From Syntrophales bacterium (GTDB taxonomy: Bacteria; Desulfobacterota; Syntrophia; Syntrophales; UBA2210), in NCBI GenBank assembly GCA_028718565.1, contig JAQULO010000011.1:1-44258 (forward strand): a stretch of 44,258 nucleotides of DNA. The letters run 5' to 3'. A program made the position numbers and the translations under genes. Under the pieces are notes generated by a model. It did not search any database. It had not been told where the DNA came from and worked only from the letters and a program-made list of their open reading frames with translations. Below are positions 1 to 44,258 of this stretch, piece after piece; position 1 is the stretch's first letter, and each line of letters starts with the position of its first letter.

Positions 1-2
1 GC

Positions 3-749
3 TCACCTCATGAGGAGAAATATCAGAAGGGGCAGCATAACCAGCACATGCCCGGCCATAATCCCGAACTTATGGCGATGATAGAATTCGTTGCCCTTTT
101 GAATCCGTTCCAGTCCGCCGCACCAGCGCCGGAAGCGCTCGAGGCCCACGTACTTTTTATCGTTGTCCGACGTAAAATCGTTTTGAAAGGCAAACATGGG
201 ATAGACAGCATAGATGTGATCGGTCAGAGGGCGAAAGATGGTGTCGATGACAATCCCCTGCCAGGGCTGATAGGCCAGGGTTTCAGCGTACGGTCTGTTC
301 AAGGCATAGGCATGGGCCAGGCTTTGGTATCCGACCTCTTGCACGGCGGGATCGTCCGTCCTGCGGCTGGACCGGATCAAGGCACCCAGAAGCAGGACCT
401 TCCAATCGGGATGGGCCGACAAAAACCGGGTGCATTGCCGGAAGCGTTCAGGATCAAAGCGGTCAAAGAGGATATCGTCTTCAAAAACAACGATGTGCTC
501 TGCGCCTGCCGCCAGGCCTTTCTGCAGACAGGTCATGTGCGATTCGTACATCCCCTGTTCGACATTGACGGGATGCGGTTTGACGAGGACGAATTCGACC
601 TTGCCGTCCAGCCCTACCTTGGAGAACTGAGCCGTTGCGGCCTGTCTGCGATCCGCACGCCCTTCCAGAGAGATGCAGTAGATACGATCGAAAGAATCCC
701 AGCCGGAACCCGGGTTTTTTACGGCAACATCGGCATCGATAGAATCCAT
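3..749 (-). CDS. Glycosyltransferase family 25 (LPS-type) protein
   Basis: Predicted glycosyltransferase of about 248 residues that would add a sugar to lipopolysaccharide or another surface glycan. It has the family-25 layout: a start-of-domain segment YCISLEGRADRR (about residues 24-35), then ESHMTCLQKGLAAG and the acidic FEDD motif near residues 89-92 that would bind the metal and nucleotide sugar. A hydrophobic stretch at the C-terminus (GHVLVMLPLLIFLLMR) suggests membrane attachment. The frame stays open further upstream, but ATG 749 is chosen because AAGAGG lies a few bases before it. The gene is divergent from the MMPL gene. Whether it belongs to the lipid cluster is unknown; a surface glycan role would fit. 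Confidence 0.8.
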   Translation of the reverse strand: MDSIDADVAVKNPGSGWDSFDRIYCISLEGRADRRQAATAQFSKVGLDGKVEFVLVKPHPVNVEQGMYESHMTCLQKGLAAGAEHIVVFEDDILFDRFDPERFRQCTRFLSAHPDWKVLLLGALIRSSRRTDDPAVQEVGYQSLAHAYALNRPYAETLAYQPWQGIVIDTIFRPLTDHIYAVYPMFAFQNDFTSDNDKKYVGLERFRRWCGGLERIQKGNEFYHRHKFGIMAGHVLVMLPLLIFLLMR

Positions 750-785
750 GGATGTACCTCTTGAAACGTCCGTTATCGCTGTCCG

Positions 786-814
786 GGTATAATATAAGCG
801 CCCGGCACTGTCAA
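786..814 (-). promoter_or_regulatory. Candidate sigma-70 promoter for the glycosyltransferase
   Basis: On the minus strand a perfect TTGACA (809-814) is followed after 17 bases by TATACC (786-791), about 37 bases before ATG 749. On the plus strand a TATAAT lies at 788-793, but no good -35 is spaced properly from it, so a promoter towards the MMPL gene is less certain. The 750-864 interval holds nothing else I can recognise. Confidence 0.45.
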
Positions 815-864
815 GATATGCCTGGAAAATGGGCCGCACTTCGTGTATTGGAAACCATTGATCT

Positions 865-3800
865 GTGAGGGTACGTATTGCCGTGGTGGTGAAAAGACGC
901 ATGTATTTCTGGAGATGGTCTCTCGCGGCCGTCTTGATCGCGGTTGTTATCGGGCTTTTTGCGGTCGGATTTGGGCGGCTGCACCTGGACTCCGACATTC
1001 TGTCATCTCTTCCGCAGAACGATCCTGTTCTGGCCGATGCCGATTACATCCTTACGCACCATCCGATCTACGACCGGATCGCCGTCGATGTGGCGCATGC
1101 AGGGGGAACCCCGGCCATTCTTGAAGAGGGCGCGGCGGTCGTTGAAGCGAGAATGCGGGAAAGCGGGCTTTTCAAAGAGGTCGGATTTCAAAACGTCGGT
1201 CAACGTATCCCGGGTTTGATGCGTCATGTGACGAATACCCTTCCCATTCTTTTCTCGGCGGCGGATCTGGAAGAGGGGATCCTGCCGCTTCTGAAACCGG
1301 AAAATATCCAGGAGATTCTAAAACTACATGCGGCATCTCTGCAGGACCTGAGCGGGATCGGTCAGGCGGCCCTGATCACCGATGACCCCCTGTCTTTGCG
1401 CTATCTGGTTCTCTCACGGCTGTCGTCTTTGGCTCCGGGCAACGGGGGCCGGATTCGGAACGGCAGGCTTGTGTCCGGCGACGGGCAGCATATCCTGATT
1501 GTTGCGGAACCGTCCTCACCCGGCATGGATACGCGGTATGCTTCACGCGTTGCATCCCTGATGGCGAGCCTGTCCGAGGAGCTGCACAAAAAGGATAGCG
1601 GATTCACGCTGACGCCGGTGGGGGCTTATCGGGCTGCCCTGGATAACGAGACCAGCGCCAAACGCAATGTCCGGAAGGCGCTTATCTTTTCGACGGTTGC
1701 TATTGCGCTCCTCCTCCTGGTTGCCTTCCCCAGACCGCTCATCGGATTGCTCGCGCTCCTGCCGGCCTTTGCCGGGACCATGCTGGCCTTCTTCGTCTAC
1801 TCGCTCTGGCATAGTTCAATTTCCCTGATGGCTGTCGGTTTTGGCGGGGCGATTATTTCCTTTACGGTGGATTACGGCCTCGCGTATCTGCTCTTCATGG
1901 ACCGGACCCATGAGACACGGGGCGCAGAGGCGTCCAGAGAACTCTGGTCACTGGGGCTCCTGGCCATGCTGACGACAGCGGTCAGCTTTGCATGTCTTTC
2001 CCTGAGCGGATTTCCCATTCTCGTGCAGATCGGTCAGTTTGCCGCCTTGGGTGTTCTCTTTACTTACATTTTTGTCCATGCCGTCTTTCCCCTGATCTTC
2101 CCGGTGATGCCTCCTGCGAAGCGGCCGCCGTGGTTGCCCCTGGAGCGATTTGCCAACACAATCGCTTCGGCGGACAGCATGTGGAAGCTCTATGCCGCAA
2201 TCGCTTTCGGAATCGTGATGCTCATCTTTGCCAGGCCCGACTTCCGTGTCGATCTCAATGCGATGAATGCCATGAGCGAAGAAACCCGGAGAGCCGATAC
2301 GCTCATCCGGACCGTCTGGGGCGATGTCTTCAGCAAGGTGTACCTCATGGTGGAAGGACAGGACCGGCTCGATTTGCAGCGAAAATGCGACCGGCTGTCG
2401 GATTTCCTCAATGAGGAGAAGGCGGCAGGGCGGGTTTCCAAGTTCTTTGTCGTCTCGACGATCTTTCCGGGAGAGGTCCTGGCCGGTAAAAATGCCGCAG
2501 CCTGGATGCGCTTCTGGACCACCCAGCGGGTAACCGGTCTGCGCGAGGCACTGGATGCGTCGGCGCGTCCCCTCGGTTTTTCGGAAGGCGCCTTTGATTC
2601 GTTCATGGCCTCCCTGCGCAATTCGAAGCTCTCAGGGGTGGCCATACCGCAAGCGTATGCGCCCCTTCTGGGCGTTAAAATTGGGCCGGACGGGTCTGCG
2701 ACGCAGGTTGTTTCTCTGACGCCCGGCCCTTCCTATCAAGGGGAAGATTTCTATCGGCGCCTCACTGCCACGGGGCTTGTCAAGGTCTTCGATCCGTCTC
2801 TCTTTTCTCAGAGGCTGGGTTCGCTCCTGCAGGCTACCTTCCTGTATATGGCGGCGATTGTGGGGATCGTTACCATTTTGACGGCCTTTTTCTATTTCCT
2901 CGATTGGCGGTTGACGTTGCTCGCGATGGCGCCGACTCTTTTTGCCATTGTCTGCACCCTCGGCACCTTGAACCTTTTGGGGGAGCCCCTCGGAATTCCG
3001 CTCCTCATCGTCTCGGTAGTGGTGATTGGCATGGGGACCGACTACGCGCTCTATCTGATCCGAGCCTATCAGCGCTATCGTGATGAAGAGAGCGCGTCGT
3101 TGGGTCTGATCCGCCTTTCCGTCGTCCTCTCGTTTGCCACGACCTTTCTGGGTTTCGGCGTTCTTGCCCTGTCGGATAATGCCCTGTTGAAAAGCGCGGG
3201 GCTGGGGCTGGCTCTCGGTATCGGCTATTCTTTTCTGGGTGCGGTGATGATTGTGCCCCCCCTTCTCAAAAGGGTCTTCGCCCCGGTTTCCGCCGTGCCT
3301 GAAGTTGTTGTGCCCGGATCGAAAAGACACTTTCAGCGCACCATGAAGCGCTACCGCCACATGGAGTCGTATCCGAGGTTCTTCGCCCGTTTCAAGATCC
3401 TCATCGATCCGATGTTCCCGCGCCTGGCTTCGTACATGGATCATCCTGAATGCATCATCGATGTGGGGTCCGGCTACGGTGTCCCGGCTGTGTGGCTGCT
3501 TGAGCTTTTTCCTCAGGCGCGAATCTACGGCATCGAACCGGATCGTAGGCGGGTGCGCACGGCGGCGCGGGCGGTTGGAACGAGGGGAACCATCACCGTC
3601 GGCGCGGCCCCCGATCTGCCCGAGATTTCGGGCAAGGCGGACACGGCGATGATCCTCGATATGATACACATGCTGACCGATGCGGACCTTCGGCTGACAC
3701 TGAAGCGGCTGGTTGAAAGGTTGCAGAGTGACGGGAAACTGATCATGAGGTCCACCCTGTCTTCCCTGCCGGGTTCGGCCGGGGCTTTGAAAAATCGCAT

Positions 3801-4014
3801 CATCTGGAAACGGTGGATGGAAGTCATGAAGATCAGGTTTGGTCAGGGGATCTGCCGTTTTCGCACGGAAGAGGAACTCCGGGCTATTCTCTGCGAATCG
3901 GGTTTTGAGGTGATCACGGCGGAACAGAGCGCACCGGGGCACGAGGAGTTCTGGTTTGTTGCCGGGGTAAAGGCGGCTCGGCCTTCGGCGGGAGGGTCAG
4001 AGTTTCAGGCTTAG
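865..4014 (+). CDS. MMPL-family exporter fused to a C-terminal SAM methyltransferase
   Basis: A two-part protein of about 1049 residues. The first 770 or so residues form an RND/MMPL-type lipid exporter: one N-terminal membrane helix, a periplasmic domain, a helix bundle at about 268-425 with VDYGLAYLLFMDR, a second periplasmic domain, and a second bundle with GMGTDYALYLIRAYQRYR. Residues from about 815 onward are a Rossmann methyltransferase with the SAM loop IIDVGSGYGVPAVWL followed by YGIEPD. Exporters and methyltransferases are both common in aryl-polyene clusters, normally as separate genes, so the fusion stands out. It probably moves the finished lipid across the inner membrane, with the cytosolic domain methylating an intermediate. 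GTG 865 is used; GTG 883 or ATG 901 are possible starts. Confidence 0.85.
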   Translation: MRVRIAVVVKRRMYFWRWSLAAVLIAVVIGLFAVGFGRLHLDSDILSSLPQNDPVLADADYILTHHPIYDRIAVDVAHAGGTPAILEEGAAVVEARMRESGLFKEVGFQNVGQRIPGLMRHVTNTLPILFSAADLEEGILPLLKPENIQEILKLHAASLQDLSGIGQAALITDDPLSLRYLVLSRLSSLAPGNGGRIRNGRLVSGDGQHILIVAEPSSPGMDTRYASRVASLMASLSEELHKKDSGFTLTPVGAYRAALDNETSAKRNVRKALIFSTVAIALLLLVAFPRPLIGLLALLPAFAGTMLAFFVYSLWHSSISLMAVGFGGAIISFTVDYGLAYLLFMDRTHETRGAEASRELWSLGLLAMLTTAVSFACLSLSGFPILVQIGQFAALGVLFTYIFVHAVFPLIFPVMPPAKRPPWLPLERFANTIASADSMWKLYAAIAFGIVMLIFARPDFRVDLNAMNAMSEETRRADTLIRTVWGDVFSKVYLMVEGQDRLDLQRKCDRLSDFLNEEKAAGRVSKFFVVSTIFPGEVLAGKNAAAWMRFWTTQRVTGLREALDASARPLGFSEGAFDSFMASLRNSKLSGVAIPQAYAPLLGVKIGPDGSATQVVSLTPGPSYQGEDFYRRLTATGLVKVFDPSLFSQRLGSLLQATFLYMAAIVGIVTILTAFFYFLDWRLTLLAMAPTLFAIVCTLGTLNLLGEPLGIPLLIVSVVVIGMGTDYALYLIRAYQRYRDEESASLGLIRLSVVLSFATTFLGFGVLALSDNALLKSAGLGLALGIGYSFLGAVMIVPPLLKRVFAPVSAVPEVVVPGSKRHFQRTMKRYRHMESYPRFFARFKILIDPMFPRLASYMDHPECIIDVGSGYGVPAVWLLELFPQARIYGIEPDRRRVRTAARAVGTRGTITVGAAPDLPEISGKADTAMILDMIHMLTDADLRLTLKRLVERLQSDGKLIMRSTLSSLPGSAGALKNRIIWKRWMEVMKIRFGQGICRFRTEEELRAILCESGFEVITAEQSAPGHEEFWFVAGVKAARPSAGGSEFQA

Positions 4015-4140
4015 CACTCAGGGTTAAAAGACGGTTCCTAATCGCTTTCAGTTGCCGGTAAGCAAGATCAAATCTTTAGGCTAAAAAATGCTTGTTCCAA
4101 TAGTAGCGCAACAGATCAACCTTTTCGAAACCGCCGTCGG

Positions 4141-5049
4141 GTGTTGGAGATGAAGTCAAACTTCTATCGTTTTCTCATCGGTTTATCGAGGCGCTGCGGT
4201 CAGGGGATCGTCCGTGTTTTAACCTGGGGAATTGCCACCGGCTATTTTCTCTTCTTTCCCGGTCGGCTTGCGGTGAGTCTGCGGTTTTATCAGGCCGTCT
4301 TTCCCGAGAGGGGACGACTCTATCATGGATGGTGTTCCTGGAAGCAATACCATAGCTTCTCCCGCAACTTTCTGGATCGTCTTGTGCTCACCGATGAGAT
4401 GTCTCCGGCCCATACTCATGAGGGATGGGAAAACCTGGAAGATGTGGTGGACGGAGGGACAGGCGGCATTATCCTCATGTCTCACGTAGGGAACTGGGAA
4501 GTGGCCTCGCATCTTCTGAAGATACGGGGACGGGATAACCCGCGGATGAAGCTCCTTCTGTATCTGGGGGAGAAGCATCAGGAGCAGATCGAACGAACCC
4601 AGAAAGAGAGCCTTGTCCGGAGCGGGGTCAAGATTATCGCCGTCGGGCAGGACGGCGGCTCTCAGGCGGATCTGGTTGAAGGGATCAAATTCCTCAAGGA
4701 GGGGGGGCTGGTGTCCTTGACAGGTGACCGCCTGTGGCATCCAGGCCAGAGATCCGTGGCGGTGCGTTTTTTTGGACATGAGGCCTTCATTCCGGAGACG
4801 CCTTTTGTTTTTGCTCTTTTGTCGGGCATGCCGCTCTTCATCTTTTTTACGTATCGCATCGGGCAACAGGCCTGCCACTTCCAGGCCCTGCCGCCCGAAT
4901 ATGTCACGGCTCCGGACAGAAGGGGGCGCAAGGAGGCAATCCGGAAAGCCGCCCAGTTCTACGCCGACCGCCTCGAAGAAGTCGTTCGGCAACACCCCTG
5001 GGAGTGGTTCCATTTCGAACCCTTTATCGGGAAAAGGATCGATCCATAA
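4141..5049 (+). CDS. LpxL/HtrB-like acyltransferase
   Basis: Predicted membrane-associated acyltransferase of about 302 residues in the lipid A lauroyl/myristoyl transferase superfamily. The catalytic HxxxxE motif is seen as HVGNWE (about H115 and E120). There is a hydrophobic N-terminal helix (RVLTWGIATGYFLFFPGRLAVSL) and the late segment WEWFHFEPF typical of the family. Members occur in aryl-polyene and dialkylresorcinol clusters, where they are thought to attach the acyl product to a lipid carrier. Here it follows the MMPL gene after 126 bases and precedes darA, so its acyl donor is likely the cluster's own ACP. The start is uncertain: GTG 4141, TTG 4144 and ATG 4150 are all in frame and none has an ideal ribosome site. 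Confidence 0.82.
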   Translation: MLEMKSNFYRFLIGLSRRCGQGIVRVLTWGIATGYFLFFPGRLAVSLRFYQAVFPERGRLYHGWCSWKQYHSFSRNFLDRLVLTDEMSPAHTHEGWENLEDVVDGGTGGIILMSHVGNWEVASHLLKIRGRDNPRMKLLLYLGEKHQEQIERTQKESLVRSGVKIIAVGQDGGSQADLVEGIKFLKEGGLVSLTGDRLWHPGQRSVAVRFFGHEAFIPETPFVFALLSGMPLFIFFTYRIGQQACHFQALPPEYVTAPDRRGRKEAIRKAAQFYADRLEEVVRQHPWEWFHFEPFIGKRIDP

Positions 5050-5056
5050 AATAGTA

Positions 5057-5085
5057 TTGACATACGATTCTGACCTTCGTATAGC
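5057..5085 (+). promoter_or_regulatory. Strong candidate promoter for the darAB operon
   Basis: A perfect TTGACA at 5057-5062 is separated by exactly 17 bases from TATAGC at 5080-5085, just after the stop codon of the acyltransferase gene. It would start a transcript with an untranslated leader of more than 100 bases before darA, covering the phased CGTTG repeats at 5121-5169. From darA onward the genes overlap or nearly touch, so this is the natural promoter for the DAR/ABC/ACP block. Confidence 0.6.
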
Positions 5086-5120
5086 TTCGAGGTCCATGTG
5101 CAAACTGTTAAAAACAGAGA

Positions 5121-5169
5121 CGTTGTAAAGCCGTTGCTTTTTACGAGCGGGAACGTTGTTTAAACGTTG
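5121..5169 (+). repeat. Four phased CGTTG direct repeats upstream of darA
   Basis: CGTTG occurs at 5121, 5132, 5154 and 5165, giving start-to-start distances of 11, 22 and 11 bases, so all four sit on roughly the same face of the helix. The last two lie in AACGTTGTTT and AAACGTTGTT around the palindrome GTTTAAAC (5158-5165). Such phasing is typical of binding sites for a cooperative regulator, and the position between the candidate promoter and the gene suggests an operator. No cognate regulator can be assigned. Confidence 0.4.
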
Positions 5170-5211
5170 TTGCGCCTCCGGTCAACGCACTACGATGGAT
5201 GCCGAGCCGAT

Positions 5212-6090
5212 ATGATAAAGACCATTTTAGTCATATTTTATACGCAGACGGGGCAACTGAAACAGGTCCTCGATTCCTTGCTTCGTCCCCCATGCGGTAA
5301 TGCCGGATTTTCGATTGATTATCTGGAAATAAAGCCGCAGACGCCATTCCCCTTTCCCTGGACCAGACGGGAATTCCTGGATGTTTTTCCCGAATCCGTG
5401 ATGGAGAAACCCGCTCCCCTTCAACCGATCCCGCAGACCGTCCAGCGCCGGTACGATTTGATCATTCTTGCCTTCCAGCCCTGGTATCTGTCGCCGTCCA
5501 TTCCGATCTCCTCCTTTTTGAAGACACCGGAGGCGGAAAAAATATTCCAAGGGTCCGATGTCCTGACCGTTATCGGCGCAAGGAACATGTGGCAGGGGGC
5601 GTTTGCGTGCGTAAAGGAGAAGGTCGAGGGGTACGGCGGACGTATATGCGGCAACATTGCCCTGGTTGACAGGGCGCCCAACCTCGTCAGCGTTATCACC
5701 ATTGCCTATTGGCTGTTCACCGGCAAAAAGAATAAGTTCCTCGGCCTCTTTCCGCCCCCCGGGGTGTCCGAGGCGGATATCGCTGCAGCCGGCCGATTTT
5801 GGGAGGCCATAGGCCCTGCCGTGCTCAACAACAGACTCGACGGGCTCGATGAGACCTTGCGGAACCTCGGCGCCGCCGAGATCAATGACGCATTGGCGAG
5901 ACTGGAAAATCGCGCCAGAAAAGTCTTTACATTATGGGCCAACCTTATTATAAAAGTCCCGAAAATCAGAGGTATGTTACTGAACCTGTTTCTGGCGGAG
6001 CTGGTATTTGCCCTTGCGGTCATATCCCCGATCAATTCACTGTTGGGTGTAATCATAAAATCATTGAGAAGAAAGTCAGGTGAGTGTTGA
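5212..6090 (+). CDS. darA: Dialkylresorcinol condensing enzyme DarA
   Basis: Predicted DarA of about 292 residues, which with DarB condenses two beta-ketoacyl chains into a cyclohexanedione that is aromatised to a dialkylresorcinol. The N-terminus IKTILVIFYTQTGQLKQVL has the flavodoxin-like YTQTGQ loop. Family-typical stretches follow: a PFPFPWTRREFLDVFPESV segment, YDLIILAFQPWYLSPSIPIS, and GARNMWQGAFACVKE. A hydrophobic C-terminus (LNLFLAELVFALAVISPI) suggests membrane contact. The start is set at ATG 5212 because the longer frame needs a TTG and unrelated residues. The stop overlaps the darB start by one base, so the two genes are probably translationally coupled. No separate DarC aromatase gene is visible. 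Confidence 0.88.
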   Translation: MIKTILVIFYTQTGQLKQVLDSLLRPPCGNAGFSIDYLEIKPQTPFPFPWTRREFLDVFPESVMEKPAPLQPIPQTVQRRYDLIILAFQPWYLSPSIPISSFLKTPEAEKIFQGSDVLTVIGARNMWQGAFACVKEKVEGYGGRICGNIALVDRAPNLVSVITIAYWLFTGKKNKFLGLFPPPGVSEADIAAAGRFWEAIGPAVLNNRLDGLDETLRNLGAAEINDALARLENRARKVFTLWANLIIKVPKIRGMLLNLFLAELVFALAVISPINSLLGVIIKSLRRKSGEC

Positions 6091-7232
6091 TGGCCGGCAA
6101 GGCATATATCACGGGGTTGGCCGCGTATTTGCCGAATGAAGCTGTTGCCAATGACCGCATGGAAGAGTTTCTTGGCCGGATCAACGGCAAGCCGTCGCGG
6201 GCCCGCGCAATCGTTTTAAGAAATAACGGCATTACATCCAGATACTACGCCATGGATGCCGCCGGCAACATGACCCACTCCAATGCCGAGCTTGCAGCCA
6301 ATGCCGTCAGACAATTGTTCGACTCATCTTTCGGTCCCAACGATATGGAACTGCTTTGTTGCGCAACGACGATTCCGGATCAACTCATGCCCTCTCATGC
6401 CTCCATGGTTCAGGGATGTCTGGGCTGTCGGCCCATTGAGATCGTATCGACGGCCGGTGTCTGCTGCTCCGGAATGAACGCCATGAAGTACGGTATGCTG
6501 TCCATCCTGAGCGGCAATTCTTCAAGCGCCGTCTGCACCGCCTCGGAGCTTGCCTCGACGATGTTTCTGGCCCGCAATTTCGAGAACGAGATGCACACCC
6601 TCAGCCAGTTGGAAAGTCGTCCGATCCTGGCTTTTGAAAAGGACTTTCTGCGCTGGATGCTTTCCGATGGCGCCGGTGCGGCCCTTCTGCAGGCGCAACC
6701 GAACAATGGCGACGGCATTTCCCTACAGATTGACTGGATCGACACCTGTTCCTTCGCCGGAGAGACAGATGTCTGCATGTATGCCGGCGCAGAAAAGGAT
6801 GTCGAAGGGAAGATGGCCGGTTGGAAAACGCTCTCTCCCGGTCAATGGCTTGATCAGTCCATATTTGCCGTCAAACAGGATATCGGGCTGCTGGAAGAGC
6901 ATATCGTCAAGCTGGGCGTTCGAACGCTTTCCGGATCATTCAAAAAGCGCGACCTTAAGGTCTCTGATATCGACTACTTTTTACCGCATATTTCATCGGA
7001 GTATTTCAGGGCGCCTCTGGACGAAGAAATGAAAGCGCAGGGCATCGGGGTGTCGCAGGATCGGTGGTTCACAAATCTATCGCACGTGGGTAATATCGGG
7101 AGCGCCTCGATCTATATCATTCTGGAGGAGCTGTTTCATTCCGGCAGGCTTGAGCGCGGGATGAAGGTCCTCTGTTTTGTTCCGGAGAGCGCCCGCTTTA
7201 CCTATGCCGTTATGCTCTTGACGGTCTGCTGA
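6090..7232 (+). CDS. darB: Ketosynthase III-like enzyme DarB
   Basis: Predicted DarB of about 380 residues, a thiolase-fold ketosynthase that works with DarA to join two acyl chains. The start resembles DarB proteins (GLAAYLPNEAVANDRMEEFLG, then PSRARAIVLRNNGITSRYY). The active-site cysteine is in STAGVCCSGMN, most likely C126, the histidine in LPHISSEYF, and the asparagine in NLSHVGNIGSAS, so the Cys-His-Asn triad is intact. ATG 6090 lies in TGATG with the darA stop and has AGGTGAG a few bases upstream. Substrates are unknown; the ACPs of this cluster are the obvious carriers. Confidence 0.9.
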   Translation: MAGKAYITGLAAYLPNEAVANDRMEEFLGRINGKPSRARAIVLRNNGITSRYYAMDAAGNMTHSNAELAANAVRQLFDSSFGPNDMELLCCATTIPDQLMPSHASMVQGCLGCRPIEIVSTAGVCCSGMNAMKYGMLSILSGNSSSAVCTASELASTMFLARNFENEMHTLSQLESRPILAFEKDFLRWMLSDGAGAALLQAQPNNGDGISLQIDWIDTCSFAGETDVCMYAGAEKDVEGKMAGWKTLSPGQWLDQSIFAVKQDIGLLEEHIVKLGVRTLSGSFKKRDLKVSDIDYFLPHISSEYFRAPLDEEMKAQGIGVSQDRWFTNLSHVGNIGSASIYIILEELFHSGRLERGMKVLCFVPESARFTYAVMLLTVC

Positions 7233-7233
7233 T

Positions 7234-7671
7234 ATGAAACGAGATCAGGTTCCACAGGACGATGCCAATCTGATGGAAGGACGCTCCCGCGAGGTCTGTT
7301 ATGCCGTCGATGAAAAAGGCAACTATGTTCAGGCGCTGAGCGCAGGGTGGGAACCTAAAAATGTCGCTCTGCTGCAGGCCTGGGAGCAGATCGATGCACA
7401 AGCGAAAGCGGCGTTTCATCTTGTCAAGACGGGGAAGATCAGTCCCCTTGCCTTTTTCATGGCCAAATACATGTTCGATGTAAAGCTTCTTTCCGAATAT
7501 ACAAATATTCCGAAGAGAAGGATAAAAACGCACTTGAAGCCTGAGCATTTCAAGGATCTTGATAAAAAGACCTTGGAGAAGTATGCCGATGCCTTCAACA
7601 TACCGTCGGATGAACTCGTGAACTACTGCGCCCAGGCCGATTTTCCCCCCGATTCCGGTGGTAATCAATGA
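7234..7671 (+). CDS. Small conserved protein with HTH-like C-terminus, linked to darAB
   Basis: A soluble protein of 145 residues starting one base after the darB stop and ending inside the start of the next gene, so it is firmly in the operon. The N-terminal half contains SREVCYAVDEKGNY and SAGWEPKN. The C-terminal half (about residues 95-135, LSEYTNIPKRRIKTHLKPEH then LEKYADAFNIPSDELVNY) has the spacing of a Cro/CI-type helix-turn-helix. It could be a local regulator or an adaptor for the dialkylresorcinol enzymes. I recognise no characterised homologue; similar small proteins sit beside darAB in other clusters as far as I recall. Confidence 0.7.
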   Translation: MKRDQVPQDDANLMEGRSREVCYAVDEKGNYVQALSAGWEPKNVALLQAWEQIDAQAKAAFHLVKTGKISPLAFFMAKYMFDVKLLSEYTNIPKRRIKTHLKPEHFKDLDKKTLEKYADAFNIPSDELVNYCAQADFPPDSGGNQ

Positions 7672-8669
7672 CCATTGAATTTAAGCATAAACAGTCCGCC
7701 CACTGCGAAAACGGGGTAACCTCGAATCTCCTGAGATATCATGGCGTGGATATCAGCGAGGCCATGGCCTTCGGTATCGGTTCCGGTCTCTTTTTTGCGT
7801 ACATGCCCTTTTTGAAACTAAACGGCCTTCCGGTCACATCGTTTCGGCCCTTGCCCGGCATGATTTTCCGGAGAGCAACTGCAAGCCTTGGCATCAAATT
7901 TTATAAAAAAAGATTTCAAAGCAAGGAAGCGTCGATGGATGCTCTCGATAGGGCTCTCGATAACAATATCCCTGTCGGTCTGCAGGTCGGCGTTTTTCAC
8001 CTGACCTATTTCCCCAGACCCTATCGGTTTCATTTCAATGCCCATAACATTGTTGTCTACGGCAAAGAAAATGGTCGCTATCTCATCAGCGATCCGGTGA
8101 TGGAAAACCCAGAATCCCTGAGTTATGAAGAACTGATGCGAGCCCGTTGGGCCAGAGGGGTGTTCCAGCCCAAGGGACATATGTACTATCCCGTCAACCT
8201 TCCCGCTAAAACTGACTTGGCGGCGCCCATTATCAAAGGGATCCGAAAGAATTGCCGCGCGATGCTGGGCATTCCCATTCCTCTTTTAGGGATCAGGGGC
8301 ATCCGGTATCTGTCAAGAGAAATAAAAAAATGGCCGGGGAGGCTTGGCGACAAGAAGGCGTCGCTTTTTTTGGGGCAGGTCATCCGGATGCAGGAGGAAA
8401 TCGGGACCGGCGGCGGAGGGTTTCGATTTATTTACGCAGCCTTTCTCCAGGAAGCCGCACAGATACTGAACAAGAACCGACTGCATGAATTGTCACGAGC
8501 CATGACCGAATCGGGCGACCGATGGCGTGATTTCGCCGTCATCGCCGGCAGGATAATCAAAAACCGCAGCAGCGAGGCGGAAACCTATCCCGCGATGTCC
8601 GCCATCCTCTGTGAAATTGCCGACAGGGAACAAATCGTCTTTTCCGAATTAAAGAAAGCCGTTTCATGA
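7668..8669 (+). CDS. BtrH N-terminal domain protein (C39-like fold, putative acyl handling)
   Basis: A protein of 333 residues whose first half resembles the BtrH domain, named after the butirosin enzyme that transfers an acyl group from an ACP to an aminoglycoside. Cys13 in AHCENG, His126 in NAHNIVVYG and Asp142 in ISDPVM are spaced like the Cys-His-Asp set of papain/C39-like enzymes. ATG 7668 overlaps the previous stop (ATGA), and the gene's own stop overlaps the ABC ATPase start. A plausible role is release or transfer of the ACP-bound product before export. The C-terminal half (about 175-333) is mostly helical and unassigned. The fold assignment is firm, the reaction is inferred. Confidence 0.8.
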   Translation: MTIEFKHKQSAHCENGVTSNLLRYHGVDISEAMAFGIGSGLFFAYMPFLKLNGLPVTSFRPLPGMIFRRATASLGIKFYKKRFQSKEASMDALDRALDNNIPVGLQVGVFHLTYFPRPYRFHFNAHNIVVYGKENGRYLISDPVMENPESLSYEELMRARWARGVFQPKGHMYYPVNLPAKTDLAAPIIKGIRKNCRAMLGIPIPLLGIRGIRYLSREIKKWPGRLGDKKASLFLGQVIRMQEEIGTGGGGFRFIYAAFLQEAAQILNKNRLHELSRAMTESGDRWRDFAVIAGRIIKNRSSEAETYPAMSAILCEIADREQIVFSELKKAVS

Positions 8670-9418
8670 CAGATTCGCCGATCATCACCGTATCCGGATT
8701 AAGTAAAATATACAAAGGGTCACAGAAACCCGCTGTCGATCAACTGAGTTTTGTTGTTCATGAAAAAGAGATATTCGGCCTTCTGGGTCCTAACGGCGCA
8801 GGGAAATCAACCACCATCATGATGCTGTGCGGACTCCTGAAGATTGATTCCGGAAGCATTCAGGTCTTTGGTCTGGATGTCAGGCAAAAGAGTCCTGAGA
8901 TCAGAAAACTGATCGGCGTAGCCCCCCAGGAAATCGCCCTCTTTCCCGCACTGACGGCCTATGAAAACCTCTTCTATTTCGGCCGGATGTACGGCCTTGA
9001 CGGCGCGACGATCCGCAGAAGGGCGAACGAATTATTAGAGGCATTCGGGTTGATTGAAAAGGCCGGCGTGCAGGTTATCCAATTTTCGGGCGGCATGAAA
9101 AGGCGTCTCAATCTGATCGCAGCGCTCCTTCACCATCCGCGCCTCCTGATCCTCGATGAGCCGACGTCGGGTGTGGATGTCCACTCGCGCAAGATGATCC
9201 TTGACTATCTTCTGGCGTTGAAGTCTAACGGCGTTACCGTAATTTACTCATCTCATCTGCTCGAAGAAGCTGAAAAGATCTGCTCGCACTTTACGATCAT
9301 CGACGAAGGCCGACTGATTCAGGAAGGCAACTTGGCTGATCTGCTGGCCCGCAGCGGCGGCAGTCGGAATCTCGAAGAAGTGTTTCTTGGTCTCACAGGC
9401 AAGGAGATCTGCCATTGA
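8666..9418 (+). CDS. ABC-2 type transporter ATP-binding protein
   Basis: ATPase of 250 residues that powers the adjacent permease. Walker A is GPNGAGKST (about 41-49), the signature motif is FSGGMKRR (about 140-147), Walker B is LLILDEPTSGVD (about 160-171), and the switch histidine is in SSHLLEEAEK. It belongs to the daunorubicin-resistance/Nod-type exporter group, which usually exports lipids, polyketides or glycolipids. ATG 8666 overlaps the BtrH-like stop and the gene ends inside the permease start, so stoichiometric coupling is likely. It probably exports the cluster's product or an intermediate. Confidence 0.93.
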   Translation: MTDSPIITVSGLSKIYKGSQKPAVDQLSFVVHEKEIFGLLGPNGAGKSTTIMMLCGLLKIDSGSIQVFGLDVRQKSPEIRKLIGVAPQEIALFPALTAYENLFYFGRMYGLDGATIRRRANELLEAFGLIEKAGVQVIQFSGGMKRRLNLIAALLHHPRLLILDEPTSGVDVHSRKMILDYLLALKSNGVTVIYSSHLLEEAEKICSHFTIIDEGRLIQEGNLADLLARSGGSRNLEEVFLGLTGKEICH

Positions 9419-10698
9419 AAGTGATCGCCACCATCCGTAAGGAATTTCTCCTGCTGACGCGCGACCCGGGCGGCATGGCTGTGATATTTCTGATGCCTCT
9501 GGCGCTCGTCATCGTGATGTGTCTGATTCAGGACAATACTTTTCGAGGATGGCAGGAGACGAGAATGGAGGTGCTTCTGGTCGATGAGGATCATGGCGCC
9601 TTGAGTGCAAGCCTGGAGCGAACATTTCAGAATTCTCCCAATATCCGCCTCATCAGGAAATCGGGAAGCGAACCGTTGACGGCAGAAGCGGCGTACCGGC
9701 TGGTTCGGAGCGGGACATACGGAACGGCCGTGATTATCCCCAAAGGCGCCGATGCCGGTCTGCGCGACAACACCAAACGCGCCGTCACCCGGCTTTTGGC
9801 ACACTATGGTTTTGTCGATGAAAAGTATAACGAAAAGGCTTTGCCTCCGGTCGAACTGCAAATCCTTTTTGATCCGGCCATAAAGGCCAACTACAAGCAG
9901 ACCCTGAGCAGTGCCGTTGAAAAAATGCTCATTCGCGTCCAGGCGGATGGGTTTATGGATGAGGTGCAAAAACATCTGTCCAAGGCGACGCAAAAAAATA
10001 AGATCGACGTGGATTTTTCACAGATGATCACGGTGAATGCACAAGATGCCTCGGGAGGCGACCGTCAGGGTATCGCCCTCAATGCCGTGCAGCATAATGT
10101 TCCGGCGTGGTCCATGTTTGCCACGTTTTTTATTCTTTTTCCCCTTGCCGGAAACTTTATCAAGGAGCGCGAAGAAGGCAGCATGCTGCGATTGCGCCTG
10201 ATTTCCGGGTCCCAATTTCCGGTGATCGGAGGGAAGTTCAGTTTCTATCTTTTCGTTTGTCTCCTCCAGTTGGCTATGATGATCGGCGTCGGTCTTTTTG
10301 TGATGCCGCTGTTGGGGCTGGACAGATTGATCCTGGGCACCAATTATATCGGCGTCCTGTTGACGGGACTTTCTGTTGCCATGGCGGCAACGGGCTACGG
10401 ATTACTGATCGCGGTTTATTTCAAAACCCCTCAGCAGGCCCTCTCCTTCGGCGCCATATCGGTTGTGATCCTGGCCGCCGTCGGCGGCGTCTGGGTGCCC
10501 GTGTTCATCATGCCTGAGATCATGCAAAGCATCAGCCCTTACTCACCTTTGAACTGGGGACTGAATGCCTTCAATCATTTATTCTTGCGCAATGTCTCCA
10601 CGGCAGCCGTTTTACCGGAGCTTTGCAAGCTCATCTCTTTTGCATTTGCAACATTGGCGGCGAGTATTTTGATTCATAAATCGAGGACTGTAACATAA
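9415..10698 (+). CDS. ABC-2 type transporter permease
   Basis: Membrane subunit of 427 residues for the preceding ATPase. It has one N-terminal helix (about 20-40), a large extracytoplasmic domain (about 45-235), then a bundle of about five helices in the C-terminal 190 residues, including MFATFFILFPLAGNFIKERE with the family's conserved acidic segment after the helix. The start is TTG 9415, overlapping the ATPase stop (TTGA) and preceded by AAGGAG at the right distance. GTG 9421 is a less likely alternative. Together with the MMPL protein this gives the cluster two potential export routes. Confidence 0.9.
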   Translation: MKVIATIRKEFLLLTRDPGGMAVIFLMPLALVIVMCLIQDNTFRGWQETRMEVLLVDEDHGALSASLERTFQNSPNIRLIRKSGSEPLTAEAAYRLVRSGTYGTAVIIPKGADAGLRDNTKRAVTRLLAHYGFVDEKYNEKALPPVELQILFDPAIKANYKQTLSSAVEKMLIRVQADGFMDEVQKHLSKATQKNKIDVDFSQMITVNAQDASGGDRQGIALNAVQHNVPAWSMFATFFILFPLAGNFIKEREEGSMLRLRLISGSQFPVIGGKFSFYLFVCLLQLAMMIGVGLFVMPLLGLDRLILGTNYIGVLLTGLSVAMAATGYGLLIAVYFKTPQQALSFGAISVVILAAVGGVWVPVFIMPEIMQSISPYSPLNWGLNAFNHLFLRNVSTAAVLPELCKLISFAFATLAASILIHKSRTVT

Positions 10699-10715
10699 AC
10701 CATTTTCCCTATTTG

Positions 10716-10994
10716 ATGACCGATATGACAGAAACCGTAGAAGAACTGATTTCCCGGATCAAATCGCACATTGTCGAGTACCTGCACATCGACAGCATGA
10801 CCGCGGAAGGTCTCGATGAGGACGTACCGCTTTTCGGCGAATACACGGGTTTTGATTCCATCGATGCCTTGGAGTTGGTTGTACTGCTGGACAAGAAATA
10901 CGGCATCAAGATCCTTGATTCCAAGGAGGCCCGGAAGATATTTGTAGATATTCGAACCATCGCCGAATATGTCCATGAGAACAGAAAATCATGA
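10716..10994 (+). CDS. Acyl carrier protein (plus arm)
   Basis: ACP of about 92 residues. The phosphopantetheine site is the serine in GFDSIDALELV, and the surrounding acidic helix pattern is typical of type II fatty acid or polyketide carriers. It is the only ACP in the plus arm, the other three being in the minus arm, and it follows the ABC permease closely. It may present the finished acyl chain to DarB, the BtrH-like protein or the LpxL-like enzyme. ATG 10716 is used; ATG 10725 is also possible. Confidence 0.9.
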   Translation: MTDMTETVEELISRIKSHIVEYLHIDSMTAEGLDEDVPLFGEYTGFDSIDALELVVLLDKKYGIKILDSKEARKIFVDIRTIAEYVHENRKS

Positions 10995-11079
10995 GCCGCC
11001 GTGCCTTCGTTACGGGGGACGGGATAATGCAGCCGGCCTGACCTTCGGCCGCAAGCCCGACACCGGGAAAATTGTTCCT

Positions 11080-11427
11080 ATGAAGAAAAAAACCGCCGCA
11101 CGCATCGCCCGACTGAACATCATCCGGAAGATCCTCGATCCGCCGGCCGATCTCAGCGAATTCAAGGAGCATCCGACCCCTCGGTTGATCTTCGGGCTGA
11201 TCCTGATGGGATTCAGTTACCTCATGGGCTGGCCGGCAGTGGCCGCCTTGAGCATTCTGGCGATCCGGCTGCACGAGCCTCTCGTTGCCGTTATCGGCTG
11301 TCCGACCACCTACGGCCTTTCCTATGTCGTCTTTATCGTCGGCGCCTGGTTCGCCCGCGCTCCTCACTACCTGGGAGTCCTGGCGAGATACGCCGCACAA
11401 AGACTCCTCAGGAAGCTGCTCTGCTGA
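11080..11427 (+). CDS. Small membrane protein of unknown function
   Basis: Last gene of the plus arm, about 115 residues from ATG 11080; an in-frame ATG 10969 inside the ACP gene would give 152 residues. The N-terminus is basic (MKKKTAARIARL). Two membrane-spanning regions follow: PRLIFGLILMGFSYLMGWPA with the adjoining AVAALSILAIR, and TYGLSYVVFIVGAWFA. The tail is basic (RYAAQRLLRKLL). I recognise no family. The charge pattern suggests a small inner-membrane protein, perhaps helping a membrane-bound enzyme or transporter of the cluster. Confidence 0.55.
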   Translation: MKKKTAARIARLNIIRKILDPPADLSEFKEHPTPRLIFGLILMGFSYLMGWPAVAALSILAIRLHEPLVAVIGCPTTYGLSYVVFIVGAWFARAPHYLGVLARYAAQRLLRKLLC

Positions 11428-11516
11428 CAATAGGGCCGAAAGAAACCAAGTACTGGCCGTTTTGCTTCAACTCCAGGGCACTCAGTAGGGGAGAGTAATG
11501 AGAGTAATGGAGTAAT

Positions 11517-11612
11517 GGGACGCTGTTAACTTATAAACTTATTCGCGTACAAGGTAAAAATGCGGAGTAAAATCATTGCTAGAAAAGGAAGTTAATAAGT
11601 TAACAGCGTCCC
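11517..11612. repeat. 18-bp perfect inverted repeat between the two arms
   Basis: GGGACGCTGTTAACTTAT at 11517-11534 is matched by its exact reverse complement at 11595-11612, with a 60-base AT-rich centre. It lies in the gap between the convergent arms, just after three copies of GAGTAATG (about 11491-11517). Neither arm is followed by a clear U-tract, so it is not a typical terminator. The layout resembles a non-autonomous REP/MITE-like element. The remaining 11428-11624 interval holds no gene. Confidence 0.6.
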
Positions 11613-11624
11613 TCTGTCTCTTGC

Positions 11625-12191
11625 TTACCTACGGAGCGTGGCGATGTTTTCTCCGTGGTTGTAGATGATGAAAAGGGCCGTCCCAACGATTCCAGCCACG
11701 GCTGCGGGATGATAGTCGCAGGCGAGAATGGTTCCGGCCGCCAGGGTGGCGACCATAAAAAACGAAGCGATGAAAGGGATGCGCACAACGGCGTATACCA
11801 TCACCCATACAAGAGCAGAGACAGCGGCTGCGAGGGGCGCGATCAGAATCGTAAATCCCAGATAACCGGCCACCCCTTTGCCGCCATGAAAGCGGTGAAA
11901 GCAGGGGAAGCGGTTGCCGAGGATCAGGGCGAATCCCACCCAGGGAGTAACCCAAATCTCCAGGAAATGCAGCGCCGTCCAGGCAACGGCCAGGGCTCTC
12001 CCCAGATCAAGCAGAAGGACAACAGCGGCCCCGAAGAATCCCGCCTGACGGTAAACGTTGGTGACGCCGGCATTGCCGCTGAAGCGATTCCGCGGATCCT
12101 CCCGGCCCAGAAGTCGGAAGAGCAGTATGGAAAAATTGACAGAGCCGACAAGATACGCGGTCGCAACTGCTATTGCTGTTTTCGTGACCAT
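11625..12191 (-). CDS. PlsY-like glycerol-3-phosphate acyltransferase
   Basis: Polytopic membrane protein of 188 residues resembling PlsY, which moves an acyl group from acyl phosphate to glycerol-3-phosphate. Motif FSGNAGVTNVYR (about 38-49) matches the GSGNxGxTN signature and FHGGKGVAGY (about 101-110) the phosphate-binding GGKGVA loop. Two conserved spots deviate: the usual LDxxKG reads LDLGRA and the usual GHxFP reads GNRFP. It is therefore probably a specialised paralogue and may have an altered acyl donor. ATG 12191 follows GGAGGAGAT at a good distance. It is the last gene of the minus arm, and pairs functionally with the PlsC-like gene at 15332. Confidence 0.85.
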   Translation of the reverse strand: MVTKTAIAVATAYLVGSVNFSILLFRLLGREDPRNRFSGNAGVTNVYRQAGFFGAAVVLLLDLGRALAVAWTALHFLEIWVTPWVGFALILGNRFPCFHRFHGGKGVAGYLGFTILIAPLAAAVSALVWVMVYAVVRIPFIASFFMVATLAAGTILACDYHPAAVAGIVGTALFIIYNHGENIATLRR

Positions 12192-12207
12192 GCTCTATCT
12201 CCTCCGT

Positions 12208-13791
12208 TCAAGCAGGATCGGCCCTTTTGACCAGCGTGAAAAGATGATCATCGACCGTATCATGAAAGGCTCTGTAGGCGATTCCGTCCACAGTCATACG
12301 GCTTTGGTTCTGCCCGATACGATTGACGGCGACCGCCTTCCAGCATCGTGAAATCTCTCGACCTATTGCCTTGGATACGCCTTCTTTGATCGACCAGACG
12401 CGAAGAGACGCGTGAATATTCCCGAGTTCAGAGTTCTCCGTCAAGTCCATCTCCTCGTCACCCATAAAAAGATGCCGGGTCTTCAAAATCCTGTCGGATA
12501 TCCTTTCCACATCGACTCCGATCGGCTCGTTACCGGCAACGGCAACGGCAAAGCGCGCATCGTGCGCGACAGAACAAAAGGCGGTTGCCTCAACGCCGGG
12601 TGCGTGACAACAGGGGCGAATCCCGTCGGGCATCAGCGTGTGGAGGTCAGAGGCAGGACGGGTCGCGTTCTCTCCGGACAATATTCTTGCCAGGTGTTTC
12701 AGGGCAAGGCGTCCGGCGAGATAGTCCTTCCGCCTTTTCGGACCCATGGTTGCCAGACGATCATATTCGGGCGGTGTCAGCGCCTTGTCGGCAAAATCAG
12801 CCACGGCTTTGATCTCAATCAGTGACAGCGCCAGGGAATGCTCCCGAATAGTGGTGAGAGGTGCGCCGGTGCGGACCGTATCAGCCGCAACCCACGCCGG
12901 AGGCCGGATGCGTCCCCCGGAGACATCTTTCATGACGACGCCTCTGATATCCTCACAGAGAGATCCGTTCGGGGTATATATAAAGATATCGAAGAAGAGG
13001 GGGTTTTTGACGGAAGCGCCGGGAGGGGCAATGGGTAGAATCCTGCAATAATAGCGATCTCCCCGTCGGGTCGGCGTTATAATCACCCTTTCCCGAAAGC
13101 CCACCGGAAAGGCCACGATCTGCCGGAAGCGTTGGCCCCAAGCGCAGGCGGCATGCAGGGCGGCATCAAAAGGGAAGGGGGAACCGAGGGGGTGAATCGG
13201 TGCTGGATGGTCCGCGGCGCACGCCTGACCGAGGGCGCCATCTTCGGAGAGGAGAAGAGAACCCGTTATATTCTGATATGCCGGTCCGAAGGGGACGAGT
13301 TCTTCGTACAGCCTCCGGGCGGGAATTTCGAAGACGATCCCCTCCAGGGCCGCAGCGATATCCAGGGGCAGGGGAGGGCCGTCCGCTCCCGAATCAGCAA
13401 AATCGACGACGGCATGAACCTTCGTTCTTCGGATGGTCGAGCCGGCGACCGGGCCGGTCGTCATGAGCCGGGATGTCAGGCGGCCGTTTTCATGGACCTC
13501 CAGTTCGTGACAGGCATCGATAACGGCGCTATCCCCTTCAATCGGTAAAAAGCGGTCGAAGGCGGCGGCGCGCATGCACTGAACGGGGGCGCCAGGACGA
13601 TGCGACTGCAGCGAAGCGGCCAGTTGCTGTAGAATCTCTACGGCGGGAAACATTATTTTCCCCTCATAGTGATGATCTCTGAGATAGGGCTGAATGGAAA
13701 TCGCCAGGGGGAGCCGAATTCTCTCCTTTACGGCCGACACGTCCGGCTTTGAAACGTTTGACGGGGGCGTTGACGCATTCGAAGCTTTCAT
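12208..13791 (-). CDS. Polyketide-type dehydratase fused to 4'-phosphopantetheinyl transferase
   Basis: A two-domain protein of 527 residues. Residues about 25-300 are a double-hotdog PKS-type dehydratase with the catalytic HxxxGxxxxP motif (H40, G44, P49 in HHYEGKIMFP) and a likely catalytic Asp209 in FPFDAALHAACAWGQ. Residues about 320-527 are a Sfp/AcpT-type transferase with SVAHD (407-411), IGVDVERI (about 424-431) and WSIKEGVSK (466-474). The first domain would dehydrate a beta-hydroxyacyl chain; the second would activate the cluster's ACPs. The same domain pair occurs in polyunsaturated-lipid synthases, where it is usually part of much larger proteins. The start overlaps the stop of the radical SAM gene (ATGA). 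Confidence 0.88.
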   Translation of the reverse strand: MKASNASTPPSNVSKPDVSAVKERIRLPLAISIQPYLRDHHYEGKIMFPAVEILQQLAASLQSHRPGAPVQCMRAAAFDRFLPIEGDSAVIDACHELEVHENGRLTSRLMTTGPVAGSTIRRTKVHAVVDFADSGADGPPLPLDIAAALEGIVFEIPARRLYEELVPFGPAYQNITGSLLLSEDGALGQACAADHPAPIHPLGSPFPFDAALHAACAWGQRFRQIVAFPVGFRERVIITPTRRGDRYYCRILPIAPPGASVKNPLFFDIFIYTPNGSLCEDIRGVVMKDVSGGRIRPPAWVAADTVRTGAPLTTIREHSLALSLIEIKAVADFADKALTPPEYDRLATMGPKRRKDYLAGRLALKHLARILSGENATRPASDLHTLMPDGIRPCCHAPGVEATAFCSVAHDARFAVAVAGNEPIGVDVERISDRILKTRHLFMGDEEMDLTENSELGNIHASLRVWSIKEGVSKAIGREISRCWKAVAVNRIGQNQSRMTVDGIAYRAFHDTVDDHLFTLVKRADPA

Positions 13792-15335
13792 GATGGGTCA
13801 TTGTCCCTTTTGTGCATCCGGGGCTGCGACGTTTCCTTGCTTGAGGAAAATCTTTTCAGATCCTCAAACCGGTTCATCTCCTCTAGGCCCTTGATATACT
13901 GACGGTACCGCTTCTCCCATCCATCCCTGTGAATCTGTCTATCTACAAAATATTTCATGACCGGTTTAACCGCGTGTGTCCAGGCGGACGTCCACAACCT
14001 TCCCTGGCTGCGGGCAAAGGGGGAGGGGTTCCACCAGCCCAGCGTAACCTGCCGATGATACCAGAAGGCATATTGAAGTTGATCGGCCTCCAGATGCCGC
14101 GTTTTTACATTGGCCCAGAGGCCGTTGTAACGGTCATAATGATCAAGGTTTGTCACCAGGCCCTCGCCGAGCAGGTGCTCCCTTAGCGGGGTTTTGGGGA
14201 AGGGCGAAAGCATTTGACAGTAAGAGGCGTCCGCTTCCAGTTCGTTCAGGAACTGGTAGTTTCTCCGAACGGCCTCCTCATCATCATCGGGCAATCCAAA
14301 GATCAGCCCTCCGATCACCATGATGCCGTGACGGTGGCAATTGGCGACGGCCTGCCTTGCCTTTTCTACAACGCCGGCTTTTTCCATGGTCCGGAGGTTC
14401 TGCTCCGATACATTTTCGATCCCCAGGAAGACGCTCCGAAATCCCGCCTGGGCCATCTTTTCCACCATCGCTTCGTTTTTGGCCATGGAGATACAGTCAG
14501 CCTGCACTACCAGGTTCAGATTGCGGTATTTTCTGGCGATGATGGCATCACAGACCTCCAGAACCCATTTGGGATTCAGGACCATGTTGTCGTCGGTAAT
14601 GAAAACAAGGCGTGTTTTTTTGTTGAAGTAGATATCGTCAAGATCGGCAATGATGCGCTCAATCGGATAGGTCCGATAAGACCTGCCATACATATGATTG
14701 ATGCTGCAGAAATTGCAGTTGCGGGTGCAGCCACGCGATGTTTCCAGGACTTCGATTTTGGAATACATGAAGTGGTAACCGCCCGTTAACCGGCGCTTAT
14801 CCCGGATGGGGAGCTTCAACCGGGACAGATCGCAGAGCGCCCCCGGGGCGTTGTGAACCCATCGGCCGTCATTTTTATACGAAAGGCCCGGAATCGAATC
14901 CATCCGGTCCGTTCCCTCCAGAGCGTTTACCAGGCGGCGGAACGTCTCTTCCCCCTCCCCCCTGATCATAAAGTCGACAGGGTCCGTGTCGGAGCAGTCG
15001 GCCATTTCCTGAGACATGAGTGTCGTATGATAACCGCCGACGGCAATCTTCACCTGGGGAAGGATTTCTTTGATGAGTCCGATCAGGGCCAGACAGGTTT
15101 GATATTGCCAGGTCATGGTCGAGAGCCCGATCAGGTCGGGCTTGATCCTTTGCAGGGTTTTTCTGAGGTAGGGGGCGATCTTCTTTCTTTTACGGATCAG
15201 ATCGATCAGCGAGACCTCGTGATGCCCGTCGACATTGCCCCCGAGACAGGCGATTCCGTGATTGGGCATGTGAATGGCCGCTTCATGAATAATGATGGGT
15301 ATCACATCGGGCATGGAGATCAGAACGACTTTCAT
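13788..15335 (-). CDS. Radical SAM enzyme with N-terminal B12-binding-type domain (1)
   Basis: Protein of 515 residues. The first 150 resemble the cobalamin-binding fold found in BchE/MtaB-like radical SAM enzymes (IKPDLIGLSTMTWQ, KIAVGGYHTTLM, FMIRGEGEETF). The radical SAM cluster ligands are C203, C207 and C210 in SRGCTRNCNFC, and a glycine-rich SAM segment is seen in IGGLIFGLPDDDEE. The C-terminal 130 residues are of unknown role. Such enzymes methylate or rearrange unactivated carbon atoms, so it probably acts on a carrier-bound or lipid-bound acyl chain. Both ends overlap neighbouring genes. The true reaction cannot be inferred from sequence. Confidence 0.88.
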   Translation of the reverse strand: MKVVLISMPDVIPIIIHEAAIHMPNHGIACLGGNVDGHHEVSLIDLIRKRKKIAPYLRKTLQRIKPDLIGLSTMTWQYQTCLALIGLIKEILPQVKIAVGGYHTTLMSQEMADCSDTDPVDFMIRGEGEETFRRLVNALEGTDRMDSIPGLSYKNDGRWVHNAPGALCDLSRLKLPIRDKRRLTGGYHFMYSKIEVLETSRGCTRNCNFCSINHMYGRSYRTYPIERIIADLDDIYFNKKTRLVFITDDNMVLNPKWVLEVCDAIIARKYRNLNLVVQADCISMAKNEAMVEKMAQAGFRSVFLGIENVSEQNLRTMEKAGVVEKARQAVANCHRHGIMVIGGLIFGLPDDDEEAVRRNYQFLNELEADASYCQMLSPFPKTPLREHLLGEGLVTNLDHYDRYNGLWANVKTRHLEADQLQYAFWYHRQVTLGWWNPSPFARSQGRLWTSAWTHAVKPVMKYFVDRQIHRDGWEKRYRQYIKGLEEMNRFEDLKRFSSSKETSQPRMHKRDNDPS

Positions 15336-16102
15336 TGCTTCACCTTGCTTTCCATCAGCGTTCGCACCTCAGCCATGAGGCCGGAGAGCGAGAAGGAGCC
15401 GCTGTCGTACTCAGGCTGAAAGCTTCCGGCCAGGAGCACTTCTATAACATGATTTTCATGGGTGTTGAACAAAAAGTGATCGGGAGAATAGAGCTTGTCG
15501 GTATTCCGGATGACGACAACCTGAATGGGCGCACGACAGAGTCTGGCGATACGGAAGGCACCCTTGTCGAAGGGGCCGATATGGCCATTGCGGCTCCTGG
15601 TCCCCTCAGGAAAGACGAATATATTGCCGCCTCCTGTCAGATAGGTCCCCATCGACTTGATCTGATTCAGCATGTCCTCGGTGGGACCGGCTTCCGCCAA
15701 AGAGGTTATATATCCGGATGTTCTCAATATCCCGCCGAAGACCGGCAAATTGAAATAATTGCCTTTGACGATGGTTTTCTGCTTGTCAAAGAGGGACACG
15801 AAGAGGATGGGATCGAGAAAAGAGACATGGTTGGCAACGATGATCGAAGAGCGGATGTCGCGCACTTCTTGGGAAATACGCCAGGTGACCCGGGGGATCA
15901 GGCATCGTACCAGGGCGAAAAAACAACGGTGGAGCAGGTTGTTTAATTTCTGGAATGATTCCTCCCGCCGATTTGAAAAGCACAGGACATACAGATAAAA
16001 GGGAGAAAAAAACAGAAGATATCCTACGATATAATATATCCAGAGAATGAGGGTAATGCTGAAATCCTTGATCAAACCGGTTCGCCCCGACTGCCCGTGC
16101 AT
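15332..16102 (-). CDS. PlsC-like 1-acylglycerol-3-phosphate acyltransferase
   Basis: Membrane acyltransferase of about 256 residues. The catalytic NHxxxxD motif is NHVSFLD (N91, H92, D97) and the acyl-acceptor motif FPEGTRS lies at about 164-170. Two hydrophobic N-terminal stretches (SITLILWIYYIVGYLLFFSP) anchor it. It would transfer a chain to the 2-position of a lysophosphatidate, or to a related alcohol. Its start lies just after the stop of the KS gene and its stop overlaps the radical SAM start. With the PlsY-like gene of the same operon it suggests that the chain ends up in a glycerolipid. Confidence 0.85.
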   Translation of the reverse strand: MHGQSGRTGLIKDFSITLILWIYYIVGYLLFFSPFYLYVLCFSNRREESFQKLNNLLHRCFFALVRCLIPRVTWRISQEVRDIRSSIIVANHVSFLDPILFVSLFDKQKTIVKGNYFNLPVFGGILRTSGYITSLAEAGPTEDMLNQIKSMGTYLTGGGNIFVFPEGTRSRNGHIGPFDKGAFRIARLCRAPIQVVVIRNTDKLYSPDHFLFNTHENHVIEVLLAGSFQPEYDSGSFSLSGLMAEVRTLMESKVKQ

Positions 16103-16106
16103 GGCG

Positions 16107-17348
16107 TCACCGGCCCTGCCATTTCTTGAAGATCAGGTTTGTATTCACCCCGCCGAATGCAAAATTCTGGACGGAGGCGATTCGCAACGGCGTTTCCCGG
16201 AGCTTCATCACGTGATTGATCATGGCGCATCTGTCGTCGACTTCTTCAAGGTTCAGGGTCGGCACAAGAAGCCCTTCTTCCATCAGAGTCAACACGATGA
16301 TCGTCTCGATGACGCCGCAGGAGCCCATGGTGTGCCCCATGTAGCTCTTCGGGCCGAAAACGGCGGGGCGGTTCCCGTAGATTCTGTGAATCGCCTGCGA
16401 CTCTATCACATCCCCCATCTTGGTTCCCGTCGCATGGGCGCAGACGAGATCGACCTCGCCGGCTGAGACTTCTGCGTTTTTCAAGCCGAGGCGGATCGTC
16501 TCGGTAATGCCGTCGATATTGGGCAGAATAAGGTCGCCGCCGTTGTTGTTGCAGGAAAATCCGATAATCTCTCCCAGAATAACAGCCCCTCGCGCCCGGG
16601 CATGTTCGTATTCTTCCAGCAGGACGGCCCCAGCCCCTTCGGCGACCACCAACCCGTCGCGTTTCACATCGAAGGGACGAGGGGTCAAATGGGGTGTTGC
16701 GTTGAAGGCCGTTGAACAGGCCAGCAGGTTGTCGAAGACGGCCACGGTCGTCGTATCGTATTCGTCCGCCCCGCCGCAGAGCATGGCATCCTGCATCCCG
16801 AATTTGACCGCTTCGTAGCCGAAGCCGACCGACTGGCTGCTCGTCGTGCAGGCGGTCGAAGAGGAGATGACGCGCCCCGTGATCCCGAACATCTTGGTGA
16901 TATTAACGGCGGTCGTATGGACCATTGATTTGAGATAATCGACCGCGCCAATGGAAGAATATCCCGTCTTGTCTTCGCTGAAAAATGTCTTGTAAATCGA
17001 CCGTTGCACGGTGGGACTTCCGTGGGTTGATCCGAAAGCGACACCGAGCCGGCCGGAGGTGATGAATGCCTCATCCAGGCCGGAATCCTGAAGCGCTTCT
17101 TTTGCCACCTGGCAGGCGTAATAGGCCACAGGTCCCATGGTTTTGCGGTGTTTGCGAATGAAATCGTATTCGATCGGGTAATCAACGGTCCCGAAGACCT
17201 TGGAATGGATATGAGAAGTCAGGACATCATCTTCCCGGAGAACCTTGACCCCTGAGATGCCCTGCGTCAGATGCCGGAGAATATCTTCCCGTGAGCGGCC
17301 GATCGGGGTGATGGCGGAACAGGCAGTAACAACGACTCTTCTTTCCAT
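16107..17348 (-). CDS. FabF-type ketosynthase (1)
   Basis: Condensing enzyme of about 413 residues with an intact Cys-His-His triad: C167 in STACTTSSQS, H305 in CAHATGTKMGD and H339 in SYMGHTMGS. It elongates ACP-bound acyl chains by two carbons. ATG 17348 is chosen because GAGGAG lies just upstream; the 28 additional residues of the longer frame lack family features. An unusual point is TTSSQ instead of the common SSGLH/SSGN after the catalytic cysteine. It follows an ACP gene by 44 bases. Confidence 0.92.
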   Translation of the reverse strand: MERRVVVTACSAITPIGRSREDILRHLTQGISGVKVLREDDVLTSHIHSKVFGTVDYPIEYDFIRKHRKTMGPVAYYACQVAKEALQDSGLDEAFITSGRLGVAFGSTHGSPTVQRSIYKTFFSEDKTGYSSIGAVDYLKSMVHTTAVNITKMFGITGRVISSSTACTTSSQSVGFGYEAVKFGMQDAMLCGGADEYDTTTVAVFDNLLACSTAFNATPHLTPRPFDVKRDGLVVAEGAGAVLLEEYEHARARGAVILGEIIGFSCNNNGGDLILPNIDGITETIRLGLKNAEVSAGEVDLVCAHATGTKMGDVIESQAIHRIYGNRPAVFGPKSYMGHTMGSCGVIETIIVLTLMEEGLLVPTLNLEEVDDRCAMINHVMKLRETPLRIASVQNFAFGGVNTNLIFKKWQGR

Positions 17349-17392
17349 ATAACTCCTCAACGAGGTGTTGGAGGCACCCGTTTTACAGGTTG

Positions 17393-17656
17393 CTAAGTCC
17401 GGCTTGCGGCCAACCTCTCCACATAATCGCACACTTGGCGCAGCGTCCTGATATCCATGGCCTGTTTCTTTTCCTCCTGGGTCAGCTCAGAGTCAAGCAT
17501 GTTTTCAATCTCCAGGAGGAGTTCAATCGCATCGATGCTGTCAAAGTCGTGTTTTTCTCTTAAATCGTCATCCATCCCCGGGTCTTCCATTTCAAATTCC
17601 TTCCGGCAAAAATCAAGGATGGCCGTTTCAATTTCTTTTCGTGTCATAGAGGTCAT
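17393..17656 (-). CDS. Acyl carrier protein (2)
   Basis: ACP of about 87 residues with the phosphopantetheine serine in DFDSIDAIELL and an acidic helical surface. ATG 17656 follows GGAG by six bases; the extra upstream residues in the longer frame come from a TTG start and are not needed. It lies between the thioesterase and ketosynthase 1 with gaps of only tens of bases, so it is likely the main carrier for one of these enzymes. Confidence 0.93.
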   Translation of the reverse strand: MTSMTRKEIETAILDFCRKEFEMEDPGMDDDLREKHDFDSIDAIELLLEIENMLDSELTQEEKKQAMDIRTLRQVCDYVERLAASRT

Positions 17657-17682
17657 CAAATACTCCAATAGTAATGATCTTT

Positions 17683-18162
17683 TCAGGTCGGGAAGGTTTT
17701 CCAGAGCTGAACGGTTTTAGGATCGACAGCCGTGGGCTTCCCCGAAGCGCTCAGGGCACAGTGCTTGGTAAAACCTTTGCAGACGAGCGCGCCCGACTCG
17801 GCATGGGTGATGACATAGTCAAAGCGGAGCTTGACCCGCTCCAGTTCCGCCGGGCGGGTGTAGACGAACAGGGGATCGTCATAATGGAGTGGCTCGTAAA
17901 ATTGGACTCCCAGATCGAAGATCGGATAGACGTAACCGCTGGCCTCCACCTCTTTGTACGGATACGCCGTGTCGCGCATGAGGGAGGCGCGACCGTATTC
18001 AAAATAGCGCAGGTAATTAGCGTGATAGACAACATCCGAACGATCCGTATCGGCGTAAAGTATCCTGTTTTTGCAGCGGTGCCAGTAAAACCCTGTCGAT
18101 TGATCCCGAAAATAGAAGGATTGCATCGACTGGCTTTCCGGCTTGAAAGGTTGAGGCCTCAT
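17683..18162 (-). CDS. Hotdog thioesterase of the YbgC/4-hydroxybenzoyl-CoA type
   Basis: Acyl-thioesterase of about 159 residues. The hotdog signature is seen in LYADTDRSDVVYHANYLRYF (about 35-54), where the usual glycine after the DTD triplet is replaced by Ser-Asp. Family members release acyl groups from CoA or ACP, and aryl-polyene clusters usually contain one or two. ATG 18162 overlaps the region of the KS stop and has AGGGG nine bases upstream. It may edit or release chains stalled on the ACPs. Confidence 0.85.
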   Translation of the reverse strand: MRPQPFKPESQSMQSFYFRDQSTGFYWHRCKNRILYADTDRSDVVYHANYLRYFEYGRASLMRDTAYPYKEVEASGYVYPIFDLGVQFYEPLHYDDPLFVYTRPAELERVKLRFDYVITHAESGALVCKGFTKHCALSASGKPTAVDPKTVQLWKTFPT

Positions 18163-18163
18163 A

Positions 18164-19429
18164 TCATACGCCCCTGAAGAGAATGCAACAGTTTGTTCCC
18201 CCGAATCCGAAGGCATTGACCAGGGCAATTTCATGATGGGTCTTCCTGGCTTGGTTTGGAACAAAGTCGAGACCCTCAAACTGGGGATCGGGGATATGGT
18301 TGATCGTGGGAAGAATCAGTCCCTGCCGCATCCCTTCAATGGTCAGCGTATCCTCGATCGCAGCTGCCGCGCCCAAGGTATGACCGATCTGGGATTTGTT
18401 TGATGATATGGGAATGCGCTTCAAACGATCGCCGAAGACCTCCTTCAGGCAGTCCACCTCGGTTTCATCCCCCCTGGATGTTGATGTTCCGTGAGCATTG
18501 ATATAATGCACGTCATCCGGAGTCAGCTGGGCATCATCGATTGTTTCTCGGATTGCCCGGACAATCGTTTCTTTCTTCGGCCGGGTAAAATGGTGGGCAT
18601 CGGATGTCCAGCCGACGCCAATCACCTCCGCTCTGGCCTGGAGACCGTGCGCGGCAATCGCTTCTTCGGCGGCCAGGACAATCACTCCGCCCCCTTCCGA
18701 AACGACAAAGCCCTTGCGATCGAGGCTGAACGGGCGCGAGGCCTGAAGGGGATCGTCATGTGCCCGGTCATGGGCGTTGATTTTTATGGTGGCGTTCATA
18801 TTGGCGAAGCCGTGAATAATCTCAGGGATTATGGGCATATCCACCCCCCCTGCCAAGACAAAGTCACAATCGCCGTCGCGGATCATTCGGGAGCCGATGC
18901 CGATGGCGTGGTTGCCGGAGGCACAGGCCCCCTGGGGCGAAAAGACCGGACCGGTAAAGCCCATGAGCATTCCCGCTTTCCCCGACGGCAGGTTGGCGCA
19001 TAAATTGGGTAGAAGATAGGGACTGACTTTGAGACCGCCCCCGTCCCGCACGTTGTTCATGGCAATGCGGAATGAGTCTGTGCCATTGATGGCCGAGCCG
19101 ATCAGGCAGGCCGTTCGGGGGGCCGTATCCTTATCCATTAGGAGACCCGCATTCTCCATGGCTTCCTTGACAACGGCCATGGTGAGAATCACAAAGGAGG
19201 CATTCCAGTTGTATACTTCCTTCTCATCGGAAAAATCGTAGCCCCTGGGATCCCAATCGGGGATTTCCCCTACGACATTACACAGGGAATCCACTTGGCA
19301 CCGGGTCACCTTACGAAACCCCGACTCTCCGCGGACCGCCCGCTCCCACGTCTTCGCAAAGGTCTTCCCCAACGGAGTGGCGGCGCCATATCCGATCACA
19401 AAAACCCGTCTGTTCTTGGGCGCCTTCAT
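18164..19429 (-). CDS. FabF-type ketosynthase (2)
   Basis: Condensing enzyme of about 421 residues with C169 in PQGACASGNHAI and the histidines in NAHGTSTSRGD and SQIGHTLGAAAA, so catalytically complete. The start MKAPKNRRVFVIGYGAATPLG fits the family, and ATG 19429 is preferred over the longer frame. It sits directly before the thioesterase. With ketosynthase 3 it forms a tandem pair of similar but clearly distinct enzymes, so the cluster probably uses different condensations for different chain positions. Confidence 0.92.
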   Translation of the reverse strand: MKAPKNRRVFVIGYGAATPLGKTFAKTWERAVRGESGFRKVTRCQVDSLCNVVGEIPDWDPRGYDFSDEKEVYNWNASFVILTMAVVKEAMENAGLLMDKDTAPRTACLIGSAINGTDSFRIAMNNVRDGGGLKVSPYLLPNLCANLPSGKAGMLMGFTGPVFSPQGACASGNHAIGIGSRMIRDGDCDFVLAGGVDMPIIPEIIHGFANMNATIKINAHDRAHDDPLQASRPFSLDRKGFVVSEGGGVIVLAAEEAIAAHGLQARAEVIGVGWTSDAHHFTRPKKETIVRAIRETIDDAQLTPDDVHYINAHGTSTSRGDETEVDCLKEVFGDRLKRIPISSNKSQIGHTLGAAAAIEDTLTIEGMRQGLILPTINHIPDPQFEGLDFVPNQARKTHHEIALVNAFGFGGTNCCILFRGV

Positions 19430-19461
19430 CCTGTAGACCTCAGTGTTTCCATCATCCGTAC

Positions 19462-20712
19462 CTATTCCGTCCGGCGAAGAACAACGCAGGCATTGCAGCC
19501 GCCGAATCCGAATGCATTTTTTAACACAAATTCCTGGGGAAGCACCCTGGCCCCTTCCGCCACACAATCGATATCAATCTCCGGGTCGGGAGCGTAATTG
19601 ATGGTCGGCAGGAGGGTGTCGCGCCGCATTCCCTCCATGGCGAGAATCATTTCGATTGCGCTTGATGCCCCCATCGCATGACCCGTCTGGGACTTGTTGG
19701 CCGACACCGGAGGCATCCGATTCCCGAAAACTTCGCGTAGGGCGTCTACCTCAATCTTGTCGCCGATTTTGGTAGAGGTGCCGTGGGCATTGACCGCAGC
19801 GATGTTCCCCGGAACGAGACCCGCATGAGTGATGCTCTCTGCGATGCACCGCCTGGCCGTTTCCAGGTTCGGAGCGACAAAATGGTGGGCATCCGATGTC
19901 ATGGCCCACCCCGCCATCTCAAAGGCCGGTTTCAGGCGGCGGGATTCGGCAAAGGCCTTGCTTGCAACCACAACGCACCCCGCGCCTTCCGACGCGACAA
20001 AGCCGCGGCGATTCAAGGAGAAAGGACGACTTGCCTTCTCCGGCGATTCCTCCGGCTGGCCCTCTTTGGGCCTGAAGCTGCCGTTCATGGATGCAAAGCC
20101 CCCCAAAAGGGTTTCAACGAGAGGAAAATCCACGGCGCCGCAGATCACCACATCGGCCATTCCTGCTTCGATGAGCATGGCGCCGATGATCACGGACGTA
20201 GCTCCGGTCGCACAGGCAGTGATAGTAGCGGTAATGGGACCGGTTGCCCCGGTCATGATCGATATCTTGCCGCCGACCATGTTGATACAGGAGTTCGGAT
20301 TGGTGAAGGGATGCGGAAGCTTCCCGTCGGCAACCAAGAGCCTGTCGGCCTGAATGACCGCATCGAGCCCCCCCACGGCAGAGCTGAAGGTTATGGCCGT
20401 TCGCGGCGCCAGATCCGCTGTCATCTCGATCCCGCTTTTCTCCAGCGCCCGCCGGACAACGAGCATGGCGTACTTGAAAATTGGGGACGACCAGAGAGCC
20501 ATGTCGCGTGACGCCAGAAAGGGGTAAGCCCCGGTATCGATATCCTCAACCTGGCCGGCGATTCTGACCGGGAAACGATCTCTCAGGGGAAAACGGGTCA
20601 GGGCGACGATGCCGCTCCGACCTTCCGAGGCCCGCTTCCACTGCGTCTCCAGATCGATGCCCAGCGGGGAAACGGCGTCATAGCCAAGGATGACCGGTCT
20701 GTGTCTTTTCAT
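19462..20712 (-). CDS. FabF-type ketosynthase (3)
   Basis: Condensing enzyme of 416 residues with C167 in TITACATGATSV and the histidines in NAHGTSTKIGD and SQTGHAMGASSA. The start MKRHRPVILGYDAVSPLG is typical. It is 32 bases upstream of ketosynthase 2 and 40 bases downstream of a radical SAM gene. The insertion PKEGQPEESPEK around residues 218-229 differs from the other ketosynthases of the cluster. It is likely active, with an unknown chain-length preference. Confidence 0.92.
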   Translation of the reverse strand: MKRHRPVILGYDAVSPLGIDLETQWKRASEGRSGIVALTRFPLRDRFPVRIAGQVEDIDTGAYPFLASRDMALWSSPIFKYAMLVVRRALEKSGIEMTADLAPRTAITFSSAVGGLDAVIQADRLLVADGKLPHPFTNPNSCINMVGGKISIMTGATGPITATITACATGATSVIIGAMLIEAGMADVVICGAVDFPLVETLLGGFASMNGSFRPKEGQPEESPEKASRPFSLNRRGFVASEGAGCVVVASKAFAESRRLKPAFEMAGWAMTSDAHHFVAPNLETARRCIAESITHAGLVPGNIAAVNAHGTSTKIGDKIEVDALREVFGNRMPPVSANKSQTGHAMGASSAIEMILAMEGMRRDTLLPTINYAPDPEIDIDCVAEGARVLPQEFVLKNAFGFGGCNACVVLRRTE

Positions 20713-20752
20713 TCGTTTCGAGTCTCAGACATCATGATGAGCTTGGAACCCT

Positions 20753-21751
20753 CTACCAGGGGATGAATCGGTAGAGCTTGGCAAACATCTCATAAACTTC
20801 TATCCAGTTCTGTAGATCCCGAGTCGACTTCAGATGCGCACGCTTGTTGACCATCACCCAGCTCATATGGGCGGCGCCGTCTTTGCACGTGGCGCAGTTC
20901 CTGGTTGCTGAGGTGCAGCATCGGTGTACGGTCCGGAGATCAGAAGCCCACCGGACAAACCGGATGAGTCGTTTGGGCTGAGGCTTTCGGTCGTCCAACT
21001 GTTCGGTGACGGAGGGGCATTCGTTCCAGCCGAAGGGGCGCCCCAGCATCTTCCCCGTAGTGATGATTTCGTGATAGTACTTGGAGGAGATCACCGTCCG
21101 CGGGTAGGCATCGAGCATGGCGTCCATTTCGACACGGACATCCCGGAGCTTTTCATCCGTCCAGAAAAACCCGTCCACCTGCTCATCATTCGTCAACAAC
21201 TGGAGATGAACCTTCAGCCCCACATCGGAGATCTTCCGGATGACCGGTTCCATCCGTCCGACCTGCTTCGGCGTAATGGTGTAGAGGTAGTAGGCATTCG
21301 GATCTCCTTCATAGTGCTTGCTTGATACGGCAAAGGTGTCTCTGCCCCGCAGCACCTTTTCGTCCTCTTCATTTCCCCACAACGAAATACCCACCATCAT
21401 GTCGGGGAAACGGTCACGCGGAACCTTGATCTGCCCGTTGGTCGCGCAAAACGTCGGCATCACCTGATAAAACGCCTCGATCCGATCAAACTGGAGGGTC
21501 GGCTCGCCGCCGATCAAGATCGCCAGGTTCACCCCCCGCTCCTTTTCCTGCCGGACAAAGGCGCGCCACTTGGCCGGATCCGTTTCTTCTATAGCCGCTT
21601 CATGCTCGTTGGATGAAAAGAAAAAACACCCCTTGCAGCGCAGATTGCACCGGTTGGTAACATCGTAGATGGAACTTCGGATATTGAGCGCGGAGATCTT
21701 CCGGTATCGCTCATGCCACGCAGCATCCAGTAACGAACTGACAGTATTCAT
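20753..21751 (-). CDS. Radical SAM enzyme, paralogue A of a tandem pair
   Basis: Protein of 332 residues with the radical SAM cluster ligands C35, C39 and C42 in TNRCNLRCKGC close to the N-terminus. The glycine-rich SAM segment reads LIGGEPTL. The C-terminal part holds several cysteines (HRCCTSATRNCATC) that could bind an auxiliary iron-sulfur cluster, as in SPASM/Twitch-type proteins. The gene is paralogous to the one just upstream on the same strand (21830). Both share segments such as ISLWGN and ISVWGN, and YTITP and YTFTR. Substrate unknown; acting on an acyl chain is the obvious guess from context. Confidence 0.85.
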   Translation of the reverse strand: MNTVSSLLDAAWHERYRKISALNIRSSIYDVTNRCNLRCKGCFFFSSNEHEAAIEETDPAKWRAFVRQEKERGVNLAILIGGEPTLQFDRIEAFYQVMPTFCATNGQIKVPRDRFPDMMVGISLWGNEEDEKVLRGRDTFAVSSKHYEGDPNAYYLYTITPKQVGRMEPVIRKISDVGLKVHLQLLTNDEQVDGFFWTDEKLRDVRVEMDAMLDAYPRTVISSKYYHEIITTGKMLGRPFGWNECPSVTEQLDDRKPQPKRLIRFVRWASDLRTVHRCCTSATRNCATCKDGAAHMSWVMVNKRAHLKSTRDLQNWIEVYEMFAKLYRFIPW

Positions 21752-21829
21752 AGGCTACAGGTCTCTTCTCAAAACAAGGTCCGGACTGTTGACGGACAAC
21801 GGATCGCGGTCATGCCGGCCGGCATCGTA

Positions 21830-22921
21830 TTATTCCGGCCTTTGAGGCGGCTCGACCTGCTCAGGACACAGGTTGTCGCTTTTTTTATAACCCATGACCC
21901 AGACAGCCAGATAGGTGTCGACATAGTCAAGCCATGACCTGAATGTATCCGGTTGTGTCGCGTGCCGGTGGAGGCGTGCGGTGACCACGGCGCTGCCGGA
22001 GGCGTAATGCCGACAGTCGTTGCAATCCGTGTCGGGGACGCAACACGCTTTCTCCCGATCCCAGGAGAGATCTGCCCGGTATTGGCGGAAGGATCGCCCC
22101 AGACCGATGTCCTCAGAAGGGTTCATGCGCGGGTATGAACATCCGTAGATCTGATGCAGACCGGACGGTTGTGTATGGGCGACGGCATTATACGTCGAAT
22201 AGATTACATTTTCGGGATACTGCGCAAGAAGATCCAGCATGACTCTGCGTGTCAGATCCAATGATTTGAGATCGTGTCGGAGATTGCCTTCATAGCCGAC
22301 AGGGGCCGAAAACATATTGAAGGTAACCTTGCCGCCGTGGCCGGCGATCATTTTCACAACCTCATGGGCCTCATCGATATTGTTTCGTGTAAACGTATAA
22401 ACGAAAAGGGCCCTGGGGTCATTTTGATAATTATCGAGCTGCTTTAATAATAAATTTTTTGCTCTTCTGATGCGTAAGCTCGTACGATCATTGCCCCAGA
22501 CTGAGATATGTATCCTGTAGCCGACCGATTCGGGGATGCGTATGAAACCGTTGGTGGCGATGCAGCCGAGGGAAACTTCTTCGTAACAGGTCTCCAGAAT
22601 ACGCGGGACGAGGGACGGCTCGGCCCCCGCCAGTACAACAAACGTAATCCCTCTTTTTTTCTCCTGGCTCATCAACTCCTGCCAGGCCTTGGGGTTTTCA
22701 TTGCACTGGGCGAACTGTTTTTGTCCCTCATAATAGTAACAACCGTCGCAGCGGATGTTGCAGCGCGTGGTCATGTCGTAGCTCGATTCCCGGAGAAAAA
22801 AATACTTTCGCACCTTTTCCCAGCGCTCGCGAACCGCGGCGTCGGCCAGGATCTCAGAAAATTTCCAGATTCCTGATTCTGTATTGCAACGGGATGATGC
22901 CAGGGTACTTGTCTGATTCAT
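21830..22921 (-). CDS. Radical SAM enzyme, paralogue B of a tandem pair
   Basis: Protein of about 363 residues with the cluster ligands C54, C58 and C61 in TTRCNIRCDGCYYYEG. It also has the partner paralogue's landmarks: LAGAEPSL, ATNGFIRIP, ISVWGN and a cysteine-rich C-terminal part (CCVPDTDCNDC) that may hold a second cluster. ATG 22921 is preferred over the upstream TTG because GGTGG lies at the right distance. A 78-base gap separates it from paralogue A. The tandem retention suggests sequential or partner roles on one substrate. Confidence 0.85.
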   Translation of the reverse strand: MNQTSTLASSRCNTESGIWKFSEILADAAVRERWEKVRKYFFLRESSYDMTTRCNIRCDGCYYYEGQKQFAQCNENPKAWQELMSQEKKRGITFVVLAGAEPSLVPRILETCYEEVSLGCIATNGFIRIPESVGYRIHISVWGNDRTSLRIRRAKNLLLKQLDNYQNDPRALFVYTFTRNNIDEAHEVVKMIAGHGGKVTFNMFSAPVGYEGNLRHDLKSLDLTRRVMLDLLAQYPENVIYSTYNAVAHTQPSGLHQIYGCSYPRMNPSEDIGLGRSFRQYRADLSWDREKACCVPDTDCNDCRHYASGSAVVTARLHRHATQPDTFRSWLDYVDTYLAVWVMGYKKSDNLCPEQVEPPQRPE

Positions 22922-22944
22922 CGCTTGACCACCAATCAACCGGT

Positions 22945-23214
22945 TTATTTATTTTCCAAATTCTGCCGGATATAGTCGGCGATCTTGCGAATGCTGCCGA
23001 GCTTCGGATAATCGTCTTCGTCGATGGCAACGCCATACTCATCCTGAAGCACCAGAACCACCGTCGCCATATCCATACTATCGACACCCAACTCATCGAC
23101 CAGGTCAAGATCGGGCGCAAAGGCCTCCGGGGTCATATTTTCCAGCTTCAGCTCGAAAATGATAATTTCGGCAATACGACGAATCAGGGCTTCCTGATCT
23201 ACACATGCAGACAT
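22945..23214 (-). CDS. Acyl carrier protein (3)
   Basis: ACP of about 89 residues with the phosphopantetheine serine in ELGVDSMDMATVVL. The sequence differs from the canonical DSL/DSI form by having Met after the serine, and the region after it (ATVVLVLQDEYG) is less acidic than in the other ACPs. ATG 23214 follows AAGGAGG by seven to eight bases, an excellent ribosome site. It lies next to the FabZ-like gene and may be its preferred carrier. Confidence 0.92.
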   Translation of the reverse strand: MSACVDQEALIRRIAEIIIFELKLENMTPEAFAPDLDLVDELGVDSMDMATVVLVLQDEYGVAIDEDDYPKLGSIRKIADYIRQNLENK

Positions 23215-23244
23215 CCACAACCCTCCTTGCTGAACAAAAACATG

Positions 23245-23619
23245 TTATAACAGCACCACATTCATCATTCCGGTGCAAGACGTTTCTCCGTTTACGGCAA
23301 CTTTAAAGTGCCAGTCGAGACGATCCCCGCGATCCGGAAGCGTCAGGGATATCGTCAAGACATCCCCCGGCCTGACGGGCAGCCTGAACCTGACCCTTTT
23401 GATGCCGGCTATTTGAACTTGTTTCCCCATTTCTGACGCATGCCGACGGACGATATCACCCACCATGGCCAACAGGGCAACGCCGGGCAGAATCGGTGCA
23501 TTGGGGAAGTGGCCGGAAAACCACTGTGATGACGGATCAATGCATGCTTCCGCCCAAACGGGCCCATCCGGTCCCGACCCCCTGCCTTGATAGGATACGC
23601 TGTGCCAAATTTCCTGCAT
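23245..23619 (-). CDS. FabZ/ApeI-like 3-hydroxyacyl-ACP dehydratase
   Basis: Hotdog-fold protein of 124 residues. The catalytic histidine is H37 in SGHFPNAPILPGVALLAM. The acidic partner found 14 residues after this histidine in FabA and FabZ (Asp or Glu) is alanine here (A51), while an Asp lies four residues later. It may thus be a dehydratase with a relocated acid, a thioester-binding non-enzyme, or an isomerase-like variant. The start has AGGAG eight bases upstream. The gap to the deacetylase gene (23620-23713) holds only a possible weak promoter. Confidence 0.78.
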   Translation of the reverse strand: MQEIWHSVSYQGRGSGPDGPVWAEACIDPSSQWFSGHFPNAPILPGVALLAMVGDIVRRHASEMGKQVQIAGIKRVRFRLPVRPGDVLTISLTLPDRGDRLDWHFKVAVNGETSCTGMMNVVLL

Positions 23620-23713
23620 GGAAGCTCCTATCCTTCAAGCTGCTAAGGGGGAACCTCTATCATTGTTCCAGCGAGAGATCAATATTTTTTCATCTGTGTG
23701 TAATGAATAGATT

Positions 23714-24532
23714 TCATGACCCGATCCCGTCCGATTTGGACATAATCGGTCGCCCTATCAGCTCGGCAGGGGGAATTATCTGCAATCCCTTATCCCTCAA
23801 GCCGGACAGGATGGAGTCGACCTGGCGGAGCCAGACATTGACTGCTGTCTGCCTCCTCGGTCGGATGTCATGAAGCATAATGATATCATCCTGCTTTACT
23901 TTCTTCAGAATCCGCCGGGACAATCCTCGGAGGCGCCTGTTGCCGAAGTCGTTTCCCCGGCAGGAAAAGTTCAGGGCATATAGTCCCTCCTCCGGGAGAA
24001 TGGCGGCGAGTTTCGGGTTGGTGATGCCTACCGGGGGGCGAAAGGCGATCGGCGCAATACCGAATCGACGGAGCAGAATCTGGGTCGATGCGATCTCGCA
24101 CCTGATGCGCCTGCAGGAACGCAACATCAAAAGGGGATCATGGCAATAGGAGTGATTGCCGATATCGTGCCCCTTTTCGAGGATGGCCGCAATGAGATCG
24201 CTGTGTCTTTCGGCATTCTCCCCCGTTACAAAAAAAGCGGCCTTGATTTCATGCCGATCCAGGAGTTCAAGAAGGGGGCCGGTTGTCACAGGGTCAGGGC
24301 CGTCATCAAAGGTCACGGCGACAAAGGCTCTGCCGGTGCGTCCCCGGCTGATGACAGGCAGGAAAAAGCCTTTCGTCGGGAGAAACGGGGCGATGAGGCA
24401 GAGCACAACAAAGACGGCCAGGGGTGCAATCGCCCATTCGGGCCGATAAAGGTACAGGATCAGACCGAGAAGGAGCGCTGTCAGACCGGTTATCATGGCC
24501 GGTGCGACAGGTCTTTTTTGATGTCCGTTCAT
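23714..24532 (-). CDS. Membrane-anchored polysaccharide deacetylase-like protein
   Basis: Protein of about 272 residues with two N-terminal membrane segments (about 12-30 and 34-52) followed by a NodB-type deacetylase domain. The metal and catalytic motifs are TFDDGPDP (D76-D77), HSYCHD (H127 and H131) and RPPVG, so the enzyme looks complete. Such proteins remove N- or O-acetyl groups from sugars, or act on undecaprenyl-linked aminosugars. A member in a lipid cluster may deacetylate a glycolipid headgroup. ATG 24532 overlaps the previous gene's stop (ATGA). Confidence 0.88.
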   Translation of the reverse strand: MNGHQKRPVAPAMITGLTALLLGLILYLYRPEWAIAPLAVFVVLCLIAPFLPTKGFFLPVISRGRTGRAFVAVTFDDGPDPVTTGPLLELLDRHEIKAAFFVTGENAERHSDLIAAILEKGHDIGNHSYCHDPLLMLRSCRRIRCEIASTQILLRRFGIAPIAFRPPVGITNPKLAAILPEEGLYALNFSCRGNDFGNRRLRGLSRRILKKVKQDDIIMLHDIRPRRQTAVNVWLRQVDSILSGLRDKGLQIIPPAELIGRPIMSKSDGIGS

Positions 24533-25878
24533 CGAATCAGATTCTCCCACAGGGGGCCGACACGTCCCCGGGCATGGAGTTTTGCCATCAGCTTGTACAT
24601 TCCCGGCGGCCCGCTCCCGATCACCCAGTTCGTATGTTTGGCGGCATGCGCCATCAAGAGATCTATGACGTCCTCCCGATCCAGGGCCGGTGACCAGTAG
24701 AATGTCGGTTCCAGAAGATTTTTATTGCGGGCGAGCTGCTTTTCATTCAGGGCCGTTTCATACAAGTCGGTATGCGGATAAATTCTCACCCCGCAAAAGA
24801 CGAAAAGAACGGTTTTCTCCAATTGCACGCCGTTTGATAAAGTGGACTGCAGGGTCCGCTCATTTTCACCGGGACCGCCAAGCATCAGGTAATGGGCCAC
24901 ATGGAGACCGGCGTTTCCCGCAAGCCGATGGGACGCTAAGACATCATCCAGGCGGAAGGGTTTTCGATAGGCGGCCAACATGGGATCGCAGAGGGCTTCT
25001 GAACCGAATTCCACATGCTTCAGCCCGGCATCGGCAAGTTGCCGGTAATAATCGGGAGGCGGGATCGTTGGTGTAAAAAAACCGCCCCAGGGGATTGAAA
25101 GGCCGGCCTTTTTGAAGGCCAGGGCAACCGCCAGGCTGTGCTCATAATCGCCGTTGAAGGTTGAATCAGTCAGGTAGAGGTATTTGGCGCCGGCATCCTG
25201 AAGCATTCTGGCCGTGTGCGCAACCTTTCCCGGCTCTGTAAAACGGAATCGGTTTCCTTCGATATGGGGATAGGTGCAATATATGCAGCGGAAGGGGCAC
25301 CCTCTCTTCGTCTGCAGATTGAGCATGCCGCCCCTCTCAAGATAAAAAGACCTGTAAGAATGATCGGGAATGTCGCCGCGCTCGAACGATTCGGATAGCG
25401 GACCAGGAAAGACAACGGGGCCGCTTCCGGTTACGACGCCGGGGATGCCGGAAGCGGGCTCCTTTTTCTGGAGGGCATGCAGCAGCAGAGGGAATCTTTC
25501 TCCTTCGCCGATAACGCCATAATCGGCGTCCAGTCCGGCCATGAATTCGCCGGGCAGGATCGTAAAGCCGCTTCCCCCAAGGACGATAATAGATTTCGAG
25601 TGGCGGCGAACGGTATCGATGAGGCCTCTGATCGTTTCGATAAAGGTTTTCGTATGCGTGTCATCGACGTTGTCGATGTTGCGGATCGAGATGCCGATCA
25701 CGTCGGGGCTATAATCGTTGACAATAGGGGCAAGATTCTCCCGGTCTTTCAGATCGTTCATGTCGATGCTTTTTACCTGATGAGGCGGGGAGATGGCATT
25801 GATGACATAGTCCAGGCCAATAGGGTACGTCGGATAGGGCAGTGTCATTGTGTTGGTTGAGATGAGTAATACTCTCAC
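24529..25878 (-). CDS. Radical SAM enzyme with N-terminal B12-binding-type domain (2)
   Basis: Protein of about 449 residues from GTG 25878, which overlaps the previous stop and follows GGAGG by six bases; the 74 extra residues of the longer frame are noise. The N-terminal 160 residues resemble a cobalamin-binding domain (VRVLLISTNTMTLPYPTYPI at the start, then SPDVIGISIRNI and VLGGSGFTILP). The cluster ligands are C194, C198 and C201 in KRGCPFRCIYC, and the late segment YLMLGGPGENERT contacts SAM. It is unrelated in detail to radical SAM 1 and probably does a different step. It sits next to the CrtI-like gene. Confidence 0.87.
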   Translation of the reverse strand: MRVLLISTNTMTLPYPTYPIGLDYVINAISPPHQVKSIDMNDLKDRENLAPIVNDYSPDVIGISIRNIDNVDDTHTKTFIETIRGLIDTVRRHSKSIIVLGGSGFTILPGEFMAGLDADYGVIGEGERFPLLLHALQKKEPASGIPGVVTGSGPVVFPGPLSESFERGDIPDHSYRSFYLERGGMLNLQTKRGCPFRCIYCTYPHIEGNRFRFTEPGKVAHTARMLQDAGAKYLYLTDSTFNGDYEHSLAVALAFKKAGLSIPWGGFFTPTIPPPDYYRQLADAGLKHVEFGSEALCDPMLAAYRKPFRLDDVLASHRLAGNAGLHVAHYLMLGGPGENERTLQSTLSNGVQLEKTVLFVFCGVRIYPHTDLYETALNEKQLARNKNLLEPTFYWSPALDREDVIDLLMAHAAKHTNWVIGSGPPGMYKLMAKLHARGRVGPLWENLIR

Positions 25879-27356
25879 TGAAAACCTCCGGCAACGTCCT
25901 GCGTGAATCTTTCCTGGCCGACGACCTGTCTGACTGCCTGAAAAGATCCCAGGACCGTTCCCATGATGCCGGGAGACAGCCTGTTCTGACCGGCCAGAAA
26001 CAAGCCTTTGACAGGGAGACGGTTCAAAGAGACCGCCCTCATCAGCTGTGAGGCCGAACGAAGAATGCCGTAGGGCGACCCGTCGGGACTGTGCACCCAA
26101 TCACGGACGGTCAAAGGGGTATAGCAGTCCAACACCTTCGCGTCCCCGAGGGGGCCGAACAACCGTGCCGCCGCCTCCATGACCTGATAAGCCTTTTCGG
26201 CTTTGCGGCTTTCATAGTCCGTGCCGCGTCTGCCCGATGTCGTTTTCTCCCAGGGCTGCCATTCCTCGATACCGCTGGCGGTTATCATGGACAGGAGATT
26301 CGTGCCCGTCTGTCCGGTACGCCGTATCTGATTGAAAATTCCACGGTACAGGTTGCCGTTTTCTTCCGGGTGCAGGCGATAGATATTGTAGGGCAGTGCC
26401 GGGTGCTCTTCGGCATCAACGGCCACATTGACGCCCAAGAGACCCTCGGTGTCCAGCAGGGTTGTCACTCTTTCGGCATAGGATGACCGGACCGCTTCCG
26501 GCGGCAGGAGGGCAAGAATCGTCTTGGGGTGAATGGCGGCAATGACGGTCGTTGCCGACAGGATGCGCCCCGATTGCAAAATAACGCCTTTTGCCCGACC
26601 CGCGTCAATCTCAATAGCCTTGGCGCCGTCCCCTGCTATGACCGTTCCGCCCAGGGAACTGAACCGGGAGAGAAAGGCCTCCGCCATGGTGTTACTGCCT
26701 TCGGCCAATCGCCAGGACGACATCAGGTAAGAGGCCAGTGTCATATAATAATAGAAGATGGGACAGTCGTTCAGGGGAACGCCGATAAGGACGGCCGGGA
26801 CACTCAGGACAGCGATAAGACGGGAGGAACAACCCATCTTGAGCAGACGCCTGCCCATGGGGTCCATACTCTGTGGGGAGACGTTTGCTATCGTCGGGGA
26901 CAACACCATGTCGAGTCCGGACAACACACGCGACATTTCCCTGAGATCACCCGTGATGGCGGCAATCTGATCGTACTCCTCAGGGAAGGCGCGGCAGAGA
27001 TTGTCTTCAAAGGCGTCAATGCCCTCGGGCAGATCAAAGACAAAATCATCAAAGATGTAACGATCGATGATCCCGTCCGCACCCATCCGCTCGAGCGGGA
27101 TCAACGGGGTGACGCCTAGGCAATCCCATAGTCTGCGCAGAGGCTGCCCCTGATCGAGGGCGCCAAGGTAATGAACGCCGGTGGGGCAGTCGATATCGCA
27201 ACGTCGATAACTGCGCATCAATCCCCCGGGTTGGGTAGCGCGCTCGACAATGGTGACCGGAAAGCCGAGCTTCGACAGGAGGATGCCGGCTGTTAATCCG
27301 CCGATTCCCGATCCGATGATCAGAATATCGCCCGGGGTTGCATCCTCTCGCATCAT
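25875..27356 (-). CDS. CrtI/phytoene desaturase-like FAD oxidoreductase
   Basis: Protein of 493 residues. The dinucleotide-binding loop is IIGSGIGGLTAG (about 13-24) followed by VERATQPGGLMRSYRR, and the C-terminal FAD contact is KGLFLAGQNRLSPGIMG. It belongs to the carotenoid desaturase/isomerase superfamily, which desaturates, isomerises or saturates long conjugated chains. No phytoene synthase or other carotenoid gene is near, so the substrate is more likely the cluster's polyene or polyunsaturated acyl chain. Both ends overlap neighbouring genes. CrtI-like genes of this kind are also listed among candidates for ladderane synthesis. Confidence 0.9.
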   Translation of the reverse strand: MMREDATPGDILIIGSGIGGLTAGILLSKLGFPVTIVERATQPGGLMRSYRRCDIDCPTGVHYLGALDQGQPLRRLWDCLGVTPLIPLERMGADGIIDRYIFDDFVFDLPEGIDAFEDNLCRAFPEEYDQIAAITGDLREMSRVLSGLDMVLSPTIANVSPQSMDPMGRRLLKMGCSSRLIAVLSVPAVLIGVPLNDCPIFYYYMTLASYLMSSWRLAEGSNTMAEAFLSRFSSLGGTVIAGDGAKAIEIDAGRAKGVILQSGRILSATTVIAAIHPKTILALLPPEAVRSSYAERVTTLLDTEGLLGVNVAVDAEEHPALPYNIYRLHPEENGNLYRGIFNQIRRTGQTGTNLLSMITASGIEEWQPWEKTTSGRRGTDYESRKAEKAYQVMEAAARLFGPLGDAKVLDCYTPLTVRDWVHSPDGSPYGILRSASQLMRAVSLNRLPVKGLFLAGQNRLSPGIMGTVLGSFQAVRQVVGQERFTQDVAGGFQ

Positions 27357-29551
27357 GGCAGCACTTCCATTGCGGTTATATAATCACCGAATCCCAGGAT
27401 CAGGACCCCGCATCCCCCCAATGGTGTTGGATAACGAGGGTGCGTTCCGGGTACCTCATCCGCCTTGACAAATGAAACCGCAAGTACGGCCGCAACGGCT
27501 GATGCCGATGCAAACTCTCCGGTGTATCGCCGATAATCGATGATACGACGGGGATAGCCCGACGCCGATAAGAAGGCATCCAACTGCCGCTGCCCGATAT
27601 CGCGATGAAAAGCGGGAATGCCCACCAGGATCGTCCCGAATTGATCCCGGATTCTTTGAACGCCGCCTAATTGCTCGACGAGGTGCCCGATTCGGTTCGG
27701 GATATCTTGCTCATCAGTACCGGCATAGTCCAGACAGGCGGTGCGTATCCGGCAGGCGGATGGTGTCGTCTCCGGCCCAAGGTACAGGGCGCCGCCGCCA
27801 TCTGAAGGCGTTTCGCTGATCGCAACGGAGGGATCAAAGAGGGGTGACAAGGTCGGGTGGTATTCGTCCGCACCCACGACGAGCAGAGGATCACGGTCCC
27901 GGCCTGCCAAGAGATCGGCGCTCATTAAGGCTTGCTCGAATGAACAGTTTCCCCCTGTGGTTGTCACATTCGGTCCGCCGGCTTTGAAATGAATGGCGAC
28001 ATGCCCGGCGGATGCGTTGTGCACGGATCCGATAAAATCAGTCGGACTCGTGAAGCGCTCATCCGATTCAAAGAGTTTTTCGAGAAAGTCATGGGTCTCG
28101 GAAAGCCCGCCCCAGCCGGTGCCGAAGAAAACAGACACAGGCGAATCGGTTGCCTCCTTTTCTCCGCAGGCGGCGATGGCCAGAGAAAGAGTCATTCGCG
28201 TCAGCCGTTTCATTCGCCGGGCATGCCTCTCTGAGAGATATCGGGTGAACTCAGCGGGTGGTACGGTGCCTGCAAATGGCTCATCCTGCGCCATGCGTTC
28301 GATTATACATTTGATATCACCAGCCCCCCCCAGACAGGCGCTCCCAAGGACGGAGAAGAAAACGGGCGGGGTTGCTGCAACCGTTGTCCCGGTGTTTTTC
28401 GATCGCGTGGGATGGCCGATGACGAGTACCGCGTTATTGCCGCCGAACCCGAATGCATTCGAAAGAGCGAATCGAACCGGTGCCTCTGGCTGTGTCGGAA
28501 CCGAGATGGGGGTCAGGGGCAATGCCGGATCGGGATCGTGAAGACCTGTATTGCCGGGAAGAATGCCCCTGGTCACACCGAAGATCGACATCACCGTTCC
28601 CATCGCTCCGGAGGCGGCCATGGTATGCCCGTAAGCTCCTTTCGTGGAAGAACATGGTGGAACTGGTAGATCACCAAAAAGGGAACGGATAGCCCGTGCT
28701 TCGGTAAGATCATTATCAACGGTTCCCGTTCCGTGGAGATGGATATATCCGATCTCATCCGGAGAAATGCCGGCATCGGCGATAGCCTTTTGCATGGCGC
28801 ATAACGCCCCGTCGCCCTGCGGGTGGGGTGCTGCGGGATGATAGGCATCACAGGATAAACCGCCGCCGAGGAGTTCGGCTATGGCATTTTCCGGAGGGGT
28901 TTCGGCAGCGGTTAACAGAAACATGGCCGCGCCTTCGCCGACAGACATGCCACGCCGGTTGAAATCAAAAGGCCGCGCCCCTTTAACATCGACCAACTGG
29001 AGGGAATCAAAGCCATAATAGGTCAAGCGGCAAAGGGAATCGGCGCCACCGGCCAGGACTCGATTCACCTTTCCTGAACGCAGCATCTCCAAGGCGATCT
29101 TGAGAGCTGTATTGCCGGATGAACAGGCCGTCGATACCGTCAGAACGGGTCCGTTACACCCCACGTGGCGGGCGATGTATTCGGCAACGGATCCCGCCGA
29201 GTGAAGTGCATAACGCCGGACATCTTGAATTTGACTCTTCAGCAACTCCTCTGTCAGGGAGATGCCCCCGGTCGTGGTACCGATAACGACGGCATCCGGC
29301 GCTTCGCAGGTGTCTTTCATGGCGTCCCGAGAGGCCATGAGCGCGAGGGTGTGTGTACGAGGCATATCTGTCGCCCATGGAACCGCGGTGATCTGGCCGA
29401 CGGGCAATGGGGGGATATGGGATGCCGGAAAAAGGTGAAGAGGTTTTATGGCTGCTGTGGATTTTTGAACGGAGTCGATCGTTTCACCGATCCCCTGGCC
29501 GACCGGACCGATAATCCCCATGGATGTGATAAAAACCCTGAGACGGTGCAA
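27353..29551 (-). CDS. Ketosynthase fused to a chain-length-factor-like domain
   Basis: A 732-residue protein. Residues about 1-380 form a complete FabF-type ketosynthase with C143 in STACSSGNTAL and the histidines H273 (HLHGTGTVDND) and H309 (GAYGHTMAAS). Residues about 395-732 form a second, shorter thiolase-like domain with HNASAGHVAI, TTTGGNCSFEQAL (C536) and SDGGGALYLG, and no matching histidine pair. That makes it look like a chain-length factor of the type found in aryl-polyene and type II polyketide systems, where partner and factor are normally separate genes. The linked pair would set the chain length made by this system. The gene is near the start of the minus arm. Confidence 0.88.
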   Translation of the reverse strand: MHRLRVFITSMGIIGPVGQGIGETIDSVQKSTAAIKPLHLFPASHIPPLPVGQITAVPWATDMPRTHTLALMASRDAMKDTCEAPDAVVIGTTTGGISLTEELLKSQIQDVRRYALHSAGSVAEYIARHVGCNGPVLTVSTACSSGNTALKIALEMLRSGKVNRVLAGGADSLCRLTYYGFDSLQLVDVKGARPFDFNRRGMSVGEGAAMFLLTAAETPPENAIAELLGGGLSCDAYHPAAPHPQGDGALCAMQKAIADAGISPDEIGYIHLHGTGTVDNDLTEARAIRSLFGDLPVPPCSSTKGAYGHTMAASGAMGTVMSIFGVTRGILPGNTGLHDPDPALPLTPISVPTQPEAPVRFALSNAFGFGGNNAVLVIGHPTRSKNTGTTVAATPPVFFSVLGSACLGGAGDIKCIIERMAQDEPFAGTVPPAEFTRYLSERHARRMKRLTRMTLSLAIAACGEKEATDSPVSVFFGTGWGGLSETHDFLEKLFESDERFTSPTDFIGSVHNASAGHVAIHFKAGGPNVTTTGGNCSFEQALMSADLLAGRDRDPLLVVGADEYHPTLSPLFDPSVAISETPSDGGGALYLGPETTPSACRIRTACLDYAGTDEQDIPNRIGHLVEQLGGVQRIRDQFGTILVGIPAFHRDIGQRQLDAFLSASGYPRRIIDYRRYTGEFASASAVAAVLAVSFVKADEVPGTHPRYPTPLGGCGVLILGFGDYITAMEVLP

Positions 29552-29573
29552 TCATTTACTCCAGCTTTTCCAG

Positions 29574-29855
29574 TCAAACCGTTTTAGCCCGAGTTTCTCC
29601 GGATAATCCGTTGTTAAAGACGTATTCCGCCAACGAGGTAACGGATGCAAAGACTTTTACACCGAGTTCCTTGTTGTCGATTTCCACGCCGTACTCTTTT
29701 TCGAGCATCATTACCAACTCCAGGACATCGATGGAATCTAAACCAAGATCGCCCCCGATGAGTTGCGCGTCCTGATCCATATCCTCAAGGGTGATATCGA
29801 TCAGATTCAACGTCTCGATAATCTTCTGCTTAAGTTCGATAATTAATTGATCCAT
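29574..29855 (-). CDS. Acyl carrier protein (4), first gene of the minus arm
   Basis: ACP of about 93 residues with the phosphopantetheine serine in LGLDSIDVLELVMML. ATG 29855 follows GAGGA by five bases; the TTG-started longer frame adds only four residues. It is the first gene of the minus-strand operon. Upstream of it (29856-29944) I see a weak TTGCAT/CATAGG promoter-like pair on the minus strand, but nothing convincing. It is probably the partner of the ketosynthase-CLF fusion that follows. Confidence 0.93.
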   Translation of the reverse strand: MDQLIIELKQKIIETLNLIDITLEDMDQDAQLIGGDLGLDSIDVLELVMMLEKEYGVEIDNKELGVKVFASVTSLAEYVFNNGLSGETRAKTV

Positions 29856-29944
29856 AACATTCCTCAATGCTTGGAGTTACGCTCCTATGACACAAATTGA
29901 TAAAGAATGCAATCAAGAGTCCTTTACCGGCACGGACCTGATAG

Positions 29945-30428
29945 ATGATTCACGGTGACACCAAACGATTATCCCTTCTGGAAGGGCAGAAAGCTCTGGA
30001 ACGTCGTGAATATCTTATCGTGGCCATTGATGACTTCTCCAGGGATCTCTACGCAGCCATCCTTCCAGATAACTCGTCAGAGGAGTGTCCCTATACGATT
30101 GAGCGGTCCTACGGTGACAATGGAAAAGAGTATTGGGCATCATACCTTTATGAAGTCATGCCTGGCTAACAGTATCGAACAGCGCTTTACCCGGGTTAGA
30201 ACACCGAGAACAAATGGCAAGGCCGAACGGGTTATCAAAATTATCATGGACATGTGTCATAAAAAGACCATGTTTTGCTCTTCCGCTCACAGAAAGACAG
30301 AGCTAATAGGCTTTATCAATTACTACAATGGGGCTTGTCTTCACAAAGGAGTAGGCGGACTTACCCCAGAGGAAAAACTGATTGAATATTTTATCCCGAA
30401 AAACTGTAAACAACGCTCGACTTTCTGA
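29945..30428 (+). pseudogene. Broken IS481-like transposase remnant
   Basis: Part of a DDE transposase of the IS481/rve type, missing its N-terminal region and split by a frameshift near 30160. The first frame carries IHGDTKRLS (first catalytic Asp), VAIDDFSRDLYAAIL and YGDNGKEYW (second Asp). The other frame continues with RTPRTNGKAERVIK (catalytic Glu) and a tail ending at 30428. It cannot make a full transposase. It marks the outer edge of the lipid cluster, only 90 bases upstream of its first minus-strand gene. Confidence 0.75.
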
Positions 30429-30480
30429 CAGGGGTGAAATGAAAAAGCGGGACTGTAGCGGGACAGAATAACCACAGGTC

Positions 30481-30526
30481 AAAAAAGAAAAGGGCTTTTG
30501 GACTGTTTGATAATCCATAAGCCCTT
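30481..30526 (-). terminator. Terminator of the tRNA-Leu remnant
   Basis: On the minus strand AAGGGCTT pairs with a matching arm ending AGCCCTT, with an inner TGGA/TCCA stem, and is followed by TTCTTTTTT. It lies just after the CCA end of the tRNA-Leu 3' fragment, so it is likely the original terminator of that tRNA. Confidence 0.6.
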
Positions 30527-30536
30527 AATTCTCCTA

Positions 30537-30594
30537 TGGTGCCGGAGCTCGGAATCGAACCGAGATGCCCTTGCGGGCGGGGGATTTTGAGTCC
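30537..30594 (-). other. tRNA-Leu(CAA) 3' fragment, candidate attachment site
   Basis: Read on the minus strand this is the 3' half of a leucine tRNA. It begins in the anticodon loop (CTCAAAA, anticodon CAA), and continues through the variable arm (CGCCCGCAAGGGC), a paired T arm (CTCGG with loop TTCGAAT and CCGAG) and the acceptor strand to CCA. The 5' half is absent and the sequence diverges beside the anticodon stem. That is the usual pattern where an integrated element carries a copy of the tRNA end. By this geometry the element lies to the right and the old chromosome to the left. Confidence 0.75.
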
Positions 30595-30609
30595 GAACAA
30601 AACATATTT

Positions 30610-30765
30610 TTAACCCCTTGATCTAAGGTCTGATTTCTCGTAACTAGCTAAAAACAAACTAATTTATAATTCCATCTATTTCCGTCTATTCTATCTATTT
30701 CCCTTCTTTTCTGTGGAGTTTATCACACGGTTATCACATCGAAAAAGGGAGTATCAGTCCGTGTG
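30610..30765. repeat. 156-base repeat next to the tRNA-Leu fragment, copy 1
   Basis: This block matches 35832-35987 at about 137 of 156 positions by hand alignment, with no gap. Both copies start about 15-30 bases inside a tRNA 3' fragment. It contains clustered TCTATT repeats and two TTATCACA boxes (30720 and 30731) spaced 11 bases apart, which look like integrase arm-type sites. It is non-coding. Confidence 0.8.
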
Positions 30766-30861
30766 TATTGCTAATTTCTTCCTGAAAGAAAGCATCCAAC
30801 TTGTTGGCCATACAACATTTCAATCCTTAGCAAGCACAATTCATGCCCTATATGAGTAGGC

Positions 30862-31764
30862 TTATCTATTCGCTTCGGGAAGATCATATGGATCCGGTGC
30901 CAGAAGCGATTGCAGGTAAGTCGTCAGATTAATTTGCTGGTTTGCAATTTTCAATTTCCGCCGAATGTGTTCGCGGTGACGGCTGATCGTTGCCGTGGAA
31001 ACACCCCGTAATTGGGCTATTTCTTTGGTTCGTAATCCATTAAGGATCATATTGCAGACACCAACCTCTGTTGGTGTCAAAGTGCTATAGTAATTTAAGA
31101 TCCGACTTGTAAAGGGGGTTGTAATCTCTTCGAGGTTAGTCGTCAATATATCCAAGTATTTTTGCTTGTTTTTCGCTATGCTAGGTTTCAAAGCGTGGAT
31201 GATAGGCATGACCACCTTCTCAATATTCAAATGAAATTTTTCATAAATACGTTTTTTTTCATCTTCAATGTTGGCAAGGACCACTCGTAGCGCAGCATTC
31301 GCTTCCTGTAGAGCTTTTCTTTCCAGTAAGAGTTGCCTGTTGTTTTCCTGCAATTCCTGCTCGGCCACAATTCGGAGGGCAATTTCACCTATACGCTGGG
31401 CTATTCCCTCCAATAAAGACCTTTCTTCCTTAAAGAACGGCCCGTTATCCGCCCTCGGCCGCTCTTCCATATAAATAATCATTACGGTACCTACTGATTT
31501 ATCGCCTACTCGGATTTGCGCTGACTGTCGCCACTCGGTCCATCCGAAATTCCTGCTGTCAAATTTCTCACCCTGAAAGATGATGCGCGCACAGGCAACT
31601 TCTGCGTATCGCCAGGAAAGAGGGAGAAAGTCAACGAGATACTTCAGAAAGTCTTCCATGGAATCATGGTGTTGTTCCGCTAGACGCGCCATCTCATACA
31701 AACAATTCAATTCTTTGATGCGCTCTTGCAAGGCTATTTCGATGCCTTCTTTTTGCTCTATCAT
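30862..31764 (-). CDS. LuxR-type transcriptional regulator with N-terminal sensory domain
   Basis: Regulator of about 300 residues. The first 135 residues resemble a GAF-like sensory domain (FLKYLVDFLPLSWRYAEVAC, then IRVGDKSVGTVMIIYMEE). A coiled-coil linker (EQELQENNRQLLLERKALQE) follows, and the last 70 residues are a LuxR/GerE helix-turn-helix (LTPTEVGVCNMI, TKEIAQLRGVSTATISRHRE). It likely dimerises and binds DNA in response to an unknown signal. ATG 31764 has AAGGG just upstream. A palindrome lies directly upstream at 31802, which suggests autoregulation. Whether it controls the lipid cluster is unknown. Confidence 0.85.
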   Translation of the reverse strand: MIEQKEGIEIALQERIKELNCLYEMARLAEQHHDSMEDFLKYLVDFLPLSWRYAEVACARIIFQGEKFDSRNFGWTEWRQSAQIRVGDKSVGTVMIIYMEERPRADNGPFFKEERSLLEGIAQRIGEIALRIVAEQELQENNRQLLLERKALQEANAALRVVLANIEDEKKRIYEKFHLNIEKVVMPIIHALKPSIAKNKQKYLDILTTNLEEITTPFTSRILNYYSTLTPTEVGVCNMILNGLRTKEIAQLRGVSTATISRHREHIRRKLKIANQQINLTTYLQSLLAPDPYDLPEANR

Positions 31765-31801
31765 TATCACCCTTTTTTCGAGTTTCGAATCAACCTATTT
31801 A

Positions 31802-31822
31802 TTGCCTATTTATTATAGGCAA
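31802..31822. promoter_or_regulatory. Candidate operator of the LuxR-type gene
   Basis: TTGCCTAT (31802-31809) and ATAGGCAA (31815-31822) form an 8-base perfect inverted repeat around a 5-base centre, 38 bases upstream of the LuxR-type gene's start. An extra half-site-like CCTATTTATT precedes it. LuxR-family proteins commonly bind palindromes of about this length. Confidence 0.45.
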
Positions 31823-32427
31823 ATATAGTGCATTAGATTAGTATTTACAATATGAATTTTGTCAATTAGAGTCTTCAGGAAGAAAAGGTATATTACCTAA
31901 CGTCGGAGCCAAGCGGTAGGATGCAAATATGGAAAGCCGAGTTTCATACGCATGTGAAAAACCAATTAACTTAAGCGATTTATGGGAATCCTTTGCAGAA
32001 TGCCCCACGGCTTGCCGTGTCAATGAGAACACGGGGTACGTCCTCCTAGTGTTTTTAATAACCCCAACATCTTGATTCATTGATTTATCAGGCACCACGC
32101 AAAGAGATCAAATGAGGCATATGGGTTCCTTTGCGGTCGTTGCAAGCAACGCAGCGGCGACACAGCGTTCTGATGATTGGTTTATGTCGTAACCGACGCC
32201 TTATAACGCTTCAATAATTACAATGATAGGCTGGACGTAAATCAGCTAACGAAATTGAAAAAGAATTTACTGGGAGGAGAAAATGGGCGGCACGGGAAAC
32301 CGGCTGCACCAAACGCTTCTTCCATTTTACCCATGTCGTTAAAGACAAATATTTCATCGTGAGTGATCCGAGATACTTATTGAGTCCTGCTCCTCCAGAT
32401 GAAGGCAAAGAATAGAGAGATTTATAT
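31823..32427. other. Non-coding or degraded spacer
   Basis: About 600 bases between the LuxR-type and FemAB-like genes. Short open frames exist on both strands but none has a family signature or a good ribosome site, so I take it as intergenic or decayed sequence. A short inverted repeat GTTGCAAGCAAC lies near 32139-32150. Confidence 0.4.
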
Positions 32428-33504
32428 ATGCATATAGACATACAACCAAAAAAGATACATGAATTATTTCGAACTGATATTTTGTTTCAAACTACTTACT
32501 GGGGCAAGGTCAAGTCCCGTCTCGGCTGGAAACCGGTTGCATTTGATTTTAACTCATCGACGGGGCAACGGGGCGACATGATGATCCTGATCAGAACCCT
32601 CACACGTGATTTTACCGTAGCCTTTGTTCCTCAAGGACCCGAATCGGGACCTGATCCGGAAAAATATGGGGTTTTTCTCGAAGCATTGTCACAGGAGCTT
32701 ATCAAACACATGGATTCGACTGTTGCCTTGATCCGTTATGATCTCCCTTGGAAATCGCCGTATTCCGTTGACACTACGGATGGACAAGTCTGGTCCGGGC
32801 ATCCCGCTCCACGGTTACGGGAATTACGCATGAATATCGGCACCCGTACTTGGCCCCTTCGGAAAGCTATGGTGGATTTGACCGTTGCCGATGCGGTGGT
32901 CATTGATCTTGTACGCACCGAAGAGACCATCTTTACGGCTATGAAACCAAAGACCAGATACAATATCCGCCTTGCGCAGAGGAAGGGGGTTTCGGTATTT
33001 AAGGCCTCTATAGAAATGCTGCCTTTGTTCTACAAACTTTATCTACAGACAGCCAAACGCAATGGTTTCCTGCCGAGTTCTTACCGCCATTTTTCTGTAC
33101 TCTTTTCAACGCATGCCCACAATCCCGAATCATCTGAGATCCTTTTTCTCCTCGCTGTAAGAGGACAAGCTATCTTAGCTGGGGCAATCATTGCTATCTC
33201 GGGACAACAAGCAATCTATTTGCATGGAGCATCTTCCAACGAAGGACGCAACCTGATGGGATCGTACGCCATGCACTGGGAGGCCATCAAGTTGGTACGG
33301 GGAAAGGGGTGCTTGACTTATGATATGGGTTCAGTTTCTCCTGTTGCAGATCCAAATCACCCATTTTACGGTATGTATCGCTTCAAAACCGGCTTTGGCG
33401 GTAAAATAGCTCATCGCAACGGCACTTGGGATTATCCGCTTAATAGGCGCGGATATAGGGCCTTCCGCAATTATGAGGCGTTCAACATGAAACTTCCCAA
33501 ATGA
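32428..33504 (+). CDS. FemAB-like/GNAT-fold acyl- or aminoacyltransferase
   Basis: Protein of 358 residues with the double-GNAT pattern of the FemAB family. Examples are QTTYWGKVKSRLGWKPV near the N-terminus, MKPKTRYNIRLAQRKGVSV in the middle, GAIIAISGQQAIYLHGASSNE and a C-terminal FKTGFGGKIAHRNGTWDYPL. Members add amino acids to lipid II or take part in exopolysaccharide synthesis. It stands alone on the plus strand with no operon partner. Its cell-wall role is inferred from family membership only. Confidence 0.8.
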   Translation: MHIDIQPKKIHELFRTDILFQTTYWGKVKSRLGWKPVAFDFNSSTGQRGDMMILIRTLTRDFTVAFVPQGPESGPDPEKYGVFLEALSQELIKHMDSTVALIRYDLPWKSPYSVDTTDGQVWSGHPAPRLRELRMNIGTRTWPLRKAMVDLTVADAVVIDLVRTEETIFTAMKPKTRYNIRLAQRKGVSVFKASIEMLPLFYKLYLQTAKRNGFLPSSYRHFSVLFSTHAHNPESSEILFLLAVRGQAILAGAIIAISGQQAIYLHGASSNEGRNLMGSYAMHWEAIKLVRGKGCLTYDMGSVSPVADPNHPFYGMYRFKTGFGGKIAHRNGTWDYPLNRRGYRAFRNYEAFNMKLPK

Positions 33505-33845
33505 TACGCACGATAAGCATAGGGGTATCTCAGGAGAAGATATTGAACATGAGTCGCCTATCCATAGTGAAGTCAATCAGTCAATCAATCAATCAGCGCG
33601 GTACAAGCCCTTGCTTATACAGTCCGCTTTGCCCGCTAAAAAGCGGGGGTTATTAACTGGTACTTCATATGTCTCAGAAACGGAGACGAAACGAGGATCA
33701 ATAAGTGCAGGACAGAACCTGTTTAAGTCCAAGCTAAATGTTATAAAGCCATAAAATATATTAAAGACTCATCTGGTTTTTCTATATTTCCTTAAGTCAG
33801 GAGTCTGCCGAACTAAGAAAGAGAAATTAATATTTGAGAGCAGCT
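33505..33845. other. Spacer with tetranucleotide repeat and short hairpin
   Basis: No gene is visible. A short run of TCAA-type repeats lies at 33572-33596, and CCCGC (33632-33636) with GCGGG (33643-33647) forms a small hairpin followed by a weak T-rich stretch that may end the FemAB-like transcript. The repeat run could be phase-variable but is not inside a coding frame. Confidence 0.4.
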
Positions 33846-34292
33846 ATGAAGAAGAAATGTGAATTGAATCCTCATTACTATTGCAAAAAAAAGGAGGAAT
33901 TAATCACCGAAATCTGTCGGGATAATACTTGTCCGTGGTTTTTGAAGAATGAAATATTTTTGAATTGTACCTGGGTTGCATGTAATTTTGGTCCTTTTAC
34001 CCTTCAAGATATAGCATCTATGATGGGTATAACCCGCGAAAGAGTTAGGCAAATTGAAGTTAAGGCATTAAAAAGGCTGCAACATATTACAAGAAAGGAA
34101 AAATTGCGTGACTTTTGGGACGAAACCGATAGAAATTTTAAGTATAGGTCGTCCCCTATAGCTGGCGGAAAGAACTACGGCCACCCAAGAAACGGAAAAG
34201 GATTTGCAAGTGCGAATTTGGTTTTTCCCGACGGCACAGCGGGGGGCCATCCCTGCGGCGGACAATCGGAAGAAGGGGGTAGAAAGAGGTGA
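33846..34292 (+). CDS. Small sigma-region-4-like DNA-binding protein
   Basis: Protein of about 148 residues. Residues about 55-85 carry a sigma-70 region 4 helix-turn-helix (TLQDIASMMGITRERVRQIE). The N-terminal part holds conserved-looking cysteines (CELNPHYYC, RDNTCPWF, LNCTWVAC) that may bind a metal. Small proteins of this build are frequent in Desulfobacterota. The part after about residue 95 has no family features and overlaps the start of the next frame, so the gene may have been extended by a junction with the truncated gene behind it. No regulon can be assigned. Confidence 0.65.
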   Translation: MKKKCELNPHYYCKKKEELITEICRDNTCPWFLKNEIFLNCTWVACNFGPFTLQDIASMMGITRERVRQIEVKALKRLQHITRKEKLRDFWDETDRNFKYRSSPIAGGKNYGHPRNGKGFASANLVFPDGTAGGHPCGGQSEEGGRKR

Positions 34293-34833
34293 AGGTCCTT
34301 GTCGGGTGGTGTGGGTGGCCAGTCTGATCCATGGGGTGGACTCTTGGATTATCTTGAAATCGTTGGGGTCATCAGGTGGAACCGACATCCTGGCAGTGAT
34401 CTTTCCCCAGAGCTTTTCCGTCCAACTGGGTGCAACCAAACTGATCTTTAACGTGCTGGTTCTGGTTGCTGCAGCACTCCTGTTCTCTCTGGAAGCTGCT
34501 CTCTACGCCTTGATCTATCTCTACATCGTCACACGGATCGTCGATCTGGTCGTAACGGGTCTGCATAAGCGCAAGAGGTTCTTTATCGTATCCCCAAACG
34601 GTGAAACCATTTCCCGGCGGATTCTCGGCGAGGTCCACAGGGGCGTAACCATCCTACGCGGCAAAGGAGCGTATTCTGAACAGGAGAAGCAGGTACTTTA
34701 CGCGGTGATCAATTTCCGGGAGATGCCGCGGCTCAAAAAAAATATTCGTAGTGAGAACCCGGATGTCGTTGTCGTGGTTTCTTACATCACCGGGGTCATG
34801 GGACACCGCATCGGTAACCAGATACAATGGTGA
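34204..34833 (+). pseudogene. Truncated YitT-family membrane protein
   Basis: The frame encodes the C-terminal half of a YitT-type protein from about residue 35. It contains GGTDILAVIF, several membrane segments (LGATKLIFNVLVLVAAALLF, LYALIYLYIVTRIVDLV) and the C-terminal DUF2179 domain (FFIVSPNGETI, LYAVINFREM). The first 35 residues are unrelated. Full members have about 280 residues and more membrane helices, so this is very likely a broken gene joined to foreign sequence. Its expression and function are doubtful. Confidence 0.65.
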
Positions 34834-34910
34834 TGGCTCGAGAGCTTGATTATCAGCTCTCGTGCGCCTTTTTTACCCGCATTCTTACAACGTGTAACAA
34901 GGAGCAACTC

Positions 34911-35366
34911 ATGACTCATAAGCAAAATTCTCAAATGAAGGAGACTACCGTGAACGAGAGACAAATCTGTATAACAACTTACGACATAGAGAGATTGGAG
35001 AGTCTCATAAATACGATGGAACCTCCCAGAACCCGCAAGAAGCTCTTTTTCGATCAGCTGAATCAAGAACTGGAAAGGGCTAAGGTAGTTGACCCACAGG
35101 ACATTCCCCGGGATGTCATTACCATGAATTCAGTTATTCGTATCAAGGATCTCGAATCAGGTGAAGAAACGACTTACACGTTGGTTTTCCCTTCAGATGC
35201 AAGTATCGAGCGACGGAGGATCTCTATACTTTCCGCAATCGGTACGGCACTTATCGGCTACAGTGTTGGTGATATCGTTGAATGTCAAGTTCCATCAGGG
35301 CTGAAACGTTTAAAGATCTTAGAGATTTCATATCAGCCAGAAGCATCCGGTCATTACGACCGCTAG
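34911..35366 (+). CDS. Rnk-like nucleoside diphosphate kinase regulator (GreA/B C-terminal domain)
   Basis: Protein of about 151 residues. The N-terminal part resembles the short coiled region of Rnk, and residues about 75-145 form a GreA/GreB C-terminal-like domain (VITMNSVIRIKDLESGEETT, YTLVFPSDA, LSAIGTALIGYSVGDIVECQ). Rnk proteins bind RNA polymerase and affect nucleotide pools and surface polysaccharide genes. ATG 34911 follows AAGGAG by seven bases. A hairpin terminator follows at 35427. Confidence 0.82.
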   Translation: MTHKQNSQMKETTVNERQICITTYDIERLESLINTMEPPRTRKKLFFDQLNQELERAKVVDPQDIPRDVITMNSVIRIKDLESGEETTYTLVFPSDASIERRRISILSAIGTALIGYSVGDIVECQVPSGLKRLKILEISYQPEASGHYDR

Positions 35367-35426
35367 AACACGCACGTTCCCTTACCGATAATATGCAGTG
35401 CTGTTTTGATGATGATTAAAAATGTG

Positions 35427-35460
35427 AGGCAGTGTCAGAAATGACCCTGCCTTTCTTGTT
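35427..35460 (+). terminator. Rho-independent terminator after the Rnk-like gene
   Basis: AGGCAG and CTGCCT form the outer stem and GTCA/TGAC the inner stem around a GAAA tetraloop, followed by TTTCTTGTTTT. It lies about 60 bases after the stop codon. The stretch from here to 35704 shows no gene. Confidence 0.7.
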
Positions 35461-35704
35461 TTGTGATGGTTCCGACTACGGCTGACTAATGTAGTGTGTC
35501 ATTATAACGTCTTCCTTCGAATCTCGAAAATAGTTTTCCACCCCGTGCGGATGATATGAGGGGTATTTACCGTTCAAAAGCTTGGCAGATGGAAAAACAC
35601 GTCAATGGTTATGCGGTATGCTCATCACTATTCGGAAAGTCTGAGGGCAGGAATTGAGGTTATGGATTCCCTGAAGGCTCCAATTATCACAAATGTTTCA
35701 CAAT

Positions 35705-35757
35705 CACAAAAAAATAGGGTCACAGACCGTTTTTGTAGTCTGTAACCCCTTGTTTTT
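35705..35757 (-). terminator. Terminator of the tRNA-Arg remnant
   Basis: GGGTCACAGAC (35717-35727) pairs with GTCTGTAACCC (35738-35748) with one mismatch. On the minus strand it is followed by TATTTTTTTG, and T-rich sequence also follows it on the plus strand. It lies directly after the CCA end of the tRNA-Arg fragment, as the original terminator of that tRNA would. Confidence 0.6.
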
Positions 35758-35758
35758 A

Positions 35759-35804
35759 TGGTACCCCCGGGGCGATTCGAACGCCCGGCACACGGATTAG
35801 GAAT
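35759..35804 (-). other. tRNA-Arg(CCT) 3' fragment, candidate attachment site
   Basis: On the minus strand the sequence reads as the 3' half of an arginine tRNA: anticodon loop TTCCTAA (anticodon CCT), the T arm (GGGCG, loop TTCGAAT, CGCCC), and the acceptor end with CCA. The 5' half is missing and the sequence changes beside the anticodon stem. It marks the left end of an integrated element extending to the right. An intact copy of this tRNA is expected past the right end of the window. Confidence 0.75.
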
Positions 35805-35831
35805 TCGAAAAAATGTGATTTTAAGACAAAT

Positions 35832-35987
35832 TTAACCCCTTGATTTAAGGTCTGATTTCCCGTAACTCGTTAGAAACAGGCACGAAGTAAATTCCATCTA
35901 TTGCCGTCTATTCTATCTGTTTCCCTTCTTTTCTGTGGAGTTTATCACACGGTTATCACATCGAAAAGCGGAGTATCAGTCCGTGTG
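35832..35987. repeat. 156-base repeat next to the tRNA-Arg fragment, copy 2
   Basis: Second copy of the block at 30610-30765. The TTATCACA boxes recur at 35942 and 35953, again 11 bases apart, with a further copy at 36084 outside the block. The conserved position relative to a tRNA fragment shows that both places are ends of the same kind of element. Confidence 0.8.
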
Positions 35988-36150
35988 CTGTTGTTTCACT
36001 TTTAAAATAATCATAAGAATTTTAGAGCATTAGGATTAGTGGGCTATTTTTTTGTTTTTGACATTATCCTTGATCTCTTGATTTTATCACAAATCCATCA
36101 CATTTCTTTCTCTCATAGACTTCTTATATTCATTGCCACAGCATCTTTAT

Positions 36151-36179
36151 TTCAACAAATCAATATATTGTGGTATAAA
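36151..36179 (+). promoter_or_regulatory. Candidate promoter of the restriction-modification gene
   Basis: TATAAA at 36174-36179 with a weak -35 TTCAAC at 36151-36156 (17-base spacer) lies 37 bases before the GTG start. The perfect palindrome CAATATATTG (36161-36170) sits in the spacer and could bind a repressor. The region 35988-36150 is very AT-rich and holds no gene. Confidence 0.4.
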
Positions 36180-36215
36180 CTCTAATCCTTACCACTAATC
36201 AACTGGCAGGTAACT

Positions 36216-39200
36216 GTGACCGCTACCACTGAATATCTAAAAAAGATCGAAAAAGCGTACAGTGCTGGAAACGCTACTGAGCATACCCACCGCCCTGCAT
36301 TGAAAGAACTGATTGAAAGCTTTGCCACTGGAATCACGGCCACCAATGAACCACGCCGGGTTAAGTGCGGCGCTCCTGATTTTATCATCACCAAAGGACA
36401 ATCGCCGCTTGGTTATATCGAATGCAAGGATATCGGTAAATCGCTGGCCGAAATAGAACGCACCGATCAGTTGAAACGCTACCGGGAATCTCTGGGAAAT
36501 CTCATCTTAACCGACTACCTGGAATTTCGCTGGTATGTTGGCGGTCACTATCGCTTAACCGTTCAACTGGCAACACTTGCAGACGGCAAGATCAAGCCGG
36601 TCAAAAATGCTTCAATAGCTTTGCAGGAATTGTTTGCCGCGTTTCTGACCACCAGTATCCCCACCGTCAATTCACCTAAAGAACTGGCCGTTCGCATGGC
36701 GGCTCTGGCCAAACTCATTCGGGATATTATTCAGACCGCCTTTAACGAAGAAGACCTGACCGATGACGACCCCGATCCGCTGCATGACCAGCTTGAAGGC
36801 TTCCAGAAGGTTTTGATTCATGATCTCGAGCCGGAACAGTTTGCGGATATGTACGCGCAAACCATCTGCTATGGTCTTTTTGCCGCTCGATGTAATTCGT
36901 CTTCTCTAGAACGTTTCACGCGCCAGAATGCCGGATTTGATCTACCTAGGACCAACCCCTTTCTGCGCAAAATGTTCGACTATATCGCCGGAGTGAACCT
37001 TGACGAACGGATTGTCTGGGCCGTCGATGATCTGGCCGAACTTCTGAACCATACCGATATGGAAGCGATTCTCAAAGACTTCGGCAAACACACCCGGCAG
37101 GAAGACCCGGTCGTACACTTCTATGAATCATTCCTGGCAGCCTATGACCCCAAGATGCGCGAAGCGCGAGGCGTTTACTACACGCCGGAGCCAGTTGTCT
37201 CTTATATTGTCAGCAGTCTCGACCATATTCTGAAAAAAGACTTTAAGCTCAAAGACGGCCTGGCCGACGCCACAAAAATCAAGATAGCCGGGGCAACCGG
37301 CAAAAAGAAAATAGATGTTCACAAAGTCCAGATACTCGATCCGGCTACCGGCACAGGCACATTTCTCTATGGCATTATTAACCATATCCACGATGCGTTT
37401 AAAGACGACAAAGGCATGTGGTCAAGTTATGTATCGCAACATCTTTTGCCCCGGCTTTTCGGCTTTGAATTGCTCATGGCTCCGTATGCTGTCGCGCATA
37501 TGAAGCTGGGTTTACAACTCAAAGAATCGGGCTATGATTTCCACTCGTCCGAGCGCCTGAGGATTTATCTGACAAATACGCTGGAAGAAGCCCACGCCAT
37601 GACAGGCCTGCCGCTTTTCACCCAGTGGATCGCCGAAGAAGCCAATGCCGCAAGCGATATCAAGCAAGATGCTCCTGTAATGATCGTGTTGGGAAATCCG
37701 CCTTATTCTGGGCATTCCGCTAATGCAGGCGAATGGATAAGTGGCTTGCTTCGTGGTATAGACACGCAGACCGGGCAAAAAACAGGAAACTACTTTGAAG
37801 TAGATGGCCAACCGCTAGGTGAGAAAAATCCCAAGTGGCTCAACGACGACTATGTAAAGTTTATCCGGTTTGCTCAATGGCGCATCGAACAAACTGGCTA
37901 TGGTATTCTGGCCTTCATTAGTAATAACGGTTATCTTGACAATCCCACCTTCCGGGGCATGCGTCAGAGTCTCATGCAGACTTTTGACGATATTTACATT
38001 CTTGACCTCCACGGCAGCAGCAAGAAAAAGGAACGTTGCCCAGATGGTTCGGAAGATAAAAATGTTTTCGATATTCAACAAGGCGTAGCTATAGGTATTT
38101 TTATAAAACGGACAAACAGCAAGAAGGATTTGGCTACTGTGCGCCATGCCGACCTTTGGGGTAAGCGCGAAGTATTGGAGAAAGCCGATGGGGTGAATGA
38201 ACTCGTCGGCGGTAAATATCATTGGCTGGCTGAAAATGATACAAAGACAACATCATGGTCGCAACTGCGACCTCAATCACCAATGTATCTTTTTATTCCC
38301 CAGGATATTAAATTAAAATCTGAATATGAAAGTTGCTGCAAGGTAACGGAGATACTGCCGGTTAATGTTCTCGGTTTTCAGACACACAGAGATTTTTTTG
38401 CCATAGATTTTGATAGGGATGCACTGTTACAGCGCATTAAAGATATGCATGACACCGCTTTATCTGATGATAGCCTGAAAGAAAAGTATAACTTGAAAGA
38501 TAATAGCGGCTGGCAATTGTCAAAAGCAAGAAAACAGCTCAGGAGTGATAAGAACTGGCAGTCGAGCTTAATTGATTGTCAATACAGACTATTTGATAGG
38601 AGGGCCTGCTATTTTAGTTATGTGGCGATGGATCGTCCGAGGCGTGAGCTAATGGATCATGTGGCACATAGAGATAATTTTTGTTTGGGTCTTGGAAGGC
38701 AAGGTATAGCTGTAAATGACGATATTTGGTCACTTATCACCACATCAACATTACCAATTGATGCCAATATATTTAGACGTGGTGGCATAAATTTATTCCC
38801 CCTTTATCTTTATCCATCCGATGTTTCAGAAAACACTTCTTTTGAAAACATTGCTGAAGGACGCAAACCTAATCTAGCAGCAAAATTTATCGAAAGTACT
38901 GCTGCACAGTTGAATATAAAATTTATCTCTGACGGCAAGGGTGACCGAACAAAGACCTTTGGCCCAGAAGATATCTTCCACTATATGTATGGGGTCTTTC
39001 ATTCACCAACCTACCGCAGCCGGTATGCGGAATTTCTGAAAATTGATTTTCCCAGATTACCTTTGACTTCAAGTCCTCAACTTTTTCGCAAGCTCTGCTC
39101 GATTGGCAACGAACTGGTTGCCCTGCACCTGATGGAAAAGCACGGAAAGAAAATTACCGGGTATCCTATCGCCGGTGACAGCAGTGTAGAAGCCGTGCGC

Positions 39201-39467
39201 TACACAGAGCCACAAGCCGACACCAAGGGGCGTGTCTGGATCAATACTACTCAGTATTTTGAGGGCATCCCAAAAGAAGTTTGGGAATTCCATGTCGGGG
39301 GCTTTCAGATCTGCAACAAATGGCTTAAAGACCGTAAAGGTCGCAAGCTCACCTATGATGATTTAACCCACTATCAACAAATCGTTTCAGCCCTTTCGGA
39401 AACAATTAGACTCATGAAAAACATTGACGAAACCATCAATGCCTCTGGTGGTTGGCCGATTGTATAG
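36216..39467 (+). CDS. Type ISP-like restriction-modification enzyme
   Basis: A single 1083-residue protein that likely both cuts and methylates DNA. The N-terminal PD-(D/E)xK nuclease is visible as PDF (54-56) followed by ECK (69-71). The N6-adenine methyltransferase part has the SAM motif LDPATGTGTFL (Asp about 375) and the catalytic NPPY (494-497). The C-terminal 80 residues (YFEGIPKEVWEFHVGG, KWLKDRKGRKL) resemble the type ISP specificity domain. The helicase present in classical type ISP enzymes seems absent, so it may act like a type IIG enzyme. GTG 36216 is preceded by GGCAGG. It is the main cargo of the integrated element. Confidence 0.85.
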   Translation: MTATTEYLKKIEKAYSAGNATEHTHRPALKELIESFATGITATNEPRRVKCGAPDFIITKGQSPLGYIECKDIGKSLAEIERTDQLKRYRESLGNLILTDYLEFRWYVGGHYRLTVQLATLADGKIKPVKNASIALQELFAAFLTTSIPTVNSPKELAVRMAALAKLIRDIIQTAFNEEDLTDDDPDPLHDQLEGFQKVLIHDLEPEQFADMYAQTICYGLFAARCNSSSLERFTRQNAGFDLPRTNPFLRKMFDYIAGVNLDERIVWAVDDLAELLNHTDMEAILKDFGKHTRQEDPVVHFYESFLAAYDPKMREARGVYYTPEPVVSYIVSSLDHILKKDFKLKDGLADATKIKIAGATGKKKIDVHKVQILDPATGTGTFLYGIINHIHDAFKDDKGMWSSYVSQHLLPRLFGFELLMAPYAVAHMKLGLQLKESGYDFHSSERLRIYLTNTLEEAHAMTGLPLFTQWIAEEANAASDIKQDAPVMIVLGNPPYSGHSANAGEWISGLLRGIDTQTGQKTGNYFEVDGQPLGEKNPKWLNDDYVKFIRFAQWRIEQTGYGILAFISNNGYLDNPTFRGMRQSLMQTFDDIYILDLHGSSKKKERCPDGSEDKNVFDIQQGVAIGIFIKRTNSKKDLATVRHADLWGKREVLEKADGVNELVGGKYHWLAENDTKTTSWSQLRPQSPMYLFIPQDIKLKSEYESCCKVTEILPVNVLGFQTHRDFFAIDFDRDALLQRIKDMHDTALSDDSLKEKYNLKDNSGWQLSKARKQLRSDKNWQSSLIDCQYRLFDRRACYFSYVAMDRPRRELMDHVAHRDNFCLGLGRQGIAVNDDIWSLITTSTLPIDANIFRRGGINLFPLYLYPSDVSENTSFENIAEGRKPNLAAKFIESTAAQLNIKFISDGKGDRTKTFGPEDIFHYMYGVFHSPTYRSRYAEFLKIDFPRLPLTSSPQLFRKLCSIGNELVALHLMEKHGKKITGYPIAGDSSVEAVRYTEPQADTKGRVWINTTQYFEGIPKEVWEFHVGGFQICNKWLKDRKGRKLTYDDLTHYQQIVSALSETIRLMKNIDETINASGGWPIV

Positions 39468-39533
39468 ACAAAGAACATCGTCATCAGTTTTTTGTATATA
39501 CAATCCTCCCGATTCTTTTTAAACACAGGCAAA

Positions 39534-39590
39534 GACCTTTCTGTCAAGGTCGAACGAAGTGAGCCGAAGGGAAGCCTTGACAGTAAGGTC
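39534..39590. repeat. Imperfect 16-base inverted repeat
   Basis: GACCTT-T-CTGTCAAGG (39534-39549) and CCTTGACAG-T-AAGGTC (39575-39590) form a long hairpin with one central mismatch and a 25-base loop, between the restriction-modification gene and the unknown gene. No T-run follows, so it is not a standard terminator. It may be a structured leader, a protein-binding site, or a recombination scar. Confidence 0.65.
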
Positions 39591-39625
39591 GCTCGTGCTG
39601 CATATTGTCAATGCAAGGGGAGCAT

Positions 39626-40612
39626 ATGGCAGACATTGAGAAGATGGTACATTTTGAAGAATGGGCGAAAGACAAAACTTTTCTCATAAGAACTGCCGCT
39701 CTTCAATTTGCCCTGCCTTCTAAAGATTTTCATGATGCTCTGAAAAAGTTAAAAGCTGGGGAAAGAATGGAAGGCTATGATTCTCTCCCACCCATTGATG
39801 AATGGGTGAAGCTCTACAAGAATCATGGAAAAGTCTATCTTGGTTTGACAAATTCGCTCAGACAACTGGATAACAGGTTATCAGAGATTATAGATTTCTA
39901 TGAAGAGTTAATGCTTTCTTTAGCTTCCTTGCGTCACATTACCCAATCAGAGTTTCAAGAAGTTGTGGATGAACTGAAATCCGAAGATCAAAACGGGATT
40001 TTTGAAAGTTTTAAAGAGAAATTTAAGGCGATTGAGAATCTTATTATAGAAGATCATCTGGAAGATTCTGAAACACCTGAACAGCTATCTGAGGGAAAAA
40101 CTGAAAAAATACAAAAATTTATTCGCACCCCTGAGGTACTTTTCTTTGTAAGAGTATGGGCTCCCTGTTTTCTTCTTTATGGCGACTATCCGGCCTATAT
40201 TCTTAGAAAGGCAAGACAGGGTGATGAAGAAGCTTTTGAAAAACTCTTGAGACTCGACAAGTTTCTGATTTATGAGCCGAAGATGAAGAAAATCTTTAAA
40301 AAGGCAACAGAGACAAAAGCAAGGGGAAGAATGTCACTTATTGCCAAAGCCTTCCGAAGTACACCCAAAGCAAAAATTGAAATTAAGCACATAAAGTATC
40401 TCTTCGCTGGTCTTCTGTCCCTCATATCCATAGCAATAGGGCAAAAACTTAAAGCTATAGATATACACGACCTTTTTGACGCAATAGCCCAGGATACTAC
40501 AGGGGAGCAGATTGACCCTGACTTTATAGAAACACCTGAAACCTTCGAAAAGCGTATTCAGCGCGCAAGAGACTTCTGGAAAATACCCATCCCGCTACCG
40601 GACAAAAAATAA
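39626..40612 (+). CDS. Unknown element-borne protein
   Basis: Protein of about 328 residues without a recognisable domain. The sequence is rich in charged helices. A hydrophobic stretch near residues 255-275 (IKYLFAGLLSLISIAIGQKL) could be a single membrane segment or a buried helix. ATG 39626 has AAGGGGAG just upstream; an earlier in-frame ATG is less likely. It lies between the restriction-modification gene and the replication initiator, so it may be an accessory defence or maintenance protein. I cannot assign a function. Confidence 0.65.
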   Translation: MADIEKMVHFEEWAKDKTFLIRTAALQFALPSKDFHDALKKLKAGERMEGYDSLPPIDEWVKLYKNHGKVYLGLTNSLRQLDNRLSEIIDFYEELMLSLASLRHITQSEFQEVVDELKSEDQNGIFESFKEKFKAIENLIIEDHLEDSETPEQLSEGKTEKIQKFIRTPEVLFFVRVWAPCFLLYGDYPAYILRKARQGDEEAFEKLLRLDKFLIYEPKMKKIFKKATETKARGRMSLIAKAFRSTPKAKIEIKHIKYLFAGLLSLISIAIGQKLKAIDIHDLFDAIAQDTTGEQIDPDFIETPETFEKRIQRARDFWKIPIPLPDKK

Positions 40613-40631
40613 TTCAATTTCTGTCCGGTAG
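40595..40631. repeat. 10-base perfect inverted repeat at the end of the unknown gene
   Basis: CTACCGGACA (40595-40604) is mirrored by TGTCCGGTAG (40622-40631) around a 17-base AT-rich centre that includes the stop codon at 40610-40612. It lies 51 bases before the initiator gene. It could be a terminator, but only a weak T-rich tail follows, and a site for the initiator protein is equally possible. Confidence 0.6.
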
Positions 40632-40682
40632 TCTTGTTCGTTACTTTGCTATTCCTCCTTCTAAAACAAGGAGGAAAACAAA

Positions 40683-42014
40683 ATGACAAAAGATACCAAT
40701 CGAAAACCGACTCAACACATAGCCTCTGGCTTTGGGGATCATGAAGGGGGAGGAGCGAACCGCAGAGAGAGAGCGAGCTACCCCGAACCTGACCGAAAAA
40801 CCGTAACCAAGGAAGAATGTGTCTCGGCTTACAACCAGGAAACCGATGATTTACTTCAGGGTGATTATCTTGAAGAATCCGGCATGGCGTTATCTGTAAC
40901 ACGCCATGCTTCAACCCCACCTGTAGCAGAATTCAAGTTTCTACTCTCCGGTATTGATTCACTTGATCTAGGCTTATATGTTTCGTGGGGTTCTGATTGG
41001 AAACGTAGATTAAATACTCTTGATAAAAAGAAACGGGAGGCCGGGAAGAAAAAGGGCCTTCTCATCGGTCTGCCTTCGGGAAGAAAATGCATTTTTAAGC
41101 CTGGCGGCAAGGCTCCAAACTACCGCTTCCATCTTCAGTTTGAAGCCTACAATCTCTTTATCGCCAAAGCTGCGAAGCCGGAAAAATCCCCTAACGTTTA
41201 TCTTTCCATAAATTCAAAGACACTTTGGTTTGATGGTATTGAAACAGCCTTAACCTGGGTTACCGAAGACCTGAAGGCAATAGGCAAGGGGAAGGTTCAG
41301 TTTGTCCAGGTCAGCCGTGTCGATCTGTGCGCTGATTTCTGGATTCCCGGCGGCATCTCTTACCAGTTCCTGGTTTCCCATAAGGCCACCCGTACTGAAA
41401 AAGCAACCCTTCACACGGGTAAGGATGAGCTGGAAACCTATTATGTCGGGGATGTAAAGGCTCCCATCAAGCTTCGTATTTACAACAAAGGCCTGGAAGT
41501 CAAAAAGGGTGGAACAAAGTTCTGGTTCCTTGATCTCTGGAAAAGGGAATCAATAGAAGATGTCTGGCGTATGGAGCATGAACTTCACCGTCCCGCCCTC
41601 AAAAGGTTCGGGATAAATTCGCTTGACGACCTGAAAGAGAAACAAACAGGATTCTGGCGGTATCTCACATCAAAATGGTTTTCTCTTCGTCTTGAGGATA
41701 ATGAAAAGACAGAGCGCAGGACCGTTCATCCCTTCTGGTGTGCCGTCCAGGACTGTTTCAATCAAGGCGCTCCTGACAACGAGTTAAAACCTGTGCCAAA
41801 ATCGGTGAGAGAAGTATCCCCGGAATGGCACCTTTCCCATATAGACGGTTGCCTCTCCTCCTTTGCCGCACTCCTTGGGATAACAAACCGTGATGATGCC
41901 GTGCGTGAGTTGCTAGATCGGCTTACCAGACGCAACAACGGCAAGGACTTTGAAGCGGCCTGCACCAAAAAAGCTATTCAGAAGGGGACACTTTCGGATG
42001 GAGGTAACCGCTAA
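40683..42014 (+). CDS. Replication initiation factor (Rep_trans-like) of a mobile element
   Basis: Protein of 443 residues resembling the rolling-circle initiators found in small integrative elements and phages. The family-like core begins with FLLSGIDSLDLGLYVSW (about residue 83) and includes SRVDLCADF (about 211-219) and KLRIYNKGLEV (about 260-270), which match the usual RxDL and YNK landmarks. The first 80 residues are polar and poorly conserved-looking. The start has AAGGAGG upstream. It would start element replication or excised-circle maintenance. The order Rep, ATPase, excisionase, integrase fits an integrative mobilisable element. Confidence 0.65.
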   Translation: MTKDTNRKPTQHIASGFGDHEGGGANRRERASYPEPDRKTVTKEECVSAYNQETDDLLQGDYLEESGMALSVTRHASTPPVAEFKFLLSGIDSLDLGLYVSWGSDWKRRLNTLDKKKREAGKKKGLLIGLPSGRKCIFKPGGKAPNYRFHLQFEAYNLFIAKAAKPEKSPNVYLSINSKTLWFDGIETALTWVTEDLKAIGKGKVQFVQVSRVDLCADFWIPGGISYQFLVSHKATRTEKATLHTGKDELETYYVGDVKAPIKLRIYNKGLEVKKGGTKFWFLDLWKRESIEDVWRMEHELHRPALKRFGINSLDDLKEKQTGFWRYLTSKWFSLRLEDNEKTERRTVHPFWCAVQDCFNQGAPDNELKPVPKSVREVSPEWHLSHIDGCLSSFAALLGITNRDDAVRELLDRLTRRNNGKDFEAACTKKAIQKGTLSDGGNR

Positions 42015-43513
42015 TGGAAACCTTCAACGACCCGACACTTTCAGCCTACTTCCCCGGATTGGTGGATATATGCATCAATGATGACGGGGAACTGGTTTAC
42101 GCGATCATTCAGGATGGAAAACTTGTCTTTACTCAGGAGTACGTAACAGAGACAGAAACCTTCTCCATTCCTGAAAAGAAACACTTCCAGTTTACTATTC
42201 CCCGTGCTTTGGAAGTTGCACGTTACTTTAATCAGGAAGATGTTTCTCTATATGATGATCTGCTCTTATACCTGAAACGGTTCTCGGCCCTGGACGATGA
42301 ACAGTGGGCTGTTGTTGCTCATTATGTGTTTCTCACCTATCTGCACGATCACCCTGGTATTGACTATTGCCCCTATATTCTCTTCAATGCCGTAGCGGAA
42401 AGGGGAAAGAGCAGAACCGGCAAGTCTGTTACCTATGTCGCCTTCCGTGGTATCCATCTTATCGAACTGCGGGAAGCTACCATTTTCCGGTATAGCCAAA
42501 ACCTCCACGGCACGCTGTTTCTTGATCTGCTGGACATATCAAAGAAAGCTGAACGTGGCGGTTGTGAGGACATACTGCTCCTGAGGGCCGAAAAGGGTGC
42601 CAAGTGCTCCCGTGTTCAGTACCCCGATCAGGGGGCCTTCAATGATACGGTCTATTATGACATCTACGGGCCTACGATCATATCCAGCAATGAACAGCTC
42701 CACAAGATACTTGAAACTAGATGTCTTCCGATCATCATGCCGAACCTTCCCGGCAACTACGAAAACCCGCGCCCGGAACTGGCCCTGGAGCTGAAAGAAA
42801 GGCTTACTGCCTGGAGAGCGAAACATCTCTTAACAACTTTTCCCAACATGGAAACAATAGAGGGTATATCCGGCAGGCTGTGGGACATCACACAACCAAT
42901 GTTCTTTGTGAACAGCCTTCTTCCTGTCGAGCATCAGATATTAGAAGATTCAATCCTCGCCATTGCCGGTGAAAAGGATGCATCCAGAAAAGAAACTCTG
43001 GAAGGCCGCCTGGTTGCCATTATCAAAGAGATTACCGATGAAAACAATTTTGAGTGCTTAATGGAATGGAACATCAAGACTAACGATATCCGCACCAGGT
43101 TCAACCAGGGCAGACCCGAAGATCGGCATGTATCCCCGCAGTGGATCGGCAAGCGTTTGAAGAGTATGAGCTTAAAAAGCCGTAGCATCCACGGTTACTC
43201 GGAAATCATTATCACTTCTCAGGAATACGATACCCTCCTGAGACAATATGGATATGCAGGTAGGGAGTCATCAAAGCCTACCAACTGCCTACCTGAAAAA
43301 GATGAAGTATATCAAGAACATTTGGAAGAGGTAGGCAGTGGTAGGCATTCTGCACATAGGTACCCCCCTTTTAACTCTCCTGAAGAAAGAGAATTTTATG
43401 ATGAGAAGCTGCAAGCATTAAAGGAAGAAGGTCGAAGAGCTGACGATGAAATAGAGCTTATGGCGCACGAAGCCCTGGAAGAGTGGAGGAAGTATGATGG
43501 CCTCCCATTCTGA
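42014..43513 (+). CDS. P-loop ATPase (helicase/primase-like), element-borne
   Basis: Protein of 499 residues whose start overlaps the initiator stop by one base (TAATG) and follows GGAGG. A Walker A-like loop ERGKSRTGKSV occurs at about 129-139, with helices before and after as in replicative ATPases of phages and satellites. The last 120 residues look like a DNA-binding tail (QWIGKRLKSMSLKSRSIHGY) followed by charged sequence. It is likely a helicase or similar engine for the element. I do not recognise a specific family. Confidence 0.65.
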   Translation: METFNDPTLSAYFPGLVDICINDDGELVYAIIQDGKLVFTQEYVTETETFSIPEKKHFQFTIPRALEVARYFNQEDVSLYDDLLLYLKRFSALDDEQWAVVAHYVFLTYLHDHPGIDYCPYILFNAVAERGKSRTGKSVTYVAFRGIHLIELREATIFRYSQNLHGTLFLDLLDISKKAERGGCEDILLLRAEKGAKCSRVQYPDQGAFNDTVYYDIYGPTIISSNEQLHKILETRCLPIIMPNLPGNYENPRPELALELKERLTAWRAKHLLTTFPNMETIEGISGRLWDITQPMFFVNSLLPVEHQILEDSILAIAGEKDASRKETLEGRLVAIIKEITDENNFECLMEWNIKTNDIRTRFNQGRPEDRHVSPQWIGKRLKSMSLKSRSIHGYSEIIITSQEYDTLLRQYGYAGRESSKPTNCLPEKDEVYQEHLEEVGSGRHSAHRYPPFNSPEEREFYDEKLQALKEEGRRADDEIELMAHEALEEWRKYDGLPF

Positions 43514-43853
43514 AAATGAACAGCCAAGCGGATTCTGGGATATTAACGATTTGTCCAAGTATCTGAAGGTCAAGGTGAAGACCCTCTATGCCCTGACCTC
43601 AGACATTCCTCATTATCGTGTCGGCAAACTTATTCGGTTCAGGAAACAGGAAATAGACTCATGGATGGAAAATAAGAAGATCAACGATATCCAAAGAACC
43701 AACAAATCAAGAAAGATAAAGGCCAGTATCCCTATTGATAAACTGATCAGAAAGGCCATTGACCAAAGCAACGATGAAGTCTATAATCCTTATCACGGGA
43801 AATCAGACCGGATCGAGGGACCCAGGAAGGAGATATACAATGGGTCTATATAA
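43494..43853 (+). CDS. Excisionase-like helix-turn-helix protein
   Basis: Small protein of 119 residues. Residues about 14-58 form a MerR/HTH_17-type DNA-binding domain (FWDINDLSKYLKVKVKTLYA, then HYRVGKLIRFRKQEIDSWM), as found in excisionases and in phage or plasmid DNA-binding proteins. It overlaps the ATPase end and the integrase start and has GGAGG upstream. It is likely the recombination-directionality factor of the element. Confidence 0.8.
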   Translation: MMASHSENEQPSGFWDINDLSKYLKVKVKTLYALTSDIPHYRVGKLIRFRKQEIDSWMENKKINDIQRTNKSRKIKASIPIDKLIRKAIDQSNDEVYNPYHGKSDRIEGPRKEIYNGSI

Positions 43854-44258
43854 AAGAGGATCGGTCTGGTGGATGAGTTTTTCTCACAATGGCGAGCAGT
43901 TCCGGCGATCAACCGAGACGGAAAACAAGAAGCTGGCCATACGGATCTTTGACAAATTAAAAGGGGATATAGCAGAAGGAAAATGGTTTGAGAGGCTGCC
44001 TGGTGATTGTTACAAGTTCAGCGACCTGATGGACAAATACATGACCGAGTATTCTGCGGTCAATAAGGCTAAATCGTCCCATAAGAGGGATAAATCGCTT
44101 GTTCGCAATTTAAAGAGCGTTTTTGGAAACTACTATTTAGTGTCCATCCGGAAACGCCGGTTTTGGGTTGTTTGTATTACGAATAAAAGGGCAGCGATAT
44201 TTTGCTTACAGCGTTTCGGAGTTAATTTTGTTGCGTTGTATTGTTCTTTCTCAATTTA
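43840..44258 (+). CDS. Tyrosine integrase, N-terminal part (runs off the window, probably disrupted)
   Basis: Starts at ATG 43840 after AAGGAG and stays open to the end of the window. The N-terminus MGLYKRGSVWWMSFSHNGEQ and the following SAM-like helices (FSDLMDKYMTEYSAVNKAKS, then SHKRDKSLVRNLKSVFG) are typical of phage-type integrases. After NYYL at about 44139 the translation turns into sequence unlike an integrase, so the gene seems cut near 44141. The catalytic domain is not seen in the window. Its location at the end opposite to the tRNA-Arg fragment is what an integrated element would show. Confidence 0.7.
   Translation, partial: MGLYKRGSVWWMSFSHNGEQFRRSTETENKKLAIRIFDKLKGDIAEGKWFERLPGDCYKFSDLMDKYMTEYSAVNKAKSSHKRDKSLVRNLKSVFGNYYLVSIRKRRFWVVCITNKRAAIFCLQRFGVNFVALYCSFSI
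44141..44258. mobile_element. Possible insertion sequence end interrupting the integrase
   Basis: Starting at TGTCCATCCGGAAACG the sequence no longer fits the integrase. The TGTCC(A)TCCGGAAA-type start resembles terminal sequences of some insertion sequences. Only 118 bases are present and no transposase is seen, so this is a tentative call. A repeat at a contig end would also explain why the window stops here. Confidence 0.3.

Follow-up and report, generated by a model that had tools for sequence, protein, structure and literature searches.

The window, the whole stretch of 44,258 nucleotides that was analysed, belongs to a Syntrophales bacterium and carries a set of minus-strand genes running from 29867 to 11625, which Table 1 lists in cluster order from ACP1 to the PlsY-type acyltransferase. 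Four of the genes encode radical SAM enzymes: the adjacent pair rSAM2 and rSAM1, and two B12-binding proteins. The ketosynthase and chain-length-factor-like protein (PF13723; 27353-29551) looks as though ApeO and ApeC were fused into one protein, and the probable fusion at 12208-13791, which combines a PS-DH-like dehydratase with a 4'-phosphopantetheinyl transferase, is kept in many relatives of the cluster. Elsewhere in the window, positions 865-4014 encode an MMPL transporter-like and methyltransferase fusion, with homologues near the pair at three other loci (L086, L179 and L182). The plus strand between 6084 and 10698 carries a KASIII-like enzyme, a BtrH_N/DUF4872 protein and an ABC transporter, possibly of the same cluster, and a short plus-strand ORF (29955-30428) resembling an integrase/transposase fragment lies between the cluster and a LuxR-type regulator at 30862.

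Table 1. Genes of the minus-strand cluster, in cluster order, with window positions.
Feature	Position	Strand	Remarks
ACP1, acyl carrier protein	29574..29867	-	PF00550
KS-CLF, ketosynthase + chain-length-factor-like didomain, 732 aa	27353..29551	-	PF00109/PF02801, PF13723
CrtD/phytoene-desaturase-like FAD oxidoreductase	25875..27356	-	below the cutoffs of those models
B12-binding radical SAM, 'rSAM_ladder_B12' TIGR04072	24529..about 25878-25920	-	384.8 bits, cutoff 360; start at 25878 inferred from the profile match
Polysaccharide deacetylase family protein	23714..24550	-	PF01522; counterpart in anammox cluster
ApeI/FabA-like dehydratase (DH)	23245..23619	-	PF07977, PF22818
ACP2, acyl carrier protein	22945..23220	-	PF00550; directly upstream of rSAM2
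rSAM2, radical SAM enzyme, 363 aa	21830..22921	-	CNIRCDGC, Cys-rich tail
rSAM1, radical SAM enzyme, 332 aa	20753..21751	-	CNLRCKGC, Cys-rich tail
KS2, beta-ketoacyl-ACP synthase	19462..20712	-	profile matches; adjoins rSAM1
KS3, beta-ketoacyl-ACP synthase	18164..19432	-	profile matches
4HBT acyl-thioesterase (TE)	17683..18279	-	PF13279; position conserved in relatives
ACP3, acyl carrier protein	17393..17668	-	PF00550
KS4, beta-ketoacyl-ACP synthase, PRK09116-like	16107..17432	-	profile matches
PlsC-type acyltransferase	15332..16102	-	PF01553
B12-binding radical SAM, BchE-like	13788..15335	-	below BchE cutoff; in part of relatives
Probable dehydratase/phosphopantetheinyl transferase (PPTase) fusion	12208..13791	-	PF14765 (E=1.3e-4, below cutoff), PF01648
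PlsY-type glycerol-3-phosphate acyltransferase	11625..12191	-	PF02660

The two genes of the pair are separated by 78 nt, and 23 nt lie between ACP2 and rSAM2. The start of rSAM2 is taken as the ATG at 22921; a TTG at 22939 could give a longer protein. The two proteins are 28% identical over 327 aa (E=6e-37) and have in common CxxxCxxC, G(G/A)EP, S(L/V)WGN and a five-cysteine tail (C...CC-x5/6-C-x2-C). In the alignments, rSAM1 has CNLRCKGC, GGEP, ISLWGN and tail cysteines C245, C278-C279, C286 and C289; rSAM2 has CNIRCDGC, GAEP, ISVWGN and C261, C293-C294, C300 and C303. The original prediction had described tandem, diverged paralogues with CxxxCxxC, ISLWGN/ISVWGN and a cysteine-rich tail, beside two B12-type radical SAM enzymes, and it was right in both respects. 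The Pfam Radical_SAM domain (PF04055, cutoff 29.5 bits) was found in rSAM1 at 31.5 bits and in rSAM2 at 24.9 bits, below the cutoff yet with E=2.7e-5, so that both proteins combine the domain and CxxxCxxC with partial matches to the TIM-barrel fold, as in the radical SAM superfamily.

The AF2 models have a mean pLDDT of 92.7 for rSAM1 and 89.8 for rSAM2. Their best Foldseek matches in the PDB are anSME, SkfB, CteB, ChlB, SuiB, BlsE and viperins, with TM of about 0.4-0.55 and mainly in the core. SkfB is also a HMMER profile match (E about 1e-13), in the N-terminal half only, and SpeY and anSME, oxidative SPASM/Twitch enzymes with auxiliary clusters, are among the nearest folds. The SPASM tail motif is CX9-15GX4C...CX2CX5CX3C...C; this spacing was not seen in the alignments of rSAM1 and rSAM2, whose structural matches are weak and core-centred. 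Foldseek with the AF2 models gave no full-length PDB alignment of good quality (TM about 0.5) for either protein, and the tail domain may therefore not be a Twitch domain. Against the named NCBIfam radical SAM equivalogs, the best scores were 31.6 bits for rSAM1 (cutoff 400) and 26.8 bits for rSAM2 (cutoff 180); the latter, a match to viperin, is too weak for that identity. The models for LipS1 and LipS2 (NF053742 and NF053743) and for LipA matched neither protein. rSAM1 and rSAM2 belong to two distinct subfamilies of one radical SAM superfamily; no curated NCBIfam model covers the two proteins.

Relatives of rSAM1 were collected by a genome-collection scan, and the best 80 of 316 were analysed. 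These are 75-84% identical to the window copy and come from Desulfobacterota/Deltaproteobacteria, Spirochaetes and one planctomycete. Of the testable junctions among these best 80 of 316, rSAM2 immediately precedes rSAM1 in 75 of 76, an ACP precedes rSAM2 in 73 of 74, a dehydratase adjoins the ACP in 69 of 70, and KS2 comes after rSAM1 in 67 of 69. DH-ACP-rSAM2-rSAM1-KS-KS-TE-DH/PPTase is thus a fixed module across Desulfobacterota, Spirochaetota and a planctomycete. Both cysteine motifs (CxxxCxxC and C...CC-x4-6-C-x2-C) are present in 80/80 rSAM1 and in 76/76 full-length rSAM2 proteins of this set, whose members were chosen by similarity, independently of the motif; such conservation goes beyond what chance would give. 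Since every full-length copy examined has its cysteines, neither paralogue is decaying, and the loss of functional residues from one copy, which the original prediction had named as a danger to its proposal, was ruled out among these relatives. Median identity to the window copy is 77% for rSAM1, 71% for KS3, 68% for rSAM2, 67% for KS2 and 63% for ACP; in the best 80 of 316, no other protein of the cluster is as well conserved as rSAM1. Despite co-inheritance, rSAM2 evolves faster than rSAM1, as the two medians show (loci L043-L122).

An rSAM2-like match is present in all 28 genomes of the Desulfobacterota sample that have rSAM1, and the two co-occur likewise in Spirochaetota. At one locus (L181) a gap of about 2.4 kb, containing KS2, separates them. 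A lone rSAM1 (L071:4534-5529, 79% identical) was seen on an 8-kb contig that has neither rSAM2 nor other cluster genes. The closest homologous contigs of the window contig are from Syntrophales/Deltaproteobacteria. No full-length match to the pair was found in 18 sampled genomes of the same genus or family, and other families carry proteins with 77-84% identity; this patchy distribution suggests horizontal transfer or loss. The MAG contig may be mis-binned, which leaves the family-level result unaffected.

Single-copy relatives of the pair help to place its origin. The first, rC, is a relative of rSAM1 in four planctomycetes (L136:5081-6193, L137:9081-10235, L138:9632-10720 and L139:9569-10663), with 31-34% identity over most of the length including the tail; at 34% and 202 bits, rC is the nearest full-length homologue outside the pair. 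The second, rD, is closer to rSAM2 and was found at L140:9898-11022, in the phylum of the window, and at L193:9250-10341, in Spirochaetota. The two rD proteins have the tail CCIANxDCxxCRHY and are 50% identical to each other. Their neighbourhoods are unrelated, that of L193 including an SDR gene and an unassigned 351-aa protein, and no lipid or lipoate context surrounds the gene in either genome (G077 and G910).

The unrooted tree splits {rSAM1, rC} from {rSAM2, rD} with support of 100/99, and a clade of rSAM1 and rSAM2 only is rejected by the AU test (p=0.0027), results to be read with some caution since the stems are long (1.4-2.9 changes per site). In a tree with outgroups, rSAM1 and rSAM2 each fall on one side of a branch (99/99), the deep order not being separated. 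Because of the split and the AU rejection, the pair is no exclusive product of duplication within the operon: the duplicating event would predate all four subfamilies, or else rC and rD would have left the pair. The original prediction had assumed a gene duplication kept inside one operon, and that assumption falls; the subfamily tree and genome-context survey it called for indicate instead a co-inherited pair with separate ancestry within the superfamily.

The position of rC is informative. In all four planctomycetes it directly follows homologues of LipS1 and LipS2, which are about 70% identical among these genomes, and the same stretch holds LplA-type ligases and GcvH-like lipoate carriers, with sHdr-type Fe-S genes also nearby in L136, L138 and L139. 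In L139, the LipS1 homologue scores 234 bits (cutoff 230), and the LipS2 homologue 201 bits, below its cutoff of 270, but it is adjacent and the best match. According to passages of PMC10332631 and PMC9585515, an octanoyl chain on a carrier protein gains sulfur through LipS1 and LipS2, two radical SAM enzymes with auxiliary clusters that act successively on one acyl chain (PMC9585515). The searched passages of PMC10332631 do not refer to any third radical SAM gene in such operons. Because rC adjoins LipS1/LipS2, it is the strongest external hint, on the rSAM1 side only, that the superfamily works on carrier-tethered chains.

On this basis, the pair probably modifies a fatty chain that is bound to a carrier protein, a substrate that the gene context makes plausible. 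The model we favour, to which we give slightly less than an even chance, has both enzymes performing successive oxidative steps on an ACP-bound acyl chain, each with one Cys-ligated auxiliary [4Fe-4S] cluster. It draws on the observed gene order, co-inheritance, intact motifs, phylogeny and predicted fold. The CxxxCxxC of each enzyme would hold the SAM-cleaving [4Fe-4S] cluster, and the five conserved tail cysteines would provide full cysteine ligation for one auxiliary [4Fe-4S] cluster. In the putative order, rSAM2 and then rSAM1 would act on the chain of the adjacent ACP; the 5'-deoxyadenosyl radical would take a hydrogen from the chain and the auxiliary cluster would accept the second electron. 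The outcome would be an oxygen-independent two-electron oxidation, most likely a desaturation, and the membrane lipid would be completed by KS/DH elongation, the thioesterase and the PlsY/PlsC-type acyltransferases. Auxiliary clusters often accept an electron in substrate oxidation, as in BtrN, anSME and SpeY, whereas in those that donate sulfur one site is usually open or has a ligand other than Cys. Desaturation is preferred over thiolation because the five tail cysteines would suffice for a fully ligated cluster, unlike those of the sulfur donors. Four points count against this model: the nearest solved enzymes act mostly on peptides, the tail domain may not be of the Twitch type given the poor full-length structural alignments, the CrtD-like flavin enzyme of the cluster could be the desaturase instead, and the single-copy relatives of rSAM2 (rD) are outside lipid or lipoate contexts. 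The original prediction of two distinct radical steps on the acyl chain stands in that the enzymes are related, distinct, apparently functional and encoded in an acyl-ACP operon; succession on the chain is the best reading, and the reaction is what we infer.

An unlikely alternative is C-C bond formation, in which the APE-like KS/DH set would supply a polyene acyl-ACP and the pair would cyclise or cross-link it by radical chemistry into a carbocyclic or ladderane-like chain. The KS-CLF, ApeI-like dehydratase, CrtD-like protein and TIGR04072 'ladder' enzyme of the cluster would suit it (compare the ladderane proposals of PMC2649909 and PMC4790861), and the archaeal tetraether synthase (GDGT-MAS) is among the weak structural and profile matches. 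With TIGR04072, KS paralogues, ACP and a phytoene-desaturase-like gene, the window cluster is a ladderane-like FASII cluster of the Desulfotalea/Kuenenia type. However, the related Desulfotalea cluster yields acyclic polyenes, not ladderanes (PMC2649909), and a profile search of 392 planctomycete genomes found no orthologue of rSAM1 or rSAM2 in the anammox genomes, identified by hydrazine synthase alpha (G538 and G708 among others). Nor is the pair in the two ladderane clusters inspected, which have a TIGR04072 gene with a kuste3343-like radical SAM gene just before it, in the place described for kuste3343. As the pair was not found in these genomes and clusters, it is not needed for ladderanes, and its candidacy as a ladderane enzyme was ruled out. 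Orthology to two Kuenenia proteins, whose names were inferred from the gene order of G538, was also rejected: the Kuste3342-type gene is the counterpart of the TIGR04072 gene of the window (24529-25878, 31% identity), and the Kuste3343-type gene encodes another kind of radical SAM protein, which matches rSAM1 only locally, at 35 bits. In Desulfogranum, Desulfatitalea and Desulfosarcina, some 3 to 16 kb separate the pair from a kuste3343-like gene, of which the window genome has no close homologue. Because the two coexist elsewhere and the kuste3343-like gene is missing here, each forms a module of its own within a larger type of cluster; the rSAM2-rSAM1 pair is an extra module, not ladderane machinery. 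A 5.8-Mb planctomycete genome (G608; contigs C254, C277, C288 and C6) gave 12 Pfam matches to hydrazine synthase alpha, many in ORFs >1000 aa, which may be domain relatives and not hydrazine synthase.

Action of the pair on a peptide, or on a protein such as the ACP itself, instead of on the chain is quite unlikely. SkfB, anSME, CteB and SuiB, the top PDB matches in sequence and structure, include enzymes that modify peptides (SkfB, anSME, SuiB), but these matches lie mainly in the radical SAM core, the short intergenic gaps leave little space for a precursor peptide, and the partner kept beside rSAM2 is an ACP (73/74 in the best 80 of 316). A family restricted to peptides, the second danger that the original prediction had named, is at odds with the nearest full-length homologue lying in lipoate-assembly operons. 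Sulfur insertion is distinctly unlikely: the pair would thiolate the ACP-bound chain at two positions, in the manner of LipS2/LipS1, with the auxiliary cluster as sulfur donor. The neighbours of rC and the precedent for a two-enzyme division of labour (PMC9585515) speak for it, but neither protein matches the NCBIfam models of LipS1, LipS2 or LipA, both lipoyl synthases are already present in the rC operons, and the cluster, with five conserved tail cysteines available, would be fully ligated and non-sacrificial. A recent tandem duplication within the operon, leaving one copy redundant or regulatory, would account for adjacent, same-strand genes with 28% identity, but is very improbable given the tree, the rejected joint clade and the motif cysteines intact in every full-length relative of both copies.

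Successive oxidation of an ACP-bound chain, the favoured model, bears on the oxygen-free synthesis of unusual unsaturated or cyclised chains by strict anaerobes, a question that dates from the ladderane proposals of the 2000s. The candidate genes are now split: TIGR04072 and kuste3343-type genes are common to ladderane producers and the pair is not, for which reason it should underlie a different product. Ladderane-like clusters were already known in 2009; what appears to be new is that rSAM2 and rSAM1 form a fixed module of separate ancestry that true ladderane clusters lack, and the titles, abstracts and passages searched included no paper describing this pair. The small module (ACP, rSAM2, rSAM1, KS2, KS3) is present in culturable strains and directly testable, the pair being encoded by such isolates as Desulfosarcina widdelii, Desulfogranum japonicum and Desulfatitalea alkaliphila, and rC ties the superfamily to lipoate assembly. 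A wider proposal, in our view doubtful, is that the unnamed superfamily acts on carrier-bound acyl chains, the pair catalysing an oxygen-independent desaturation or oxidation in an anaerobic polyunsaturated lipid pathway of sulfate reducers and syntrophs, and rC an undescribed step of lipoate assembly.

Several known systems can be compared with the window cluster. With those of Kuenenia and Desulfotalea it has in common the KS paralogues, ACPs, dehydratase, TIGR04072 enzyme and phytoene-desaturase-like FAD enzyme, as well as a polysaccharide-deacetylase-like protein and a large membrane protein, whereas the anammox clusters examined are without the rSAM2-rSAM1 pair. The FASII clusters of K. 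stuttgartiensis, syntenic with Desulfotalea, already contain four SAM radical enzymes (Rattray et al. 2009, PMC2649909), so that the original prediction counted the four radical SAM genes correctly but was right only in part in calling four such steps unusual. Aryl-polyene (APE) type II PKS systems resemble it in the ApeI-like dehydratase (PF22818), the KS-CLF didomain and the three ACPs of the window, and differ in that the window cluster has four radical SAM enzymes and PlsY/PlsC-type acyltransferases. The SPASM/Twitch enzymes (SkfB, anSME, CteB and SpeY) are like the pair in their radical SAM core and C-terminal cysteines beyond it, but the tail spacing of the pair is about C-x32-CC-x5/6-C-x2-C and no full-length structural match is convincing. 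The rC operon offers a full-length homologue of rSAM1 (34%) with an identical tail, CC-x6-C-x2-C, although rC is single-copy and stands in a lipoate/sHdr context, against the KS/ACP context of the pair. LipS1 and LipS2, which the neighbours of rC match and rSAM1 and rSAM2 do not in NCBIfam, provide the analogy: different radical SAM enzymes, both equipped with auxiliary [4Fe-4S] clusters, that work one after the other on an acyl chain attached to a carrier.
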